DNA of 64,000 nucleotides from Egicoccus sp. AB-alg6-2 (GTDB taxonomy: Bacteria > Actinomycetota > Nitriliruptoria > Nitriliruptorales > Nitriliruptoraceae): positions 310,001-374,000 of the forward strand of contig NZ_JBGUAY010000006.1 of assembly GCF_041821025.1 (NCBI RefSeq). The letters are read 5' to 3'. Positions within the stretch are counted from its first letter, which is position 1, and each line of letters opens with the position of its first letter. The position numbers were made by a program, and so were the translations under genes. The notes under the pieces were generated by a model that was not told the origin of the DNA, searched no databases, and saw only the letters and a list, made by a program, of their open reading frames with translations. Shown here piece after piece: positions 1 to 64,000 of the stretch.

Positions 1-139
1 CGGGACGTCCCTTGCGGGTCAGGACCGCGGCCCGGGTCGTGAGCGAGTACAGGCACACGATCGCTGCGCTCACGTACAGCAACAGCGTGACGGGGCTGTA
101 CAGCAGCCGCGACAGGTCCGCGAGCTGATCCTGGCTCAT
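1..139 (-). CDS. ccsB: Cytochrome c biogenesis protein CcsB/CcsA, N-terminal part
   Basis: The gene runs off the left edge; only about 46 residues are visible. They begin MSQDQLADLSRLLYS and continue into a hydrophobic helix (VTLLLYVSAAIVCLYSL), as expected for the first membrane segment of CcsB, which with ResB exports heme and attaches it to apocytochromes c outside the membrane. The family call rests mainly on position directly after resB. The ATG at 137-139 has a strong ribosome site, GGAGGAG, six bases upstream. It overlaps the stop of a preceding tiny ORF by 4 bases, so translation is probably coupled to the genes before it. Confidence 0.75.
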   Translation of the reverse strand, partial: MSQDQLADLSRLLYSPVTLLLYVSAAIVCLYSLTTRAAVLTRKGRP

Positions 140-204
140 TCCATCTCCTCCGAGACCGGCTGCGGCCTCCCAAACCACCACACGAGGCCTGCGCCGCCGC
201 TCAT
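136..204 (-). CDS. 22-residue micro-ORF, second copy, between resB and ccsB
   Basis: This ORF begins MSGGAGLVWW and ends PVSEEME. It is an exact copy of the micro-ORF at 201-269, created by a 65-base tandem repeat. It starts with ATG inside an ATGA overlap with the first copy and stops inside an ATGA overlap with ccsB. The same GGAGGAG ribosome site precedes it. Its last seven residues equal the last seven of ResB. No family is recognised. It may be a translational relay, a tiny membrane-associated peptide, or simply a by-product of the duplication. Confidence 0.45.
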   Translation of the reverse strand: MSGGAGLVWWFGRPQPVSEEME

Positions 205-269
205 TCCATCTCCTCCGAGACCGGCTGCGGCCTCCCAAACCACCACACGAGGCCTGCGCCGCCGCTCAT
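201..269 (-). CDS. 22-residue micro-ORF, first copy, directly after resB
   Basis: This is identical in sequence to the ORF at 136-204. Its ATG (267-269) lies in a 4-base ATGA overlap with the resB stop, and its ribosome site is the GGAGGAG embedded in the last codons of resB. The peptide contains a short aromatic stretch (LVWWF) and is too short for a defined fold. Expression is plausible from the strong site and coupling, but function is unknown. Confidence 0.45.
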   Translation of the reverse strand: MSGGAGLVWWFGRPQPVSEEME

Positions 270-1948
270 TCCATCTCCTCCGAGACCGGCTCGAGGATGC
301 GGTCGGGGTCGTCCGCGTCGCTCGGCGTGGCATCGAGGTGCCGGGCGAGCCGGGTGACGAACGCCGCGTGCTCGTCGTCGAACGCCTGTGGGCGCTGGAA
401 CGCCCGCCCCGCGACGGTGACGATCGTATGGCCGCTGCCGGGATCGCGCTCCGCCACCACCCACAGGCGGCGGCGGAAGGCGTACAGCGCCGGCCACAAC
501 CCGGCGAGCAGCATGCCGCTGGCCAGCAGCAGGTACGGGATCTGCGGCCGGGCGCTCACCTGGAAGCCGACCCAGCGGCGCAGCTCGACGAAGCGCACCA
601 CCACGCCGTCACCCATGTCGACCTCGGCGCCCTCGCGCAACCACGCGCCACCCGCACTCTCGAGGGCCGAGGTGTCGAGCTCGTTGATCGTCTGGGGTGT
701 CCGGCCGAGCTGCAGGTCGCCGCGGAAGAGCTGGAACAACACCAGCGGCGCGTCGGCGAACGGCGCGCCCGTCGGCACCGGCTCGCCGGCCTCGTTGTCG
801 GGCGCGTAGGGATAGAAGAACACCGACATGCCGAGGTCGGGGTCGGCCGACGGCGCCTTGACCGCCGCCCGGAAGTGCCCCGCGTCGGTGGCGGTGGCGG
901 TCAGGTAGTCCTCGTAGACGAGCTCGCCGTCCACCTCGACCTGCACCAGCGGCGCATACCCCCAGTCGAGCTGGTGGATCTTCATGCCGTCCACCACCAG
1001 CGGACGGTTGCCCTCGATGACCGTCTGTCGGGTCGAGCCGTCGGGGCGGGTCACCTCGACGTCGGACCGGAACAGCGTGGGCTGCCCGGCGCCGGGCGCC
1101 AGGGGATCGCGGACCCAGTCGACGTGGAACTGCTCGAGATCGAGGATCCAGCCACGGTGGCTGTCCTCGCCCCACCAGCGTCCCGGCCCGTAGGTCCAGT
1201 ACGACACCGGGGTGTCGGCGAACCGCTCGCCCTCGACGACCGCGCGCTGGCCCTCGAAGCTGAGCAACTGCCCGAAGACGATCGCTGCCAGCAGCACGTA
1301 GAAACTCAGGTGGAACAGCAGGCTGCCGCCTTCACGCGACCACAGGCCCTTCTCGGCCGCGACCTGGGGTGGCGGACCCGACTCGACCACGCCGTCCTCG
1401 CCGGCGTCGGTCTCGGTGCGCACGCGCCAACGGTTGGCGCGCAGCAGGTCGGCGGCGGCGCGATGGGCCTCGTCGACCCCACGGCTGGTCGTGAGCCGGG
1501 CGACGACCTCCTGCCGGCCGGCGCTGCGCGTCAGCGGCGGGCGGCTGTACCGGACCAGCCGGACCCAGGCCCGGATGCGCGGGATCAGGCAGGCGGTCAG
1601 GCTGAGGAACAACAGCAACAGCAGCGCGAGGAAGGCCGGTGAGCCGTAGACGTCGTAGCCACCGACGAGATCGATGAGCCCCGACACCAGCGTCCCCGGA
1701 CCCTCGGCGCCGGTCCGCCAGGCGTCGACGGTCGCCGCGACGTTGGGTTCCTGCGGCACGACGGTCGCGATGAGCGTCTCGAGGCCGAGCAGCCCCAGCA
1801 GGTACAGCGCCGTGCGCATCCGTACGAGCCAGCGCCATCCCATGACCACCGACGACCAGACGAACCCGAGCGGGCCGTCGCCACCGCGGCGCGGAGGACG
1901 GACCTGCGGGTTCGCCTCGGGGGGCGCGGCGGAATCGGTGCGGCTCAC
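266..1948 (-). CDS. resB: Cytochrome c biogenesis protein ResB (Ccs1)
   Basis: This 560-residue protein matches ResB in length and layout. An N-terminal tail of about 35 residues is followed by a membrane segment near 45-62, further hydrophobic helices near 105-125 and 210-232, a long extracytoplasmic region, and a last helix near 475-492. ResB and CcsB form the System II synthase that carries heme across the membrane and joins it to CxxCH motifs. The neighbouring ccdA and tlpA-like genes supply reductant for the same process. The stop overlaps the first micro-ORF by 4 bases. Client cytochromes are encoded nearby (4525-5547). Confidence 0.9.
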   Translation of the reverse strand: MSRTDSAAPPEANPQVRPPRRGGDGPLGFVWSSVVMGWRWLVRMRTALYLLGLLGLETLIATVVPQEPNVAATVDAWRTGAEGPGTLVSGLIDLVGGYDVYGSPAFLALLLLLFLSLTACLIPRIRAWVRLVRYSRPPLTRSAGRQEVVARLTTSRGVDEAHRAAADLLRANRWRVRTETDAGEDGVVESGPPPQVAAEKGLWSREGGSLLFHLSFYVLLAAIVFGQLLSFEGQRAVVEGERFADTPVSYWTYGPGRWWGEDSHRGWILDLEQFHVDWVRDPLAPGAGQPTLFRSDVEVTRPDGSTRQTVIEGNRPLVVDGMKIHQLDWGYAPLVQVEVDGELVYEDYLTATATDAGHFRAAVKAPSADPDLGMSVFFYPYAPDNEAGEPVPTGAPFADAPLVLFQLFRGDLQLGRTPQTINELDTSALESAGGAWLREGAEVDMGDGVVVRFVELRRWVGFQVSARPQIPYLLLASGMLLAGLWPALYAFRRRLWVVAERDPGSGHTIVTVAGRAFQRPQAFDDEHAAFVTRLARHLDATPSDADDPDRILEPVSEEME

Positions 1949-1997
1949 GTGGGGAACGTACCTCCGGCGGCCACCGTGGACGGCGGCCGTTGCGGGC

Positions 1998-2747
1998 TCA
2001 GATCGGCGGTTCGAAGCCGGTGATCAGCGGACGCAGCAGGCGGATGAACTGCTCCCACAGACCGGTGGCGATGGCCAGGCCGACCATGGCGAGCAACGAA
2101 CCACCGGCGATCTGCAGCGTGCGGGCATTGCGTTTGAGGACGTCCAGCGCTCCCGAGAGCCGGCGGAACAGCAGCCCGAAGACGATGAAGGGGACCCCGA
2201 GCCCGAGGGCGTACACGAAGCCGAGGAAGGCGCCGCGTGCGGACACGCCGTCGGTCACGCCGGCCGACATGGTCAGGATCGCGCCGGCTGCGGGGCCGAT
2301 GCACGGCGTCCAACCGACGCCGAAGACAAAGCCCAGCACCGGGGCCGACGCCAGCCCGGTCGGCGCGCGGTCGGTGAGCCGGAACTCGCGCATCAACCGG
2401 CCGCTGGCCATCAGCGCACCCAGGACGAACACGATCAGGCCCATCGTGACCTGCGCCGCGGTCGAGCGCGCCAGGACGTCGAAGGCCGCCACGAACGAGC
2501 CCAGCATGACGAAGGGGATCGCGAACCCGATGACGAACAGGACCGACCCCAGGGCCACGCGGCCACGAGCCCGCGCCCCGCCCTCGGCGAGGTCCTGGCC
2601 AGACAGGCCCGTCATGAACGACAGGTACCCGGGCACCAGCGGGACGACGCAGGGGCTGGCGAACGAGACCAGGCCGGCGGTGAAGGCGATGGCCGCCGCC
2701 ACGAGCACGTTGGCGTCGAAGATCAACAGCTGGACGGTCTCACCCAT
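1998..2747 (-). CDS. ccdA: Cytochrome c biogenesis protein CcdA (DsbD-type thiol transporter)
   Basis: This is a membrane protein of about 249 residues with six predicted helices. The signature SFASPCVVPLVPGYLSF lies near the N-terminus, and the second redox cysteine is in the stretch GVGWTPCIGPAAG. CcdA passes electrons from cytoplasmic thioredoxin through the membrane to reduce the thiols of extracytoplasmic partners, here most likely the TlpA-like lipoprotein encoded just upstream. The ATG at 2747 overlaps the upstream stop by 8 bases; a GTG at 2756 would add three residues. No strong ribosome site decides between them. Confidence 0.92.
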   Translation of the reverse strand: MGETVQLLIFDANVLVAAAIAFTAGLVSFASPCVVPLVPGYLSFMTGLSGQDLAEGGARARGRVALGSVLFVIGFAIPFVMLGSFVAAFDVLARSTAAQVTMGLIVFVLGALMASGRLMREFRLTDRAPTGLASAPVLGFVFGVGWTPCIGPAAGAILTMSAGVTDGVSARGAFLGFVYALGLGVPFIVFGLLFRRLSGALDVLKRNARTLQIAGGSLLAMVGLAIATGLWEQFIRLLRPLITGFEPPI

Positions 2748-3369
2748 CCGCGCCACCGCCTGCCGCGGCCGTCGGCGCGCTCGCGCGCGCCACCGCGTCG
2801 GCGAGCGCCGCCACCTCGACGGCGTCCCGCGGCGAACCGAACAGTCGCGCCGCCACCCGGCCCTGCGGGTCGAGGAACAGCGTGGTCGGGATGGTGCGGG
2901 CCCCGACCCCGCCGAACCGGGAGGCGTAGACGTTGTCGGGGTCGAACAGGGTCGGGTACGGGATCGCGAACTCGGCCTCGTGCGCGCGGGCGTTGGTGCG
3001 CGCGTCCTCGATGTTGACCCCGACGAACGCGACCTCGTCGGCGGGCAGCAGCTCGTGCGCCGCGTTCAGGAACGGCTGCTCCACCCGGCACGGCCCGCAC
3101 CAGGAGGCCCAGAAGTTCACCACGACCACACGGCCCTGCAGCTCGGCGATGCTCAGCTCCTCGCCGTCGGCACCGAGCACCGGCATCGCGTCGGTGGGCG
3201 CCGGCCGACGATCCTCCTCGGCGATGGGGCACACCCCGGGGCGCACACCGGGGATGTCCTCGTCGCAGGACGCGCCGGACTGGCCGGAACAGCCTCCGGC
3301 GAGCAGCGCGACGACGAGGAGCAGGCCGGGCAGGACGCGAAACCGGAAGGGCCGTGACACGCGAGGCAT
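2740..3369 (-). CDS. TlpA/ResA-like thioredoxin-fold lipoprotein
   Basis: This is a 209-residue protein. A basic N-terminus and hydrophobic segment end in a lipobox (LAGGC, Cys27), so it is probably a lipoprotein on the outer face of the membrane. A thioredoxin fold follows with the active site WCGPC (Cys91 and Cys94) and the cis-proline stretch TIPTTLFLD. The family (ResA, TlpA, CcmG) reduces the CxxCH cysteines of apocytochrome c before heme attachment. Overlap with ccdA supports that role. Two extra cysteines near residues 35 and 47 could form a disulfide. Confidence 0.88.
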   Translation of the reverse strand: MPRVSRPFRFRVLPGLLLVVALLAGGCSGQSGASCDEDIPGVRPGVCPIAEEDRRPAPTDAMPVLGADGEELSIAELQGRVVVVNFWASWCGPCRVEQPFLNAAHELLPADEVAFVGVNIEDARTNARAHEAEFAIPYPTLFDPDNVYASRFGGVGARTIPTTLFLDPQGRVAARLFGSPRDAVEVAALADAVARASAPTAAAGGGADG

Positions 3370-3466
3370 CCTGGCGACGAAGGGAGAACGAGCCGCGGAC
3401 CCCCAGGGTGCCCGGCTCCGCCCATTTCCGCCAACCCGGCGTCATCGACCTCGGGCGCCGAGCGGA

Positions 3467-3574
3467 GGGGCGGGGCGGTCGCCGTAGCAGGGGCTGACAG
3501 CGAGCGAAGCGATGCTGGCGAGTGAAGCGTGGGTCGGGGCGGAACGCCCCCTGCGCAGGCGACCGCCCCGCCCC
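3467..3574. repeat. 17-base perfect inverted repeat with inner hairpin, between operons
   Basis: GGGGCGGGGCGGTCGCC (3467-3483) is perfectly complemented by 3558-3574, with 74 bases between. Inside is a smaller hairpin, GGGGCG-GAA-CGCCCC (3536-3550), and two near-direct repeats of GCGAG(C/T)GAAGCG around 3500-3530. The element lies just beyond the stop of the gene at 3596-4528, so it may end that operon's transcript. No T-run follows, as is common in very GC-rich genomes. Confidence 0.6.
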
Positions 3575-3595
3575 GGAGCGGGCACGACTCGGCGG

Positions 3596-4528
3596 CTACT
3601 GGGCGATGGGGACGGCGAGGTCTTCGGGTTCCTCCACCTCGTGGGCGAGGAGTCGCTTCTCGCGGAACTCGAGGCGGTCGAGCCAGAAGAGGCTCGCGAG
3701 GAAGCCGAGCAGCGACACGATGGTCCACAGTGCCGACGGCAGCCAGCGCATGCCCGGGTCGTAGAACGAGTACCACGCACTGGTCTCGCCGACCGGGATC
3801 GGGTCGCCGACGGGAACGCCGTCCTCGTCCACGAAGTTGGCGAACGTCTGGAACTCGGCGGTGAGGATGCGCAGGCCGGTCTCGGGATCGTCGGTGATCA
3901 ACGGGTCGCCGACCAGGTCCGCGGTGTAGAACGGGTTGGCGCGGAAGCTGTCCTCGGGTTGGACCTCGGCCACCTCGTCCTCGAGCGCCGAGCGACGCTC
4001 GACGCCGATCTGCGCCACGCCGTTGGCGTCGATGGGCAGGAACTGGCTCTGCATGTTCTCGGCCGCCGCCTGCGTGCTGCCGGCGAGGTTGGCGTAGGCA
4101 GGGTTGGCCAGGATGTCGTCCTCGGCCTGGCCCTCGAGGCCCAGGTACTGCTCGATCGTCACGAACCCCGAAGGGTCGTCGTCGGCGGTGAAGTACTCGC
4201 TGCGCTCGGAGCCGGGCTCGAACGGCAGCCAACCCTCGGCGTAGTGGGCGTTGTTCTGTCCGGGCAGGTGCGTGATGCCGAGGTAGGGCGGGATCCCCGG
4301 GCCGCCAAACCACCAGAACAGGCCGATCAGCAGCCCGAAGCCGAAGAAGGCGACGCCGTAGATCGCGCCCGCCTTGCGGGCGCCGTAGTTCGACCACAGC
4401 AGCGCGTAGACCGAGCCGCTGAAGAACAGCAGCCCGAGCGGCACGGCGAGCAGTGCCGCCGGGTGCGACGAGGGGATGGCGTTTTCGACCCCGAGCAGCG
4501 GGACCAGGCTGGAAAGAAGCTCGCTCAT
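3596..4528 (-). CDS. Membrane protein of unknown function, last gene of the quinol-oxidase operon
   Basis: This is a 310-residue protein I do not recognise. Two or three hydrophobic helices lie near residues 22-43, 50-70 and 265-282. Between the second and third is an acidic soluble part of about 190 residues, probably outside the membrane. It overlaps the diheme cytochrome c gene by 4 bases (ATGA) and is last in the operon. Position suggests an accessory subunit or assembly factor of the b-type quinol complex. There is no CxxCH or other cofactor motif. Confidence 0.6.
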   Translation of the reverse strand: MSELLSSLVPLLGVENAIPSSHPAALLAVPLGLLFFSGSVYALLWSNYGARKAGAIYGVAFFGFGLLIGLFWWFGGPGIPPYLGITHLPGQNNAHYAEGWLPFEPGSERSEYFTADDDPSGFVTIEQYLGLEGQAEDDILANPAYANLAGSTQAAAENMQSQFLPIDANGVAQIGVERRSALEDEVAEVQPEDSFRANPFYTADLVGDPLITDDPETGLRILTAEFQTFANFVDEDGVPVGDPIPVGETSAWYSFYDPGMRWLPSALWTIVSLLGFLASLFWLDRLEFREKRLLAHEVEEPEDLAVPIAQ

Positions 4529-5547
4529 TCGTCGTCGCCCTCCGGGGCGGGGTCGCCGCCGATCTGACCGAAGCGGGGGCCACCGGTCTCCTGCAGGCTC
4601 TCGAGGTGATCGATCACGGCCTCGATGGCGTCGTCGCTGAGCACCCGCCCGAAGCTCGGCATCGGGGCATGGCCGGGCACGAGCCGGCCGTTGACGATCG
4701 TGTCGCGTGCGACGGCGCGGGCCTGCTCGAGCGACTCCTCGTCGCCCTCGCTCCAGCCGTAACGCTCGAAGAAGTTCAGCAGTTGCGGACCGACGTAGCC
4801 CTCGGCGTTCTGCCCGTGGCAGCGGGCGCAGTTGGCGCCGAAGATGTCCTCGCCCGACGCCCCCTCGAACGCCTGCGCCTCGCCGGCCTCGCCCTCGTCG
4901 GCGTCGACCTCACCGGTCTGCACCGACAGGATGTAGGTCCGGATCGCCTGCAGCTGCTGGTCGGAGTACTGCCCACCCTCGCCGACCCCGAAGGCCGGCA
5001 TCGGGGTCCCCGCGCGACCCTTCTCGATCGTCATGTAGATGAACTCGGCCACGTCGGTGACGATCTCGGAGTCCTGGTAGCGGGCCACGATGTTGTCCAG
5101 CGACGGTGCCGGCCACGGCGCCTGGATGTCCTGGTTGGGATGCGGCGCCGAGCCTCCCTCGAGGTTGGTGCCGTGGCAGGAGGCGCAGGCCTCGGCGAAC
5201 AGCGCGCGGCCGGCCGCGACGTCCTGCTCGTAGAACTCGTCGACGCGGTTGTTGATGCGGCCCGGCTCGATGAGCCAGTACAACGGCAGGAACAGCGAGG
5301 CGAAGACCGCGAGGGCGACCCCCCAGGCCATCGCCCGCTCCATCCCGGTGGTCTCGAGCTCCTCGTCGGAGTGGTACGGGCGCATCGACAGCGGGATGTC
5401 GCCGAGGCGCTGCGGGCCACGCTTGCGCTTGCCCGGGCCGACGACGAAGTAGGCGATCGCGAACGCCGCGAGGGCACCGACGAGGATGACCATCGGGGCG
5501 TTTCCGCCGCTACCGCCGCCTTCGGCGAGGATGAACAGACCAGGCAT
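4525..5547 (-). CDS. Membrane-anchored diheme cytochrome c (QcrC-like)
   Basis: This is a 340-residue protein with two membrane helices (about 18-37 and 73-93) and two cytochrome c domains. Their heme sites are CASCH (121-125) and CARCH (240-244), with candidate Met ligands in TPMPAFG and APMPSFG. Diheme QcrC-type cytochromes carry electrons from the Rieske protein to an oxidase in actinobacteria, replacing cytochrome c1 and a soluble carrier. Two N-terminal helices differ from the single anchor of classic QcrC, so this may be a distinct variant. The gene lies between the Rieske gene and the 310-residue membrane protein. Confidence 0.85.
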   Translation of the reverse strand: MPGLFILAEGGGSGGNAPMVILVGALAAFAIAYFVVGPGKRKRGPQRLGDIPLSMRPYHSDEELETTGMERAMAWGVALAVFASLFLPLYWLIEPGRINNRVDEFYEQDVAAGRALFAEACASCHGTNLEGGSAPHPNQDIQAPWPAPSLDNIVARYQDSEIVTDVAEFIYMTIEKGRAGTPMPAFGVGEGGQYSDQQLQAIRTYILSVQTGEVDADEGEAGEAQAFEGASGEDIFGANCARCHGQNAEGYVGPQLLNFFERYGWSEGDEESLEQARAVARDTIVNGRLVPGHAPMPSFGRVLSDDAIEAVIDHLESLQETGGPRFGQIGGDPAPEGDDE

Positions 5548-5565
5548 GGACGAACTCCGTGAAGC

Positions 5566-6162
5566 TCAGGCGTCGACGCAGGACGGGCCCTCGGCGGACT
5601 GCTCGAGAGCGTTGGCCGTCCGGGCGGGACCGGTGATGAGGTTGCTGAAGTCGACCACGAACACGCCGTCCTCGATGAACGAGGCGTAGCGGTCCAGGCC
5701 GCGCGGCGCCGGACCACCGGTCCACTCGCCGTAGCGGTTGTAGCGCGAGCCGTGGCAGGGGCACTCGAACCACTGCGAGCTCTGGCACCACGGGACCGCG
5801 CAGCCGAGGTGCGGGCAGGCCTGGGTGTAGAGCGCCATCAGCCCGAACCCCTCGCCGACGGCGTGGTCCTCGCCGTAGGCGCGCTCGGCGGCGGCGTTGG
5901 CGGGGTCCCAACGCACGATCGACAGCCCGCCCTCGGGGACGCGGTAGGGGGCGCGCTCGCCGTCGATCTCGGAGGCGAGTTCGGCGGCGACGCCGATCGG
6001 GACCTCACCGGTCAGCTCGTCGCCCGGACGCGGCCACAGCTGGGCCAGCGCGGCCAGGCCGAAGCCGCCCAGACCGGCGCTGGTGGCACCGAACAGGCTG
6101 TAGCGCAGGAACGTGCGCCGTCCGACCGGCTGCAGCCGGCGGCTCTTGGTCTCGTCTGCCAT
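5566..6162 (-). CDS. qcrA: Rieske iron-sulfur subunit of the quinol-oxidising complex
   Basis: This is a 198-residue protein. A twin-arginine-like RRTFLRYS start (residues 15-22) is followed by one hydrophobic helix. The [2Fe-2S] ligands are Cys116 and His118 (CPHLGC) and Cys134 and His137 (CPCHGS), with the disulfide pair Cys121/Cys136. The single anchor resembles b6f and Firmicute Rieske proteins. Typical actinobacterial QcrA is much longer and has three helices. The gene is followed by the diheme cytochrome c and preceded by the two cytochrome b parts. Confidence 0.93.
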   Translation of the reverse strand: MADETKSRRLQPVGRRTFLRYSLFGATSAGLGGFGLAALAQLWPRPGDELTGEVPIGVAAELASEIDGERAPYRVPEGGLSIVRWDPANAAAERAYGEDHAVGEGFGLMALYTQACPHLGCAVPWCQSSQWFECPCHGSRYNRYGEWTGGPAPRGLDRYASFIEDGVFVVDFSNLITGPARTANALEQSAEGPSCVDA

Positions 6163-6217
6163 GGGTTCCTCGGTCGTCTCTCGCCGCGCGGGCGTGTGAC
6201 GGGTGCGACAAGGGGCT

Positions 6218-7054
6218 CTAGAGGGTGAAGCCCAGACCCTGCGTCCACGGCCAGACCCACTCGTAACCGGCGCCCCGCAGGAACGAGCCGATGATCACGA
6301 GCACGGTCCAGAACGTCAGGAAGAACGTGAAGGCCATGTTGGCGACCTTGCGGTTCTCCGGACGCGCGGACGGGTTCTTGTCCAGGTAGGGAATGGCCAT
6401 CAACATCACGACGGCAACACCCGGCAGCGTCACGCCGGCGACCATCGGGTGGAAGTAGCGGAGCAGTTCCTGCAGGCCCATGAAGTACCAGGGCGCCTTG
6501 TTGATGGCGGGCACCTGGTTGGGGTTGGCCAGCGAACCGAGCGGTGCGTCGAGGAAGAACGACACGATCAGCAGCAGCGAGCCCATCGCGAGCAACGCGA
6601 CGAACTCGACCAGCAGCAGGTGGGGCCAGGTGTAGACCTTGTCCATCTGCTTGGACTGCACCTGCTGGATGCCGGCCGGCGGCACCAGTGCCAGCAGCCG
6701 GTGGGTGTGCTGCGAGGACGTCGGCACGCCGATGGAGGTGTTGCCGTTGCCGCCGAGCGAAGCCGCCACGCGGGCCGAGCGTTCCTCGGGCGTGAGCCGG
6801 CCCCCGCCGTTGCCGGCTTCGTCGGCGCCGGCCTTGGTCGCGACCGCGGTCCCGCCGCCGCCGTGCGACGAACGGAACTCCTCGAGCGCCTTGGTCGCCT
6901 GCTCGGCCGGACGCGGCCCGAGGTTGGCGCCCTCGGCGATCTTGGCCTTGCGGACCGACGCCGCCTTGGCCTTTGCCCGGGCGATCCGCTCGGAGGTTCC
7001 CGCGGCGATCAGGCGGTCGTAGACCTCCTGATCGATCTGTACCTCTTCCGCCAT
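6218..7054 (-). CDS. Cytochrome b C-terminal half (subunit IV-like) with long N-terminal extension
   Basis: This is a 278-residue protein starting MAEEVQIDQEVYD. The last 165 residues hold about three membrane helices and the quinol-site motif APWYFMGLQELLRYF, equivalent to PEWY in other cytochromes b. Before them are about 110 soluble residues, rich in Lys, Ala and Gly, that subunit IV normally lacks. With the gene upstream (7098-7904) it forms a split cytochrome b as in b6f-type complexes. The ATG at 7054 was chosen because the frame upstream of it is shadow sequence; a G-run lies about 12 bases upstream. Confidence 0.85.
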   Translation of the reverse strand: MAEEVQIDQEVYDRLIAAGTSERIARAKAKAASVRKAKIAEGANLGPRPAEQATKALEEFRSSHGGGGTAVATKAGADEAGNGGGRLTPEERSARVAASLGGNGNTSIGVPTSSQHTHRLLALVPPAGIQQVQSKQMDKVYTWPHLLLVEFVALLAMGSLLLIVSFFLDAPLGSLANPNQVPAINKAPWYFMGLQELLRYFHPMVAGVTLPGVAVVMLMAIPYLDKNPSARPENRKVANMAFTFFLTFWTVLVIIGSFLRGAGYEWVWPWTQGLGFTL

Positions 7055-7097
7055 TATTCGACCCCCCACGGGCGCATGAACCGCTTCGGAGCGCGCA

Positions 7098-7904
7098 TCA
7101 CAGTGGTCCCGAGATGCCGCCGTCCTTGCGGATCCGCCAGAAGTGGACCGCGAGGAAGATGACGGTGACGAACGGGATGAACAGCACGTGCAGGACGTAC
7201 CAGCGCAGCAGCGTGTTCGGGCCGATGGAGACGCCACCGAGGAGCACGAACTGCACCTGGTCGCCGAACACGGGGGTGTAGCCCATCATGTTGGTGCCGA
7301 CGGTCACGGCCCACAGCGCGAGCTGGTCCCACGGCAACAGGTAGCCGGTGAAGCTCAGCAGCAGGGTCAGCAGCAGCAGGATGACGCCGACGACCCAGTT
7401 GAACTCGCGCGGTGGCTTGTAGGCACCGTGGTAGAAGACCCGCGCCATGTGCAAGAACACGGTGAACACCATCGCGTGCGCACCCCATCGATGCAGGTTG
7501 CGCACCAGGTTGCCGAACGTGATCGACGCCGAGATGTCGCGCATGTTGGCGTACGCGATCTCGGTGCCCGCGCCGGCGGCCGGGGTGTAGAAGAACATCA
7601 GGAAGATGCCGGTGATGGTCAGCAGGATGAACAGGAAGAAGCTGAGACCGCCGAGGCAGTAGGTGTAGGTCAGCTTGAGACCGTGCCGCTTCACCTTCAC
7701 CGGATGCAGGTGGTAGAGCACGTTGTTCATCGCCGCGAGGGCGCGGTCCCGCGAGGTGTCGCGGTAGCCCTTGCGGTAGATCGAGCCCGGCCGGAAGATG
7801 GACTTCCAGATCACGTTGTCCTGGACGTTGGTCTTGACGTCCGAGAAGCTGGGGGGCTTCCTCGCCACGTTGCTCGTCCTCTTCTTGCTCGTCGGGCCCG
7901 ACAC
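7098..7904 (-). CDS. Cytochrome b6-type N-terminal cytochrome b
   Basis: This is a 268-residue protein with four membrane helices. Heme ligands are His138 and His152 in helix II and His239 and His254 in helix IV. The gaps of 14 and 15 match cytochrome b6; bc1-type cytochrome b has 14 and 14. Cys83 in TYCLGGLSF aligns with the b6 cysteine that binds the extra heme ci. PWDQ and the end [15 protein letters not shown] are also b6-like. It oxidises quinol, probably menaquinol (inference from phylum). The start is GTG 7904, and a second GTG 12 codons in is possible. Confidence 0.92.
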
Positions 7905-7939
7905 CGCGGGTGGGTCTCGGGTCGGTCAGGTCGGTGGCC

Positions 7940-8284
7940 TCAGCCGTCGGTGCGTCCGAGCCACAGGGCATCGGACGGGCAGCGCTCGACGCAGATGGCG
8001 CAGCGCGTGCACTCGTTGTCGTCGATGATGAAGACCGCGTGGGACTGCGACGCCAGCGTCATCAACGACGGGCTGTCGGCGTCCTTCACGATGTTGGGAG
8101 ACATCATGTAGATGCACTCCCACGGGCAGACGTCCTCGCAGGCGCGGCACAGGATGCACAGTTCGGGGGTGAGGCCGATGTGGCGCTTCGGCTTGACGCG
8201 TTCCTGCAGCCACTGCGCGTCGACCTGTTGGACGACGTAGTCGTCGAACATCAGCGGGTGTTCACCCTTGTCGGTCTTGCCCAC
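7940..8284 (-). CDS. Two-[4Fe-4S] ferredoxin-type protein within the quinol-oxidase operon
   Basis: This is a 114-residue soluble protein. Cysteines 43, 46, 49, 53 (CILCRACEDVCP) and 92, 95, 98, 102 (CTRCAICVERCP) form two [4Fe-4S] sites, as in NuoI/ferredoxin folds. About 38 residues lie between the motifs, more than in small clostridial ferredoxins. A strong ribosome site, AAAGGAGG, precedes GTG 8284. Its place between a membrane subunit and cytochrome b suggests it delivers or accepts electrons on the cytoplasmic side of the complex. That role is inference. Confidence 0.85.
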   Translation of the reverse strand: MGKTDKGEHPLMFDDYVVQQVDAQWLQERVKPKRHIGLTPELCILCRACEDVCPWECIYMMSPNIVKDADSPSLMTLASQSHAVFIIDDNECTRCAICVERCPSDALWLGRTDG

Positions 8285-8339
8285 GTCGTCCTCCTTTCCT
8301 CACGCTGTCGGTACCGGTGGTGCGGTCGGTGGTCGGGTC

Positions 8340-8882
8340 CTACTTGTAACCGCCGGCCTCGGGCTTGGTCTCGCCCGCGGCCAGGGTCTTCGGCAGCGAC
8401 TTCTGCACCCGCAGCGCGAGCCAGCAGGTCAGCACGATGCCGATGACCATCATCGCCCCGACCACGCCCTCGGTGATCACCGAGTACAGGTTGGAGGCGA
8501 TGTCGAGGCGGTAGTCCTCGGAGACGTCGATCCCGGCGGTGGCCGGGATGATGGTGCCGCTGAGGATGTTCTCGTTCGACTCGGTGAACTGGATCCAGGC
8601 GTGCGGGATGACCCCGTGCAGCCACCACAAAAAGGCGCTGCCGGCCATGACGCCCATGGTCGCCGAGACCCATTCGCGCTTCCCGTAGGTGAGCTTGGCC
8701 AGCCACAGCGGCAGGATCATCAGCGGACCCACCCACAGCACCATCACGGCCAGGCCGACCCAGCCGCGACCGAGGTCGAGCGGGTCGCCGAACCGGTAGG
8801 CCGCGCGCAGCGCGTCGGGAAGTGCCGCGCCGAACTGGCTGAACCACTCACCCACGTCTGGAATCTCCTCGAATGACGGCAC
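8340..8882 (-). CDS. Membrane protein, first gene of the quinol-oxidase operon
   Basis: This protein of up to 180 residues has predicted helices near 40-62, 70-90 and 130-152. I do not recognise the family. It opens the operon and precedes the ferredoxin gene, so it may be its membrane anchor. GTG 8882 is the longest start. An internal GTG at 8855 has GAGGAG nine bases upstream and may be the true start (171 residues). Confidence 0.6.
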   Translation of the reverse strand: MPSFEEIPDVGEWFSQFGAALPDALRAAYRFGDPLDLGRGWVGLAVMVLWVGPLMILPLWLAKLTYGKREWVSATMGVMAGSAFLWWLHGVIPHAWIQFTESNENILSGTIIPATAGIDVSEDYRLDIASNLYSVITEGVVGAMMVIGIVLTCWLALRVQKSLPKTLAAGETKPEAGGYK

Positions 8883-8998
8883 GCCCCGGCCCGCCCGCGC
8901 AAGTGCGTGCCGGTCGGGACCGCGAGGCTACCAATCGCCGCGAAGCCCGAACAAACGACCGGGTCCCGGTGAGCGGCCCCCGACGCCCGGCGGCCGCG

Positions 8999-10291
8999 TC
9001 AGTCGCGTGCGGCGAGTGCGGACGCCACCTCGGCGGCGGCCTCGACGATGCGGGCGACGTCCGCGTCGCGCAGGGCCGTCGAGGTGAACACCACCTCGTA
9101 ACCGGACGGGGCGAGGTAGATCCCGCGCTCGAGCATGCCGTGGAAGAAGCGGGCATAACGGCCGTGGTCGGCGGCGGCGACGTCCTCGTAGCGCCGCGGC
9201 GGTCCCTCGGCGAAGAGCACGCCGGCGAGGGTGGCGTGCTGGAGCACCTGGACGGTGGCGCCGGCGGCGTCGAAGGCCTCGCGAAGCCCCGTCACCAGCC
9301 GGTCGGTCACGGCGCCGAGGCGCTCGTACACCTCGTCGGTCAGCAGCCGCAGCTGCGCGAGCCCCGCGGCGACCGCCACGGGGTTCCCCGACAACGTGCC
9401 CGCCTGGTAGACCGGTCCGGCCGGCGCCAGGTGGTCCATCAGGTCCGCGCGGCCGCCGAACGCCGCCAGGGGGAACCCGCCGCCGACGATCTTTCCGAGC
9501 ACGGTCAGGTCCGGGACGACGTCGTGCAACTGCTGGGCGCCGCCGCGGGCGACGCGGAAGCCGCTGATCACCTCGTCGAAGACGAGCACCGCACCGCAGG
9601 CGTCGGACTGGGCGCGCAGGAAGGCCAGGAAGCCGTCCTCGGGCGCCACCAGGTTCATGTTGGCGGGGACCGGTTCGCACAGGATCGCGGCGAGGTCGTC
9701 ACCGTGGGCGGCGACGGCGGCCGCGACCGCGTCCCGGTCGTTCCACGGCACGAGCAGCGTGTCGGCCGCGGCACCCTCGGTCACCCCGGGACTTCCGGGG
9801 ATGCCGAGCGTCGCCACGCCGGAGCCGGCCGCGACCAGCAGGGCGTCGGAGTGCCCGTGGTAGTGGCCGACGAACTTGAGCAGCTTGCTGCGGCCCGTGG
9901 CGCCGCGGGCGAGCCGGATCGCCGACATCCCGGCCTCGGTCCCCGAGTTGACCAGCCGCACCTTCTGCACCGAGGGGACGGCCGCGACGATCGCCTCGGC
10001 CAGCTCGACCTCGCCCTCGGTCGGGGCGCCGAACGAGGAGCCGCGACCGATCGCGTCCACCGCCGCCTGCCGCACCTCGTCGCGGACGTGGCCCAGGAGC
10101 AGCGGCCCCCAGGAGTTGACCAGGTCGAGGTAGCGGTTGCCGTCGACGTCGACGAGTTCGGCGCCCTCGCCCCGCGCGATGAAGCGGGGCACCCCGCCGA
10201 CGCTGTCGAAGGCCCGCACCGGGGAGTTGACGCCCCCGGGGATGGCCGCCCGTGCGCGCTCGAAGAGGTGCTCGGAGGTGGAACTGCCCAT
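8999..10291 (-). CDS. hemL: Glutamate-1-semialdehyde 2,1-aminomutase
   Basis: This 430-residue protein is the usual length for HemL. The PLP lysine is Lys267 (VLGKIVGGGFPLAAFGG). The phosphate-binding stretch NSGTEAGMSAIRLARG and the FDEVISGFR motif are present. It converts glutamate-1-semialdehyde to 5-aminolevulinate, the step after HemA in the C5 route. ATG 10291 has AGGAG seven bases upstream. It is divergent from the hydrolase gene at 10409; the 117 bases between must hold both promoters. Confidence 0.96.
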   Translation of the reverse strand: MGSSTSEHLFERARAAIPGGVNSPVRAFDSVGGVPRFIARGEGAELVDVDGNRYLDLVNSWGPLLLGHVRDEVRQAAVDAIGRGSSFGAPTEGEVELAEAIVAAVPSVQKVRLVNSGTEAGMSAIRLARGATGRSKLLKFVGHYHGHSDALLVAAGSGVATLGIPGSPGVTEGAAADTLLVPWNDRDAVAAAVAAHGDDLAAILCEPVPANMNLVAPEDGFLAFLRAQSDACGAVLVFDEVISGFRVARGGAQQLHDVVPDLTVLGKIVGGGFPLAAFGGRADLMDHLAPAGPVYQAGTLSGNPVAVAAGLAQLRLLTDEVYERLGAVTDRLVTGLREAFDAAGATVQVLQHATLAGVLFAEGPPRRYEDVAAADHGRYARFFHGMLERGIYLAPSGYEVVFTSTALRDADVARIVEAAAEVASALAARD

Positions 10292-10408
10292 GGCGACTCC
10301 TGGGTCGGGCGCGAGGCAGCTGGCGTGGGTTCGCCGCCAGCAGCCGTGGGGACCGAGGCTAGCGGCGGCTCCCGAAGGGTCCCGGCGGGCCGCAGTAGCC
10401 TGCCTCCC

Positions 10409-11572
10409 ATGATGGCGCGACGGGCGTTGCGGGTGGCGGGGCTGACCGGCTCGGCGGCGTTGCTCGCGGCCGCGGGCGGCGCGACCTGGTACTACGCCGG
10501 ACGCGTGACCGAGCCGGCGCACCGCCGCCCCATCGCCCCGCTCGACCGCGACCGGGTCGAGCTCCACGACCTCGGGACCGGCCACCTGCGGCTCGTCGGC
10601 GCCGACGCCGCGCGTCCCGGCTGGTGGGGGCTGCGGTGGCAGGACGGCTACGCCCGCGTCGGGCCACCGGTGGCGGCCACGGCGACGGCCGCGCCGTCCG
10701 CCGGGACCGAAGCGGTGCGACCGGTCGAGTTCCGGGTCGGGACGGCGCCCGCGACCGGCGTCGCCGCCCTGTTCGATCCGTGGGCGACCCCCGACGACCC
10801 GACGGTGCTCGGCCTGCCGGTGCGCGAGGTCGCGGTCACCGGACCGCTGGGGCCGATGCCGGCGTGGTGGTTCCCGACCCCGGTTGCCGGTGATCGGGCG
10901 CGGACGGCCGTGCTGGTCCATGGCCGCAGCGGCACCCGGGCCGAGACGTTCCGTCACGTCGCACCGCTGGTCGGCGCGGGCGTGTCGGTGCTCGTCACCT
11001 CCTACCGCAACGACGCCGAGGCGCCCGCCAGCCCCGACCGGCGGTCCCACCTCGGCGCGACGGAGTGGGCCGACGTCGCAGCCGCCGGCACCTGGGCGCT
11101 CGCCAACGGCGCCGACGACCTCGTGTTGGTCGGGCTGTCGATGGGCGGCGCCTGCGTCGCCGAGACCCTGCGCCGCTGGACGCGCCGCGACCGGGTCGTC
11201 GGCGTGGTGCTCGAGGCCCCGGTGCTGGACTGGGGGCCGGTGCTGCGCAGCGCCGCGGTGCAGCGGGGCCTGCCGGCTGCCGCCCTGCCGCTGCTGCTGC
11301 CACCGACCATGGCGTTGGCCGGCGCGAGGGCACGCATCGACTGGCGTTCGCTCGGCTCGTTCGAGGACCTGACCGAGCTGCCGGTGTTGCTGATCCACGG
11401 CGACGTCGATCCGACCGTGCCCGTCGAACTCGCTGACGCACTCGCCGCGGCGTTGCCCGAGCAGGTGACCTACCTGCGGGTCGAGGGGGCCGCCCACCTC
11501 ACCGCCTGGAACCTGGCCCGTGACCGCGTCGAGGCCGCGGTGTCGGACCACGTCACCCGATTGCCGGGGTGA
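10409..11572 (+). CDS. Alpha/beta hydrolase, membrane-anchored
   Basis: This is a 387-residue protein. An N-terminal hydrophobic segment (about residues 8-25) may anchor it. After an unassigned domain comes an alpha/beta-hydrolase fold: oxyanion region VLVHGRSGTR, nucleophile elbow GLSMGG, probable acid in HGDVDPTVP and probable base in GAAHLTAW. The substrate is unknown; an esterase or lipase is likely. Two ATG codons (10409 and 10412) are possible starts. The gene has no obvious link to the heme genes around it. Confidence 0.8.
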   Translation: MMARRALRVAGLTGSAALLAAAGGATWYYAGRVTEPAHRRPIAPLDRDRVELHDLGTGHLRLVGADAARPGWWGLRWQDGYARVGPPVAATATAAPSAGTEAVRPVEFRVGTAPATGVAALFDPWATPDDPTVLGLPVREVAVTGPLGPMPAWWFPTPVAGDRARTAVLVHGRSGTRAETFRHVAPLVGAGVSVLVTSYRNDAEAPASPDRRSHLGATEWADVAAAGTWALANGADDLVLVGLSMGGACVAETLRRWTRRDRVVGVVLEAPVLDWGPVLRSAAVQRGLPAAALPLLLPPTMALAGARARIDWRSLGSFEDLTELPVLLIHGDVDPTVPVELADALAAALPEQVTYLRVEGAAHLTAWNLARDRVEAAVSDHVTRLPG

Positions 11573-11587
11573 GCATGACGCCCGCCG

Positions 11588-12334
11588 TCACGGACGCACG
11601 CGCTCGAAGATGGGGTTGTCGGCCACCTCGCGGGCGCGGGCGAGGTCGGCTTCCGTGCGGACGGTCCAGGTCACCAGCGTGCCGCCGGCATCGCGCCAGG
11701 CGTCGGTGGCGGGGTTGGGCAGGCCGACGAGGTCGTAGGAGATGGCGTGCGGGGACAGCGCCGGCGCGTCCCGCAGTTCCGCCAGGCGTCGACGGACGAC
11801 GGCGGGCAGCCGTGGATCGGCGTCCGGGGTTGCCGTCAGCACCCGCACCGTCCCGGGTCGTCGACGACGGAACCAGCGCACCGTGGCCGGGTTGAAGCTC
11901 GCGATGCAGTGGGGCCCGTCGTGCTCGTCGAGCACCGCGGCGACCGCCGCCTCCAATCGACCGGCGCGCAGACGGTGCGACTTGATCTCGACCATCGCCG
12001 GGTGCCCGTCGAGCGCCTGCAACGCCTGCGCCAGGGTCGGGACGACCTCGTCGCTGGTCTCGCCGTCCGCGGTCAGCAGCGGCAGCTGCTGCAGGCTCTC
12101 CACGTCGAGGTCGGCCACCCGCCGGTCACTCCCGGTGACCCGGCGCAGGACCTGGTCGTGGACGACGACCGGCGTGCCGTCGCGAGCCAGCATCACGTCG
12201 AGCTCGACCCCGTAACCCGACTCGGCGGCGGCACGGAAGGACGCGCAGGAGTTCTCGGGGATTCCGTCGCCGTGCAAGCCCCGGTGCGCCAGCGGGGTGT
12301 CGGAGAGCCAGGCGGGCGCCACCACCCCGCTCAC
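11588..12334 (-). CDS. Glycerophosphodiester phosphodiesterase
   Basis: This is a 248-residue protein of the GDPD family. Active-site residues are visible: His17 and Arg18 (AHRG), Glu27 (PENS), Glu44 and Asp46 (ELDV) and His59 (VVHD). The TIM-barrel end motif VTWTVRTEADLARA is present. It would hydrolyse glycerophosphodiesters to glycerol-3-phosphate and an alcohol. No signal peptide is seen, so it is probably cytoplasmic. Its GTG start overlaps the hemB stop by 4 bases, so it is likely co-transcribed with hemB. Confidence 0.9.
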   Translation of the reverse strand: MSGVVAPAWLSDTPLAHRGLHGDGIPENSCASFRAAAESGYGVELDVMLARDGTPVVVHDQVLRRVTGSDRRVADLDVESLQQLPLLTADGETSDEVVPTLAQALQALDGHPAMVEIKSHRLRAGRLEAAVAAVLDEHDGPHCIASFNPATVRWFRRRRPGTVRVLTATPDADPRLPAVVRRRLAELRDAPALSPHAISYDLVGLPNPATDAWRDAGGTLVTWTVRTEADLARAREVADNPIFERVRP

Positions 12335-13305
12335 GCGCCGGCGGCCAGTTCGATGGCGGCGTAGGTGAGCACGAGGTCGGCGCCCGCACGCCGGATGGAG
12401 GTCACCGTCTCGCGCATCGCGCGCGGGCCGTCCAGCCAGCCCCGTTCGGCCGCGGCCTGCACCATCGCGTACTCGCCGGACACCTGGTAGGCGGCGACGG
12501 GCAGGTCGAAGGTCGACCGCGCATCGGCGATGACGTCGAGGTAGGCCAGCGCGGGCTTGACCATCAGCACGTCGGCACCTTCCTCGACGTCCGACGCCAG
12601 TTCGCGCAGCGCCTCGCGGCGGTTGGCCGGGTCCATCTGGTGGCCGGCACGGTCGCCGTCCTGCATCGTCGACTCGGCGGCCTCACGGAACGGGCCGTAG
12701 AACGCCGACGCGTACTTGGCCGCGTAGGCGACCAGCACCACGTCCTCGAAGCCCTTGCCGTCGAGCGCCTGCCGGATGGCGCCGACCTGGCCGTCCATCA
12801 TCCCCGACGGCGCGACCACGTCGACGCCCGCGTCGGCGTAGGTCAGCGCGTCGCGGACGTAGGCCTCGACGGCGGCGTCGTTGACGACCTGCCCGCGAGC
12901 GTCGAGGGGACCGCAGTGGCCGTGGTCGGTGTACTCGCACTGGCACACGTCGGCCCACAGCACCAGTTCGTCGCCGAGGGCGTCGCGCATGGCGCGGGCG
13001 GCACGCGGCACCGGGCCTTCGGGGTCCCAGCCCGACGAGCCGAGTTGGTCCTTGACCTCGGGGATGCCGAACAGGATCACGCCGCCGACGCCCACGTCGG
13101 CGGCGCGCCGGGCGAGGTCGACGGCCGAGGCGACGTCGTGCTGCGCCACGCCGGGCATCGAGCCGATCGGGTGCGCCCCCTCGATGCCGTCCTTGACGAA
13201 GACCGGCAGGACCAGCCCCGCCGGGTCGATCCGGGTCTCGGCGAAGGCACGGCGGAGGGCGGCGGTCCGTCGGAGGCGGCGCAGGCGGGTCTCGGGGAAG
13301 GGCAC
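12331..13305 (-). CDS. hemB: Delta-aminolevulinic acid dehydratase (porphobilinogen synthase)
   Basis: This is a 324-residue protein. Cys121, Cys123 and Cys131 (CQCEYTDHGHC) indicate a zinc-type enzyme. The catalytic lysines are Lys197 (AAKYAS) and Lys250 (MVKPALAY, Schiff base). It joins two 5-aminolevulinate molecules into porphobilinogen. The start was set at GTG 13305 (MPFPETRLRRLRR) because this gives the family length; sequence further upstream is not HemB-like. Confidence 0.95.
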   Translation of the reverse strand: MPFPETRLRRLRRTAALRRAFAETRIDPAGLVLPVFVKDGIEGAHPIGSMPGVAQHDVASAVDLARRAADVGVGGVILFGIPEVKDQLGSSGWDPEGPVPRAARAMRDALGDELVLWADVCQCEYTDHGHCGPLDARGQVVNDAAVEAYVRDALTYADAGVDVVAPSGMMDGQVGAIRQALDGKGFEDVVLVAYAAKYASAFYGPFREAAESTMQDGDRAGHQMDPANRREALRELASDVEEGADVLMVKPALAYLDVIADARSTFDLPVAAYQVSGEYAMVQAAAERGWLDGPRAMRETVTSIRRAGADLVLTYAAIELAAGA

Positions 13306-13390
13306 GACGACCTCGGCGACGGACGGCGGCGAACAGGTGTGGCGCGAGTGTAGGAGGCGGGGCTCCCCGCGAGACCGCCGGGCCGCTGGC

Positions 13391-14611
13391 TCAGCCGCGG
13401 CCGGCCCGCCACAACCGCCAGGCGGCGGCGACGGAGACGGCGGCGACGCCGAACGCGGTGACACGCTCGGTCCCGGGGCGTGCGGTATCGGCCGGGAGAG
13501 CGGTCGTCCGCCCTCCCGACGGTCGCGGTCGGGTCGGAGGAGCCGTCCGCGACCGCTGTCCGCTTGCCGCCGATCCGAGCGCCCGGGACGCTCGCGCGGC
13601 CGGGGCACGACCCGCCGCGACGTCCTGTGGCAGCGGCCGGTTGCCGGCCTGGATGCTCGGCAGCTGCGGCGCCTGTTCCGCGGCCGCCATCCCGTCCGCC
13701 TCGGCGTCCGAGGGGCCCTCCTCGACGTCGCCCTGGTCGACCAGCGGCACCCCGTGGCGCTCGGGCGAGACCAGCATCCCGCGTCGGCGCTCGGTCAACA
13801 GGGCGTTGAGTTCGGCGCCGTAGAGATAGAGGCGACCGGCGAGGTAGAGCAACAGCAGCAGGGCGATGATGCCGCCGAACGCGCCGTAGAGGGCGTTGGC
13901 GTCCTCGGCCTGGTTCGCCACGTACGAGGCACCGGCGATCTTCAGCGCCGCCCAGCCGAACGCCCCCAGCGCGGCACCCGGCAGCAACCGTCGCCAGCCG
14001 AGCTCGCTGGTCGGCGAGAACATGCGGTAGGCAGCCAGGAACAGCAGCAGGTCGAGCGGGAAGGTCGCCACCAGCGCGATCGGCGTCGCGGCCCAACCGG
14101 GGAGGTCGAGCACCCCGACGAGGCTGGACGCGCCCGCGGCGGCCAACGCCACGATCCCGAGCACGGGCATGGCCACCACCTGCAGCAGCTTGCCCTTCGC
14201 GCCCGTCGGCAGCGCACCGCGGAACACCATCGTGGTCGCGACCATGCCGGCGTTGATCACCTTCAGGCCGGTCAACAGCAGGGTCACGGCGCCGAAGCCG
14301 GCGAGGGCGCCGCGGTTGTCGACGACGGTCTGCACGAACCCGTCCATCCCCTGACCGGTGGCATCGAACGCCGCCTGCAGGCCCGGAACGGCGGTGGCGA
14401 GCGCACGGGCGATGTCGGCCTGCTCCGCAGGATCCTGGAACACGAACCCCGCGATCGCCACGGCGAGGACGAGCAGCGGCACCAGGGACAGGAACCCGAA
14501 CAGCGCGATCGCGCCGGCGAACTGGTCGGCGGCGTCGAGGCGGTAGCGCTGCTGCATCTGCAGCGCGGTCCCGATCACGGGCAGCGACTCGAGCTTGTCC
14601 TTGAGCGCCAT
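13391..14611 (-). CDS. YihY/BrkB-family membrane protein
   Basis: This is a 406-residue protein with six hydrophobic helices in the first 290 residues, starting near GAIALFGFLSLVPLLVLAVAIAG, the YihY/UPF0761 pattern. The last 110 residues are polar, rich in Arg, Ala and Pro, and end in one more weak hydrophobic stretch. Some members were once called ribonuclease BN in error; the true function is unknown and may be transport. The gene lies between hemB and a small unknown gene. Confidence 0.85.
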   Translation of the reverse strand: MALKDKLESLPVIGTALQMQQRYRLDAADQFAGAIALFGFLSLVPLLVLAVAIAGFVFQDPAEQADIARALATAVPGLQAAFDATGQGMDGFVQTVVDNRGALAGFGAVTLLLTGLKVINAGMVATTMVFRGALPTGAKGKLLQVVAMPVLGIVALAAAGASSLVGVLDLPGWAATPIALVATFPLDLLLFLAAYRMFSPTSELGWRRLLPGAALGAFGWAALKIAGASYVANQAEDANALYGAFGGIIALLLLLYLAGRLYLYGAELNALLTERRRGMLVSPERHGVPLVDQGDVEEGPSDAEADGMAAAEQAPQLPSIQAGNRPLPQDVAAGRAPAARASRALGSAASGQRSRTAPPTRPRPSGGRTTALPADTARPGTERVTAFGVAAVSVAAAWRLWRAGRG

Positions 14612-14707
14612 CCGGTCTCCTCCGGCCGCCGATGGATCGGGAAGGCTAGGGACCGGGGCCCGTCGATGGGCGGCGCAGGCGTGGGCGAGCGGGCACCAGC
14701 CGCGCCG

Positions 14708-15013
14708 CTAGTCGGGCAGCGGCAGGGGATTGAGCGCGTAGACCGTCGTCTCGCGATCGTCGTCCGCGCCTGAGCCGTCGGCCGGATACACGATGCCGTC
14801 CTGCAACAGCTGCGCCAGGTGCCCCGCGGCCGCGTCGGCCGTCATGCGGGCGTCCTGGGCGATGTCGGGCAGCGCGGACTCCAAGACCTGCTCGTGGAAT
14901 CCCGGATCGGCGTCGTCGAGGACGGCGTGCTTGGCGAAGGCGAGGTGGAACAGCAGGCGCTCCCCGCCGTACGGACTGAACTCCCAGACGATGTCGACCG
15001 CGTGCTGCGTCAC
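14708..15013 (-). CDS. Small protein of unknown function
   Basis: This is a 101-residue soluble protein with no recognised family. Residues 45-85 have a helical, winged-helix-like pattern (QDARMTADAAAGHLAQLLQDGIVYPA), but this is weak. GTG 15013 is the only long start. The codon pattern matches neighbouring host genes. It stands alone between yihY and the hem cluster. Confidence 0.5.
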   Translation of the reverse strand: MTQHAVDIVWEFSPYGGERLLFHLAFAKHAVLDDADPGFHEQVLESALPDIAQDARMTADAAAGHLAQLLQDGIVYPADGSGADDDRETTVYALNPLPLPD

Positions 15014-15138
15014 GGCGTCTTCCTCCCCGGACCGGCGCGGAACCGGTCGGCCCGCGCGGCATGATCACCCAAACCGGCATCAGGGTCCATCGACGACCGG
15101 CCGTATGCCCGCGAGCGGCCCGGCGGCAGGTCATGCGC

Positions 15139-15188
15139 CGATACGTGCATCCGGTGCTGGGGTCGTGCGCCCCAGGATGCACGCATCG
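15139..15188 (-). terminator. Hairpin after hemD, probable terminator
   Basis: CGATACGTGCATCC (15139-15152) pairs with 15175-15188 with one mismatch. An inner TGGGG/CCCCA stem (15158-15162 with 15170-15174) extends it. It starts 24 bases beyond the hemD stop on the minus strand. There is no T-run. It fits an end for the hemA-hemC-hemD transcript. Confidence 0.6.
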
Positions 15189-15211
15189 GAATGGTCGCTG
15201 CGAGGTGCGAC

Positions 15212-16003
15212 TCAGCTGCCGTCGGACCCGGCGGCGGTGACCAGGGCGGCGACGAGACCGTCGAGGTCGTGTGGATCGGCCTCGACGGCCACCGGGATGT
15301 CGAGCTCACGGCAGGTGCGCGTGGTCACGGGGCCGATCGAGACGACCGCGCCCCGCCAGGGCCGCTGCCCGACCAGCGTCACGAAGTTGCGCACCGTCGA
15401 GGAGGACGCGAAGGCGAGCAGGTCGATCCGTCCGGCCTCGAGGTCGTCGAGCACCGCGTCCGGCAGCGTGTCGGGCGCGACGGTCCGGTAGGCGACCACC
15501 TCGAGCGGCTCGTAGCCCTTGTCGACCACCAGCTGGTGCAGGATCGGACTGGCGATGTCGGCGCGCGGAAGCAACACGCGCCCGCTGCCGTGCGGCAGCG
15601 CTTCACCGAGCGCCTCGGTGGTGGCGCGGTCCGGCACGAGGTCGGCGCGTACGCGCAGCCGCTCCCACAGCCGGCCCGCCGTGCCGGGACCGACGCAGGC
15701 GACGAGCGGCACGGCGGCGAACACGCGGGCGTCGAGCCCGTCCTGCTCGATCGCCGACGCCACCGCGTCGACCCCGTTCGGGGAGGTGAGGCACACGGCC
15801 GCGAAGGCCCCGTCCGCGAGATCGTGCAGCGCAGCGCGGAGCGAACCGACGTCACCGTCCTCGATGCGCAGCACGGGAGCCTCGACCGGGTCACCGCCCA
15901 GATCGCGGACGCGGTCGGCGAGGGCCGACGCCTGGGCACGCGAGCGGGCGACGAGCACCCGACGGCCGGCCAACGGTCGCACGGTCGCGGCGTCCACGGT
16001 CAC
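15212..16003 (-). CDS. hemD: Uroporphyrinogen-III synthase
   Basis: This is a 263-residue protein of the HemD fold, recognised by LAGRRVLVARSRAQASALADRV at the start, LTSPNGVDA, and the C-terminal FASSSTVRNFV and SIGPVTTRTCRELDI. It closes hydroxymethylbilane to uroporphyrinogen III with inversion of ring D. GTG 16003 overlaps the hemC stop by 4 bases. In some actinobacteria HemD is fused to a methyltransferase; here it is separate. Confidence 0.92.
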   Translation of the reverse strand: MTVDAATVRPLAGRRVLVARSRAQASALADRVRDLGGDPVEAPVLRIEDGDVGSLRAALHDLADGAFAAVCLTSPNGVDAVASAIEQDGLDARVFAAVPLVACVGPGTAGRLWERLRVRADLVPDRATTEALGEALPHGSGRVLLPRADIASPILHQLVVDKGYEPLEVVAYRTVAPDTLPDAVLDDLEAGRIDLLAFASSSTVRNFVTLVGQRPWRGAVVSIGPVTTRTCRELDIPVAVEADPHDLDGLVAALVTAAGSDGS

Positions 16004-16995
16004 GCCGAAGGCTGCCGCAGCCGCTCGAGCACGTCCTGACCACCCGCCTCCAGCAGCGTCGCGGCCATGACCCGGCCCAACAACTGCGGCTCGTCGGCGG
16101 CGGTCTCGTGGGAGGCCCGGAACAGCCGCGTGCCCGTCGGATCGGACAACATGCCCAGCAGTTCGAGGCGCCGGTGACCGTTCTCCGCCTGAGCACCACC
16201 CGTTCCGCCAGGGGCGGGAAGCAGGGTCGCGTGCGCACCGATCGGCGCGGTGCAACCACCCTGGAGCTGGAGCAGCAACTCGCGCTCGGCCGTGACCTCG
16301 GTGCGGGTGTCGGCGTGGTCGATGCGCCGCAGCGCCTTGCGTGTCGCGGCGTCGTCGCTGCGGCACTCGATGGCCAGTGCGCCCTGTGCCGGCGCGTGCA
16401 GCATCTCGCCGTGCTCGAGCGGGACGACCGTGAGATCGAACCCCTGCGGTTGCAGGCGCAGCAGGCCGGCGACCGCGAGGACGATGCCGTCGACCTCGCC
16501 GGCCACGACCTTGCCGAGCCGGGTCTCGAGGTTGCCGCGGATCGGCTGGACCAGCACGTCGCGGCGTGCTTTCTGCAACTGCGCCCGTCGTCGCGGCGAC
16601 GAGGTGCCGATCGTGACCTGGCGGTCCCGGGGCAGGTCGGCGAGCCGGTGCCCGGCGCGGGTGACCAGGGCGTCGCGGGGGTCGACCCGCTCGGGCACGG
16701 CGGCGATGGTCAGGCCGGCGGCGTGCTCGGTCGGCAGGTCCTTGTAGGAGTGGACGACCAGGTGGCAGTCGCCCTCGAGCACCGCCCGGCGCGTCGCGTC
16801 CACGAACAGGCCCTTGGCGTCGAACGACTCGAGCGCCCGGTCGGGGTGGTCGTCACCCGTGGTCGACATCGGGACCAGTTCGAACGCCCGGCCCGTCGCG
16901 GCCTCGAGCGCCGTGCCGACGTGGCGCGCCTGCACCTGGGCCAGCGCGGAGCGACGGGTCGCGATCCGCCAGGGACCGTCCTCGGCGGAGCTCAC
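16000..16995 (-). CDS. hemC: Porphobilinogen deaminase (hydroxymethylbilane synthase)
   Basis: This is a 331-residue protein. Cys248 in LQGGCTAPIGAHA carries the dipyrromethane cofactor. The stretches IATRRSALAQ, VHSYKDLPTE and GTSSPRRRAQL are typical. It polymerises four porphobilinogens. GTG 16995 overlaps the hemA stop by 4 bases, and the gene overlaps hemD by 4, so hemA-hemC-hemD is one translationally coupled unit. Confidence 0.96.
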   Translation of the reverse strand: MSSAEDGPWRIATRRSALAQVQARHVGTALEAATGRAFELVPMSTTGDDHPDRALESFDAKGLFVDATRRAVLEGDCHLVVHSYKDLPTEHAAGLTIAAVPERVDPRDALVTRAGHRLADLPRDRQVTIGTSSPRRRAQLQKARRDVLVQPIRGNLETRLGKVVAGEVDGIVLAVAGLLRLQPQGFDLTVVPLEHGEMLHAPAQGALAIECRSDDAATRKALRRIDHADTRTEVTAERELLLQLQGGCTAPIGAHATLLPAPGGTGGAQAENGHRRLELLGMLSDPTGTRLFRASHETAADEPQLLGRVMAATLLEAGGQDVLERLRQPSA

Positions 16996-18317
16996 GCTTC
17001 GCGGTCCGGGTCCGGGTCGTCCAGGCCGAACAGGTCCCGCACCGCGTCGGCGTGCCCCTCGGCGCCGGTGCCGTCCGCGAGCTCCTTCAACCGGACCGTC
17101 GGCGTGTGCAGCAGCGTGTTGACGATGCCGCGTGTGAGCGCCTCGACGGTTTCACGCTGCCGGTCGTCGAGCGACGACAGGCGACCGGAGAGACGCTCGA
17201 GCTCGGCGGCACGGACCTGCTCGGCCGTACGCCGCAGGTCGCGGATCGTCGGCTCGACCTCGCTCGCGCGCGTCCATGCGAGGAAGCGTTCCGCCTCGAC
17301 GTCGACGATGGAGCGTGCGGCGGCGACCACGTCGCCGTTGACGCCGCGGTCTGCGCCGTACTCGACCCCGGCGCCCATGGCGACGGCGCGGACGTCGGCG
17401 ATGTCGACCACCTCGACGCCGGGAACGTCGTGACAGCGCGGGTCGACGTTGCGGGGCATGGCCAGGTCGAGCAGGACCAGTGGCCGGGTCCCGTGCCCGT
17501 CGGCGCGGCGCTGTTGGACCGCGGCGAGCACCAGGTCGAGGTCGAGGACGGGTTCGGGAGCGCCGGTCGTGCACACCACGAGGTCGGCGTCACCCACGGC
17601 CTGCTGCAGGGCGCCGGCGGCGATGATGCGCCCGCCGGTGCGGGCGGCGAGCCGCTCCGCCTTGTCCTCGGACCGGTTCCACACGTCGATGCGGCCCGCG
17701 GCCTCGTCGACCAGGCGGCGCGCGGTCAGCCCACCCATCTTGCCCGCGCCGACCAGCAGCACGTGGCTGCCGGTGAGCGCGGTCCCGAGCCGCGCGGCGG
17801 CGACGTCGAGGCCGACGTCGACCATCGAGGACGCGCCGCTGGAGATGGCGGTCTCGTGGCGGACCCGGCGGCCCACCCGGACGGCCTGCCGGAACAGCCG
17901 CTGCAGGACCCGGCGGGCGCTGCCCTCCTGGCGCGCGGTCTCCATCGCCTGCTTGACCTGCATCGCGACCTGGCGCTCACCGAGCACCATCGAGTCGAGG
18001 CCGGCCGTGACGGCGAACAGGTGCGCCGCGGCCCGGTCGTCGTGGTAGCTGTACTGCAGCTCGTCGAGGTCCTGCGGGTGGATGTCGCCGCGTTCCGCGA
18101 GCCAGCCCCGCAGTTCCTGCAGACCGGGGTGGAACCGGCTCACCGAGGCATAGATCTCGACCCGGTTGCACGTGGAGAGCACGACGGCTTCCTGCACGTG
18201 CTCGAGGCCGGTCAGCGCCTTCAGGGCCTTCGGCAGCTGCTCGGCGGGCACGGCGAGCCGTTCCAGCAGCGACAGGTCCGCGCTGCGGTGGTTGCACCCG
18301 ACGACGAGGAGGGACAT
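16992..18317 (-). CDS. hemA: Glutamyl-tRNA reductase
   Basis: This is a 441-residue protein. The catalytic Cys50 lies in VVLSTCNRVEIY, the NADPH site is LVGAGKMGG, and GERQV is conserved. It reduces glutamyl-tRNA to glutamate-1-semialdehyde, the first committed step of heme synthesis. The ATG at 18317 gives the expected MSLLVVGCNHRSADLSLLERL start. The 216-base gap to rex holds no operator that I can identify, but Rex-linked control of this cluster is known in Streptomyces. Confidence 0.96.
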   Translation of the reverse strand: MSLLVVGCNHRSADLSLLERLAVPAEQLPKALKALTGLEHVQEAVVLSTCNRVEIYASVSRFHPGLQELRGWLAERGDIHPQDLDELQYSYHDDRAAAHLFAVTAGLDSMVLGERQVAMQVKQAMETARQEGSARRVLQRLFRQAVRVGRRVRHETAISSGASSMVDVGLDVAAARLGTALTGSHVLLVGAGKMGGLTARRLVDEAAGRIDVWNRSEDKAERLAARTGGRIIAAGALQQAVGDADLVVCTTGAPEPVLDLDLVLAAVQQRRADGHGTRPLVLLDLAMPRNVDPRCHDVPGVEVVDIADVRAVAMGAGVEYGADRGVNGDVVAAARSIVDVEAERFLAWTRASEVEPTIRDLRRTAEQVRAAELERLSGRLSSLDDRQRETVEALTRGIVNTLLHTPTVRLKELADGTGAEGHADAVRDLFGLDDPDPDREA

Positions 18318-18533
18318 GGGCCCGATCTGGTGGCTGGAAGGCGTCACGCTCTGCGCGTGGCGGGACGGCACCGGCGTACCGGATGCAGCGACGCGACCGG
18401 CGTCGAGCCCGCACGTCTCCGTCGTCCGCGAGCGTACCGGTCGGTTCGGGGGCGAACCAATGCCACAGAAGGATCGCGCAGGCACCGACCGTGCCAGCTC
18501 CCCCGGGCGCGCTCCACGTCCGGTGGCGTCCGG

Positions 18534-19211
18534 TCAGCTGGCGGCGGCGGAGACCTCGTTGAGCTGCTCGTAGAACGACAGGATCTGCAGTTCCGTGGAC
18601 ATGTCCACCGTGCGGACGGTGATCTGGTCAGGAACCTCGAGGTGGCCCGGGGCGAAGTTGAGGATGGCCGTGACACCCGCGGCGACCACCTCCTCGGCGA
18701 CGGCCTGGGCGCGTTCTGCGGGGGTGGTGAGCACCGCGATGGTGATGCCGTGGTCGCGTACGAGCGTCGGGAGGTCGGAGGGCGGCCGCACGACGTGCTC
18801 CCCGACCGGCGTGCCGATCTTGGCCGGGTCGGCGTCCACCAGCGCCTCGACCCGGAAGCCGCGGCGCGAGAAGCCGTCGTAGCTGGCCAGGGCGCGACCG
18901 AGGTTGCCGATCCCCACGATCACGACGGGGCGGTCATCGGTCAGCCCGAGCACGGTCGAGATCTCGGTGGCCAGCTGCGCCACGGTGTAGCCGACCCCGC
19001 GCGTGCCGTAGGTGCCGAGGAACGACAGGTCCTTGCGGACCTTCGCCGAGGTGAGGCCGGACGCCTTGGCGAGGTCGTCGCTGGAAAGGGTCTGTCGCCC
19101 CGCGTCGGCCGCCTCGACCAGTACCTGCAGGTAGCGCGGCAGTCGGGCGACCGTGGCCTCGGGGATCCGCCGCTGCGACACGCCCGCCCTCCGTTGGTCG
19201 TGGCCGGTCAT
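18534..19211 (-). CDS. rex: Redox-sensing transcriptional repressor Rex
   Basis: This is a 225-residue protein. An N-terminal winged helix (about 15-85, with RRIPEATVARLPRYL and ASGLTSAKVRKDLSFLG) is followed by a Rossmann domain with VGIGNLGRAL. Rex senses the NADH/NAD+ ratio and represses respiratory genes when NADH is low. Its place directly upstream of hemA matches the rex-hemACD order of streptomycetes, suggesting it controls heme supply and perhaps the respiratory operons in this window. Confidence 0.95.
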   Translation of the reverse strand: MTGHDQRRAGVSQRRIPEATVARLPRYLQVLVEAADAGRQTLSSDDLAKASGLTSAKVRKDLSFLGTYGTRGVGYTVAQLATEISTVLGLTDDRPVVIVGIGNLGRALASYDGFSRRGFRVEALVDADPAKIGTPVGEHVVRPPSDLPTLVRDHGITIAVLTTPAERAQAVAEEVVAAGVTAILNFAPGHLEVPDQITVRTVDMSTELQILSFYEQLNEVSAAAS

Positions 19212-19290
19212 AACGCAACCGGGCCGTCGATGCTCGAGCGAGGCTACGTGGCTCGTGCGGACCGGCCAATTCGTCCCATCGGGCGGGCGC

Positions 19291-19560
19291 TCAGGCGCTG
19301 CGTCGCGCCTGTCGGACCGCGGCCCGGACGCTGCCGGGCGGCACCTCGAGTTCGGCGACCTCGCGGCCGTCGACCACGACCACCGGCACCCGCACGCCGT
19401 AGCGCGACACCAGCACGTCGTCGCCGTCGACGTCGACGTGCGTCACGTCGGCACCCCGTGCCTCGCGCGCGACGATCGCCTCGGCGCGCCGGCACAGCCC
19501 GCAGGTCGCACGCGTGTAGACGAGCACGGCTGGCCGACGGGCACGACGGCGCAGCCGCAT
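19291..19560 (-). CDS. Glutaredoxin-like protein (DUF836 type)
   Basis: This is an 89-residue thioredoxin-fold protein with the CxxC site CGLC (TRATCGLCRRAEAIVA) and the conserved proline in YGVRVPVVVVDGREV. It probably handles thiol redox in the cytoplasm. Small glutaredoxin-like genes beside rex and hem genes are common in actinobacteria. The ATG at 19560 overlaps the upstream ligase stop by one base (TGATG). Confidence 0.85.
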   Translation of the reverse strand: MRLRRRARRPAVLVYTRATCGLCRRAEAIVAREARGADVTHVDVDGDDVLVSRYGVRVPVVVVDGREVAELEVPPGSVRAAVRQARRSA

Positions 19561-21113
19561 CAGGACGGCTCGCGCAGTTCACGGCGGCGGACCTTGCCGC
19601 TGGCCGTGAGGGGGAGCTGGTCCACCACCTCGATGCGGGTCGGGCACTTGTAACGGGCGAGGCGGGCGCGGCAGACATCGCCGAGCCGTTCGACGTCGAT
19701 CGTGTCGTCGCGGGCCACGACGTGGGCGACGACCGTCTCCCCCGTGAGTGGGTGGTCCGCGCCGACGACCGCGGCATCGAGGACCTCGGGATCCTCGAGG
19801 AGGACGCGCTCGACCTCGCGCGGATAGACGTTGAAGCCGTTGACGATGATCAGGTCGCGCTTGCGGTCGACGAGGAAGAGGTAGCCGTCGGCGTCCCGGG
19901 TCGCGACGTCGCCGGTCCGCAGCCACCCGTCCGCGGTCAGCGCACGTGCGGTCGCCTCGGCATCTCCGTGGTAGCCCTGGAACACGTTGGGGCCGCGGAC
20001 CCAGACCTCGCCCGGGTCACCGTCCTCCACGTCGCGTCCGTCGTCGTCGACCAGGCGCAGCTCCACCTGCGGCAACGGCAGTCCGACGGAGCCGGCGCGC
20101 GGCCGGAGCCCCATGGCGTTGCTGGTGACGGACGGGGACGCCTCGGTCAACCCGTAGCCCTCCTCGATGGTCACCCCGGTCGCGGCCGCGAACGCCTCGA
20201 GGGCCGCGGGTGGCAGCGGTGCCGCTCCGGACACCGCCAACCGCAGCGTCGGCAGCGACGCGTCGTCGAGGTGGCCGCCCCGGATCCAGGCGACGTAGAT
20301 CGAGGGTGCCCCGAGCAGCACGGTGACCCCGTGCTCGCTCATCGCCCGCAGCGTCGCCGCCGGGTCGAAGCGCTCGACGAGCACCATCGTCGCTCCCGCC
20401 GTCAACGCGGCACCGAGTCCCACGTTGAACGCGTAGATGTGGGCCAGCGGCAGCACCAGCAGGACCACGTCGTCGGCGGTGACCTCGAACCGGCCCGCCA
20501 GCGACTGGTCCTGGTTGGCCGCGAGGTTGCCGCGCGAGAGCATCGCGCCGCGCGGCCGTCCCGTCGTGCCCGAGGTGTAGACCAGCGCACCGAGATCGTC
20601 GGGGGCACGGTCGACCGGGCGCGGTTCACCGGCGACGTCCCGAAGCGCGGACCATGTCGGCAGGTCGTCGTCCGGCAGGGCGCCGGTCGGCAGGTCACCC
20701 GCGGATGCCGCCGACACGATGCGGAGGCCGTCGAGGTGGTCGGCGAGCTCGACCACGGCGGCAAGGCGTTCGGGACCCACGACGGCGACCGAGGCGCCGC
20801 TGTCGGCCAGCGCGTGACGCAGCTCGTCCGGCGCCAGGCCGGGCAGCAGTGGGACCACGGCTGCGCCGGCGCGAAGGGTCGCGGCGGCCACCTCGACGAA
20901 GGTGACGTTGGTGCCGCAGATCAGCGCCACGCGGTCCCCCGGGCCGACCCCCAGGCGCTGCAGGGCCGCCGTGCCGGCATCGACGCGGGCGTGCAGTTCG
21001 CCGTACGTGAGACGGCCGCCGTCCCACACCAGCGCGGGGTGGTCGGGACGCTCGGCGGCGGCCCGACGCAGACGGGCGGCCACGTCGACCGGTGGTGTGC
21101 CGTTCACGCGCAC
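19560..21113 (-). CDS. AMP-dependent acyl-CoA synthetase/ligase
   Basis: This is a 517-residue adenylate-forming enzyme. Motifs are the P-loop YTSGTTGRPRGAMLSRGN, the YGLTEASP motif, the GWLRTGDVATRDADGY hinge region and the C-terminal catalytic lysine in PLTASGKVRRREL. It activates a carboxylic acid to acyl-AMP and then acyl-CoA; overall similarity suggests fatty or other carboxylic acids, but the substrate is not readable from sequence. It is likely co-transcribed with the glutaredoxin-like gene. Confidence 0.9.
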   Translation of the reverse strand: MRVNGTPPVDVAARLRRAAAERPDHPALVWDGGRLTYGELHARVDAGTAALQRLGVGPGDRVALICGTNVTFVEVAAATLRAGAAVVPLLPGLAPDELRHALADSGASVAVVGPERLAAVVELADHLDGLRIVSAASAGDLPTGALPDDDLPTWSALRDVAGEPRPVDRAPDDLGALVYTSGTTGRPRGAMLSRGNLAANQDQSLAGRFEVTADDVVLLVLPLAHIYAFNVGLGAALTAGATMVLVERFDPAATLRAMSEHGVTVLLGAPSIYVAWIRGGHLDDASLPTLRLAVSGAAPLPPAALEAFAAATGVTIEEGYGLTEASPSVTSNAMGLRPRAGSVGLPLPQVELRLVDDDGRDVEDGDPGEVWVRGPNVFQGYHGDAEATARALTADGWLRTGDVATRDADGYLFLVDRKRDLIIVNGFNVYPREVERVLLEDPEVLDAAVVGADHPLTGETVVAHVVARDDTIDVERLGDVCRARLARYKCPTRIEVVDQLPLTASGKVRRRELREPS

Positions 21114-21257
21114 TCCCTCTTCCGCTGCCCGGATCGCCGTGGTCGCGCAGCCTAGGGGCCGCCCCCTCCGCCGCGTGCCGTCCGGGGCGACCGGTCGGCG
21201 GTGGGACGCCGCGGCGACCGGAGGGCGGTTGGCGCCACGGGGCTACGCTCGAGCGAC

Positions 21258-22151
21258 ATGCGCCTGCTCGCCTCCACCGGCCCCCTGTTCGCCCGTCCTC
21301 TGGACTGGGCGCTCGGGGTCGTCGCCGAGGCCGGCTACGACGGCGTCGAGCTCATGGTGACCCAGGACCCGGCGACCCAGGAGCCCGAGCGCGTCGCGGC
21401 GGCCGCCGCGACCGAGGGCATCGCCGTGCCGGTCGTCCACGGGCCGTTCCTGCTGTTGACGCGCCGCGTCTTCGGCACGGACCTGGTCGAGAAGGCACGG
21501 CGCTCGCTGGAACTGGCCAGCGACCTCGACGCGGACCTGATGATCGTCCACCCACCGTTCCGGTGGCAGCGGGAGTTCCACCAGTGGTTGCTCCGCGAGG
21601 GTGACGCCGAGGCGGAGGAGCAGGGCACACGGATCGGGGTCGAGAACCTCTACCCGGTGTCGGTCGCGGGGCGGCCGGTGCGGTTCCACCGCTACACCGA
21701 ACCCGACCACCTGCGCTCCTTCCGGCACGTCGTGCTCGACACCAGCCATTTCGGCGTCGCCGACATCGACATCACCGCGGCCTACCGGCGTCTGCGCGAG
21801 CAGGCCGTGCACCTGCACGTGTCCGACAACCGGGGCGGCGGCCGTGACAGCCACGCCCCGCTCGGACACGGGCGGCTGCCGCTGGCCTCCTTCCTGTCGG
21901 AGGTCGGCGAGGACGCCAAGCTCCCCGACGGCCCGCGTGCGTCCATCACGCTCGAGCTCGACTGCCGCCGCTACCTCGACGATCGCAGCGCGCTGGTCGG
22001 GTACCTGCGCCAGGAGCGCGAGAAGTGCGTCGCGCTGCTCGACGGTGCCCCTGCCGAGGAGGTGCTCGGCCGTCCCGACGTGGTCGCGATCGCCCCTGGA
22101 GCCCACGAGGACGATCCGGACCAACCCACCGTCCCGCCGCTGAACCCCTGA
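21258..22151 (+). CDS. Sugar phosphate isomerase/epimerase-like TIM-barrel protein
   Basis: This is a 297-residue protein of the AP endonuclease 2/xylose isomerase-like fold. Candidate metal ligands are in GYDGVELMV, HGPF, IGVENLYP, LDTSHFGVADID, HLHVSDN and ITLELD. The substrate is unknown. The ATG at 21258 was chosen because the frame upstream is shadow sequence. It is divergent from the ligase gene. Confidence 0.8.
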   Translation: MRLLASTGPLFARPLDWALGVVAEAGYDGVELMVTQDPATQEPERVAAAAATEGIAVPVVHGPFLLLTRRVFGTDLVEKARRSLELASDLDADLMIVHPPFRWQREFHQWLLREGDAEAEEQGTRIGVENLYPVSVAGRPVRFHRYTEPDHLRSFRHVVLDTSHFGVADIDITAAYRRLREQAVHLHVSDNRGGGRDSHAPLGHGRLPLASFLSEVGEDAKLPDGPRASITLELDCRRYLDDRSALVGYLRQEREKCVALLDGAPAEEVLGRPDVVAIAPGAHEDDPDQPTVPPLNP

Positions 22152-22314
22152 ACCGCGCTCCGGAGCCGCCCTGACCCAAGGGACGGTGAAGTTCCGGGCG
22201 TTCTCCGCTTGACTCGCCACCGGATCGAGGTCGGCCGGGGAAGGTTCCCGTACCCTCGTCCGGCGGCGTGGGGCGGCGGGGAGTCGGTCCACGCGCTGAC
22301 CGGGAGATGACCGC

Positions 22315-22407
22315 GTGCGTGCTGGGACGTCGTTGGCGCTGCTGCTGCTGCTCGCCGTCATCGTCGTGGCCGCCATCGTGCAACTGACCCGGGCGGCCAA
22401 CCTGTGA
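22315..22407 (+). CDS. 30-residue single-helix membrane peptide coupled to the sigma factor gene
   Basis: The frame from GTG 22315 to TGA 22407 encodes 30 residues: MRAGTSLALLLLLAVIVV then AAIVQLTRAANL. It has one strong hydrophobic helix. A ribosome site GGGAG lies about eight bases upstream. Its stop overlaps the sigma factor GTG by 4 bases (GTGA), so translation is probably coupled. It could be a small membrane regulator or a leader peptide. No homologue is recognised. Confidence 0.5.
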   Translation: MRAGTSLALLLLLAVIVVAAIVQLTRAANL

Positions 22408-23051
22408 GCGCCGCTCCTCTCGCCGGTGAGGCGGTCGACCCCGAGGTCGTCGCGCTCGTCGAACGGGCCCAGGGCGGCGACGCCCAGGCGTTCGCCGACC
22501 TCTACGACCGCTACGTCGACCAGACCTTCGCCTACGTCTACCGGCGCGTGGGGCACCGTCAACTCGCCGAGGACCTGGTCGGCGACGTGTTCCTGCGGGC
22601 CTACCGGCGCCTCTCCAGCTTCGAGTGGCAGGGCGTGGACCTCGGCGCGTGGATCATGACGATCGCGCGCAACCGCGTGCACGACCACTTCAAGTCCGCC
22701 CGATTCCGCCTCGAACGGCCGACCGACGACGTGCGGGACGACCCGGGACCCAGCACGCCGGACGATCCCGAGCGCGTCGCGGTCGCGCGGGACCTGACCC
22801 GGGCGCTCGGCCAGGCGCTCGCACGCCTCAAGGACGAGCATCGCGAGGTCATCGAACTGCGCTTCGTCCACGACCTGTCGGTCGCCGAGACCGCCGCGGT
22901 GATGGAGCGCTCCGTCGGTGCCACCAAGGCGCTGCAGTACCGGGCGTTGCGGGCCCTGGCCACCGAGGTCGAGGGGCATCCGGAACTGACACGACTGGCG
23001 ACGACCGGGCTCGGGGGCCTGCTCGCCCTGCTCAAGATGGTGCCGTTGTGA
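22404..23051 (+). CDS. ECF-family RNA polymerase sigma factor (BldN-like)
   Basis: This is a 215-residue protein. Region 2 is DAQAFADLYDRYVDQTFAYVYRRVGHRQLAEDLVGDVFLRAY and continues to WIMTIARNRVHDHFK. Region 4 is ALARLKDEHREVIELRFVHDLSVAETAAVM with GATKALQYRALRAL. It directs RNA polymerase to a specific promoter set. The following gene has the layout of its usual DUF5667 partner, so the pair is probably a sigma/anti-sigma switch. Confidence 0.92.
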   Translation: MSAAPLAGEAVDPEVVALVERAQGGDAQAFADLYDRYVDQTFAYVYRRVGHRQLAEDLVGDVFLRAYRRLSSFEWQGVDLGAWIMTIARNRVHDHFKSARFRLERPTDDVRDDPGPSTPDDPERVAVARDLTRALGQALARLKDEHREVIELRFVHDLSVAETAAVMERSVGATKALQYRALRALATEVEGHPELTRLATTGLGGLLALLKMVPL

Positions 23052-23160
23052 GCACATGCAGCGCGATCACCGCACAGGTCCGTACCACCGGCGGACCCGC
23101 CTCGTTGACGTCGATGTCAACCTCGGTCCGCCCGTTCACCAACCGCCGACAGGCTCATTC

Positions 23161-24531
23161 GTGACACCCCGCCGACACGCCCGCGAGATCGAGCAGCTCG
23201 CTGCGCTGCTCGACGGTACGCGCGCGCCCGGCGAGGTCGACGGCGCCACGCGTTCCCTCGGCCGGCTTGCCACGGCGGTCGTCGAGCACGACGCCTTCGA
23301 GTCGGTCACGTTGAGCCAGGCCAACCGCGAGGCCATGCGCGCCCGGCTGCTCGCCGACATCGCCAACGAACGCCCGGAGACCGCGCCCGCCCCGGCGCGT
23401 CCGTCCCGCCAGGAGCGCTTCCGTTCGACCCGGGTCGGGATCGCGACCGGCCTGGCGTCGGCGATGCTCGGCAGCGCCGGGGTCGCGTTCGCCGCCCAGG
23501 ACGCGCTGCCGGGTGACACCCTCTACCGCGTGAAGCAGGCCACCGAGACCGCGCGCCTGTCGCTGGCCGGCGACGTCGTCCAGCACGGCCGCCTCCAGCT
23601 GCGCTTCGCCGAGGAACGCCTCGACGAGGTCGCCACGGGCAGCGACCGGCTCGGCAGCGACCGGCTCACCGAGGCGCTGGCCGAGATGGACCAGCGTTCG
23701 CTCGACGGCGCGCAGGACCTGATCGCCGCCGCCGAACGCACCGCCGACGGGGAACTGCTCGCCGAGGTCGACGCCTTCACCCAGCGGCAGGCGTCACGGC
23801 TCGTCGAGATCTACGACGCGCTGCCGGCCGAGGTCCGCCCACGGGCCGAGGACTCGCTCGGCGTACTGCGCCGGATCCGGCTCGAGTTGCTGTTCCCGGT
23901 GGCGCAGGCGTGCGACTGCGTCGCCCTCGCCGACAACGGCGTCGTCCCGCTGGGCGGAGGCGCCACCCTGGCCGAGCGGCTGCGCTCGGCGGCCCTGCCG
24001 GCGCCGACCGCCTCACCAGACCGCTCACGTCTGAGCGAAGGGCTGGCCGAGGCCGAGGCAGCGGCCGTCGCCCGTGTCGAGGGAACGCTTGGCGAATCCA
24101 CGGGCAGCGACGACGGCGGCGTGGGCCGCTCCCCGTCGACCACCTCGGGTGGGACGGGCACCGGCGACGCCGTCGCGGGCGTGACCGGATCCGCCGGCCA
24201 GACGATCGAGGACACCGGCAGCCGCGTCGGCGGCACGGTGCGCGACACGGCCGACGAGGTCGGGGACGCCGTCGGGGGGGTCGTCGGCGGCGAGGCCGGC
24301 GACGCCGTGGACGAAACCGTCGACGAGGTCGGTGACGGTCTCGGCCAGGTGGTCGAGGACGTCGGCGGGACGATCGGCGGCGTCGTCAAGGATCCGGTCG
24401 GCACGATCGGCGATGCGGTCGGCGGGCTCGGCGACGCCGTCGACGACACCACCGGGACGATCGGCGGCAACCTCGGCGGCTCCGGCGGCTCCGGCGGGCT
24501 CGGCGGCCTCGGCGGGCTCGGCGGCAACTGA
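23161..24531 (+). CDS. DUF5667-type membrane protein, probable anti-sigma factor
   Basis: This is a 456-residue protein from GTG 23161; an in-frame ATG at 23056 would add 35 residues that look non-coding. An N-terminal helical part (about 1-85) could bind the sigma factor. A membrane helix (GIATGLASAMLGSAGVAFA) and a DUF5667-like region (AAQDALPGDTLYRVKQATETARLSLA) follow. The last 150 residues are low-complexity, rich in Gly, Val and Asp, with repeated DEVGDAVGG-like units ending in a glycine run. The tail is probably extracytoplasmic. Function is inferred from position after the sigma gene. Confidence 0.75.
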   Translation: MTPRRHAREIEQLAALLDGTRAPGEVDGATRSLGRLATAVVEHDAFESVTLSQANREAMRARLLADIANERPETAPAPARPSRQERFRSTRVGIATGLASAMLGSAGVAFAAQDALPGDTLYRVKQATETARLSLAGDVVQHGRLQLRFAEERLDEVATGSDRLGSDRLTEALAEMDQRSLDGAQDLIAAAERTADGELLAEVDAFTQRQASRLVEIYDALPAEVRPRAEDSLGVLRRIRLELLFPVAQACDCVALADNGVVPLGGGATLAERLRSAALPAPTASPDRSRLSEGLAEAEAAAVARVEGTLGESTGSDDGGVGRSPSTTSGGTGTGDAVAGVTGSAGQTIEDTGSRVGGTVRDTADEVGDAVGGVVGGEAGDAVDETVDEVGDGLGQVVEDVGGTIGGVVKDPVGTIGDAVGGLGDAVDDTTGTIGGNLGGSGGSGGLGGLGGLGGN

Positions 24532-24721
24532 GCCGTCACCGACGCTCGCTTCCCGCCTTGCCGGCGGGGACCCCGCGCGACCGGTCCCTGCGCAGGTGCG
24601 CGGTTCGCGCACGCGGCGTTGGTGGCGCCGGTGGCCCCGTTGCCGGAACGACACCGCTTCGTTGAGCCCAACGCACCGGACCCGGGCCGACGGGACGGTG
24701 GGGCGACTGGGAGGTTGCGGG

Positions 24722-26437
24722 ATGGGGACGCGCAGGTGGAGGCGGGCGACCGCACTGGTCGCCGCCGGGATGTTGGCACTCGGCGTGCCCGGCCTTGCTG
24801 CCGCGCAACCCGCTCCCGGCGAGTTCGGTGGGCTGGAGGACGTCCTCGATCCGGCACGACTCGAGGACCTGCTCGGGGGGCTCGATCCCGACGAACGTCG
24901 ACAGCTGCTGGACGCGCTCACCGGCGAGGGTGGCGACGCCCCGCAACTGCCTCCCGAACTGCAACAGGTCCTCGACCAGCTCCTCGCGCTCCTCGACGAG
25001 GTCGGGTTGCCCGACCCCGGCGGCGAGGGCGATGACGGCGCCGAGGACGCCGAGCGGCCCGACGCGGCGGCGCCCAGGATCGGCGGCGACGCGACGACCC
25101 CCGAGGCCGGCGTCGGCGGTTTCGCGGCGTACGCCGAGGCCAGCGGCGCCACCGTCTGCGTCGGCGTGCCCGCCGCCCTTGCCGAGGGGCTGACGCCGGT
25201 CCTCGAAGGTCTCGGTATCGCCGGCGGATGCGACTTCGGGGAGACGCGCACCGCGGGCATCCGTCTCGACCTCGGCAAGGCCGAGACCGACCTGCGTCGT
25301 GCCGCGGCCGACGAGCCGATCGACGCGGATGCCAGGGCCTTCGTCACCAACCTCCTGCTCGCCTCCGAGGCCGCCGACCAACCGGGTGCCTGCGAGGGTG
25401 GGCCGATGGAGGCCACACTGCCCCCCGACGGCCCACCGCTCGTGACCTTCACGCTGCTGGGCGTCGACTGCGCCAGCGACGACGCCCGGGCCTTCGCCGA
25501 CGTCCGGATCGCCGGCGTGGACATCGGGCTCGGCAACCTGGTCGAACATGGCCTGCCCGTCGAGGCACGTGACGCGCTCGGCCAGGTCGTGGACGGCCTC
25601 AACGAACAGCTGCTCGGCCAGCTCGACCCGGCGCTGTGCGAGCTCAGCGACCCCGTGCTCGACGGGCTCCTCGGGGGCGGTTCGCTGTGCGAGACCGACG
25701 GCAACGGCGCCTCGTCGGTGCTGCGTCTGCACAACCCGCTGGACGCCGACATCCCGCTGGTCGACCTCGGCCTGGTCGCGGCGACGTCCGAGATCGTCCA
25801 CGACGACGGCACCGTGACGGCGACGGCGACCTCCACCTTCAGCCACCTCAACGCGCTCGGCATCGCCTGTCTCGGCGGCGACGGTGAGGCGCCGGCCACC
25901 TTCACCGCCACCGCGTCGACCGACGGCATCGAGGCGGCACGGTCGGCGACCGCCCCGGACGTGCAGGTGCGCGCCTGCCCGCAGGAACAGAGCCTGCTCC
26001 GGCTGGTCGCGGCCGAGGGGCCGCTCGGCGACGTCGCCGTTCTCGAGCGGGTCGTGCGCGACGACCTGCTCGGCGGTGCGCTCGCCCCGGTCTTCGGCGG
26101 ACTCGACCAACTGTTGGCGGCTCTCTCCACCCGGGCGCTGACGCCGGGCCAGGCCTACACCGGCGACATCGAGGGCGCCGGGACCTCGGCGGGGACGACG
26201 CCGTTCGTCGTCGCGGCGACGCTGCCCCTGGCCGGCCTGCCGGGCCTGAGCGAGGTGGGCGGCGAGATCGCCGTCATCGTCCATGCCAACGAGACCCGCG
26301 TGGGGGTCAACGCCGAACCGGTCGAGGTCGTTGCCGCCGAGGTCCCCGACGAGCCGCTGCCCCATACGGGCGCGGGTCTGACCGGCGTGCTCGGCCTGGC
26401 CGCCATGGCGGGCGCCGTCGCGCTGCGCCGCCGCTGA
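24722..26437 (+). CDS. Secreted cell-wall-anchored protein with LPHTG sorting signal
   Basis: This is a 571-residue protein. A signal peptide (residues 1-28, ending GLAAAQ) is followed by an acidic leucine-rich stretch and a large Ala/Gly/Asp-rich extracellular part with paired cysteines. The C-terminus is LPHTG, then a hydrophobic helix and RRR, the class of signal cut by sortases. ATG 24722 has GGGAGG eight bases upstream. It follows the sigma/DUF5667 pair and may be a target of it. The extracellular domain is not recognised. Confidence 0.8.
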   Translation: MGTRRWRRATALVAAGMLALGVPGLAAAQPAPGEFGGLEDVLDPARLEDLLGGLDPDERRQLLDALTGEGGDAPQLPPELQQVLDQLLALLDEVGLPDPGGEGDDGAEDAERPDAAAPRIGGDATTPEAGVGGFAAYAEASGATVCVGVPAALAEGLTPVLEGLGIAGGCDFGETRTAGIRLDLGKAETDLRRAAADEPIDADARAFVTNLLLASEAADQPGACEGGPMEATLPPDGPPLVTFTLLGVDCASDDARAFADVRIAGVDIGLGNLVEHGLPVEARDALGQVVDGLNEQLLGQLDPALCELSDPVLDGLLGGGSLCETDGNGASSVLRLHNPLDADIPLVDLGLVAATSEIVHDDGTVTATATSTFSHLNALGIACLGGDGEAPATFTATASTDGIEAARSATAPDVQVRACPQEQSLLRLVAAEGPLGDVAVLERVVRDDLLGGALAPVFGGLDQLLAALSTRALTPGQAYTGDIEGAGTSAGTTPFVVAATLPLAGLPGLSEVGGEIAVIVHANETRVGVNAEPVEVVAAEVPDEPLPHTGAGLTGVLGLAAMAGAVALRRR

Positions 26438-26476
26438 GTTCGCTCCACCCTGCTCACACGAACGTCACGGCCAGCC

Positions 26477-27703
26477 TCACAGGAAGACCGAGCGACGTCC
26501 CATCAGGTTGCGGTGCAGCATCCGCTGGATCGTGTCGCGCACGGCGTCGGTGAGCTCGAAGACCGCCATGGGGTCGTCGGCGGCGTCGGGGCCGTAGGGG
26601 CTGGTGTCGATGGGCTCGCCGTACTCGATGACCCACTTCGACGGCAGTGGCAGCAGCGCCAGCGGGCCGAGAACCGGCAGCGCGAACATCTGCGGCACCA
26701 CCGGGAAATACGGCAGCCCGAGCACCCGCGCCAACAGTCGCAGGTCGAACAGCAGCGGATAGATCTCCTCGCTGCCCACGATCGCGGTCGGGATGATCGG
26801 TACCTGCGCACGCAGCGCCGTCGCAACGAACCCTCCACGCCCGAACCGCTGCAACCGGTAGCGGTCGCGCCAGGGCTTGCCGACGCCCTTGAACCCCTCG
26901 GGCCAGACCGCCACGAGCTCGCCACGGTCGAGCAGACGGTCCGCGTCGGGACCGGATGCGAGCGTGGCGCCCGTCTTGCGGGCGAAGGGCCCGGCGAACG
27001 GCGTCCGCAATGCGAGGTCGGCCGCCAGCTCGCGGGCGTGGCGGCCGGTCTGCTCGAGGATGTCGAGGCGGGTGATGAGCGCGTCGGCGGGCAGCGTGCC
27101 CGCATGGTTGGCGACGACGAGCGCGCCGCCCGAGGTCGGGATGTGTTCGGCCCCGTACGAGCCGACCCGCCACCAGTACCGGTGCAGCGGCCGGATCAAG
27201 GGCATGAGGACGTTGGTGGTCAGGTCCTCGTCGAACCCGAACTCGTCGATCTCGTAGTCACCGGTGAGCCGGCGGCGGAGGAAGGCGGCGGCGTCGGTGA
27301 GCTGATGGCTCCACCCGGCCCCGAGGAACCGGCCCAGGAGTGCCAAGGCATCGGTCGGGGGCTGCCACCCACGACGCGCCGCCTCGCGCTCGGCCGCTCG
27401 CCGGGCCGACTCGCGGTCGTCCGCGCGCCTCGGGCCGTCCGCGTGCCGGGGCTCCTCGCGATCGTCCGCATCCCTCGCGGCGGCCGCGTCGTCGACCGCC
27501 GGTTCCTGCCGGTCCGCCGGAGGCACCAGGGCATGCACGCGGCAACGGCCGTCCGCGACGGCGTAGTTGCGGCACGGCGTCCCCGCGACGGTGATCGCCG
27601 CACATCGCGGCCTGGGCGTGGCGTCGGGGTCGTTCGCGCGCTGCCGCGCCGCGCGTTCGGCGGCGATCGAGATCACCTCGGCAGGGGGCCGCGCGGCGCT
27701 CAC
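26477..27703 (-). CDS. Lysophospholipid acyltransferase-family protein with N-terminal Cys motif
   Basis: This is a 408-residue protein. Residues about 32-58 hold a small Cys/His motif (CAAITVAGTPCRNYAVADGRCRVH) that could bind zinc. The C-terminal 270 residues are a PlsC-like acyltransferase with VVANHAGTLPAD (His and Asp of the active site), AVWPEGFKG and PIIPTAIVGSEE. It would add an acyl chain to a lipid acceptor at the inner membrane face. Its start overlaps the SDR stop by 4 bases. Confidence 0.85.
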   Translation of the reverse strand: MSAARPPAEVISIAAERAARQRANDPDATPRPRCAAITVAGTPCRNYAVADGRCRVHALVPPADRQEPAVDDAAAARDADDREEPRHADGPRRADDRESARRAAEREAARRGWQPPTDALALLGRFLGAGWSHQLTDAAAFLRRRLTGDYEIDEFGFDEDLTTNVLMPLIRPLHRYWWRVGSYGAEHIPTSGGALVVANHAGTLPADALITRLDILEQTGRHARELAADLALRTPFAGPFARKTGATLASGPDADRLLDRGELVAVWPEGFKGVGKPWRDRYRLQRFGRGGFVATALRAQVPIIPTAIVGSEEIYPLLFDLRLLARVLGLPYFPVVPQMFALPVLGPLALLPLPSKWVIEYGEPIDTSPYGPDAADDPMAVFELTDAVRDTIQRMLHRNLMGRRSVFL

Positions 27704-28767
27704 GGCTGCCCCTCCGAACGACCGGCCAGGAACCGGCGCTGGTCCTGGCGGGCGAGGAAGGCGTTGACCTCGCGCTCGAGCCGGCGGACGTCGTCGTGGG
27801 CGAGCAGACCGCGGATCCGTCGCTGCCGGACGAGGTCCTCGAACGCGGCCCGGCTGGACCAGCGCGGCACGTAACCGACGTCCTCGCGCAGGCGGGTCGT
27901 GTCGATGACGCGACCGAACTGCAGGAAGCGCAACTGCTCGGCGGAGACGTCCAGGCGGCCGCTGCGGCGCACCATGCCGGCGACGACGTCGACGAACGGT
28001 TGGGGAACGGGGGCGGGCACCCGCCCCGCGAGGCGGATGGCCTGGGACAGGTAGACCACCCCGTCGCCGGCGACGTTGTAGGTGCCGGGATGGCTGGCAC
28101 AGGTGACCCGTTCGAGGACGGCGACCGCGTCCTCCTCGTGGCAGAACTGCAGGCGGGGGTCGTAGCCGAGCACCGTCGGGACGGCTGGCAGGCTGAACAG
28201 GGCACTGAAGGCGGAGTCGAGGTGGCCACCGACGAAGTTGGCGAACCGCAGCACCGTCAACTCCACGTCGGTGCGGCGCCGCGCGAACGAGCGCGCGTAC
28301 GTTTCGATCTCGCTGGCGTCCTTGGCGTACCCGTGACGCGGCGGGGTGCGCGGCAGGTCGGTTTCGCGGAAGCTGACCGGGTCGGTGTGCTCGGAGCCGT
28401 AGACGGCGGCCGTCGACTTGAGCACGAACCGGCGTAGCGTCGGGGTGTTCTGACAGGCGGCCAGCAGTTGCATCGCCCCGATGACGTTGCGTTCCTTCAT
28501 CATCGCGCGGCCGCCGCTGCGCGCGGGGGTGCTGGCCGTGCTCATGTGCAGCACGGTGTCGATGCGTTCGGTGGTCAGCAGACGCGCCACCACGGGATTG
28601 CGCACGTCGGCGCGCACGAACTCGGTGCGCTGCAGGTCCGTCGAGGGCGTGCGGACGTCGACGCCGAAGATCGCCGCCACGTCGTCACGGCGCTCCAACG
28701 CGGCGGTCACGAGCCCGGCCAGGTCACCGGCGACGCCCGTGACGAGCACCCGTCGGCCCTGCTCCAC
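27700..28767 (-). CDS. NAD-dependent epimerase/dehydratase (extended SDR)
   Basis: This is a 355-residue protein with Rossmann motif VLVTGVAGDLAGLV. The catalytic triad region is STAAVYGSEH with a downstream tyrosine and lysine in PPRHGYAKDASE. GTG 28767 has AGGAG five to six bases upstream. Similar SDR genes next to acyltransferases are common in actinobacteria. The substrate is unknown. It is probably co-transcribed with the acyltransferase gene. Confidence 0.85.
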   Translation of the reverse strand: MEQGRRVLVTGVAGDLAGLVTAALERRDDVAAIFGVDVRTPSTDLQRTEFVRADVRNPVVARLLTTERIDTVLHMSTASTPARSGGRAMMKERNVIGAMQLLAACQNTPTLRRFVLKSTAAVYGSEHTDPVSFRETDLPRTPPRHGYAKDASEIETYARSFARRRTDVELTVLRFANFVGGHLDSAFSALFSLPAVPTVLGYDPRLQFCHEEDAVAVLERVTCASHPGTYNVAGDGVVYLSQAIRLAGRVPAPVPQPFVDVVAGMVRRSGRLDVSAEQLRFLQFGRVIDTTRLREDVGYVPRWSSRAAFEDLVRQRRIRGLLAHDDVRRLEREVNAFLARQDQRRFLAGRSEGQP

Positions 28768-28847
28768 GCGCGCTCCTGCTCTCGTCGCTGATGGGCGACC
28801 GAGTGAACCAGACCGCCGGCGGCCGGCCGACCCGGACCGGGCCTCCT

Positions 28848-30047
28848 TCAGCCGTGCAGCGGCGGCGCCTGCACGCCGTGGTGGGGAAGGACGAGACGCC
28901 GGACCGCCTCGACGGCCTCCGCGGCAGCCGTTCGCGCCTGCGCCCGCAGCTCCACACCGACGCGCGCCGGGTCGTCGGTGAACGAGCGCGGCGGCGTACG
29001 GCCGGTGCGGGCGTAGGCGAGCTCCTGCCACGCCATCGGCGTGTCCATCGGGGCGTTGTGCCCGGCCATCTCGGCGAACGCCAGCGTCCAGGCGCGCGGC
29101 ACGACCTCGACGATCTGGTATCCGCCGCCACCGAAGGCGACCCAGCGACCCTCGCACAGCTCGTGCGCCAGTTGGTGCAGGCGGCGATAGATCGCGGCGT
29201 CGTCGTCCACGGTCAGCGACAGGTGCGCGAGCGGATCCGCGGCATGGGTGTCGCAACCGAGCTGGGTGAGCAGGATGTCGGGCGCGAACGCCCGCAGCAG
29301 CGGTTCGACGACAGCGTCGAAGGCGTCGAGCCAGATGTCGCCGGTGGTCCCCGGGTACAGCGGCACGTTGGCGGCCGAGCCCGGCGCACCGGCGCCGCCG
29401 ATGTCGGTGACGTGTCCCGTGCCGGGGAACAGGAAACGACCGGACTCGTGCAGCGAGATCGTCAGCACGCGTGGGTCGTCGGCGAACGCGACCTCGACCC
29501 CGTCGCCGTGGTGCACGTCGACGTCGACGTAGGCGACACGTTCGGCGCCGTGTTCGAGCAGCCAGTCGATGGCGATGGCCGGGTCGTTGTAGATGCAGAA
29601 GCCGGCGGCGCGGTCGGGCATGGCGTGGTGGAGACCACCGGCGGGGTTGAAGGCGTGGTCCGACTCCCCCTCCCAGACCTGGCGGGCCGCTTCCTTGGAC
29701 GCCGCGCAGATCAGCATCGAGGTGGGATGCATGTCGGGAAACGCGGGCGTGTCGCCGGCCCCGAGCCCGAACTGGTCGTCGGCGCGGGCGGTCGGATCGG
29801 CGGACAGCCGCTTGACCGTGTCGACGAACTCGGGCCGGTGCAGGCGCAGCAGTTCGGCCTCGTCGAACGGCCCGGGCCCCAACTCCACGGCGTCGGGACC
29901 GAGCAGTCCCGTCGCCCGGATCAGGGCCATCGTCAGCTCGACCCGCACCGGCGCCAGGGGGTGGCCGTGTCCGAGGTCGTAGGCCGCGAAGGCGTCGTCC
30001 CACAGCAGCGCGACCCGACCGGCAGCCGCCGGCCCACCACCCGCCAT
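28848..30047 (-). CDS. acuC: Acetoin utilization AcuC-like deacetylase (class I HDAC fold)
   Basis: This is a 399-residue protein with the histone-deacetylase signature: NPAGGLHHAMPDRAAGFCIYND (His-His pair), YVDVDVHHGDGVE (zinc ligands) and FGGGGYQ. AcuC removes acetyl groups from lysines, for example to activate acetyl-CoA synthetase. The zinc-binding Asp and His residues are intact. It stands alone; no acs or acuA gene is in the window. Confidence 0.93.
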   Translation of the reverse strand: MAGGGPAAAGRVALLWDDAFAAYDLGHGHPLAPVRVELTMALIRATGLLGPDAVELGPGPFDEAELLRLHRPEFVDTVKRLSADPTARADDQFGLGAGDTPAFPDMHPTSMLICAASKEAARQVWEGESDHAFNPAGGLHHAMPDRAAGFCIYNDPAIAIDWLLEHGAERVAYVDVDVHHGDGVEVAFADDPRVLTISLHESGRFLFPGTGHVTDIGGAGAPGSAANVPLYPGTTGDIWLDAFDAVVEPLLRAFAPDILLTQLGCDTHAADPLAHLSLTVDDDAAIYRRLHQLAHELCEGRWVAFGGGGYQIVEVVPRAWTLAFAEMAGHNAPMDTPMAWQELAYARTGRTPPRSFTDDPARVGVELRAQARTAAAEAVEAVRRLVLPHHGVQAPPLHG

Positions 30048-30126
30048 ACGCCCGTGCTCCCTCGGCTCGACGACGCGGGGCAGCGTAGCGACGGTGCCGA
30101 CCGCGACCGACTGGGGCCCGGGGCGA

Positions 30127-30720
30127 TCAGCCGCCGCCTGCGCGGTACGTGCAGATGTTCACGCCGGTGCCGCTGGTCACCGTGGACACCAGTTCGAGCG
30201 TCCGCAGTCGCCCGTCGTCGGGGAAGATCGTCTTGCCGCCGCCGAGCAGGACCGGCTCGACCATGAGCCGCAGCTCGTCCACCAGGTCCTCCTGCAACAG
30301 CGTGCGCACCAGGGTTGGACTGCCCATCACGAGCAGGGTGCCCTCGCCGCCCTGCTTGAGCGCCCGGACGCGTGCCACGACCTCGTCACCCCGGATCCGC
30401 GTCGTGTGCTCCCAGGTCAGGTCGTCGTCGGCGAGCGTGTCGGAGACCACGTACTTGGGGGCGGCGTTGAGCCGGTCCGCGAACGGGTCGCCGGCACGGT
30501 GCGGCCAGGCCGCGGCCATCGCCTGCCACGTGCGGCGGCCGAACAGGACCGCGTCGGTCTCGGCCATGGTCGCGTCGAAGGCGCCGCCCATCACCTCGAC
30601 GTCGAAGAACGGGTGCGACCAGCCACCGTGGGCGAAGCCGCCGTCGGTGTCCTCCTCGGGCCCGCCCGGTGCCTGGACGACGCCGTCCAGGCTCATGAAC
30701 TCCATGACCACCAACCGCAT
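30127..30720 (-). CDS. Dihydrofolate reductase-family protein (RibD C-terminal type)
   Basis: This is a 197-residue protein starting MRLVVMEFMSLDGVVQAPGG. It matches the RibD_C/DHFR-like family, with FGRRTWQAMA, KYVVSDTL, LLVMGSPTLVRTLL and a late GGGKTIF. It probably uses NADPH to reduce an unknown substrate. ATG 30720 has GGAGGAG upstream; a longer start was not used. Confidence 0.85.
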   Translation of the reverse strand: MRLVVMEFMSLDGVVQAPGGPEEDTDGGFAHGGWSHPFFDVEVMGGAFDATMAETDAVLFGRRTWQAMAAAWPHRAGDPFADRLNAAPKYVVSDTLADDDLTWEHTTRIRGDEVVARVRALKQGGEGTLLVMGSPTLVRTLLQEDLVDELRLMVEPVLLGGGKTIFPDDGRLRTLELVSTVTSGTGVNICTYRAGGG

Positions 30721-30812
30721 GTTCCTCGCTCCTCCGTCGTTCCTCGTGGACCGCATGCTGACGACCCGTCCGCCGTGAACTCATCGCCGCACGGATGGCG
30801 CGCCAACCGGAC

Positions 30813-30875
30813 CATGTCGCGCCAGTCACGCCATGTCGCGCCGATCCCGCAGCCGTGCGGGGCTGGCGCGACATG
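30813..30875. repeat. Inverted and direct repeats of CATGTCGCGCC
   Basis: CATGTCGCGCCAG (30813-30825) is perfectly complemented at 30863-30875. A second direct copy, CATGTCGCGCC, starts at 30832, and a shortened inverted copy lies near 30884-30893. The cluster sits between the start of the DHFR-like gene and the stop of the MATE gene. It could end the MATE transcript or act as an operator. Confidence 0.6.
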
Positions 30876-30895
30876 GAGCCGGAAGCGCGACATCA

Positions 30896-32230
30896 TCACG
30901 GTTCGACGACGAGCCCGGCACCGGTCCGGGTCCAGTCGCTGCCGCGGACGCGGACCACCAGCGAGACCAGCCGGACCACCATCATGGCCTGCACCGCGAC
31001 CCAGAGCCCGAGCAGCCCGCCTCCCAAGCTCGCGACGAGTTGCCCACCGACACCGCCGACGATCGCGGCGAGCACCGTCCAGGTCCGCAGGTAGGCGAAG
31101 TCCTCGGCGCCCATCAGGACGCCGTCGAGGGCGAACACCGGGCCGTTGACGACGTGGCCGAGCGCGGCGAACCACCACGCCGTCGCGATCACGGCCAGCA
31201 CCTGCGGATCGTCGGTGAGCAGGCGAGGGAGCACCCCGCCGCCGGCGAGCAGCAGCAGCGCGATGACGGCGCCACCACCGACCCCCCACAGCACCAGGTC
31301 GCGGCCGTAGGCCCGCGCCTCGTCGACGCGTCCGGCGCCGAGCGCGGTGCCGACGATCGCCTGCGCCGAGATGGCGAAGCCGTCCATCAGGAACGAGACC
31401 AGCAGGAAGGTCTGGTAGAGCACTTGGTGGCCCGCGGCGGTGACGGCGCCGGTTCGTCCGGCGGCCGCGGTGATGGCCAGCAGACCCAGCAGGAGCCCGC
31501 CCGTGCGCAGGAACAGGTCGCGGCTGACCACGACCAGCGCGCGCAGCTGGGTCCGGTCGGGGCGGCGGTGGCCGGCCAGCGGCAGGCCGGTCCGACGCAG
31601 CAGGAGCACGAAGGCCAGGGCCGTCAGCGCCTCCGCGGCGACCGTCGCCCACGCGGCGCCGGCGATCCCCATCCCGAGGGGGAACACCAGCACGACGGTG
31701 AGGACGGCGTTGACCACGTTGGCGGCGACGACGACCCCCATCGGGGTGCGCGTGTCGGACACGCCGCGGAAGGCGCCGTGCCCGACGTAGGTCAGCAGGA
31801 GCAGGGGCACGCCGACGGCCCGGACCTGCAGGTAGGTGATCGCCGGGGGCAGCAGTTCCTCGACCGTGCCCAGCAGCCGCAGGATCGGCCCGGCCGCCAC
31901 GAACAGCACGGCGCCGATGGAGATGCCGAGCACCAGCGCGACCTGCCCGGCGTGGCTGACGCGCCGGCCGGCGGCCTGCAGGTCGCCGGCGCCGACGGCG
32001 CGCGCGACGGTCGAGGTGGTGCCGAAGACGAGGAAGTTGAAGATCCACGACAGCGCGCCGAGCACCGACACGGCCAGTCCGAGCGCACCGAGTTCGGCGG
32101 CACCGAGGCGACCGACGACGGCGGTGTCGACCAGGCCGAGCAGTGGATCGGCGACCAGGGTCGCGATCGCGGGGACGGCGAGGGTGACGACGCGGCGTCG
32201 GCGGGCGGCGCGGGAGGGCAGTGCAGTCAC
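30896..32230 (-). CDS. MATE-family efflux transporter (DinF-like)
   Basis: This is a 444-residue protein with about 12 membrane helices in two repeats. Family marks are LAVPAIATLVADPLLGLVDTAVVGRLG at the start and the inter-repeat HQVLYQTFLLVSFLMDGFAISAQAIVGTALGAG. MATE proteins export drugs or metabolites using proton or sodium gradients. It is ten bases after the TadG-like gene on the same strand, but the overlap-type coupling of the pilus genes is absent. Confidence 0.92.
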   Translation of the reverse strand: MTALPSRAARRRRVVTLAVPAIATLVADPLLGLVDTAVVGRLGAAELGALGLAVSVLGALSWIFNFLVFGTTSTVARAVGAGDLQAAGRRVSHAGQVALVLGISIGAVLFVAAGPILRLLGTVEELLPPAITYLQVRAVGVPLLLLTYVGHGAFRGVSDTRTPMGVVVAANVVNAVLTVVLVFPLGMGIAGAAWATVAAEALTALAFVLLLRRTGLPLAGHRRPDRTQLRALVVVSRDLFLRTGGLLLGLLAITAAAGRTGAVTAAGHQVLYQTFLLVSFLMDGFAISAQAIVGTALGAGRVDEARAYGRDLVLWGVGGGAVIALLLLAGGGVLPRLLTDDPQVLAVIATAWWFAALGHVVNGPVFALDGVLMGAEDFAYLRTWTVLAAIVGGVGGQLVASLGGGLLGLWVAVQAMMVVRLVSLVVRVRGSDWTRTGAGLVVEP

Positions 32231-32239
32231 GGTTGGTCG

Positions 32240-32683
32240 CTAGCTCACCGCCGCCCGGGCGGTCTCGACCGCGCGGACCCGGAAGGCGGCACGCTCGGAG
32301 GACAGGGCGCGGCCGAACACACCTACCACACGTCCCTCGCAGGTCACCGTGACGGCGGCACCGGCGACCGCCGGCGTACACGCGACGTCCCGGAGGGTGT
32401 CGTCGTGGGCGAACGCCGCCAGGCGGAGGTTCGCAAGCTCGGCGGCACGCGCCGGGTCGAGGTCGGGGACGTCGTCGAAGGCGTACAGCGATCCCAGGTC
32501 GAGTCCGGCGACGGCGTCGTTGGCGAGGCTCGCGGCGAGGTCGCCGAGCCGTCGCTGCTGGAGGTGGACGGCGGCGGCGTCGAAGGCCAGCGAGGCCAGG
32601 ATCACCAGCACCAGCACGGCGGCAGGCATCAGGACCAGCGTGTTGCCGTGTTCCTCGGCGAGCCGCGGGCGATCAGAAGCCAC
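32240..32683 (-). CDS. TadG-like pilus-locus membrane protein
   Basis: This is a 147-residue protein. Its N-terminal stretch EEHGNTLVLMPAAVLVLVILASLAFDAAAVHLQQRRLGD is the typical TadE/TadG start: a Glu just before one hydrophobic helix, then an extracytoplasmic part. GTG 32683 overlaps the previous gene by 11 bases. In Tad systems such minor pilin-like proteins take part in pilus assembly. Confidence 0.75.
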   Translation of the reverse strand: MASDRPRLAEEHGNTLVLMPAAVLVLVILASLAFDAAAVHLQQRRLGDLAASLANDAVAGLDLGSLYAFDDVPDLDPARAAELANLRLAAFAHDDTLRDVACTPAVAGAAVTVTCEGRVVGVFGRALSSERAAFRVRAVETARAAVS

Positions 32684-33137
32684 AGCCGGGAACCTCCCCC
32701 TGCCGGACGGCGAGCCCCGAGCGGTAGGGGTCGACGACCTCGCGGTGCGCGGCGACGACCTCGAAGGGCGCCAGCCGCGTCGACAGACCGGGCAGCACCA
32801 GTGCCGGTACCTCGATCCGGACCTCGAAGGCGACTTCCTGGCAGCGCTCGAGCCCGAGTAGCAGCGGCATGAGCCGTGCCTCGGCGTCGACGCCGTGACC
32901 CTCGAGTGCCTGGCGGGCGGCGACCGCGGCCACCAGGGACTGGTCGGCGTCGACAGGCGCTTCGACGGCCGCGCGGACGGCTTCGCGCGCGGCGGCACTG
33001 GCGGCGAACTTGGTGTCGACGACCGCCCAGGCGTTGACGACCACGAGCGTGCCCAGCACGAAGATGAGCACCCCGAAGGCGAGCGCCTCGAGGCCGGCGA
33101 CGAAGCCCTGTTCGTTCGCGTCGACGCCGTCGGTCAT
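32673..33137 (-). CDS. TadE-like pseudopilin (second)
   Basis: This is a 154-residue protein with NEQGFVAGLEALAFGVLIFVLGTLVVVNAWAVVDTK near its start: a prepilin-like Gly before a hydrophobic helix with Glu. The rest is a soluble domain with two cysteines (near 112 and 152). ATG 33137 overlaps the preceding TadE-like gene by 4 bases. It is probably processed by the pilus peptidase. Confidence 0.7.
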   Translation of the reverse strand: MTDGVDANEQGFVAGLEALAFGVLIFVLGTLVVVNAWAVVDTKFAASAAAREAVRAAVEAPVDADQSLVAAVAARQALEGHGVDAEARLMPLLLGLERCQEVAFEVRIEVPALVLPGLSTRLAPFEVVAAHREVVDPYRSGLAVRQGEVPGCGF

Positions 33138-33496
33138 CGGCCGCGCTCGATGCGCACGGCGGCGGCGCGGTCGATGTGCCCGCCCACCCCCTCGACGAGG
33201 CGCGCCGGCGACGCGGTTCGTACCCGCAGGTGCAGTTGGTCGCCGTCGTCGAGGCAATGGACGGTGGCGCCGGCCCCATGCGCACCCATGCCGGCACGCA
33301 GGTGGGTCTCGGCCAGCTCGCAGCCGCCACCGTGCTCCGAGGCGGCACGGCGGGCGGCGTCGAACACGACGCCGGTCACCACCGAGGTGGCGTACAGGTG
33401 CGTCAGCGTCTGGGTCGCCAGCATGATGAAGGCGAGGAAGATGGTGACGCCGAAGACCGCGGTGACCGGACTGGTCCCCGACTCACCGGCGCCCAT
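33134..33496 (-). CDS. TadE-like pseudopilin (first)
   Basis: This is a 120-residue protein with one N-terminal helix (SPVTAVFGVTIFLAFIMLATQTLTHLY) and a short soluble domain with two cysteines. It begins one base after the flp stop and overlaps the next TadE-like gene by 4 bases. Family assignment rests on layout and position. Confidence 0.65.
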   Translation of the reverse strand: MGAGESGTSPVTAVFGVTIFLAFIMLATQTLTHLYATSVVTGVVFDAARRAASEHGGGCELAETHLRAGMGAHGAGATVHCLDDGDQLHLRVRTASPARLVEGVGGHIDRAAAVRIERGR

Positions 33497-33497
33497 C

Positions 33498-33683
33498 TCA
33501 ACTGCCGATCGAGTCCACGGTGTTCTGGATGTCCGTGGTCGCGTCGACGAAGATGCCGTTGAACGCCGACCACATGGCGGCGCCGAGCAGCGCCATGATC
33601 AGGACCACGATCGCGGCCGAGATGACGCCTTCACCCCCCTGGTCACGGCGAAAGCGGAGCAGGTGGCTGAGCGTGGTGTTCAT
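33498..33683 (-). CDS. Flp-family type IVb pilin
   Basis: This is a 61-residue protein: a basic leader (MNTTLSHLLRFRRDQGG) followed by EGVISAAIVVLIMALLGAAMWSAF and a short polar tail. This size and layout match Flp pilins, whose leader is removed after a Gly before polymerisation into the Tad pilus fibre. The 103 bases to tadC suggest it may have its own promoter. Confidence 0.8.
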   Translation of the reverse strand: MNTTLSHLLRFRRDQGGEGVISAAIVVLIMALLGAAMWSAFNGIFVDATTDIQNTVDSIGS

Positions 33684-33786
33684 GCGTCCCCCGGGCGGTC
33701 TAGTCCGAACGGATGGTGCCCTATCCGGTTCGATCGTGCACGTGAAGAATCGCCGGGCCTGTGGACGAGCGCGCGCCTCGCACGCC

Positions 33787-34695
33787 TCAGCGTCCCAGGA
33801 AGCCGTCGAGCGCCCGGGTGAACGGGATCGCGATGAAGATGACACCGGGCAGCAGGGTCGCCACGGTGACCGGGATCCACACCTGTTGCCCGCGCCGCTC
33901 CAGCCGTTCCACCAGTTCACGCTGGACGTCGTGCCGGATGGCCCGGGCTTCTTCGGCGATGAGACGGCCGAGATCGCTGGCTTCGCGATTGAGGGCGAGA
34001 ACGGCGACGAACCGGTCCACGGACGCGACGTCGGCGAGTTCGGCCCACTCCTGCAGGGCCCGCTCCTCGCTCAGGCCCTGCCGGACCCGCGTCAGGACCC
34101 GTCGCAGGTCGCTGGCCACCGCCCCCTGACCCCGACGTGCGACGCGGTCGAGCGCGCCCGCCAGCGAGTAGCCGGCTGCGAGCAGCATGGCGACCTGTTC
34201 GGCCACCACGGGCAGCTCGAGGTGCACGGTCCGCTTCCATCGCGTCGACGACGAACCGACCTGGTGCTCGACGAGCAGGAAGGCGAGCAACAGGCTGCCG
34301 ACGGTGAACAGCAGCGCGACGGGGGCGGAGGGACGCAGCGCGGCGCTGGACAGTCCGCCGGCGAGCAACGCCGCCAGGGACCAGCCGACCTGCCGGACCC
34401 TGAACTCGGTCACGTCGACGTCGGAGTGGATCCGCCGCAGCTTGCGGTCAAGCTCCTCGCTCACGCCGAACAGGCGCGAGAAGAGCTCCCCCAGGCGCCG
34501 AGCCGCCGGACCGACGGCGTCCCGGAAGGTCTCGACCGAGAACAGTCCGGCCGAGCCCGCCACGCCCATCCCGCCGGGAACGTAGGGACCCAGACGTGCG
34601 ACGAGGCTCGGCCGCGAGAACCACCGCAACTCGGCCAGGAGCAACGTCAGCCCGGTCCACAACGACAGCCCCGTCCCCACCAGCAGCGCGGTCAC
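33787..34695 (-). CDS. tadC: Tad pilus inner-membrane protein TadC
   Basis: This is a 302-residue protein of the type II secretion F-domain family, with hydrophobic helices near residues 1-20, 105-150 and at the C-terminal end, and the F-domain stretch VAEQVAMLLAAGYSLAGALDRVA. TadB and TadC form the membrane platform that the TadA ATPase drives. GTG 34695 overlaps the tadB stop by 4 bases. Confidence 0.88.
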   Translation of the reverse strand: MTALLVGTGLSLWTGLTLLLAELRWFSRPSLVARLGPYVPGGMGVAGSAGLFSVETFRDAVGPAARRLGELFSRLFGVSEELDRKLRRIHSDVDVTEFRVRQVGWSLAALLAGGLSSAALRPSAPVALLFTVGSLLLAFLLVEHQVGSSSTRWKRTVHLELPVVAEQVAMLLAAGYSLAGALDRVARRGQGAVASDLRRVLTRVRQGLSEERALQEWAELADVASVDRFVAVLALNREASDLGRLIAEEARAIRHDVQRELVERLERRGQQVWIPVTVATLLPGVIFIAIPFTRALDGFLGR

Positions 34696-35609
34696 GCTCG
34701 CTCCCCGGTCCCCGAGCCGAGGAAGACCCGCTGCTCCTCGGGCAGCCGCAGCAGTTGGCCTGCCCACGCCCAGCAGCCCGCGATCAGGGCCAGCGCCACG
34801 AGCACGAACACCTGGCCGGCGTCGCTGGCATAGGCGGCGCGCCCCTCGCCGATGGACAGGCCGACGAACGCCATACCGATCGGCACAAGCAACACGAACA
34901 ACCGGGCGAAGCGGACCGCGGCCTGCTTCGCCCGGGCATCCTTGCGACCCTGCAGGTCCTGCATCCGGTCGGCGGCAAGCGCCTTGAGGCGGGCGTCGAC
35001 CTCGGTGCCACCCACGTCGTGGGCGATCAGCAGGGTCTCGCAGACGGCGTCGGCCGTCGGATCGGCGAGACGGTCGCGCAGGACGTCGAGCGTGCGTTCG
35101 AAGTCGGTGGAGATCAGCCACTCGCGGTGCGCGGCAGCGAAGGCGGGACGCATCTCCTCGGGTCCGCGCATCCCGACCGTGAGCAGGGCCTGCGGGATCG
35201 AGCGACCGAGCGTCACGGCGTTGAGCCGGATCTCCTCGATCAAACGTGGCCACGCCTCGCGCGCGAGCTCGCGCCGACGGTGCCGTCTGGCCCGTGCCGA
35301 CCACAGCGGCGTCCCGGCCGCGACCATCCCGATCGCCACCGGCACGACGACGCCGTCGTACATCGCCCAGCCCAGCGCCGCGGCCACCGCGAACAGCACG
35401 GCCATCACGGCCGCCAGCTCGACGGGGCGCACCCGCTGCAGGCCGGCCTGCACCAGGAACTCCTGGGCGCGCAGCCGTCGGGGACGTCGTGCCGCCGGTG
35501 ACGGCCCCACCCCGACCCCCCGCCAGCGCAGCACCAGGGCGGTGTAGACGAGGTAGACCCCGTACCCGGCGGTGAGGGCCAGCACCAGGCCCTGCAGCCC
35601 TGCGCTCAC
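34692..35609 (-). CDS. tadB: Tad pilus inner-membrane protein TadB
   Basis: This is a 305-residue F-domain protein. It has an N-terminal helix (GLVLALTAGYGVYLVYTALVL), a central pair of helices, the soluble F domain with AVTLGRSIPQALLTVG and a C-terminal pair of helices. It is paired with TadC. GTG 35609 overlaps the tadA stop by 4 bases, so tadA-tadB-tadC are translationally coupled. Confidence 0.88.
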   Translation of the reverse strand: MSAGLQGLVLALTAGYGVYLVYTALVLRWRGVGVGPSPAARRPRRLRAQEFLVQAGLQRVRPVELAAVMAVLFAVAAALGWAMYDGVVVPVAIGMVAAGTPLWSARARRHRRRELAREAWPRLIEEIRLNAVTLGRSIPQALLTVGMRGPEEMRPAFAAAHREWLISTDFERTLDVLRDRLADPTADAVCETLLIAHDVGGTEVDARLKALAADRMQDLQGRKDARAKQAAVRFARLFVLLVPIGMAFVGLSIGEGRAAYASDAGQVFVLVALALIAGCWAWAGQLLRLPEEQRVFLGSGTGERA

Positions 35610-36433
35610 CGGCCACCCCCCGACCCCGGTCCGTCCCCCGATCCGAAACCCGTTCCGCCCGAGGTCGATCCGGCGGCTCCCGGACCGGCGGCCTCGAGCA
35701 GCGCACGGACGTCGAAGCCGGCGGTCGCCAACGGGCGGGCGCACCGCACCGGCACGTTGCCCGACCAGGTGAGCGCATCGTCGGGTCCGGTCCGGCGGAA
35801 CAGCTCGGTCACGGTGAACCTCGACCCGCCCTCTCCCGACTGCAGGTCCTCGACGGCGACGATCTCCTCGACGCGCGGCTTGCCGTCGACCCGACGGCAC
35901 TGGACCACGACGTCGACCGCCTCGGTCACCAGCGAGGTGAGTGCCAGCATCGGCAGCTCCGACCGCGTGTCGGCGAGCTGGCTGATGAACCGCAACCGGG
36001 ACAGGGCCTGGCGCGCCGAGCCGGCATGGATGGTCGTGTAGCCCTTCACGCCCGAGGACAGGGTGAGCAGCAGCGGCAGTGCCTCGTGGTCGCGGACCTC
36101 GCCGACGATGGCGACGTCGGGCGCCATGCGCAGGAAGCCCGCGACCAGCCGCCGCAGATCGACGCCCGGCCGGTCCGGTCGGGCGGCGCGCGTCTGCATC
36201 GAGGCGACGTTGGGCAGCGGGACGTCGACCTCGAAGACCTCCTCCGCGGTCACGACGCGCAGGCTCGGGTCGAGTTCGGCGGTGCAGCACGACAGCAGGG
36301 TCGTCTTCCCCGACCCGGGCGGACCGGCGAACACCATCGACAGGGTCGCCCGCGCGGCCGCCCGCAGGAACGTCGCGACCGGCTGCGACAGCGCACCCCG
36401 GTCGACGAGCTCGTCGAGCGAGCGGATCGCCAC
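35606..36433 (-). pseudogene. tadA: tadA/cpaF pilus ATPase, 3' part, interrupted by the prophage
   Basis: About 275 residues remain. The ATPase core is intact: Walker A GPPGSGKTT, Walker B region APDVAIVGEVRDHEALP, and the His-box GYTTIHAGSARQALSR. The N-terminal domain (usually 120-170 residues) is missing. Homology begins at about KFTGVAIRSLDELVDRGALS, the stretch just before Walker A. Directly upstream the frame enters non-homologous sequence next to an integrase. A GTG at 36433 could start a short protein, but a working pilus motor is unlikely. The 5' part should lie beyond the other prophage end. Confidence 0.85.
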
Positions 36434-36493
36434 ACCGGTGAACTTGTGGAGAACACACGTGGCGTGTCCCAGCCGATCCGTAGGATCTACCCG
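36434..36493. other. Prophage/host junction (attL), approximate
   Basis: This 60-base stretch lies between the broken tadA frame and the integrase start. tadA-like coding fades within 36434-36450. A short dyad, ACACG-TGG-CGTGT (36455-36467), lies beside it, as in serine-integrase attachment sites, which are 40-50-base imperfect dyads. The exact crossover cannot be fixed without the partner site. Confidence 0.6.
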
Positions 36494-37873
36494 ATGAAAC
36501 GCTGCGCGATCTACACCCGCCTGTCCAAGGACGCCGACGGCACCGAAACCGCCACCGCACGGCAGGAAGCTGACGCCCGCGCGTTCGCAGCCGCCAAGGG
36601 CTGGACGGTCGCCGAAGTCTTCAAGGACGTCGACCTCTCCGCGTACCGGAAGGTCACCCGCCCCGGCTACGAGTCGATGCTGACCGCTCTGGCATCCCGC
36701 CAGGTCGACGGTGTGCTCGTCTGGAAGCTCGACCGGCTCGTACGGTCACCCGCCGAGTTCGAACGCTTCTGGGCCATCTGCGAGACCCACGACGCGACCC
36801 TCGCCTCAGTCAACGAACCCGTCGACACCTCCAACGAGCTCGGCCTCGTGATCGTCCGCATCCTCGTCGCGTTCGCCCGCCTCGAGTCCGCCACCATGAG
36901 CCTCCGGCTGCGCTCGGTCAAGGCAGCGTCCGCCAAGGCCGGACGGCCCAAGCACGGCGGACCTCGGGCGTTCGGGCTCACCGACGGGTGGACCGACATC
37001 GTCCCTCACGAGGCCGACATGATCGTCGACGCCGCCGCGCGTGTGCTGGCCGGCGAGTCGATCCGGTCGATCGTGCTCGACTGGAACCGTCAGTCCCTCA
37101 CCACTAGCACCGGCAGGCCCTGGTCCGCGCAGACGCTACGGAACCTGCTGCTGCAACGGCGGCTCTGCGGCCAACGTGAACATCGCGGCGAGATCGTCGC
37201 TGATGGCGTGTGGCCGGCCATCCTCGACGTCGACACCTGCGACCGGCTCCGTACCGTCCTCACCGACCCTGCCCGAACCGTCCCCCACGCCGGCCGGACC
37301 TTCCTGCTCTCAGGCATCCTCCGCTGCCACAACTGTGACAGCCGGATGCGCGGATCGATCGCCACCAACGGCCGGCGCCGCTACGCCTGCCCGCCCAAGC
37401 CGGAAGGGTGCAACGGCACCGTGATCTTGGCCGACCCGACCGACCAGCTGCTCGCCGACATGGTTTGCGATGCGCTCGACTCCCCCGACCTCGCTTCAGC
37501 CCTCGGCCGACCCGACGACGATGGTGACGACCACGCCGCCCGGATCCGGGTGCTGATCGGCAGACTCGACGACCTGGCCGGCATGTGGGCGAACGGCGGC
37601 ATCTCCCGTCGCGAGTGGATGACCGCCCGTACATCCATCGACCAGCAGCTCGAGCAAGCGCGCGCCGCGGCCGCCGCGACAACCCGCAACCGGCAGGCCG
37701 CCCCGTGGGTCGGCCGCGGCATGCAGCTACGAGCTCGGTGGGACGACGGGCTGGACTTGGAGTTTCAGCGTGCCGCCGTTGGAGCCGTCATCGACCGGGC
37801 CGTGATCCGAGCTGCCGTGAAGGGGCGCAATCGGTTCGACGCGGACCGGATCGTCGTAGAGTGGCGAGCCTGA
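36494..37873 (+). CDS. int: Large serine recombinase (phage integrase)
   Basis: This is a 459-residue protein. The resolvase domain (1-150) starts MKRCAIYTRLSKDADG with catalytic Ser11. A recombinase domain (about 160-260) follows with the typical GGPRAFGL and WSAQTLRNLLLQRRLCGQREH. A zinc ribbon (CHNCDSRMRG to CPPKPEGC, about 275-310) and a helical tail with possible coiled coil complete it. This full layout indicates an active enzyme that joins attP and attB without host factors. The ATG lies 60 bases from the tadA break. Confidence 0.95.
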   Translation: MKRCAIYTRLSKDADGTETATARQEADARAFAAAKGWTVAEVFKDVDLSAYRKVTRPGYESMLTALASRQVDGVLVWKLDRLVRSPAEFERFWAICETHDATLASVNEPVDTSNELGLVIVRILVAFARLESATMSLRLRSVKAASAKAGRPKHGGPRAFGLTDGWTDIVPHEADMIVDAAARVLAGESIRSIVLDWNRQSLTTSTGRPWSAQTLRNLLLQRRLCGQREHRGEIVADGVWPAILDVDTCDRLRTVLTDPARTVPHAGRTFLLSGILRCHNCDSRMRGSIATNGRRRYACPPKPEGCNGTVILADPTDQLLADMVCDALDSPDLASALGRPDDDGDDHAARIRVLIGRLDDLAGMWANGGISRREWMTARTSIDQQLEQARAAAAATTRNRQAAPWVGRGMQLRARWDDGLDLEFQRAAVGAVIDRAVIRAAVKGRNRFDADRIVVEWRA

Positions 37874-37890
37874 CGCTGCCGGAGGTGCGG

Positions 37891-38187
37891 ATGCCTGCTG
37901 GGTCACGGACATGCAGCGTCGACGGTTGCGATCGTGAGCATGAAGCCCGCGGCTGGTGTTCGGCTCACTACGCCCGCTGGCGTACACACGGCGACGTGCA
38001 GGCCGGAGTGCCCGTGATGGAGTTCCGGTCGGGCCGTACTTGCGACGTCGCCGAGTGTGGTGAGGTCCACTACGCGCGAGGCTGGTGCCTGCGGCATTAC
38101 ACACGCTGGTGGGGACGACAGCGGAAAGCCCCCGCCGCCGACCCGAACGTCGACAACGGGGGCGGTGACGCCGCTCAAGTCAGCTGA
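37891..38187 (+). CDS. Small protein with two Cys/His zinc-finger-like repeats, next to int
   Basis: This is a 98-residue protein. Two repeats share C-x4-C-x8-C-x2-H: CSVDGCDREHEARGWCSAH and CDVAECGEVHYARGWCLRH, each followed by Y-x-R-W. Such fingers occur in actinophage HNH-type and DNA-binding proteins. ATG 37891 has GGAGG six bases upstream and lies 17 bases after int, so the two are probably one transcript. It could be a DNA-binding accessory of integration. Its end overlaps the convergent next gene by 8 bases. Confidence 0.7.
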   Translation: MPAGSRTCSVDGCDREHEARGWCSAHYARWRTHGDVQAGVPVMEFRSGRTCDVAECGEVHYARGWCLRHYTRWWGRQRKAPAADPNVDNGGGDAAQVS

Positions 38188-39970
38188 CGCAGGCCACCCC
38201 TTGGTTGATGATGTCGCGGATGCGGGCGGGCCCGATGCCCGAGACACGCTCGAGGTCCTCGACACGGGAGAACGGCCGCAGCCTGACGATCTCGGCGGCA
38301 CGGTCAGGTCCGATGTGGATGATCCGTTGCAGGTCGTCGGTCGACGCCGTGTTGATGTTGACGCAGCCCGGTGCCGGGTCGGCCGGCGGTTCGGGTGCCG
38401 GAGGCGGCGGCGCTGGTGCCGGCGGTGGCGGCATCGGAACTGGGTTCGCCGGCGGATGTGTGGTGTGCCCGTCGGCGACGAGCTTGGCCATGAACCGCGC
38501 GAGGAAGGTGCCCATTTGTGCGCGGGTCACGTCTCCACCGGGGTTGTAGATTCCGGGCGCGGCTCCGCCGGTCAATCCGGCTTGGGCGACGGCGTTGATG
38601 CGGGCCTGATGGGTGTCGCCGTCGACGTCGGTGAAGAAGTCGCGGCCGGCCGGTAGCGGGCTGCCGGTGCGGGCTTCCCAGGCGTTGGCGAGGAAGGTCG
38701 CCATCTGGGCGCGGGTGACGTTGCGTGCCGGCGCGTAGCGGCCTCCACCTACTCCGCCGACGACACCGAGTTCGGCAAGCTGGTTGATCCGCAGCTCGTG
38801 GGCGTTGCCGTTGTCGTCGGTGAAGTGGTTGGCCGGTGAGTTCGGCAACGTGCCGCCGGAAAGCTCGATGGTGCGGGCCACGAACGACGCCATCTGGTCG
38901 CGAGTGACGGTGCCGGTCGGGTTGTAGGTGCCGTCGCGGTTGCCTTGGGTGACGCCCCACCAGCCGATGCAGTCGATCGCGAACGCGTGGCTGCCCGAGG
39001 TGACGTCAGGGAAACGGTTGCGGGGAGTTCCTTCGCACGCGGGTCCCACCGGTACCGGCTGGGGCGGCTGCACGCCGCTGGAGGTGTAGGTGCGGCCCTG
39101 CGAGCTCGTGATGAAGAAGTCGCCGTCGAAGCCGGCGGTGATGGTGATGTCGCCATCGACCGCTGCGCCGGTGGCGTCGGCGGTCTGGAACAGCGTGGTG
39201 CCGGCGGTGGTGTAGCGCGAGACCACGGTCGACGACGGGTGGCCGTAGCTGTTGCGGCCGACGGTGAGCACCGCCGCTTCGGGACGGATGGTGTCGATCA
39301 GGCTGGCGGGCGAGGAGGTGGAGGAGCCGTGGTGGGACACCTTCCAGACGTCGAGGCGGCCAAGCGTGGATGCGAGCGCCGTTTCGCCGGCGGACAGCAG
39401 GTCGCCGCAGGTGCCCTTGGTGAACTCGAAGTGTTCGACCTTGAGACACATCGAGCGGGCGTTCTCATCCGAGGTCGGGAACGAGGCGGTGTCGTTGGAC
39501 GAACCGGACCACAGCACTTCGAAGAAGGTGCCGTCGCAGAGGTCGAAACTGTCGCCGCTGGCCACGATGTGTTCGCGGCCGGCGGCGGAGGCCATCAGGT
39601 CACGGTAGGTCTGCGAGTTGTACGCCGGTGCGCCGCGGTGGACGATCGTGGCGCCGGTCGCTTCAGCGACGGCGCGGATGCCGCCAATGTGGTCGGCATG
39701 CATGTGCGATGCGGCGATCCAGCGGACCTTGTCGCGGGCGCCCCACCGGTCAAGCAGGTCTAGCACCGCGCCATCTGCACCGACGTTCACGTCGACGATG
39801 CCCACGTCTCCGCACGCGCCGCGGTAGACGGCCGTGTCGCCGTTGCCGTGATTGAGGTAGACGACCTCGAGATCACCGACCACGATGGCCGGGCCGGCGG
39901 CAGCCATGTTGGCTGGCAGCAGCATGGCCACCATGGCGATTGCAAGCATGAGGGCAAGACGTCGTGGCAC
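38180..39970 (-). CDS. Secreted ComEC-type metallo-beta-lactamase protein with SLH repeats and ComEA-type HhH domain
   Basis: This is a 596-residue protein from GTG 39970 (AGGGGG upstream). A signal peptide (1-25) is followed by an MBL domain (about 30-300) with SHMHADH (His89, His91, Asp93, His94), VSHHGSSTSS (His213) and GRNSYGHP, the ComEC/Rec2 pattern. Three S-layer-homology repeats (about 318-500), a Pro-rich linker (about 510-540) and a C-terminal helix-hairpin-helix (NINTASTDDLQRI to GIGPARIRDII) complete it. It is probably a cell-surface DNA-processing or DNA-binding hydrolase. Position beside int marks it as prophage cargo. Confidence 0.85.
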   Translation of the reverse strand: MPRRLALMLAIAMVAMLLPANMAAAGPAIVVGDLEVVYLNHGNGDTAVYRGACGDVGIVDVNVGADGAVLDLLDRWGARDKVRWIAASHMHADHIGGIRAVAEATGATIVHRGAPAYNSQTYRDLMASAAGREHIVASGDSFDLCDGTFFEVLWSGSSNDTASFPTSDENARSMCLKVEHFEFTKGTCGDLLSAGETALASTLGRLDVWKVSHHGSSTSSPASLIDTIRPEAAVLTVGRNSYGHPSSTVVSRYTTAGTTLFQTADATGAAVDGDITITAGFDGDFFITSSQGRTYTSSGVQPPQPVPVGPACEGTPRNRFPDVTSGSHAFAIDCIGWWGVTQGNRDGTYNPTGTVTRDQMASFVARTIELSGGTLPNSPANHFTDDNGNAHELRINQLAELGVVGGVGGGRYAPARNVTRAQMATFLANAWEARTGSPLPAGRDFFTDVDGDTHQARINAVAQAGLTGGAAPGIYNPGGDVTRAQMGTFLARFMAKLVADGHTTHPPANPVPMPPPPAPAPPPPAPEPPADPAPGCVNINTASTDDLQRIIHIGPDRAAEIVRLRPFSRVEDLERVSGIGPARIRDIINQGVACVS

Positions 39971-39991
39971 AAGATCCCCCTGTTCCCCTGT

Positions 39992-40016
39992 TGGCGCCGC
40001 GGCCCCCGCGGCGCCA
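39992..40016 (-). promoter_or_regulatory. Strong hairpin in the leader of the MBL-SLH-HhH gene
   Basis: TGGCGCCGCGG (39992-40002), loop CCC, and CCGCGGCGCCA (40006-40016) form a perfect 11-pair stem. It ends about 21 bases before the GTG start. It could limit transcription or translation of the gene, or be an operator. Confidence 0.5.
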
Positions 40017-40122
40017 GACACCCTAGACGTTCGGCCAGGTTGACGCCGAACGTCCGGCTACTGCCCGCCCCGCGATGGAAAAAGGCATCACTTCAACCAA
40101 AAGTCCGGCCACCCGACGAACA

Positions 40123-40155
40123 AGGGAGAGGCCCCGGCCGAAACCGGGGCCCCCT
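40123..40155. terminator. Rho-independent-like hairpin
   Basis: GGCCCCGG (40130-40137), loop CCGAAA, CCGGGGCC (40144-40151), with outer AAGGG and CCCTT that can extend it. It lies ten bases beyond the stop of the 60-residue gene at 40165 and upstream of the MBL gene, so it probably ends the former transcript. Confidence 0.65.
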
Positions 40156-40164
40156 TGATGCGGG

Positions 40165-40347
40165 TTACCGTCGCGGGGACGGTTGGGCGAGTTCGCGGTT
40201 GCGCTTCTCGGCTGCCTCTACAACCTGGGAGTCCACACCAAACCGGCGCATGCCGTCGATGAATCCCGGGGAGATCTTCTGGTCAACCGTGCGGATCGTG
40301 ATGATCGTGTCGGACTTCTTCCGCCTTCTGCGTGCTGGGTTGCTCAC
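40165..40347 (-). CDS. Small basic protein of unknown function
   Basis: This is a 60-residue, strongly basic protein (MSNPARRRRKKSDTIITIRTVDQ...). GTG 40347 has GAGGAGG six bases upstream, which supports translation. A helix around residues 28-52 (FIDGMRRFGVDSQVVEAAEKRN) may bind DNA. No family is recognised. A clear hairpin terminator follows. Confidence 0.6.
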   Translation of the reverse strand: MSNPARRRRKKSDTIITIRTVDQKISPGFIDGMRRFGVDSQVVEAAEKRNRELAQPSPRR

Positions 40348-40447
40348 TCTTGCCTCCTCGGTCGCCTCACGTGCAGTGCACCTGAGACGACAGCACGATG
40401 CTAGTCCTCTGGTACGTCATCTGACGGGATGTTTGAGCTTTCTGAAG

Positions 40448-41191
40448 TCAGGGGTACAGGGTGCTCGCGCAAGTTGACGCGCAATTCTGTACCACTTCAA
40501 GCACTTTCTTATTTCTCAAGGTCTGGAAAGATCCCTCAGGACCATCAACGCTTACGCACCCTCGGAACCTTCCCTTCTTGCTACGCATCGGCATGACGAC
40601 GATGCCGCCGTAGTTCTTGGTCATCTGCGCCTGTCGCCAATCGAGGCCCATCCGTTCCTCATCGGTGCGGCTTTCCCACTCGTCTCGCGAGACCGCCATC
40701 AGCGCCGACGCGTTGAAGACGCGCCCTTCGCCGGTTTCCCAGCAGATGCCGATGGCACCGGTGCCCCTGGTCCACCTGATGTTGGTGCCTCCGCGGCCAT
40801 CGTTCTCGATGCGAACGCGTGCCACCTTCTTCAGTTGGCGAGGCCAGCGAGGAACGCGAGGAAGCTCCCAGACGTGGATCCCGATGTCGTGCCAACGCAA
40901 CGCATCTGCAGTGGCCTCATCCAGGCGAACAAGGGTGTAGTACAGAACACCCTCAACAAGACCCGCCCGCTTCTCCCGATGGTGGCGGAGCGAGACAGCA
41001 GCGGCGGTTCGGATGGCCTCGAGTGCCGTGACGAGGACCAACGTGATCCGAGCTGCCGTTACCCAGCCTTGGCGAACTTCCCAGTATTCATCCGGCCACG
41101 GAATCTCGGAGAGACCAACCACTGCTCCGGCGACAACAGCGATTGCGAGCAGTAGGAATTTCGCCACTACCAGCAACTTCACCCCACCCAC
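40448..41191 (-). CDS. Membrane protein with GAF-like soluble domain
   Basis: This protein of about 247 residues has two N-terminal helices (KLLVVAKFLLLAIAVVAGAVVG and VTAARITLVLVTALEAIRTAA). A cytoplasmic domain follows with a GAF-like pattern: GAIGICWETGEGRVFNASAL and GGIVVMPMRSKKGRFRGCVSVDGPEG. GAF domains sense small molecules. There is no output domain. GTG 41191 and GTG 41182 are both possible starts. The start region uses lower-GC codons than phage genes to its right, so it may be recently acquired cargo. Confidence 0.6.
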   Translation of the reverse strand: MGGVKLLVVAKFLLLAIAVVAGAVVGLSEIPWPDEYWEVRQGWVTAARITLVLVTALEAIRTAAAVSLRHHREKRAGLVEGVLYYTLVRLDEATADALRWHDIGIHVWELPRVPRWPRQLKKVARVRIENDGRGGTNIRWTRGTGAIGICWETGEGRVFNASALMAVSRDEWESRTDEERMGLDWRQAQMTKNYGGIVVMPMRSKKGRFRGCVSVDGPEGSFQTLRNKKVLEVVQNCASTCASTLYP

Positions 41192-41352
41192 ATGCGCCCT
41201 GCAAGGCGCGGAGTGCAATCCTATCCGCCGTGACCGCGGGATCCTCTGCAGCCGACGGCGCGGGCGAACCTGTTGGCGTCGGCCTGAAGCCGAAGAACGC
41301 GGCGGCGGCCAGCAGTGCGGCGCGGATCGACTCATTCACAGCTCGGGAAGTA

Positions 41353-42141
41353 CTACCGGTGGCTACCCAGCGCGTGAGCACGAGCCTGTAGGTCCACGGC
41401 GGTCCAGAGCGACACGCGGCCGGTCACCTCGAGGCGTCGTTCCTGCTGGTAGGCGAGCACCGCGGCCTCGGTCTGCGGCCCGAAGTCGCCGTCGAGCTGA
41501 CCCGTGTAGTGGCCTAGCTGGATGAGCCGTTCCTGCATCTTGCGAACGTCGCCGCCGCGGTCACCACGCTTCATCTCGTACTCCTGCTCGATGGGTGTCG
41601 CCGGTGGGACTGCGTCCTGCGACTGTTGGCGGATCGGTTGCCGGTCCCGCAGGCGCGCGTGACGGCCGAGCGGGTCGCCTGGGCAGCCGGTGGAGTTCAG
41701 ATCGGCATGGCGCACGACACGATCACCGGCACCCAGCCGACGTAGCTCGGCGATCGCCCAGTCGATGGCGGCCAGCGCGAGGGCCGTGGGGGTCTGGCGT
41801 GCACCGCCGATCCATACGATGGCGTAGAAGCGCAGGTTGCCGTCGTTGCTGCCGTTCGCCGCGGTGCGGAGGCCGGCGCCGCGTCCGGCGAACACGTAGC
41901 CGTGCTGGCACACACCGAGCGTGTAGGCGAGGTCCGCCCACCCTCGCGAGTCCATGTGGAACCGCTGCCAGGACAGCCAGGTCGCAATGCACTGGGCGTG
42001 GCTGGCGATCGGGACGTTGTCGCCGCCGTAGTGCAGGGCGCAGCCGCCGCGGGCGGCGTCGATGTTGCGCGAAATCGACTTCGGTGGCCGCATCCCGAGG
42101 GTGGCGCGAGAAAGGAACCCTGCGTGGGTCGCGGTGGTCAT
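41353..42141 (-). CDS. Endolysin: N-acetylmuramoyl-L-alanine amidase with peptidoglycan-binding domain
   Basis: This is a 262-residue protein. The amidase_2 domain has candidate zinc ligands His37 (CALHYGG), His145 and Cys153 (RHADLNSTGCPG). A linker leads to a PG_binding_1 domain (about 191-250, GDRGGDVRKMQERLIQLGHY to GDFGPQTEAAVLAYQ). It cuts the amide between muramic acid and the stem peptide to release virions. It overlaps a 39-residue ORF that links it to the holin-like gene. Confidence 0.92.
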   Translation of the reverse strand: MTTATHAGFLSRATLGMRPPKSISRNIDAARGGCALHYGGDNVPIASHAQCIATWLSWQRFHMDSRGWADLAYTLGVCQHGYVFAGRGAGLRTAANGSNDGNLRFYAIVWIGGARQTPTALALAAIDWAIAELRRLGAGDRVVRHADLNSTGCPGDPLGRHARLRDRQPIRQQSQDAVPPATPIEQEYEMKRGDRGGDVRKMQERLIQLGHYTGQLDGDFGPQTEAAVLAYQQERRLEVTGRVSLWTAVDLQARAHALGSHR

Positions 42142-42257
42142 CGGTCGACCTCGGCGGCGCCGGGGCCGTCGTGGTCGGAGTTGGCGTCCGCGGGTTCGGC
42201 CGTGTCGTCGACGGGGACGTCGTCGTAGGCGTCGCCCGGTTCGAGGGAGGACGTCAC
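42138..42257 (-). CDS. 39-residue acidic ORF between holin-like and lysin genes
   Basis: GTG 42257 overlaps the holin-like stop by 4 bases (GTGA) and its stop overlaps the lysin ATG by 4 bases. The peptide (VTSSLEPGDAYDDVPVDD...) is highly acidic and unstructured. It may serve mainly as a translational bridge or be a small lysis regulator. Confidence 0.5.
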   Translation of the reverse strand: MTSSLEPGDAYDDVPVDDTAEPADANSDHDGPGAAEVDR

Positions 42258-42439
42258 GGCTGGTCGTTCTTGGTGGAGGTGTGTGCGGCCGCGAGCGCGC
42301 CGACGGGGACGGCCATCACGGCGGCGGCCCACAGGGTCCAGCCGGCGGCCTGCTCACCGTCGAGGATGCCGTACACGACCAGGAGGGCGATGGTCGCGGT
42401 TGCGATCCGGTAGATCCATGCGCGGGTCGATTCGTTCAC
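42254..42439 (-). CDS. Holin-like membrane protein
   Basis: This is a 61-residue protein with two helices (IATATIALLVVYGIL and GWTLWAAAVMAVPVGALAAA) joined by a short turn, the layout of small actinophage holins next to lysins. The start is GTG 42439 (MNESTRAWIY), with AAGGAG six bases upstream; the longer frame from 42454 contains this ribosome site and is rejected. Confidence 0.7.
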   Translation of the reverse strand: MNESTRAWIYRIATATIALLVVYGILDGEQAAGWTLWAAAVMAVPVGALAAAHTSTKNDQP

Positions 42440-42450
42440 GTGGTGCTCCT

Positions 42451-42705
42451 TCACGACGAGCCCCCCGAATCGGGGGGCTTGGTGATCAAGATCTCGCCGG
42501 TATCGAGCCGGCCACGCAGCTCCGCCTCGGCCGCCTCCGCCCGCTTGCGGTAGTGGTCACGCTGCCGGCGCAGCTCGTCGATGTTCTCGCGCTGCAGCGC
42601 GTCACCACGGCGCAGCAGCCACAGCAGCGTCCACACGAACAGGCCGCCCCCGCCTGCCAGGCGTCCGACGGTGGCCAGCCCCTCGAGGGTGAATAGCTCA
42701 TGCAC
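42451..42705 (-). CDS. Membrane-anchored coiled-coil protein in the lysis region
   Basis: This is an 84-residue protein. One hydrophobic helix (RLAGGGGLFVWTLLWLL) is followed by a charged coiled coil (ALQRENIDELRRQRDHYRKRAEAAEAELR). Such single-helix coiled-coil proteins accompany lysis genes and may be a second holin or a holin regulator. It overlaps the next membrane gene by 8 bases. Confidence 0.6.
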   Translation of the reverse strand: MHELFTLEGLATVGRLAGGGGLFVWTLLWLLRRGDALQRENIDELRRQRDHYRKRAEAAEAELRGRLDTGEILITKPPDSGGSS

Positions 42706-43147
42706 CCCTCACTCCCCGATCGTCCTCGCCGGCTTCGACGGTGGCAGCGGCGCCGCAGGCTGCGGTCCACGAGGGCCAGATCACACCGAGTGCGGCGATC
42801 ACGATGGCGTGGCAGGCGAGCGAGATGAGGAGTGCGCTGTCGGCCTTGTCGACCCAGAGGGCTTCGATCATTGCGCCGAGCCGCAAGAGTCCGAGGGTGA
42901 TCAGGGCGGCGCCGGCGGTGGCCTGCATCTTCGGTTCGAACGGTGCGATCGATGAGGCGAGGACGAGTCCGGCGACGAACATGGCGCCGAGCGGCCAGAG
43001 GTTGGGTGCGAATGCGGCCTCGAAGACGGGGGCGTCCCAGGCGGCGGCGAGGACGACAAGGGTGAGGGCGACGACGAGGTGGAGCCACCAGTGCCGCACC
43101 CAGCGCAGGGGGTGGCGGGCGGCGAATCGCAGGTCGTAGCGGGACAC
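42698..43147 (-). CDS. Four-helix membrane protein, lysis region
   Basis: This is a 149-residue protein from GTG 43147. It has about four hydrophobic helices (HLVVALTLVVLAAAWD, LWPLGAMFVAGLVLASS, ATAGAALITLGLLRLGAMI, LISLACHAIVIAALGVIW). No family is recognised; position suggests lysis or membrane function. It is first in the lysis cassette. Confidence 0.6.
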   Translation of the reverse strand: MSRYDLRFAARHPLRWVRHWWLHLVVALTLVVLAAAWDAPVFEAAFAPNLWPLGAMFVAGLVLASSIAPFEPKMQATAGAALITLGLLRLGAMIEALWVDKADSALLISLACHAIVIAALGVIWPSWTAACGAAATVEAGEDDRGVRGA

Positions 43148-43259
43148 GGGGGGGCGGCTCCTGGTCGTGCACCAGTTTCGAAGGAGAAGTGACCCGGTCC
43201 GCCGCCCCCCACTTGACGTGAGGTCGAGTCGCTCGGCCCCGGGCAAGTCGCGCGGGGCC

Positions 43260-43273
43260 TGACCGCACGGTCA
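43260..43273. promoter_or_regulatory. Palindrome TGACCG-CA-CGGTCA
   Basis: This perfect 6-base dyad with a 2-base centre lies about 113 bases before the first lysis-cassette gene, in the 291-base gap 43148-43438. It could be an operator for lysis control. The rest of the gap holds no convincing gene. Confidence 0.35.
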
Positions 43274-43350
43274 ACGGCCGGCTGGGCACAGTGCGACAAC
43301 GCCTGGCCGCCGCGCTCGTCCACGATCGCAGGCGGGTTCGCCGCGCTGCA

Positions 43351-43368
43351 GGCGGCGGGCGCGCCGCC
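43351..43368 (-). terminator. GC hairpin after the tail/protease operon
   Basis: GGCGGCG (43351-43357), loop GGCG, CGCCGCC (43362-43368). It lies about 70 bases beyond the stop of the SLH metalloprotease gene and may end the tail transcript. No T-run is present. Confidence 0.35.
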
Positions 43369-43438
43369 AGCGGGTTGGCGCTGGTCTCGACGTTCAGCCC
43401 AGCAGCGTCGAGGCCACCACTCGACATATGTGAGTCGG

Positions 43439-44260
43439 TCAGCCGCGCCAACCCGGTGCGACCTTGTCGAGCGCGCGGGCGAGCATGGCCGCCATCTGGT
43501 CCCGCCGGACTGGCGCGCCGGGCTTGAACGTCCCGTCCGTGTTGCCCGCGATGATCCCGGCGGCCGCCAGGTCTTCGATGTCGCGGGCGTGGGTGGCGGT
43601 GTCTGGCACGTCGACGAAGCGTCCCATCGGGTCGTCCTCCTGGCTGGCCGCCACGACGTCCGGCGTGACGGTGGCGGTGGGGATGTCGCGGGTGAGGACC
43701 AGGCGTCGGAAGGCGTCGAGGTCGTCGGTCCAGTGCACGAACCTCGGCCAGCGCCTTTCCCATTGCTCGGGGCAGAAGGCGGCGACGAACAGGTCAGCGA
43801 ACGCCTCGTTGAGCCGGGACGGGTAGTGGTTGGCGTGCGACGACCAGTCCTCGTTGGCGTGGCCGGCGTCGCGGTGGTCGTGATCGAAGTGGCCGAGCTG
43901 CGGCAGCGGACGGCGGTGCATCAGCTCGGACAACCGGGCCCGGTCAATGTTGCCGAGCGTGGCCGAGTCGACGGCATGGCCAAGCTCGTGCGCGATGGTG
44001 AACGGCAGCGCCGACGGCCGCATGTCTGTGTTGAGCACCAGCGACGCGCGCGGGTAGCCGTCGGCGGCGGAACCGGCGGCCCACCACTGGCCGGTGAACT
44101 GCATCGACATCGGCCGCCACAACACGCTGAGACGGCCGCCGGCGGTCCGCTCGAGCCACAGGGCCAGCCGTTCCCACGGGTAGGACGAACCGTCCACCAC
44201 GGCAGCGAAGATGTCGGACCTGCCGGAGGGAGCATCAACGACGTCGAACATGGAGTCCAT
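43439..44260 (-). CDS. Zinc metalloprotease with C-terminal SLH repeat, tail locus
   Basis: This is a 273-residue protein. IAHELGHAVDSA (His91, Glu92, His95) is a zincin active site, and NEAFADLF further on may give the third ligand. The C-terminus (about 210-270) is one SLH-type repeat: RFVDVPDTATHARDIEDLAAAGIIAGNTDGTFKPGAPVRRDQMAAMLARAL. There is no signal peptide. It is the last gene after the tail proteins, so it may be carried on the tail tip or act during lysis. The ATG overlaps the previous stop by one base. Confidence 0.75.
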   Translation of the reverse strand: MDSMFDVVDAPSGRSDIFAAVVDGSSYPWERLALWLERTAGGRLSVLWRPMSMQFTGQWWAAGSAADGYPRASLVLNTDMRPSALPFTIAHELGHAVDSATLGNIDRARLSELMHRRPLPQLGHFDHDHRDAGHANEDWSSHANHYPSRLNEAFADLFVAAFCPEQWERRWPRFVHWTDDLDAFRRLVLTRDIPTATVTPDVVAASQEDDPMGRFVDVPDTATHARDIEDLAAAGIIAGNTDGTFKPGAPVRRDQMAAMLARALDKVAPGWRG

Positions 44261-44661
44261 CAGCCGCGTGGGCCGGCGACCGCGTCACGCACAGCCTTCG
44301 CGTCGGCGTTCGCGACGTTGGCGGCGGCGGCACGTTCACGTATGCCACGCACTTCGACCTCCAACGCTTCAAGCCGTTCCATCACCGGGTCCGGTTCGGG
44401 CTCGACCGGGTCCGGTTCGGGGTGCGGATAACCGATGACCAACTGGCCATCCTGCACGATGATCTGGTGTGTCAACGCCTGCTGCACCAACTCGGCGTCG
44501 TCGCGGTCGTGCAATCGAAGCAGCGCCAGTCCGTCGCGGTCGATGCCGGCCGCGTCGGTATTGACGAACGCGAGGTCGTCCGGCGGCCCCTCGGGCCAGC
44601 GGCTGTTCGTGCCGGTGTTGTCGACGATCTCGCCCGTGTCGATGCGGTAGACGATCAGCAT
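44260..44661 (-). CDS. Tail-locus protein with proline/glutamate linker and coiled coil
   Basis: This is a 133-residue protein. A beta-rich start (MLIVYRIDTGEIVDNTGTNSRWP) leads to a PEPDPVEPEPDP linker and a short coiled coil (VMERLEALEVEVRGIRERAA). Similar small proteins follow tail fibre genes in actinophages. Function is unknown. Confidence 0.6.
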   Translation of the reverse strand: MLIVYRIDTGEIVDNTGTNSRWPEGPPDDLAFVNTDAAGIDRDGLALLRLHDRDDAELVQQALTHQIIVQDGQLVIGYPHPEPDPVEPEPDPVMERLEALEVEVRGIRERAAAANVANADAKAVRDAVAGPRG

Positions 44662-44664
44662 GGG

Positions 44665-45258
44665 TCAGGCTCCAATCGCGACGTAGGAGTAGGTTTCGCC
44701 ACTCTGGTTGGCGTTGTAGACGCCGTTGTTGCTGGTGAAGTTGTGCACCTCGAAACCGTTGGCGGCACAGTCGAGAACGCCGGCCGCTGTCTGCGCGCCG
44801 TGGCTGGTGCTCTGCCCGATCACCGACGTGCCGCCCGCACCGACGACCGCTTGCGCCCAACGACGTGACGAGACCCCCATGACCGTGACCTGGACCGGAT
44901 CGAACGGCAGCACGATCAGCCGGCCGTTGGTGCCGTCGCCGACGTAGGTGCCCACCGCAACGTCCCCGCCGCCGGCCGGGGCAGCCCAGCGCACCCCGAC
45001 CTCGGCCGCACTATCGACGACCAGCGCCTGCTCATCGACGCCGGCCGGCAGCCGGACATACCCGCCACCAGTGTGGACCAGCAGGTCGCCCTTGGTGGTG
45101 AGCTTGTCGAGCGCGGCAACCGCGGCGGCACGGGCATCGGCCTCGCCGTCAAGGGTGACGTCAATGGCGTCGGCCAGGTCTCGGATCGCCGCAGCACCCT
45201 CACGCACCAGATCCGTGTCATCCGGTGTCGGCCAGCCATAGGTAGGTGTCTCAGCCAC
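44665..45258 (-). CDS. Probable tail fibre or minor tail protein
   Basis: This is a 197-residue protein. The start (MAETPTYGWPTPDDTDLVREGAAAIRDLADAID) is typical of phage tail proteins that begin with a GWP motif and a helix. A Gly-rich, beta-type C-terminal part follows. It may contact the host surface. It overlaps the upstream tail gene by 8 bases. Confidence 0.7.
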   Translation of the reverse strand: MAETPTYGWPTPDDTDLVREGAAAIRDLADAIDVTLDGEADARAAAVAALDKLTTKGDLLVHTGGGYVRLPAGVDEQALVVDSAAEVGVRWAAPAGGGDVAVGTYVGDGTNGRLIVLPFDPVQVTVMGVSSRRWAQAVVGAGGTSVIGQSTSHGAQTAAGVLDCAANGFEVHNFTSNNGVYNANQSGETYSYVAIGA

Positions 45259-46468
45259 TCGTCAACTCCTGCGCCCTTGTCCAGCTAATGGTCCCGTCAA
45301 CGGTGACCCAGCCCACGGTGTCTTCCACCCCGCCCCAAGTCAGCGCCTGCTCCGACAGCCGCCAGTCCGACACCAGCAACACGACCGTGGCCGCACCGCC
45401 CGTCAACGTCCACGAGAGACGCTCCACGAACCCGACCAGCGACCGGCCCAAAGCCCGTGGCAGGCGCCGCAGACGAACCGGCGCGCCGGGTTCGAGCTCG
45501 AACATGGCCCGCCGCATGCCGACGTCCAGATCGCCGGTGACGTGCACGGTCAGGTCTTCGACCCGAACGGCAGGGCGGGACCGAAGGCCGACGTACCGGT
45601 CGGCACGACCTTGCGCGTCGCCCGCATTAACGAGCCGGGTCTGCACCGTCTCGTGCAGCACCTCGCCCCCGAGATCGGCGATGGCCTGCTCGTCCCGCGC
45701 CGACACGACACCCACCTGATCCCCGTCGATGTACTCGACAGCGACGGAGTTGACGACGTCGCCGATGGACTGGACCGCTTCCAGGCCGGGAGCCGGAGTC
45801 GGCAGGTCGACGTAGCCCGCGGTGGCACGGGTCAGGCGCCCGACCGCATCGGTGTAGCGGATGGCGCCGCGCCGCGTTTCTTCGAGCTGCCCGAGCCCGT
45901 CCTGGGCTGCCTGCAACACCACCGACGCCGCATCGCGCGGCTCCGGGTCGCCTGCGAGGAGATACTGCCCCGGCGTGTCGACCTCCACCCCGACTGGGTC
46001 CGCGTCGATCCAACTCCGGTCAGGAAACGACGCCCAGCTATACGGCCCGGCCTGGGTCCAATCGATGGCGAGCGTGTCGAGCACGGCCGCGACCCTGTCC
46101 CCATCCCGCTGCTGCGGGTACCCGCCGTCCGGGACGCGTCCTCGATGGAGGCGGGCGAGCGGCCCGGCTGCGGTGAGGTGGTACCTGACCGGGGCGCCGT
46201 CCTGCCACATTGCCGTGCGGCAGTTGACGATGGTGCCCGTGAACAGCCGAACCGGCCCGTCGCCCGCGTCGATGTCGACAGTGATCGGGCTCCTGAGTCG
46301 CGGCCGAGGGCGGGTGCCGGACTCGTCGTGCACTGTCAGCTTGAGGTAGCCGGCCTTCGCCTGCTCATCGACGCCGCCACGACCGGTAGCGATCTGCGCC
46401 CGAGCGAGCGTGAACGTGGTCTCATCCACCCCATCGATGGTGATGGCGTAGGACGGCTGCCAGTTCAT
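45251..46468 (-). CDS. Minor tail protein (baseplate/Tal-like)
   Basis: This is a 405-residue protein. The start is beta-rich (YAITIDGVDETTFTLARAQIATGRG) and the body has repeated beta elements, as in tail-tip proteins encoded after the tape measure gene. Assignment rests on position and general pattern. Its ATG overlaps the tape-measure stop by 4 bases. Confidence 0.7.
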   Translation of the reverse strand: MNWQPSYAITIDGVDETTFTLARAQIATGRGGVDEQAKAGYLKLTVHDESGTRPRPRLRSPITVDIDAGDGPVRLFTGTIVNCRTAMWQDGAPVRYHLTAAGPLARLHRGRVPDGGYPQQRDGDRVAAVLDTLAIDWTQAGPYSWASFPDRSWIDADPVGVEVDTPGQYLLAGDPEPRDAASVVLQAAQDGLGQLEETRRGAIRYTDAVGRLTRATAGYVDLPTPAPGLEAVQSIGDVVNSVAVEYIDGDQVGVVSARDEQAIADLGGEVLHETVQTRLVNAGDAQGRADRYVGLRSRPAVRVEDLTVHVTGDLDVGMRRAMFELEPGAPVRLRRLPRALGRSLVGFVERLSWTLTGGAATVVLLVSDWRLSEQALTWGGVEDTVGWVTVDGTISWTRAQELTSG

Positions 46469-48699
46469 ACCACCGGCCCGAACTCGCGGCGGGATCGGCG
46501 AGTCGCCGTCTCCAGCGCCCGCACCACACCCTCCGGGTCCATCATGGTGCCGGTCACATGGATGGGCTGGTGGTGGTGCACCTCGATGACCCGCTCGCCG
46601 CCGAGAACCGCGCCTGGCACCCGTCCACCTGCCGCCGCAGCGACCGCGCCGGCGTCCACAGTCAGCGGGATCTCCGCCGTCATCGTCCCCAGCAGCCGCT
46701 CAACCTGCCGCCACTCGTCTTCCATACCGCGGCCGAGACCGCCGATGATCTCGCGCCCGATGTCGGTCAGCAGGACCCGGTCCTTCTCGATCGGGCCCTT
46801 CAGATTGCGGATCTGGCCGCCAAGTCCGGACAACCAGTCCCGCGCGTTGCTCCAGGCATCACGCATCCCGGCGGTGAGACCGTCGATGATCTGTCGGCCG
46901 ATCCCGCGCAGGAGATCGCCGGCATTGCCGAACGCCGCCACGATCCGGCCGGGCAGGGCACGGAAGAACCCGACGACCTCGCCGACCCGCTCCTCGATGT
47001 CCCGCTTGAACAGCACCATCTGCCGTGCCGACTCGGTGGTGAACCGGGTGAACCCACCGTCCGTGGCATTGTGCAGCGCCCGAATCACCCGGTCCGAGTC
47101 GCGATCAATAGCGCCGGCCAGGACCTCCATCGACGTCGACAGGTTCGACGAAGCCCACTCGCCCGCACCGACCAGCCGTTCGAACGACGTGACAGTCCTG
47201 CCGGCGGCCGCGTCTGCGGTGTCCGCCGTGACGTCGTGCTCGCGGCGCATCAGCTCGAGCACATTGCTGATGACGTCCCCCGCAGCGGTGACCACCGTGG
47301 CCAGGTTGTTCCAGATGCCCTCGATCCGTGGCCAATGCTCGCTGATGACGGCCAAGAACTCGTCGACCGCAGGCTTGGCCGTTTCGGTCCACCACACCTT
47401 GAGCGCCTGGCCCATCTCGACGGACTTGTCCATCACCTGCTGGAACCGCTCACGGATGACGGGCCCGTTCTCGTCCCACCAGGTCTTGACCGTGTCGAAC
47501 GCCTCACGAGCCTGAGATCCCATCGCCTGGGCGCCACCGATGATCTCGTTGACGTTGCGGCCGACCTCGGTCGCGCCCTGCTGCCAGCCGGTCACGAACG
47601 ACATGATCGACTCGATCATGGACTCCGCCGCCGCCTGGATGTACGGGGCGAGGAGCTCGCCGACCTGCAGCTTGAGCTCGCCCCAGAGCGCACCGATGCG
47701 TTCCCGGGCGCGTTCCAGGCCCTGGTTCATCTGGTCGTACGCCTGCTCGGTCGCGCCAGCAGACTCGGCCATCTCGGCCAGGGCGGCCCGGTAGTCGTCG
47801 GTGCCGTCGGACGCGAGCGCGAGCGCGGCGTTACCGGCCTCCACGGATCCGAACATGTCTTGCAACGCGACGCCGTTGTTATCGGCCGCCTGCTGCATGA
47901 TGTCGAGCGCGTCAGCGACGTTGCCGCCCTGGGCGATGAACTCGGCGAACCCGACCCCGGCGATCTCCTTGAACGAGTCGGACGCCTTGCCGCCCTCCTT
48001 CGACAGCTCAACCAGCAGCTGCCGCATCTGCGTGGTTGCCACCGAGGTCGGCACACCCTGCGCGGTCATCTGCGCCATTGCGGCGGTGATGTCCTCGAAC
48101 CCCACCCCGAGCGCGCTCGCGGTGGGCAGGACGTTGTAGAGCGACCCGGACAGCTCCTCGAAGTTCGTCTTGCCCAGCCTCACGGCGGTGAACATCAGGT
48201 CCGAGGCCCGGCCGGCGTCCATGACCTCGGCGCCGTAGGCGTTTACGACCGACGTGATCCCGTCTACCGCTGTTTCGAGTTGGGTGACGCCACCGACAGC
48301 GGCCTTCTGGGCCACCTCGAGGAACGCGAACACGTTGTCGGGCGGCACACCGGCAGAGAGCGACTGGTAGAGCGCAGGGACGACCTTGTCGGTGGTGACG
48401 CCCATCTCGACCGCGAACTTGCGGACGTCCTTCTCCATCTTCCCCATGGCGTCGGCCGACGCGCCGGGGAGGAGGGTGAAGACCTCGTTCATGCCGCGCT
48501 CGAACGAGGCGAACTCCTTCACCCCGACGGCGGCGAATCCGGCGACTGCAGCTCCGGCCACGGCGACGCCGGCCAGCGCGGCCTTGCCGAGGCCGGCGGC
48601 GAAGCTCCCGAACTTCGAGTCGGCTTTGTCGACCCCGCGGTCGAAGTCGGAGTCGTCGAGGGTGAGGAAGGCCGTCAGCTCGCCAACGGTCAGCGCCAC
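46465..48699 (-). CDS. Tape measure protein
   Basis: This is a 744-residue protein. A short start (MALTVGELTAFLTLDDSDFDRGVDKADSKFGSFAAGLG) leads to a hydrophobic stretch and the TP901-type tape-measure core (ASFERGMNEVFTLLPGAS, AVGGVTQLETAVDGITSVVNAYG). Long alpha-helical and hydrophobic parts follow. At about 0.15 nm per residue this would set a tail near 110 nm (family rule). GTG 48699 has AGGAGG seven bases upstream. Confidence 0.93.
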   Translation of the reverse strand: MALTVGELTAFLTLDDSDFDRGVDKADSKFGSFAAGLGKAALAGVAVAGAAVAGFAAVGVKEFASFERGMNEVFTLLPGASADAMGKMEKDVRKFAVEMGVTTDKVVPALYQSLSAGVPPDNVFAFLEVAQKAAVGGVTQLETAVDGITSVVNAYGAEVMDAGRASDLMFTAVRLGKTNFEELSGSLYNVLPTASALGVGFEDITAAMAQMTAQGVPTSVATTQMRQLLVELSKEGGKASDSFKEIAGVGFAEFIAQGGNVADALDIMQQAADNNGVALQDMFGSVEAGNAALALASDGTDDYRAALAEMAESAGATEQAYDQMNQGLERARERIGALWGELKLQVGELLAPYIQAAAESMIESIMSFVTGWQQGATEVGRNVNEIIGGAQAMGSQAREAFDTVKTWWDENGPVIRERFQQVMDKSVEMGQALKVWWTETAKPAVDEFLAVISEHWPRIEGIWNNLATVVTAAGDVISNVLELMRREHDVTADTADAAAGRTVTSFERLVGAGEWASSNLSTSMEVLAGAIDRDSDRVIRALHNATDGGFTRFTTESARQMVLFKRDIEERVGEVVGFFRALPGRIVAAFGNAGDLLRGIGRQIIDGLTAGMRDAWSNARDWLSGLGGQIRNLKGPIEKDRVLLTDIGREIIGGLGRGMEDEWRQVERLLGTMTAEIPLTVDAGAVAAAAGGRVPGAVLGGERVIEVHHHQPIHVTGTMMDPEGVVRALETATRRSRREFGPVV

Positions 48700-48720
48700 G
48701 ACATGCCTCCTCTCATCGTC

Positions 48721-49295
48721 TCAGCCTCCGAATGCGGCGAGGAACGCCGCTTCCGCTTCTGCCGGGTTTTGTAGGGCCCTCAGGTCGTCACGGGCCGCCT
48801 GACGCCACGTCGCGCCGGTCGACAGTCCGGTGAGCAGGACCGAGAACCGGCGGGTCGACATGACGTCCATCTCCTTCACGAGATCCAGTCGGTACTCCCG
48901 CTGGAAGTCGGATTCGAGGTATCGCCAGTGGGCGAGGACGGCTCGGGCTGCTCCGTCCCCGCCGTCGGAGGGCCCGTGTCGGCCCTGCCCGCGGACCGCT
49001 TCGAGTAGGACTCCATGGCGAACCGGACGACGTCCCCGAGCTGGTCCATGGAGATGCCCGCGTCGAGCAGCTCCTTGACGGTGTCGCGGCCGACCAGCGC
49101 GGCGGCGGAGTCCAGCACCGTCGTCTCGTCCACCTCGGCTTCGGCGTCGGCCCGCTGGGCTGCCCGCATGGCCAGCAGCGTGAGCTTGAGCGGCGGCGAG
49201 ATCGGCAGGGTGAACGTCCGCCCGAACGCCTTGAACGTCGGGGCGTTGGCGGCCTGCTCGGCCCACGCCTGGTCGAAGTCGACGAACTCGCCCAT
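48721..49295 (-). CDS. Tail assembly chaperone, long form (G-T fusion by -1 frameshift)
   Basis: Translation starts at ATG 49295, slips back one base at GGGCCCT (48969-48975) and continues to the stop at 48721. This gives about 191 residues: 109 in the first frame, then SDGGDGAARAVLAHWRYLESDF and a helical tail with RRFSVLLTGLS. Two overlapping frames joined by a slip, located just before the tape measure gene, are a conserved feature of siphoviruses. The long form bridges tail tube protein and tape measure during assembly. Confidence 0.85.
48876..49295 (-). CDS. Tail assembly chaperone, short form (G)
   Basis: This is a 139-residue protein starting MGEFVDFDQAWAEQAANAPTF. The first 100 residues are helical; the end (PPTAGTEQPEPSSPTGDTSN) is polar and disordered, as expected for the unslipped product. 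It starts in a TGATG overlap with the tail tube gene. Short and long forms are made in a fixed ratio set by the slip. Confidence 0.85.
   Translation of the reverse strand: MGEFVDFDQAWAEQAANAPTFKAFGRTFTLPISPPLKLTLLAMRAAQRADAEAEVDETTVLDSAAALVGRDTVKELLDAGISMDQLGDVVRFAMESYSKRSAGRADTGPPTAGTEQPEPSSPTGDTSNPTSSGSTDWIS
48969..48975 (-). promoter_or_regulatory. Slippery heptamer GGGCCCT for -1 ribosomal frameshift
   Basis: In the chaperone frame the codons read ACG GGC CCT, so the heptamer G-GGC-CCT fits the X-XXY-YYZ rule. A one-base slip back leads into the frame that ends at 48721. This is the only such heptamer I see in the overlap of the two frames. Confidence 0.75.
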
Positions 49296-49732
49296 CAGGC
49301 GTCCCAGACGATGCGACCGTTGATGTGCAGGGTGGCTGCCCAGCCGGTCTTGTTGTTCTTCCCGCCGCCGGTCGAGCCCATCTCGGCCCAGCCGACGAAC
49401 GTGCCGACCTTCCCGCCCGGGGTGGTGACCTGGAAGTCGCGGACCGCGGCGGCGCCGATCAGTTCAGCGGACGTCTCGATCTCTTCCTGGCCGGGGTCGC
49501 GGTCACCGGTGTCGGGGTCCTCGAGCCGGTGGCCGGACAGGGCGATGGTGCTGGCCCGTCGCATCGGCAGGGACGCGCCCTGCCCCTGCGAGGAGAAGTC
49601 GTCGGTCTCTTCGGAGGCGGTCTGACGGTCCCATCCGAAGTTGTCGAGGCCACCGATCTCGATGAAGGTTGGTTCGGCGGCGCCGTCGGAGATCTCGAAG
49701 GTCCATTCGCGGGCGGGGATGACACTGAGCAC
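49295..49732 (-). CDS. Major tail tube protein
   Basis: This is a 145-residue beta-rich protein (EWTFEISDGAAEPTFIEIGGLDNFGWDRQ...). The position directly before the two-frame chaperone genes and the size match the tail tube subunit. The GHRLEDPDTGDRDPGQEEIE loop and the WAATLHINGRIVWDA end fit this fold. It stacks into the tube around the tape measure. Confidence 0.85.
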   Translation of the reverse strand: MLSVIPAREWTFEISDGAAEPTFIEIGGLDNFGWDRQTASEETDDFSSQGQGASLPMRRASTIALSGHRLEDPDTGDRDPGQEEIETSAELIGAAAVRDFQVTTPGGKVGTFVGWAEMGSTGGGKNNKTGWAATLHINGRIVWDA

Positions 49733-49743
49733 GGTCGTTCCTT

Positions 49744-50151
49744 TCAGGCACGTGCGGGGTTGCGGACATCGAGCTCGAAATTGATGGCGTGCTCGTGCCG
49801 GCCGTTGGAGTCGCGGCCGAGGCTTTGGGGGGAGGACTGCAGGCCGTGGCAGTCGGCCAGCCAGGTCCCGTCCGGCAGGGTGATGCCGGACAGGCCGTGC
49901 AGGGCGTCGTAGATGGCCTGCAGTCGGCTGCGGGAGATGCGCGGGTCAGCGGTCCCTCGGACCCGGATCTGGATGCGGGGGTGGTCCCAGCCGCCTGCGA
50001 CGTCGGCTTCCGGGCCGCCGTAACCGGTGATGACGACGGCGACATCGGGAGTGGTCGGCATCGCATCGATGAACACGTCGTTGCCGGGCCCGTCGTAGGT
50101 GACGAGGCCGAGCGTGTCGAGCAGGCGGGCGATCGCGGTGGGGACGTTCAC
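49744..50151 (-). CDS. Tail terminator/minor capsid protein
   Basis: This is a 135-residue protein (MNVPTAIARLLDTLGLVTYDG... ending HAINFELDVRNPARA). Size, the MPTTPD...VQIRVRG-like middle and position between the HK97-gp10-like gene and the tail tube fit phage tail terminators. It would cap the tail tube and join it to the head. It overlaps the preceding gene by 4 bases. Confidence 0.7.
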   Translation of the reverse strand: MNVPTAIARLLDTLGLVTYDGPGNDVFIDAMPTTPDVAVVITGYGGPEADVAGGWDHPRIQIRVRGTADPRISRSRLQAIYDALHGLSGITLPDGTWLADCHGLQSSPQSLGRDSNGRHEHAINFELDVRNPARA

Positions 50152-50507
50152 AGCAGTCCCCCGCCGCGGGAGAGGGCCGCTGCGATCTCTCGTTGGATCA
50201 GCTTCGCGATGACGTCGCGCTCGGACATCGCGGGCCGTTCGAGGTACTTCGCGGTGCGGCCGGATGCGTGGGTGTAGTCGAGCCTCTCGTGCTGGACGAT
50301 CGCGTAGGGGGTGTCGTACGACACGGCGGCTTCCAGCCCGTCGACCTGGGTGGTCCCGGACCGCATCAGCGTCCCTTCCTCGATGGGGACGTGTCGGTTG
50401 GCTTCTTCGAGGAGGTGTTCGGCGGCGAGGGCGAGGCCACGTTCGGCGCCGCGCTCTCCGGCTGCCTTGATGGCGGCGCCTCGCCAGTTGAGGCTCATCC
50501 GTGTCAT
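50148..50507 (-). CDS. HK97 gp10-like head-tail joining protein
   Basis: This is a 119-residue protein from ATG 50507. The pattern helix, EEANRHVPIEEGTLMRSGTTQVD, then VSYDTPYAIVQHERLDYTHASGRTAKYLERP is typical of the gp10 family. It overlaps the zinc-ribbon gene before it and the terminator gene after it by 4 bases each. Confidence 0.85.
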   Translation of the reverse strand: MTRMSLNWRGAAIKAAGERGAERGLALAAEHLLEEANRHVPIEEGTLMRSGTTQVDGLEAAVSYDTPYAIVQHERLDYTHASGRTAKYLERPAMSERDVIAKLIQREIAAALSRGGGLL

Positions 50508-50689
50508 CGGTCCGCCTTCGACTCGCCGCACTCGGTGCAGAGCACGCGGGTGACGTAGGCGGACATCAGCGGGCCGATGAGAAGCGCTTCGACGCGGACC
50601 GCGGAGGGCAGCGCGCAGCCGTCGCACCACACGCCGGTTTCGACGACGCGGATCCGCTTCAGCTCGAACGTGATCTGGGCGAGCTTCAT
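50504..50689 (-). CDS. Small zinc-ribbon protein in the connector region
   Basis: This is a 61-residue protein with WCDGC and LCTEC pairs about 27 residues apart, likely binding one zinc. It lies between two connector genes with 4-base overlaps on each side, so it is made together with them. Function is unknown. Confidence 0.65.
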   Translation of the reverse strand: MKLAQITFELKRIRVVETGVWCDGCALPSAVRVEALLIGPLMSAYVTRVLCTECGESKADR

Positions 50690-50994
50690 GTCAAGCTCAC
50701 GATCCGCTGCCGCACGCCACCCAACGGCGCGTCCGGCAACCTGGAAGCGATCACGGTCGCGACCCTGCCGCGGACAGTGACCCGCGCACCCGACGGGACT
50801 TCAACATCAGGCGGGCACAGCAGCGTCGTGCTCGATGTCACTTCCGACCCGGCCGGGTCCCGGACCAGCCGGACCGTCTCATCGACGGCACACCGGATCT
50901 CGTACGGGTCGCCGTAGGCGTCGCCATAGGGCCCCGAACCGGCGGGAGGTTCGACCGAGGCGGTCGACGGGTAAGCCCACGTTCCGAGCTTCAC
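50686..50994 (-). CDS. Head-tail connector/stopper-like protein
   Basis: This is a 102-residue beta-rich protein (VKLGTWAYPSTASVEPPAGSGPYGD..., TVRGRVATVIASRLPDAPLGGVRQRIVSLT). Size and place after the adaptor gene match head-completion proteins. GTG 50994 overlaps the adaptor stop by 4 bases. Confidence 0.65.
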   Translation of the reverse strand: MKLGTWAYPSTASVEPPAGSGPYGDAYGDPYEIRCAVDETVRLVRDPAGSEVTSSTTLLCPPDVEVPSGARVTVRGRVATVIASRLPDAPLGGVRQRIVSLT

Positions 50995-51368
50995 GGCCCC
51001 ACCGCCACAGCAGCACCGAGCCCGGCGGTGACGAGGATGTCGCGGGCGCGTGGGGCGAGCCGCGGGAACCGGCCAGAGATGTTCGCGGACCCTTGGGTAA
51101 CGTGATGTAGCCCGGCGGTCTGGCCGTACTCGTCGCCGGTGACCAGCCACCACTCGACCTGCGCACAGGTCGCGTCGACGAACGCCTGCCTGACCTTGTC
51201 GTCGGTCGGGTCGTTCTGGTCGTTGACGGCGTAGATGGCGGCGACGGTCGCCCGGTCCACCGTCACGCTGGCACGCTCGAGCAGCCGTCCCGCCTCGTTG
51301 TCGGCGGGGGCGGCGATGGCGGAGTGTGCGAGCCATGCGGTGAGCTGGGCGACCGTCGCGTGTGCCAT
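50991..51368 (-). CDS. Head-tail adaptor protein
   Basis: This is a 125-residue helical protein (MAHATVAQLTAWLAH..., KVRQAFVDATCAQVEWWLVTGDE, RFPRLAPRARDILVTAGL). This helical pattern is typical of the gp6-like adaptor that docks on the portal. Its start follows a 57-residue gene. Confidence 0.75.
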   Translation of the reverse strand: MAHATVAQLTAWLAHSAIAAPADNEAGRLLERASVTVDRATVAAIYAVNDQNDPTDDKVRQAFVDATCAQVEWWLVTGDEYGQTAGLHHVTQGSANISGRFPRLAPRARDILVTAGLGAAVAVGP

Positions 51369-51371
51369 CGA

Positions 51372-51545
51372 CTACTCGCCTTCGGTCTTGCTGCCCTTGC
51401 GGCCGCTCGTCTTGCCTGCGGCGCGCTGCTCGTCGGCGTCCTCGACGAGCTCGTAGCCGTCCGCCGCGGCGAGACGGGCGTCCTGACGGGAGCCGTCGAC
51501 GGTGCGGTGGCGGCGGCCGGTCTTCTTGTCCTTGTAGAGCGGCAC
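51372..51545 (-). CDS. 57-residue charged protein before the adaptor gene
   Basis: GTG 51545 to TAG 51372 encodes MPLYKDKKTGRRHRTVDG followed by an acidic helix (DARLAAADGYELVEDADEQ) and a basic tail. AGGAGG lies six bases upstream of the start, which strongly supports translation. Similar tiny proteins lie between capsid and adaptor genes in actinophages. Function is unknown. Confidence 0.7.
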   Translation of the reverse strand: MPLYKDKKTGRRHRTVDGSRQDARLAAADGYELVEDADEQRAAGKTSGRKGSKTEGE

Positions 51546-51599
51546 GTGGTCCTCCTGACGTGGGTGCGGACCGGTTCTCAGGCGGTACGACTCGGAGCC

Positions 51600-51872
51600 C
51601 TACTTGCGGCTCTTGGCCGGCTTCGAGGTCTTCTCGTAGCTGGCGGCGTTCCGCTTCGAGGTGACACGCTGATGCAGCGCGGTCCCCTTCTTCGCGGCGA
51701 ACACCACGCCGGTGTCGGTCGCCTTGAACCACTCGACCTCGACCTCGACGTCGTCCTCGACGGTGACGTTGTTGTTCGCCAACAGCGCCTCGAGGTCGGC
51801 CTTGTTCGCGCCGGCCGGCACGTCCAGGCCGGCTTCCTTCGCTGCGTCTTCGAGCTGCTTCTTGGTGGCCAC
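51600..51872 (-). CDS. Small protein with SAP/HeH-like N-terminal helix pair
   Basis: This is a 90-residue protein. MATKKQLEDAAKEAGLDVPAGANKADLEALL is a helix-extended-helix motif like SAP/Rho-N domains, which often bind nucleic acid or other virion proteins. An acidic strand and a basic tail follow. It is placed directly after the capsid gene. Confidence 0.65.
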   Translation of the reverse strand: MATKKQLEDAAKEAGLDVPAGANKADLEALLANNNVTVEDDVEVEVEWFKATDTGVVFAAKKGTALHQRVTSKRNAASYEKTSKPAKSRK

Positions 51873-51954
51873 GGTGGGCCTCCTTCCCTGTCGTGGGATG
51901 GGTGAGGTGGCCCGTCGCGCCGGTGCGTGCGATCACCGGCGCGACGGGCAGACG

Positions 51955-52998
51955 TCAGGCCGCCGGCGGGCTGTCGCCCACGCCGTCGACGAACGAGCCG
52001 ACGGCCCACGCCTCCGGGTAGACGAGCTTGGCGCCGTACACATGGAGGCCCTTGACCGCGTCGCCGAAGCGGCGTTCGGGCCGGTACGCCTCGACCTTGT
52101 TGATCTGCTCGGCAAACGACAGCGCCATCGGGTGGCCAGCGATCACCTTGTCGTTGTCGGTGTCCACGCCGTCGGTGCCAGACGGGGCGTTGCGGGACGT
52201 CAGCAGGTTGAACCCGGCCGCACGCCCGACCTCGCCGTTGAGCAGCGGGCTGTTGCCGCCGCCGTAGTCGCCGGCGGAGGTGAACCGCTTGTCCAGGGAC
52301 AGGAGCGACGCGAACCAGGTCGGCAGGACCGCGTAGCGGCCCTCGGACGGCACGCCCGCGTTGTCGAGCTTGAGGGCAAGCCGGTTGAGGTAGAAGTAGG
52401 CGTGAGCAGGGTCGGAGATCGACACCGGGTCGACGTCGGTGCCGATCCGGTTGGCGGCGGCAGCGTCGGCGTGGAAGCTCGCGAGGTGGCGGTCGGCCAC
52501 GTCACGGAGCTGGAACGCGGCGGACTCCATACCGCCGTCCATCACCGACCCGGCAGCCTGGGCCGCGTCGACGTCGTCGACCATGAAGTTGAAGTACTTC
52601 TCCTGGTCGATGAGGAGCTGGCGGGCTTCGGTGGACAGTTCCTCGGGCGGGTCGATGTCGTCCCGCTCGTAGTCCTTGATCGTGACCTCGCCGACCTGGT
52701 TGATGGTCACGGTGTCGCCGGCCTGCGAGATGGTGCCCTGGTAGTTGCGGTTGGCGACGTTGGGCTGCCCGAAGATGTGGGCGTGCCGGAGCTTGCGGAG
52801 CAGCTCCCGGATCCAGAACTCGGGCACGAAGCTCGAGATGTCGCCGGTCTGGGCGGCGAGGTCGAAGCGGGAGCGGACGCCCTTGATGGGGGCGGGCATG
52901 AGTGCGACCGCGGCGAAGGCGAGTGCGGCGGCGATGGTCGGGAACCCACCGAGCAGTGCGGTGATGGCCCCGAGGATGAGCGCGAGAAGTGCGAGCAC
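51955..52998 (-). CDS. Major capsid protein, P22-coat-like, with hydrophobic N-terminal extension
   Basis: This is a 347-residue protein. From about residue 55 the pattern SSFVPEFWIRELLRKL, VANRNYQGTISQAGDTV, TEARQLLIDQEKYFNF and VDDVDAAQAA matches coat proteins of actinophages with the P22-like HK97 fold. The first 34 residues (MLALLALILGAITALLGG...) form two hydrophobic helices, unusual for a capsid protein. GTG 52998 has AGGAG eight bases upstream, so this extension is probably translated. It lies downstream of the scaffold and tRNA genes. Confidence 0.85.
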   Translation of the reverse strand: MLALLALILGAITALLGGFPTIAAALAFAAVALMPAPIKGVRSRFDLAAQTGDISSFVPEFWIRELLRKLRHAHIFGQPNVANRNYQGTISQAGDTVTINQVGEVTIKDYERDDIDPPEELSTEARQLLIDQEKYFNFMVDDVDAAQAAGSVMDGGMESAAFQLRDVADRHLASFHADAAAANRIGTDVDPVSISDPAHAYFYLNRLALKLDNAGVPSEGRYAVLPTWFASLLSLDKRFTSAGDYGGGNSPLLNGEVGRAAGFNLLTSRNAPSGTDGVDTDNDKVIAGHPMALSFAEQINKVEAYRPERRFGDAVKGLHVYGAKLVYPEAWAVGSFVDGVGDSPPAA

Positions 52999-53103
52999 GG
53001 TGGGCTCTCCTGGACGGTTCGGGTGTCGGTCGCCGTGTTTCCCGTCCTGGCGTGGACCCCGGTTTTCGCCCGTCGGCGCCCACCGATGCGCTCGGTGTCA
53101 GCG

Positions 53104-53175
53104 TGGTTGCAGGGGCGGGAGTTGAACCCGCAGGGCCGGGGTTATGAGCCCCGGTTGGCTCCGCGCCTCCCTGCT
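53104..53175 (-). tRNA. Met-type tRNA (anticodon CAT), initiator-like, with encoded CCA
   Basis: Read on the minus strand, the acceptor arms AGCAGGG and CCCTGCA pair at six positions with an A-A mismatch at 1:72. The anticodon arm is CGGGG-CTCATAA-CCCCG (anticodon at 53144-53146). The T arm is GCGGG-TTCAACT-CCCGC. A73 and CCA follow. The D arm is reduced: GGC-GCGGA-GCC. The 1:72 mismatch and GGG/CCC anticodon stem are initiator marks. It lies between the scaffold and capsid genes. Confidence 0.7.
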
Positions 53176-53188
53176 GTGGCCAGTGTCG

Positions 53189-53206
53189 GCCGGGCTGTGA
53201 CCCGGC
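53189..53206. terminator. Hairpin at the scaffold gene stop
   Basis: GCCGGG (53189-53194), loop CTGTGA, CCCGGC (53201-53206). It overlaps the scaffold stop and lies 14 bases before the tRNA. It also contains part of the 15-base motif found again at 53981-53995. It may separate scaffold mRNA from the tRNA. Confidence 0.4.
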
Positions 53207-53931
53207 TACTTCACGAGGCCCTTGCGGATCTGCCGCTGAATCTCCTCACGGTTCTTCTCGTACTCGACGTCGTCCAGCTCGGCGATCTCCGCCCGGGTCC
53301 AGACCTTGGTCTGCTTGTCCTCACCACGGTGGCCGTCCGATCCGGACGCACCCGTCTTGCCCTTGCCCTCCGCGGGCTTGAACTCGGGCCACTCCTCGAG
53401 GGTGTCGTCGACCAGGGCCTCGATCGCGTCCGTGTCGACGTCGCCGTCATCGGTGAGCAGGCTGTCGATGTCATCGAGGTCGGCGAGCCCGACGAACCGG
53501 GCGGCGCGGTCCTTGGAGACTCCGGCGGCGATCGCGGCGGCGCGAGCTTCGGCCTTCACCGCGCGAGCAGTGGCGGCCGTGACCTTCTTGTCGGCGTCGT
53601 CGCTGCCGTCGTTGTCGGTCTGCTTGCCGGCCTGGCGCTTGGCCTGCCGAAGTTCGCGTTCGTGGCGCTTGCGTTCGCGGGCGATGCGGGCGTCGATGGC
53701 CTTGTCGAGGTCGGCCTGAGTGAACGTCTTCTCGCCCTCACCCTCGCCGGAGCCCTCCTCCTCGGACTCCTCACCGTCGCCTTCCTCGGAGCCGTCGCCT
53801 TCGTCGTCACCATCTTCGTCGCCGTCGTCCTCGTCGCCGCCCTGGGGGACGAAGTAGCTGCGGCCGGTGTCGGGGTCGGTGATGGTGATGGGCTGGCGGT
53901 GGCCAGGACGGCCAGAGGTGAGGTGTCGCAC
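53206..53931 (-). CDS. Capsid scaffolding protein
   Basis: This is a 241-residue protein from GTG 53931 (AGGAG seven bases upstream; the frame extends to 53952 without support). A short beta start (PITITDPDTGRSYFVPQ) is followed by a very acidic stretch (about 30-65), a coiled coil (LDKAIDARIARERKRHERELRQAKRQ) and a basic helical end. This layout and the place between minor head and capsid genes define phage scaffolds. It guides shell assembly and then leaves. Confidence 0.88.
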   Translation of the reverse strand: MRHLTSGRPGHRQPITITDPDTGRSYFVPQGGDEDDGDEDGDDEGDGSEEGDGEESEEEGSGEGEGEKTFTQADLDKAIDARIARERKRHERELRQAKRQAGKQTDNDGSDDADKKVTAATARAVKAEARAAAIAAGVSKDRAARFVGLADLDDIDSLLTDDGDVDTDAIEALVDDTLEEWPEFKPAEGKGKTGASGSDGHRGEDKQTKVWTRAEIAELDDVEYEKNREEIQRQIRKGLVK

Positions 53932-53980
53932 GGTGCAGCTCCTGGTTCGCACGTAGACGGTGCGCCCAGCCTGCGCCCCA

Positions 53981-54009
53981 CTGTGACCCGGCTACGGCTC
54001 GATGTCACA
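53981..54009. promoter_or_regulatory. CTGTGACCCGGCTAC motif with TGTGAC/GTCACA dyad, divergent promoter region
   Basis: The 15-mer at 53981-53995 recurs exactly at 53195-53209. TGTGAC (53982-53987) and GTCACA (54004-54009) form an inverted pair with a 16-base gap. The site lies between the divergent scaffold gene and the DUF2511-like gene, so it may control either. Confidence 0.5.
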
Positions 54010-54050
54010 ACCGGTCGCTACCGTCGATGCACGTGCGAAAGGAGCGCCAC

Positions 54051-54449
54051 ATGGGCGCCACAGACGACGCCCTCCGCGAGATGCGGGAGGCGTCCACCCT
54101 GAAGGGGAAGTTCCAGGAGATCGTGTCGCCGAGGATGCGGGCCGTGTCCCGAGACGACTACGGCGACAGCTGGCCGCTCACCATCGAGGGGGGCTGGCTG
54201 CGGTACGAGCCGGCCGGTCGAGCGATCTTCCGAACGCCCGATGGCGACGAGTACGCGCTGAACGGCATGGCGTCGACCGCGGGCTATGCCGAGATCGAAC
54301 CGATCTGGCGGTTCAACGATCAACTCAACCGCGAGATCGAAGAGGCGCATCGGAAGTTGTCACCGGACGATGACTACGAGCCGCAGAAGCTTCGCGTGAA
54401 CATCGGTCCACTCATCCGCGACGCGCTGGCTCTGAAGGACGCCAAGTAG
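54051..54449 (+). CDS. DUF2511-like protein, plus-strand cargo gene
   Basis: This is a 132-residue protein. SWPLTIEGGWLRYEPAGRAIFRTPDGDEYALNGMAS and EIEPIW match the DUF2511 pattern (as in E. coli YebY). Function of the family is unclear. ATG 54051 has AAAGGAG six bases upstream. It is read against the surrounding head genes and its stop abuts the minor head gene stop with no gap. It may be expressed in the lysogen. Confidence 0.75.
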   Translation: MGATDDALREMREASTLKGKFQEIVSPRMRAVSRDDYGDSWPLTIEGGWLRYEPAGRAIFRTPDGDEYALNGMASTAGYAEIEPIWRFNDQLNREIEEAHRKLSPDDDYEPQKLRVNIGPLIRDALALKDAK

Positions 54450-55562
54450 CTAACGGGCTCCGAGCCTTGCCCGCCCTCCCGAGTACGACAGAGACGCTGG
54501 CACCCTGGCGACCTGCGCCTTCCGGCGTGCCTCCCACTCGCCCACCTTGTCCCGCGCCAGCCTGCGCTCATCATCGGTGATCGCGACGGCCTCACGACGT
54601 CGCCACTCCCGCACCCCACGCTCCAGACGCCGTAGCTCCTGCCTGTCCTGGTCGCCCTGCGGATCCGCCGTGTCGCGCTGGCTCATAGGCCGGGTAACGC
54701 CCGGCTGATACAGCGCGATCGTGTGCCGGCAGTTCGGATGCTGCAGCCCCTCGCCGCGGGCCTCGTCCAACGTCCCGTTCACGGTCACCGACACGGTCCC
54801 GTCACCACGCAGGTTCTCCGCCCGCACCGCCCCGCGTGTCTGCCCGGTCAAGCTCAGCACCCGGCCTTCCCACGGCCGGCACAAGACGCATTCCTGCGGA
54901 GCGTCCGAGACGATCACCAGGTCCTGGCCGAGCTCGACCAGCCGGTCGACGTGCCCCTGGACCACCGCCCTACCGGTGCCGGTGCGCACGGCCATCTCCG
55001 TGTAGGACGGGAGATCCCACGATCGGCCAGCGCGGTCCTGGAATCCGGTGACGCCACGGCGGGCGAAGTCCGACAACGTCCGTTGCGCGGCCTGCCGGCG
55101 GGTCACCGTGCCGGCCAGCACGTCACCGGAGGCGTTGGCGATCACGTCCCGGTAGACGTCAGGGACCGCACGGAGGATGCGTGTACGGGTCTGCTCGACC
55201 AGGCCGACCGTCTCGGCCACAAGGGCGCGGACCTTGGCCATGTCGACCCGGCCGTACGCCAGTTCGCGGGACACGCCGATCGCTTCGAGATCAGACCCAG
55301 CGGTCGCGACACCACGGTTGTAGGCGTGTCGGACCGCCTCCTCGGTCGCCTCTCGAGCTTCACCGAGGGCGCGGGCCACCTCGGCCTCCACCTCGGCGCG
55401 TAGCTGCTGGATCTCGGTCAGCTTCGACTCCGCCCATCCCGGCTGATCGATACCACGCTCGACCCGGCGGGCGACCTGCTCGAGCATCGTGACCTCGGCG
55501 CGGACCATGATGTCGGCGACGCCCTTGGCGAGGTCTTCGGCCATGTGCGGCGAGATCGGCAT
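54450..55562 (-). CDS. Minor head protein (SPP1 gp7/Mu F-like)
   Basis: This is a 370-residue protein. The N-terminal 150 residues are helical. RRGVTGFQDRAGRSWDLPSYTEMAVRTGTGRAV and DAPQECVLCRPWEGRVLSLTG with HPNCRHTIALYQPG form the C-terminal domain typical of phage minor capsid protein 2. It sits inside the procapsid near the portal and may help DNA ejection. It follows the portal gene and a 58-residue Cys-containing gene. Confidence 0.85.
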   Translation of the reverse strand: MPISPHMAEDLAKGVADIMVRAEVTMLEQVARRVERGIDQPGWAESKLTEIQQLRAEVEAEVARALGEAREATEEAVRHAYNRGVATAGSDLEAIGVSRELAYGRVDMAKVRALVAETVGLVEQTRTRILRAVPDVYRDVIANASGDVLAGTVTRRQAAQRTLSDFARRGVTGFQDRAGRSWDLPSYTEMAVRTGTGRAVVQGHVDRLVELGQDLVIVSDAPQECVLCRPWEGRVLSLTGQTRGAVRAENLRGDGTVSVTVNGTLDEARGEGLQHPNCRHTIALYQPGVTRPMSQRDTADPQGDQDRQELRRLERGVREWRRREAVAITDDERRLARDKVGEWEARRKAQVARVPASLSYSGGRARLGAR

Positions 55563-55594
55563 GCTGAGACCCTACGCCCGCCGCGACGGGCACA

Positions 55595-55771
55595 TCAGGC
55601 GGCACCCACAGGTGCCCGTGCACGGAGCTGGTCGTACGTCATCCCAGCACGCGCCCAACACGCTTGGCAGACCGGCGCGCCGGGCCGGGCGCACCGGTGG
55701 ACGCCGGCGAACATCTGGCCCATGTTGGTGACGTACCGGCGACGGTGGCTCTCGGCATCCACGTCAGTCAC
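55595..55771 (-). CDS. 58-residue Cys-containing protein after the portal gene
   Basis: GTG 55771 to TGA 55595 encodes MTDVDAESHRRRYVTNMGQ then MFAGVHRCARPGAPVCQACWARAGMTYDQL. Three cysteines and a histidine (HRC...CQAC) may bind zinc. The start overlaps the portal stop by 8 bases. It lies in the same frame style as other small phage proteins and is probably translated by coupling. Confidence 0.6.
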   Translation of the reverse strand: MTDVDAESHRRRYVTNMGQMFAGVHRCARPGAPVCQACWARAGMTYDQLRARAPVGAA

Positions 55772-57326
55772 CAAACCCGGTCGGGTCCGTCACTGTCACG
55801 CCCTCTTCCGCCTGGATGCGGGCCACCTCGTCCTCGAGCGCCTGCCCCTCGAGCTCCGGCTGCACCATCTGCACCCGCGTCCGGATCGACGCTGCCTGAG
55901 CGCGGCGCAGCATCTCGACCGTGGTCGCCTGCTCCTGCGGATCATCGACCAGCGAGTCGCCCCACCGGATCGCGGGACGGTCCGGCTCTACCGGCGAGCC
56001 GTACACGTCACGGTCCAGCACCAGGAGCACCTCGAGCAGGTCCACGGTCTCGGGGGTCCAGTAGCGTTGCTTGCGGCCGCCGGTCCTGAGCGTCTTTCCC
56101 TCACGGATGCGTAGGGCCGACCCGGACTCGGCTCTGCCTTCGATGTGTAGCCCGAAGGACTGGGGCGAGTAGCCGGCGGTCGAGACGATCCGTTCGACGA
56201 GCGCGAACGCGGTGTCGGCGTGGTCTTTGGTGCGGATGGCGAACTGGATCTGCTCGATCATCGGCTTGCCGTCGACGGTGGGTTCCATGTCGAGGCCGGT
56301 GAAGACCTCTTGGTCGATGTCGAGCGTGGCCCCTTTGCCGCGGCCCTTCGGGGTCAGCGCGTCCTGGGACACGACCACACGGGCCTGACCGAGCCGGAGG
56401 TCACGCATCCACGACGACCACGTCTCGTCGAGGGCGTCCATCAGGCTGTAGGTGCCGTCGTAGTCGGACCGGCCGTGCAGCGTGTGCCGGTGACGGCGGT
56501 TCGGGCGGACGTTGGGGACGTAACGGACGGTCAGCTCGTTGCGGAGCGAGTCGGGCAGCTCGACGGTGAGGATCTTCGTCGACTCGTCGTAGGTGCGGTC
56601 GTCGCCGTCCAGGAGCGCCTCGGTGTGCGGATGCGCGGACATGGCCTCGCGCTTGCCGAGGGTGTCACGTTCGCCGACGTAGAGGCCGTGGAGGATGACA
56701 CCAGGTTCGTGACGTTCGAGGTGCCGCCATACCTTGCCGTTTTCGTCGAGGAGGACGGTCCAGAACGTCACGGTGGAGAGGCGGCCCCACCGCCACTCAG
56801 GGAACGCAGCATCGGCATGGACGACGGTCAACGTGGGCATCGGGAGCCGGTCGCGGTCGTCCCACACGGCCCGGATGTAGACGCCGCCGAGGGCCGAGCA
56901 GACCTCGGCAGCTTCGATCAGTGAGGTGAGGATCCCGCCTTCGTCGACGAGGACGTCGAGGCGGTCCTGCGTCACGGACGCGGCACGGTTGCCGCCGTCC
57001 GCAGCGCCAGGGATCGGAAACCGGAGCTGCTCGGAGAACAGCAGATCAGCGGAGGTGGACGCGATGTCTGCGGCAATGGGGACATGGATTTGGGTGCGGT
57101 TGGGGGCCCGGTCGGCAGCACGGCGTGGCCAGAACCGGACCTTGCCGGGTGCACCTCCGGCGAAGCCGGGGAGGTGGGAGGACGTGCCGGTCCCGGTGGT
57201 GCCGTAGAAGTTGCGGAGCCGATCAACGTCACCTGAGAACCAGGCGTCGGCTTCCTGCATGTCACGCAGGATGGGCTTCATTGCCTTGGGGGGCCACGGG
57301 GCCTTGGGGTCTTCGGGAAGCGGCAT
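55764..57326 (-). CDS. Portal protein (SPP1 gp6 family)
   Basis: This is a 520-residue protein. IHVPIAADIASTSADLLFSEQLRFPI, WDDRDRLPMPTLTVVHADAAFPEW and SLMDALDETWSSWMRDLRLGQARVVVSQDAL match phage portals. Twelve copies form the DNA channel at the head vertex. The C-terminal helix with AEEGVTVTDPTGFGD is typical. It starts in a TGATG overlap with a 61-residue gene. Confidence 0.92.
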   Translation of the reverse strand: MPLPEDPKAPWPPKAMKPILRDMQEADAWFSGDVDRLRNFYGTTGTGTSSHLPGFAGGAPGKVRFWPRRAADRAPNRTQIHVPIAADIASTSADLLFSEQLRFPIPGAADGGNRAASVTQDRLDVLVDEGGILTSLIEAAEVCSALGGVYIRAVWDDRDRLPMPTLTVVHADAAFPEWRWGRLSTVTFWTVLLDENGKVWRHLERHEPGVILHGLYVGERDTLGKREAMSAHPHTEALLDGDDRTYDESTKILTVELPDSLRNELTVRYVPNVRPNRRHRHTLHGRSDYDGTYSLMDALDETWSSWMRDLRLGQARVVVSQDALTPKGRGKGATLDIDQEVFTGLDMEPTVDGKPMIEQIQFAIRTKDHADTAFALVERIVSTAGYSPQSFGLHIEGRAESGSALRIREGKTLRTGGRKQRYWTPETVDLLEVLLVLDRDVYGSPVEPDRPAIRWGDSLVDDPQEQATTVEMLRRAQAASIRTRVQMVQPELEGQALEDEVARIQAEEGVTVTDPTGFGD

Positions 57327-57511
57327 CAGCGAACCAGCCCGTCGTCTTCGGCGTCACGCCCGGACGCCAGCCACCCGTCGGCGGTCAGCTCCACGACCGG
57401 ATCGGCGACGGGGCGGAACCGTGGCGGTGGCGCGGCGAGGCCGGCCTGGACGAGGGTCTTGCCGGCCAGCGCTTCAATGGCGAGGCGGCGGAGCGCGCGG
57501 GTGGTGGTCAT
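57326..57511 (-). CDS. 61-residue protein before the portal gene
   Basis: This small protein (MTTTRALRRLAIEALAGKTLVQAGL... ending SGRDAEDDGLVR) has a basic helical start and an acidic end. No family is recognised. It overlaps the portal start by one base and is divergent from the HEPN-like gene, with a 43-base region between. Confidence 0.55.
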   Translation of the reverse strand: MTTTRALRRLAIEALAGKTLVQAGLAAPPPRFRPVADPVVELTADGWLASGRDAEDDGLVR

Positions 57512-57530
57512 GGGACGAGTCTCGACCCGC

Positions 57531-57545
57531 CTGTGACCCGACTAT
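57531..57545. promoter_or_regulatory. CTGTGACCCGACTAT motif in a divergent promoter region
   Basis: The site differs at two of 15 positions from CTGTGACCCGGCTAC at 53981 and 53195. It ends nine bases before the ATG of the plus-strand gene at 57555 and lies upstream of the minus-strand gene at 57511. TATCGT overlapping its end could be a -10 element, which would give a near-leaderless transcript. Confidence 0.5.
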
Positions 57546-57554
57546 CGTCCGAGG

Positions 57555-58343
57555 ATGGACGGCTCTACGCCCCAACCGGGCTTCACGGTGAAGCTGCAGA
57601 GGGCCCATTTCCTGCTTTCAGAGCTTCGCGAGGCCATGAACGGCTTCTTCCGTGAGAGGCCGTACACCCTTGAAGCCGCGGAGGCACCCAACGGGGATCT
57701 TGTGACACGCGTCCGAGTGTCGGCCGAACCACCCTTGGAGTGGAGCGCCCTCGCGGGTGACATCGTGCACAACCTTCGCAGCGCCTTGGACCATGTCGCC
57801 TGGGCACTCGTCGCCGAAGAAGGTCAGCCCGACGAGTGGACTTGCTTCCCCATCACCGATAAAGAGCGAAGCTTCGGCGACCGCGCACGCAAAGCTCTGA
57901 GGGGCGCCCCGGAGGCCAGACAGATGGTTCGTGGCCTTAGTCCCTGGCGGGACGGCAACGAGGACCTTTGGCTGCTCCACCGGCTCAACATCGTGGACAA
58001 GCACCGGCTGCTGCTTGTGGTTGGGTCAGCCAGTACAGGCATCGGCCTTCGGATGACCTTCAGAGGGTTCGAGGAGGGTGACAGCCCCATCACGATGGAT
58101 CCGATCGTCCTGCAGCCCAAGAACATCGAGGTTCCGGTGCTTGACGAAGCAGTGGTTTTTCGCGTGCTAGCCGAAGCGCGCAAACAGCCTGCCGACTCTC
58201 ACTTCAGGACAGACCACGATGTGCGATTCGACATCGTATTTGGACTCGACACGCCGGCTCCTGCCGCGCCCGTCGGCCCCCTGCTCGAGCGCCTCCTCGA
58301 CGCCACGGAGAAGGCGATCCAACACCTCATGCCGAGGCTATAG
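57555..58343 (+). CDS. HEPN-like protein, plus-strand cargo gene
   Basis: This is a 262-residue protein. A conserved-looking core reads WSALAGDIVHNLRSALDHVAWAL and later WLLHRLNIVDKHRLLL. Arg75-x4-His80 fits the RX4-6H motif of HEPN ribonucleases, which occur in toxin and phage-defence systems. I know similar uncharacterised proteins with this LRSALDH...HxLNxxDKHR pattern. It has lower GC than the flanking phage genes and sits against the strand between terminase and portal. A defence role is inference. Confidence 0.65.
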   Translation: MDGSTPQPGFTVKLQRAHFLLSELREAMNGFFRERPYTLEAAEAPNGDLVTRVRVSAEPPLEWSALAGDIVHNLRSALDHVAWALVAEEGQPDEWTCFPITDKERSFGDRARKALRGAPEARQMVRGLSPWRDGNEDLWLLHRLNIVDKHRLLLVVGSASTGIGLRMTFRGFEEGDSPITMDPIVLQPKNIEVPVLDEAVVFRVLAEARKQPADSHFRTDHDVRFDIVFGLDTPAPAAPVGPLLERLLDATEKAIQHLMPRL

Positions 58344-58346
58344 CGA

Positions 58347-59627
58347 TCAGCTATCGAGCCAGCGGCGCCAGACCCGCCGCAGCATCCGCACCCCGTAACG
58401 CAGGGCGTCGGGGCCGTGGTCGTCCTGCTTCAGCGGCGCGTCTTCGCCGCGGTCTTGTGCCTTGGGGTCCCAGCTGTAGCCGGCCATCTCGTCGAGCAGT
58501 CCCGAGCAGGACCGGTGGATCGTCAGCCGCCTCGCCGCGAGCAGCGATGAGGTTTCGCGGATGCCGTCCTCGACGGTGTTGTCGGCGGGGGTGACGCCTG
58601 ACCAGCCGTCGCGGTACAGCTGCCGGATGAAGCTGGCTGCGGACGGGTCAACGAACACCTTGCTGACGTCGGGCGGCATGGCCAGGCCGTCGGCGCCGCC
58701 GTCGACCCACGACTGCAGCTTCGTCGCGTACTCCCCGTCGGTGAGCTGACGGCGCTGCGCCCTCGAATCCCACCGCCACTCCCGCGCGACCACCAGGCCG
58801 TCCGTGTGTTCGCCGATCAGGAGGGCGACGAACGGGTTGGTGGTGCCGTAGTCGACGGTCAGCCACCAGTCGTGAACGTCGGGCAGCTGGTCGACGACGT
58901 GGGAGCTGTCGCCGTCGAGGTCGAGCATGTCGTAGATCGCGCCCTCGGCGGCAACCCATTCGCCCAAGATGAACCGCCGGTACCACAGCCCGACGAACTC
59001 GCGCTCGAGGCTGGCGATGTACGCGGCAGGGAGGTGGGGGTTGTCGTGGAGGGTGAACCGGAAGCGGGCGAGGTCGAGCAGCTCGGCGCCGTCACCACCG
59101 AGGATCTGGCCGTCACGGTCGATCGTCACCGTCGCACGGTTGAGGTAGTCCTTCAGCAGCCAGTGCCGCGGGTTGTCCGGGTTGGTGGTCCCGAACAGCC
59201 GTGCCCCGTCGATCGATAGGCGGGTGAGCAGCATCGACCAGAACGACTCAGGGACCGTGGACACCTCGTCGACGTAGGCGCCGACGAGGGTGAGGCCGCG
59301 GATCTTCTCCTGGGCCCGTTCGTCGTTGGCTCCGGCGATGTAGATCCGTCGGCCGCAGACCCAGAGTTCACCGGCGCCGCGGACGAACCGGACACGTTTG
59401 CGGCCGAGCATGTCTTGCATCGGGTGGACGACGTTGCGTTCGAGGGTGCGTTCGGTGCGGCCGGCCATCAGGAGGTTGCCGGGCGGTGCGGTGCGGATGA
59501 AGCGGAGCCAGGCGAGGATGGATCCGATGGTTTTGCCGGAGCGGACGGAGCCTTCCCAGATGTTGAGGCGTGCCGTGGCATGCTGGACGGACGCGAGTTG
59601 CTTCCCAACAAGGGGGGCGACGCTCAC
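58347..59627 (-). CDS. Terminase large subunit
   Basis: This is a 426-residue protein of the PBSX/TerL type. ATPase motifs are WEGSVRSGKTIGSILAW (Walker A) and LVGAYVDEVSTVPES (Walker B). The nuclease part has WWLTVDYGTTNPFVALL, VFVDPSAASFIRQLY and KQDDHGPDALRYGVRML with the expected acidic residues. It drives DNA into the head and cuts it. GTG 59627 lacks a clear purine-rich ribosome site; its leader is shared with the divergent small gene at 59642. Confidence 0.93.
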   Translation of the reverse strand: MSVAPLVGKQLASVQHATARLNIWEGSVRSGKTIGSILAWLRFIRTAPPGNLLMAGRTERTLERNVVHPMQDMLGRKRVRFVRGAGELWVCGRRIYIAGANDERAQEKIRGLTLVGAYVDEVSTVPESFWSMLLTRLSIDGARLFGTTNPDNPRHWLLKDYLNRATVTIDRDGQILGGDGAELLDLARFRFTLHDNPHLPAAYIASLEREFVGLWYRRFILGEWVAAEGAIYDMLDLDGDSSHVVDQLPDVHDWWLTVDYGTTNPFVALLIGEHTDGLVVAREWRWDSRAQRRQLTDGEYATKLQSWVDGGADGLAMPPDVSKVFVDPSAASFIRQLYRDGWSGVTPADNTVEDGIRETSSLLAARRLTIHRSCSGLLDEMAGYSWDPKAQDRGEDAPLKQDDHGPDALRYGVRMLRRVWRRWLDS

Positions 59628-59641
59628 GGGAGGAGCCTGCC

Positions 59642-59806
59642 ATGCCAGAGGTCGGCGAGACGTGTGTGAAGTGCGACACAGTGGTGCGGTCGCGAATCGT
59701 GAGTTTGGGCTCGTCGCTTGATAGCGGCTTCGAGGAGACTGCCGTCACTCTGGTGTGCCGGTGTGATGACCTCGAAGGGCCGCGGACGGCGGCGGACCGG
59801 GTGTAG
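59642..59806 (+). CDS. 54-residue zinc-binding-type protein wedged between terminase genes
   Basis: This is a 54-residue protein (MPEVGETCVKCDTVVRSR... VCRCDDLEGPRT) with CVKC and CRC motifs. ATG 59642 has GGGAGGAG six to seven bases upstream, so translation is well supported. It is opposite in strand to TerL (start 14 bases away) and TerS (stop 8 bases away). Its promoter would have to lie in the TerL coding region. Function is unknown. Confidence 0.6.
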   Translation: MPEVGETCVKCDTVVRSRIVSLGSSLDSGFEETAVTLVCRCDDLEGPRTAADRV

Positions 59807-59814
59807 GCGACGAG

Positions 59815-60309
59815 TCACGGTGAAGCCCCCGTGACGTGGTCGAGCCAGCGATCAACATCCGCCGAGTCGTCATCCCCACGCTCGTCATACTTCAAGATGT
59901 CAACCTCAGCCCGCACCAGCTGCGCCACCGCAGCCGCGTACTGCCGCAACGCATCACTCGTCGGCTCATCGAACCGCCGCTCGTTGTAATCGTTGTCCTT
60001 CCCCCCGAAGCTGAACGCCGTGTGCGGCTCCCCCATCCGATCAATGATCCTGTCGATCCGGCCATGCAACTTCGCCAGACGCTCCGCCCGCGCCTCCGCC
60101 CCATACGCACGCCGCGTCTCCTGCGCCCTCACCACGCGCGCAAGGTTGGACTGATCCACGGCCACCCCGGCGGCTCGGGCGATGCGTCCGACGGTTTGTT
60201 GGGAGCGGCCGGTTTCGCGGGCGACCTGGCCGTAGCTCTTGCCTTGCTGGACGAGCTCGAGGATGCGTTGACGTTCGTTGTCGGTCAGTGGGACTCCGCG
60301 CTTGCCCAC
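59815..60309 (-). CDS. Terminase small subunit
   Basis: This is a 164-residue protein. An N-terminal helix-turn-helix (PLTDNERQRILELVQQGKSYGQVARETGRSQQTVGRIARAAGV) recognises DNA. A helical region (RRAYGAEARAERLAKLHGRIDRIID) and a C-terminal part that would contact TerL follow. Place before TerL agrees. It would select phage DNA for packaging. Confidence 0.82.
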   Translation of the reverse strand: MGKRGVPLTDNERQRILELVQQGKSYGQVARETGRSQQTVGRIARAAGVAVDQSNLARVVRAQETRRAYGAEARAERLAKLHGRIDRIIDRMGEPHTAFSFGGKDNDYNERRFDEPTSDALRQYAAAVAQLVRAEVDILKYDERGDDDSADVDRWLDHVTGASP

Positions 60310-60312
60310 ACG

Positions 60313-60510
60313 TCAGCCTGCTTGTCGGCGTAGACGCCGAGCGGTGAGAGCGACGTGGACGCGGTGGCGGACCGCCTGAGTCGCCCCCCAGACCGTGAGG
60401 ACGGCCGCGGTTACGAGGGCGAGGACCAGGAGGACACCGGCACACCACGCCAACAGGTCGAGGGTGAAGGTCGCGCCGTCAAGGGCACGCTGCAACGCAC
60501 GTGAGATCAT
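60313..60510 (-). CDS. Small single-helix membrane protein before terS
   Basis: This is a 65-residue protein with one helix (DLLAWCAGVLLVLALVTAAVLTVWGA) and a basic end (RHRVHVALTARRLRRQAG). Three bases separate it from the terS start. The ribosome site is weak. Function is unknown. Confidence 0.5.
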   Translation of the reverse strand: MISRALQRALDGATFTLDLLAWCAGVLLVLALVTAAVLTVWGATQAVRHRVHVALTARRLRRQAG

Positions 60511-60914
60511 GCCGGCGAGTGTCGTGCCGCACGTGACCCGGACTGCTCTTGGTTTCGAGACAGGCCGGTGCCATGCCTTCGCGGTGGACCAGGCCGTCCG
60601 CCTGACTGACCGTGCCTGGTGTTCACGCCGGACAACCGCTCACGCCGCTGCGCGAGGAGCTGGTGCGTGGGTGCTCGCGTTGTCGGCGTCAGGATGCGAC
60701 ACTGGCCGCGCCTGCGTCCGGCGTTCGCTTCGTGCGTGCATCGGCGGAACGACGTTGCCAGGCAGCACCCCAGCTCCCATCGGTGGTCATAAGCGTGCGC
60801 GCACGCGGACCACGTCCGTAGGAGCCACCTCGCGCTCACGCGCAGCGCCCCCACCTCGAGGGGCGACAGGGCTTGTGCTGCCTATGGGGCGGCACGTAAT
60901 CGAAGGACTGGACA
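60511..60914. other. 404-base gap without a convincing gene
   Basis: Frames here are short and look random in composition. CGTGACCCGG at 60532-60541 resembles the TGTGACCCG motif. The stretch lies between divergent genes (60510 minus, 60915 plus), so promoters for the packaging operon and for the DUF3800 cargo are expected here. Confidence 0.5.
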
Positions 60915-61055
60915 ATGCAGGCAGAAGAGTTGATCAGGCTGGTGCTGGCGGAGTTGCGGCAGCTACGCCGCGCACAGGAAGACCAAACGGTCGCTGTAGG
61001 AGGATTGGCTCGAATCCTGAAAGACTTGCAGGCCGAACTCGGCCGTGAGAGGTAG
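60915..61055 (+). CDS. 46-residue coiled-coil peptide before the DUF3800 gene
   Basis: ATG 60915 to TAG 61055 encodes MQAEELIRLVLAELRQLRRAQ... GLARILKDLQAELGRER, two amphipathic helices. AGGA lies eight bases upstream. It precedes the DUF3800 gene by 52 bases on the same strand. It could be a small partner (for example an antitoxin-like peptide) of that protein; this is inference. Confidence 0.5.
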   Translation: MQAEELIRLVLAELRQLRRAQEDQTVAVGGLARILKDLQAELGRER

Positions 61056-61107
61056 CCGGGAACGGGCATTATCGCGCCTAGGCTGGTGGCGGGGAAAGGG
61101 GAAGGCG

Positions 61108-61896
61108 ATGTCGACGCATCTGTTGCGCGCCTACGTGGACGAAACCGGCGACCGGGGGATGAAACCCTCTTCGTCGGAGTACTTCGCCTTCGCTGCGGTC
61201 CTGTGCCGGGATGCGAACACGACGGTTCTCGGCGAAGCCCTGGCGGATCTCGTCCGCGAAGCGGGCAAGCCACCCGGTAGCGTCCTCCATTGGTCGAAGA
61301 ATATGAAGGACCACGCCTTACGCACCTACGCTGCGCAGATTCTGTCCGGCCTGCCGATCCGTTTGCTCTTCGTGGTTGTGCCGAAGCGAGCGATCCAACC
61401 CAACACCCATCTCGCCCGCTCAACCGTGGGCTATTACAACTTCGCCGCCCGCCTGGTGCTCGAACGCGTGGGCTACTTCACCGCTTCCCGGCAGCGCATT
61501 GAACAGAAGACGGACCCGGCAGCAATCTGCCGGACCAAGGTGACGTTCGCCCGCGTCAAGGGATTCCGGCCCCGATTGCTGCAGGACTATGTCGGCCTGC
61601 TCCGAACCAGGCAGGGCAACGAGGCGTGGAGCAACGGGCTGACTACCAAGGTCGCCGTGGCGGGGCAGGCGGAATCCCCGCTACTCCAGTGGGCCGACAT
61701 CGCGGCTGGTGCATTCGACGCCGCCGTCAAACTGGACAGGTACGGCAACCATGAGCCGGCCTACTTGATGCGCCTGGGACGCCTCATCGATTGCAGCGGC
61801 GATGGGCGAATCCTCGGCTACGGCATCAAGTCGCTCGGAGGCGAGGACTACTTGCAGGCCATGCCTTGGTGGACCGCCGACTGGTGGAAGGGTTGA
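61108..61896 (+). CDS. DUF3800-family protein, plus-strand cargo gene
   Basis: This is a 262-residue protein. LLRAYVDETGDRG at the start, HWSKNMKD, LLFVVVPKRA and LQWADIAAGAFDAAVKLD near the end match DUF3800, which has an RNase H-like layout with acidic residues (Asp11, Glu12) and occurs in phages and defence-rich loci. Substrate is unknown. ATG 61108 has a GGGGAAGG purine tract upstream. It ends at a 20-base inverted repeat. Confidence 0.8.
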   Translation: MSTHLLRAYVDETGDRGMKPSSSEYFAFAAVLCRDANTTVLGEALADLVREAGKPPGSVLHWSKNMKDHALRTYAAQILSGLPIRLLFVVVPKRAIQPNTHLARSTVGYYNFAARLVLERVGYFTASRQRIEQKTDPAAICRTKVTFARVKGFRPRLLQDYVGLLRTRQGNEAWSNGLTTKVAVAGQAESPLLQWADIAAGAFDAAVKLDRYGNHEPAYLMRLGRLIDCSGDGRILGYGIKSLGGEDYLQAMPWWTADWWKG

Positions 61897-61990
61897 AGCC
61901 GGCAGGGAAAGGCGGGTCACAATCAAGCCACCTGCGGGGCGGCCGGCTCAGTTGCCCGAGCGTGCGGACCCCCGCCCTTCCCTACCGGCT
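61897..61990. repeat. 20-base inverted repeat with 54-base loop after the DUF3800 gene
   Basis: AGCCGGCAGGGAAAGGCGGG (61897-61916) pairs with 61971-61990 at 18 of 20 positions. It begins at the base after the DUF3800 stop. The gap 61897-62077 otherwise holds no gene. It may be a terminator for the convergent genes or a structured RNA. Confidence 0.65.
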
Positions 61991-62077
61991 TCCGGTCTGC
62001 TAACGAGGCTAGCGACCGGGCTGGGAATGTCAACGATGCGATGCCGGCATGTACACCGTCCCGGCCGATAACCGTCA

Positions 62078-62410
62078 CTACTCGCTGCGTGGCCTGTCGA
62101 GCCACTCGTCGAGCGACCCCGGGTCCGACTGCTCCCGCTCCCCGAACGGCACGTAGGGCTTCCCAGCCTGCGCGTCCATCTGATCCTGAATCGCCCGCAC
62201 CATCCCCTTCTGCGCCGTCGCCGCCACATTCGCCAACTGCGCCAGCAACACCGCCGCATCCACACGCGACCGCGGTGACCCGTCCTCCAACGCCCGCTGT
62301 GTCTGCTTCGACAGCCGCCGGACCGTCACTGCCAGCTCCTTCTCGCGGCGGCGCAGCTTCGCCTCCTCCGGATGGGGCGGCAGATCAGTCGGGATGTCGT
62401 TCGGGTTCAT
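62078..62410 (-). CDS. Phage protein of unknown function, coiled coil
   Basis: This is a 110-residue, charged, mostly helical protein (MNPNDIPTDLPPHPEEAKLRRREKELAVTVRRLSKQTQRALEDGS...). It overlaps the next upstream gene by 4 bases and so belongs to the replication-side operon. No family is recognised. Confidence 0.6.
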   Translation of the reverse strand: MNPNDIPTDLPPHPEEAKLRRREKELAVTVRRLSKQTQRALEDGSPRSRVDAAVLLAQLANVAATAQKGMVRAIQDQMDAQAGKPYVPFGEREQSDPGSLDEWLDRPRSE

Positions 62411-62712
62411 GCGGGCCTCCTCGCACGCAGATCAGCGATGTAGCGGGCATTCGCCCTCGTGCACCGGGCGCAGGCGCAGCCCTGATGCTTGTAGCCGTTC
62501 CTGGTTCCGTGCCGGACGTCCCCCGCCGACAGCCGACACGCACGGTCGCCCCGGCCACCACAGCCGCACGGCGTGCGGAGTTTCGGGACGACACGGTGGG
62601 CGAACGCCTCTGCCGACGGCCGGTCCCACGCCTCCGACTGCACCAGCACCGCGACCATCCGGCCTACCGGGTCGTCCGGCACATCGAGCTCGAGCTGCAC
62701 CGCGGCGCTCAC
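62407..62712 (-). CDS. Small zinc-binding phage protein
   Basis: This is a 101-residue protein from GTG 62712. The end HGTRNGYKHQGCACARCTRANARY is a cysteine motif frequent in actinophage proteins, and CGCGGRGDRAC lies before it. It probably binds zinc and nucleic acid. GTGA overlap with the preceding gene and ATGA overlap with the next support one transcript. Confidence 0.7.
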   Translation of the reverse strand: MSAAVQLELDVPDDPVGRMVAVLVQSEAWDRPSAEAFAHRVVPKLRTPCGCGGRGDRACRLSAGDVRHGTRNGYKHQGCACARCTRANARYIADLRARRPA

Positions 62713-62894
62713 GGCACGTCCAGACGGTCGAACCGGGCGTGCGGCATCGACGTCAGGTGCCACGACCCGCACCCGCACCGGTAGATCCGGCCCTCCTGAC
62801 GCCACCCGTAACCGTCTTCTGCAGCGGTCTGGCAGGACCGCTTCGCGGCCTTGGCTTCGTGCTTGGTCGCGTAGCCGATCTTCGAGCACGACAT
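62709..62894 (-). CDS. Small Cys/His zinc-ribbon phage protein
   Basis: This is a 61-residue protein: MSCSKIGYATKHEAKAAKRSCQ then IYRCGCGSWHLTSMPH. The YRCGCGSWHLTS motif is common in small actinophage proteins of unknown function. It overlaps the next gene by 4 bases and lies 3 bases after the loader gene. Confidence 0.75.
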   Translation of the reverse strand: MSCSKIGYATKHEAKAAKRSCQTAAEDGYGWRQEGRIYRCGCGSWHLTSMPHARFDRLDVP

Positions 62895-62897
62895 CGG

Positions 62898-63560
62898 TCA
62901 CGCCTTCCGCCGGTCAGGGCCGTCGACGACGACCAGGTCCGTCATCTCGTGCAGCCGAGACACCGCCCGCTCCCCCAGATGCTCACCGAACTGGTCGAGG
63001 GTCAGGTTCGACGTCGCGACCAGCAGCATCCGGCGCGAATACACCGCCTCGAGCAGGCCGTTCAGCTCCCCGACACGCCAGTCGGTCGCCTGCTCCGCCC
63101 CGATGTCGTCGAGCACCAACAGCCGGCGACGCAGGATCCGCTCACCGACCGGGATCCGGTCACGCTGGCCGATGTCGCCCTGCATCGCCCGAATCAGATC
63201 CGGGGTCGGCCAGAACTGGGCGAACTGCGGGGCACCCATCTCGACCGCCAACGCCCCAGCGATCAGCGACTTCCCGCGTCCGGGTAGACCGAGGATCAGC
63301 AACCCGGAATCATGGTCCGGCTGCTCGCGGACCCGGTCGAGCCACACGCGGGCGGTCTTGACCGCGCCGGTCTGCTCGAGGTCGTCGAGGCGGGCGTGGT
63401 AGCGGGGCGGCACCCGCGGCGGAGCGCCGAGCGTTGGGACGGCTTCCGTCGGCGGTGGCGGTGCGGGCCGGCGTGGAGCCCGTGCCGCGGCCTGGCGGAG
63501 CCGGGCGACGAGCTGCTGCGGGTCGCCGAGTTCGGCGCCGATCGGGGTCGGTTCGCTCAC
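62898..63560 (-). CDS. DnaC/IstB-type helicase loader ATPase
   Basis: This is a 220-residue AAA+ protein. Walker A is GLPGRGKS, Walker B is RLLVLDDIGAE, and sensor-1 is LLVATSNLTLDQ. The N-terminal 60 residues are Pro/Ala-rich, as in phage loaders. It would place the host replicative helicase on phage DNA. It follows the initiator-like gene with a 4-base overlap, a lambda O-P-like order. Confidence 0.88.
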   Translation of the reverse strand: MSEPTPIGAELGDPQQLVARLRQAAARAPRRPAPPPPTEAVPTLGAPPRVPPRYHARLDDLEQTGAVKTARVWLDRVREQPDHDSGLLILGLPGRGKSLIAGALAVEMGAPQFAQFWPTPDLIRAMQGDIGQRDRIPVGERILRRRLLVLDDIGAEQATDWRVGELNGLLEAVYSRRMLLVATSNLTLDQFGEHLGERAVSRLHEMTDLVVVDGPDRRKA

Positions 63561-64000
63561 GATGTTGCCTCTCTGCCGTGCCAGCCGGCGCGGTAGTCGA
63601 CGTCGCCGTCGGGCGGGCGGGGCGGACCCTTCGGCCGTCCGCTGCCGGGCCGGTCTTCGGTGGCGCGGCGGAGCCAGTTGCGCCAGGTGGCCTGCCAGTC
63701 GACCTTGCGGCCGTCCTTGCCCGGCTTGGCCTGCCAGTAGTCGCGGAACTTGCGGTACTCGCCGCGTGCGGCCTCGATGCCGCCGACCGCAGCGATCAGG
63801 TCCGGTTCGTCGGCCGGGCGCCAGTCGTCAGGCAATCGAGTGCCGCGGGGGGACCGAGCCGAAGGCGAGGGGGGTTCCTGTTCCGAAGGAACAGGGGGTA
63901 CGGGTACGGGGTTACGAACATCGGGCGAACGTTCAGCACCTGTTCGCGAAGTGTTCGGGCGAACATCTTTCGAACGGTTGGTCTTGGTTCCCTTGCGGTT
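63557..64000 (-). CDS. Phage replication initiator-like protein, C-terminal part
   Basis: The frame is open to the right edge, so the N-terminus is missing (at least 147 residues visible). A polar Pro/Ser/Arg-rich linker (codons at 63836-64000) leads to TRLPDDWRPADEP, EYRKFRDYWQAKPGKDGRKVDWQATWRNWLRRATED, a C-terminal pattern common in phage replication proteins that lie before DnaC-type loaders. The missing part would probably hold a winged-helix DNA-binding domain. The linker DNA contains phased CGAAC repeats. Confidence 0.78.
   Translation of the reverse strand, partial: NRKGTKTNRSKDVRPNTSRTGAERSPDVRNPVPVPPVPSEQEPPSPSARSPRGTRLPDDWRPADEPDLIAAVGGIEAARGEYRKFRDYWQAKPGKDGRKVDWQATWRNWLRRATEDRPGSGRPKGPPRPPDGDVDYRAGWHGREATS
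63877..63975. promoter_or_regulatory. Candidate phage origin: phased CGAAC repeats and a dyad inside the initiator gene
   Basis: CGAAC or its complement GTTCG occurs at 63915, 63926, 63942, 63953, 63960 and 63971. Three pairs are each 11 bases apart, about one helical turn. A perfect dyad, CCTGTTCC-GAA-GGAACAGG (63877-63895), lies beside them. Iterons inside the initiator linker are known for lambda-type origins. Confidence 0.5.

Follow-up and report, generated by a model that had tools for sequence, protein, structure and literature searches.

The tadA gene of Egicoccus sp. AB-alg6-2, predicted to encode the assembly ATPase of one Tad pilus machine, is interrupted by a prophage of 36,589 bp. 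This appears to be a temperate tailed phage whose large serine integrase inserts it at a 12-bp core within tadA, and its departure would restore the gene exactly. The insertion and its reversal can be read from the assembled DNA, and we lean towards the view that tadA is a new target of prophages that evade curing by disabling transformation, the loss of transformation being a presumed consequence. The most likely reason for the choice of site would be that a DNA-uptake pilus is disabled and the prophage thereby protected from curing by transformation, as has been proposed for prophages in comYC, comK and comM.

The split tadA gene and its locus

The 64,000-nucleotide stretch analysed here (the window, G000:C6:310001-374000, G000 being the organism's own genome) contains these genes of the tad locus:

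35606-36433 (-), tadA 3' part (275 codons) with the RecA-like ATPase domain; matches T2SSE and is 82-86% identical to intact TadA of the same genus
34692-35609 (-), tadB-like gene, open frame, downstream of tadA; assigned by position and transmembrane pattern, its T2SSF match being weak and below the cut-off
33787-34695 (-), tadC-like gene, open frame; T2SSF match of 2e-10
32673-33680 (-), three small ORFs, each with one N-terminal hydrophobic segment and no Pfam match; characterised by operon position and sequence only

In the 275-residue frame we recognise the C-terminal, RecA-like half of an ATPase of the TadA/CpaF type (T2SSE, E=4e-26), and its closest solved structures are those of CpaF (8rkd and 9e24). 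Whereas orthologues run unbroken across the split point in two genomes of the same genus (G002 and G003) and in many Nitriliruptoraceae, the window frame departs from them at ...KFTG|VAIRSLDEL, with phage sequence upstream in the same frame and an intact serine integrase starting at 36494, 60 bases past the ORF. The first-pass annotation had proposed precisely this, a tadA split by a serine-integrase prophage, and had looked to the far prophage end for the 5' part, which was indeed recovered there when the own genome was queried with the intact N-terminal half. It lies at C6:383014-383544(-), on the same contig and strand (86% identity, E=1e-100), about 9 kb outside the window and 36.6 kb from the 3' part, and it ends in ...LVNIRKFTG followed by seven phage-encoded residues (VKLTLAH) and a stop.

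The remainder of the locus is open: tadZ-like and CpaB genes lie upstream of tadA, and two T2SSF proteins and small pilin-like ORFs downstream, such that TadA, TadZ/CpaE, CpaB, TadB, TadC and small prepilins (recognised by position only) are encoded in one operon. The three small ORFs are read as a putative Flp-type pilin and TadE-like pseudopilins. Because the N-terminal and RecA-like domains of TadA are carried by separate genes 36.6 kb apart, the machine would be unpowered in the lysogen, and excision would be expected to give the power back.

The first-pass annotation had taken a complete second tadA elsewhere in the genome as grounds for giving up its reading. To the letter such genes exist, as the host has three other TadA-family ATPase loci (on C4, C2 and C1), each with one or two TadB/C-like genes, but as replacements they fail: their products are only 34-38% identical to the split TadA, and the lysogen-free G002 has paralogues of the C4/C2/C1 kind beside an intact tadA, which argues that they are separate machines. 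These three loci and a fourth resembling a type IVa pilus are all intact and count against the idea that the insertion disables competence, while the intact host ComEC and ComM count for it. To our knowledge, natural transformability has been shown for no member of the Nitriliruptoraceae, and this too weighs against. In M. luteus, tad genes are required for transformation and both of its two tad clusters are needed (PMC4322843), so the host paralogues do not exclude the phenotype. Akin to the locus described here, the M. luteus tad operon is actinobacterial, comprises TadA, B and C with small pilin-like genes, and belongs to a genome with more than one tad cluster; the functional data, however, come from M. 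luteus, whereas the Nitriliruptoraceae tad system is known from its genes.

The prophage, its attachment sites and its excised form

The prophage and its genes within the window are as follows:

36435-64000, prophage, window part; runs on to C6:383023 (36,589 bp in total); defined by its junctions, phage gene families and a 100% identical excised copy
36435-36446 (-) (C6:346435-346446), left attachment-site core, CAAGTTCACCGG; the longest stretch common to both junctions, present as a single copy in the attP of G003
36494-37873 (+), large serine integrase of 459 aa, oriented divergently to the tadA 3' part; identical copy in G003:C18
38180-40021 (-), cargo protein next to the integrase, predicted to be secreted and combining a ComEC-like metallo-beta-lactamase (MBL) domain, SLH repeats and a ComEA-like helix-hairpin-helix; from Pfam, NCBIfam and solved ComEC domains
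41353-42141 (-), endolysin with peptidoglycan-binding domain; phrog_1493 8e-34, PG_binding_1
46465-48699 (-), tail tape measure protein; phrog_991 2e-77
51955-52998 (-), major capsid protein; phrog_267 3e-66
54450-55562 (-), minor capsid protein; Phage_min_cap2 4e-60
55764-57326 (-), portal protein; phrog_533 3e-92
58347-59627 (-), terminase large subunit; phrog_2 8e-45, Terminase_6N

The integrase carries the Resolvase, Recombinase and Zn-ribbon domains (PF00239, PF07508, PF13408; phrog_95, E=7e-88), as expected of an enzyme that integrates a prophage. Scaffold, connectors, a helicase loader, RusA, a Sak4-like annealing protein and an XRE-type regulator are encoded as well, and with head and tail structural, packaging, lysis and replication genes all represented, the element is, judged by its gene content, a complete-looking temperate tailed phage. 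The head-gene block also contains a tRNA-Met (CAT) at 53104-53175(-), predicted by ARAGORN.

The core, which the first-pass annotation had asked to be located, is shared by both ends: its twin lies at C6:383024-383035 (window-scale 73024-73035, outside the window), and the positions of the two copies give the prophage its size. It spans codons ~178-181 of tadA, ahead of the Walker A motif at codons ~217-223 of the joined gene, and 11 or 12 bp of it are matched at the empty sites of G002 and G003. When the flanks are joined in silico they yield one open tadA frame of 456 codons (MTGHLV...NIRKFTGVAIRSL...), co-linear with its relatives. The split, the recovered 5' part, the shared core and the co-linear joined frame exclude chance as the cause of this arrangement.

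The sister species G003, of the same genus, provided the excised counterpart. In its public assembly, an identical integrase (100%) is found on a separate contig of 36,484 bp (C18), which is the same phage in circularly permuted form, with its arms joined at one copy of the core, that is, as attP. Prophage and contig are 100% identical over 36,484 bp, two apparent SNPs being host bases just outside the core, and G003 has an intact tadA with neither attL nor attR. AttL and attR with a short common core, attB in empty relatives and attP in an excised form are thus all at hand. The complete identity across two species points either to a very recent transfer or to carry-over between samples; in either case, an excised form of the kind that the attachment sites predict does exist. 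The identical phage, integrated in one sister species and in attP form in the other, makes a ready experimental pair. The only phage sequence that C18 lacks is 105 bp at the contig end (window 51875-51979). Its reading as a cos or deletion site was dismissed, since this piece contains a perfect 16-bp GC-rich hairpin, beside the major capsid gene, that is probably a terminator and a sequencing block; a sequencing or assembly drop-out at the hairpin is the likely cause of the gap.

These data also bear on two other explanations. That the tadA halves had been wrongly joined to phage sequence is conceivable in a draft assembly of 24 contigs, but both junctions lie in one 422-kb contig with an exact common core and perfect restoration of the gene, and a second assembly contains this phage with its arms joined as attP, as predicted, so that we give an assembly artefact hardly any credence. 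A second proposal, which develops the suggestion of the first-pass annotation that the prophage may be a genetic switch for Tad pili, is a regulated switch in which condition-dependent excision without lysis turns the Tad pilus on, like the Listeria comK prophage or the sigK elements. With these the prophage shares a serine recombinase, an interrupted host gene and its precise restoration, here indicated by the joined frame; the attP form exists and the downstream tad genes are open. However, restoration in frame is expected from any conservative site-specific integration, and the element has a full lytic gene set, such that its excision may usually mean lysis. Host-timed excision without lysis is a property of the comK and sigK elements, whereas the present one is known from sequence alone; no regulatory or timing evidence emerged, and neither a recombination directionality factor (a class sharing little sequence) nor host-timed control was recognised in passing. 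The intact joined frame and the attP form bear out the claim that excision could restore tadA; its use as a switch we consider improbable, and prophages that disrupt competence genes (comYC, comK, comM) offer a better-supported comparison than sigK.

Other insertions in TadA-family genes and known parallels

A scan of IMG/VR with the window TadA family returned only two contigs, and the gene was broken in both. In G067 (IMGVR_UViG_3300034402_000002) phage sequence that includes tail genes runs directly into tadA, which starts only at codon 99. In G066 (IMGVR_UViG_3300031454_000254, contig 10303-21123) a single tadA carries two serine-integrase insertions: one at codon ~98, with the integrase ~30 bp from the junction, and one at codon ~255, where a 10.2-kb element flanked by TCCCGAACGT brings a serine integrase of its own; further on, at codon ~300, this tadA either degenerates or is interrupted once more. 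Two isolate-derived IMG/VR proviruses, L200 and L203, were found with one of these integrases rather than with tadA as query. In both (L200, 2510-2782; L203, 2195-2437) a TIGR03819 TadA fragment adjoins the integrase, starts at the Walker-A codons GKTTLL (222), and is truncated again downstream. Insertions in TadA-family genes have thus converged on codons ~98, ~180, 222 and ~255, and in an integrase tree of weak resolution the L200/L203 lineage (100/100) nonetheless stands apart from the window integrase. Since tadA was the query for most of these cases, no insertion frequency is claimed from them; breaks of tadA at contig edges (G011, G004, L131) were left out of the count. Scanning with the G004 integrase gave no match, and an alignment of seven integrases proved too divergent to serve as a scan profile. 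Insertions at other codons in other actinobacterial TadA-family genes suggest that such viruses profit from turning off the pilus, a possible importer of DNA.

The same observations have to be weighed against ordinary lysogeny, in which the integrase simply finds its site in a conserved part of an ATPase gene that the host can spare, and pilus loss is tolerated, bringing the phage no selected benefit. Serine integrases often lie in conserved coding sequence, and among the 31 genomes of the class that have window-type tadA a single one carries the insertion. Moreover, the related integrase of G022 adjoins a fragment interpreted as YbaK-like rather than as part of a competence gene, which counts against an effect on competence. 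A single conserved recognition site, however, would not explain four TadA codons and at least two integrase lineages, and the related element of G004 lies in comM; we regard ordinary lysogeny as possible but somewhat unlikely.

As a query against genome contigs and viral contigs, the window integrase found no close relative. The nearest is the G055 integrase (39-41%), which abuts a contig edge (G055:C19:1-100) where a short reverse frame (LEFFRCVTVEELRRRLDGG) shows a faint resemblance to the TadZ N-terminus, too short for a claim. G055 was also considered as a tad-locus insertion, with integrase and tadA on one contig, and rejected, as cpaB, tadZ and tadA are intact there.

That tadA insertions disable transformation finds its model in prophages of competence genes, whose choice of site is already recognised as a protection from transformational curing (PMC4774983, PMC12637031). 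Those in pneumococcal comYC, in comK of Listeria and in comM likewise interrupt the coding sequence of a gene whose product is a filament or DNA-processing protein, restore the gene on excision, and represent different elements converging on the same gene. They differ from the present case in the target, here the Tad pilus gene tadA in Actinomycetota with a presumed rather than demonstrated effect on transformation, and in that several codons are used here and one gene can hold two elements. According to the main text of PMC10083194, DNA competence genes are strongly overrepresented among the targets of serine integrases, distantly related enzymes target the same gene cluster, and comM is frequent, being the target of 12.4% of site-specific serine integrases; that text names neither tadA nor a pilus ATPase. 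Our literature search for prophages in tadA or pilus ATPase genes gave nothing pertinent, with the qualification that the supplementary tables of PMC10083194 may list tadA. The case is best classed with a known phenomenon, prophages disabling DNA uptake by insertion into its genes, to which it adds tadA as a target gene and Actinomycetota as a setting at the phylum level. Conflict between mobile elements and transformation is documented mainly by prophages that interrupt competence genes, and the cases discussed in the cited literature belong to Firmicutes and Proteobacteria. If a Tad ATPase is a recurrent target, the conflict would reach Actinomycetota too, and DNA uptake by actinobacterial Tad pili, which has been tested mainly in one species, would gain independent support.

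The comM element and the ComEC-like cargo

In G004, from another genus of the family, a serine integrase related to that of the window lies in a ~50-kb element (G004:C13:54624-105790) that splits comM into a part encoding residues 1-384 and another encoding residues 381-590. No exact repeat of at least 8 bp was found at the junctions, and a 3-bp TGG would rejoin comM in frame. This insertion is left unexplained by superinfection exclusion, which the first-pass annotation had raised in suggesting that Tad pilus loss shields the lysogen from pilus-using phages. Losing a surface filament could remove a phage receptor, but our data reveal no Tad-dependent phage for this host group, and we judge the explanation very unlikely.

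The window and G004 elements share a further trait. The G004 element encodes a secreted ComEC-like MBL protein that is 42% identical over the MBL part to the window cargo (38180-40021) and has a different anchor, namely repeats read as cell-wall-binding. The window cargo itself matches NCBIfam ComEC_Rec2 (1e-15) and comE (2e-9), and its best solved relatives are the ComEC beta-lactamase-like domains (PDB 30bt, 9ic4). In the cargo this domain has an HxHxDH motif (HMHADH) and is accompanied by a ComEA-like helix-hairpin-helix; unlike ComEC, the protein lacks the membrane channel part and is fused to SLH surface-anchor repeats. The domains of ComEC degrade the non-translocating DNA strand (PMC12455585). 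Besides the presumed loss of the uptake pilus, the cargo might help by degrading DNA at the cell surface, a weaker proposition, as a paralogue of 57% identity on the host chromosome (G000:C2:237209-238843) suggests that it may be an ordinary surface protein whose role is perhaps not phage-specific; another, of 60%, occurs in a sister genome (G001:C255:906-2429). A broader reading, which we hold to be doubtful, is that actinobacterial serine-integrase phages follow a two-layer anti-transformation programme, in which insertion into DNA-uptake genes (the Tad ATPase gene at several codons, comM) would be combined with a ComEC-like nuclease that is anchored at the surface, binds DNA through a ComEA-like domain and destroys what enters, rendering lysogens incurable until the phage excises. 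A second SLH-domain protein, at 43439-44260(-) in the tail and lysis region of the window prophage, might be a part of the virion that binds the host surface.
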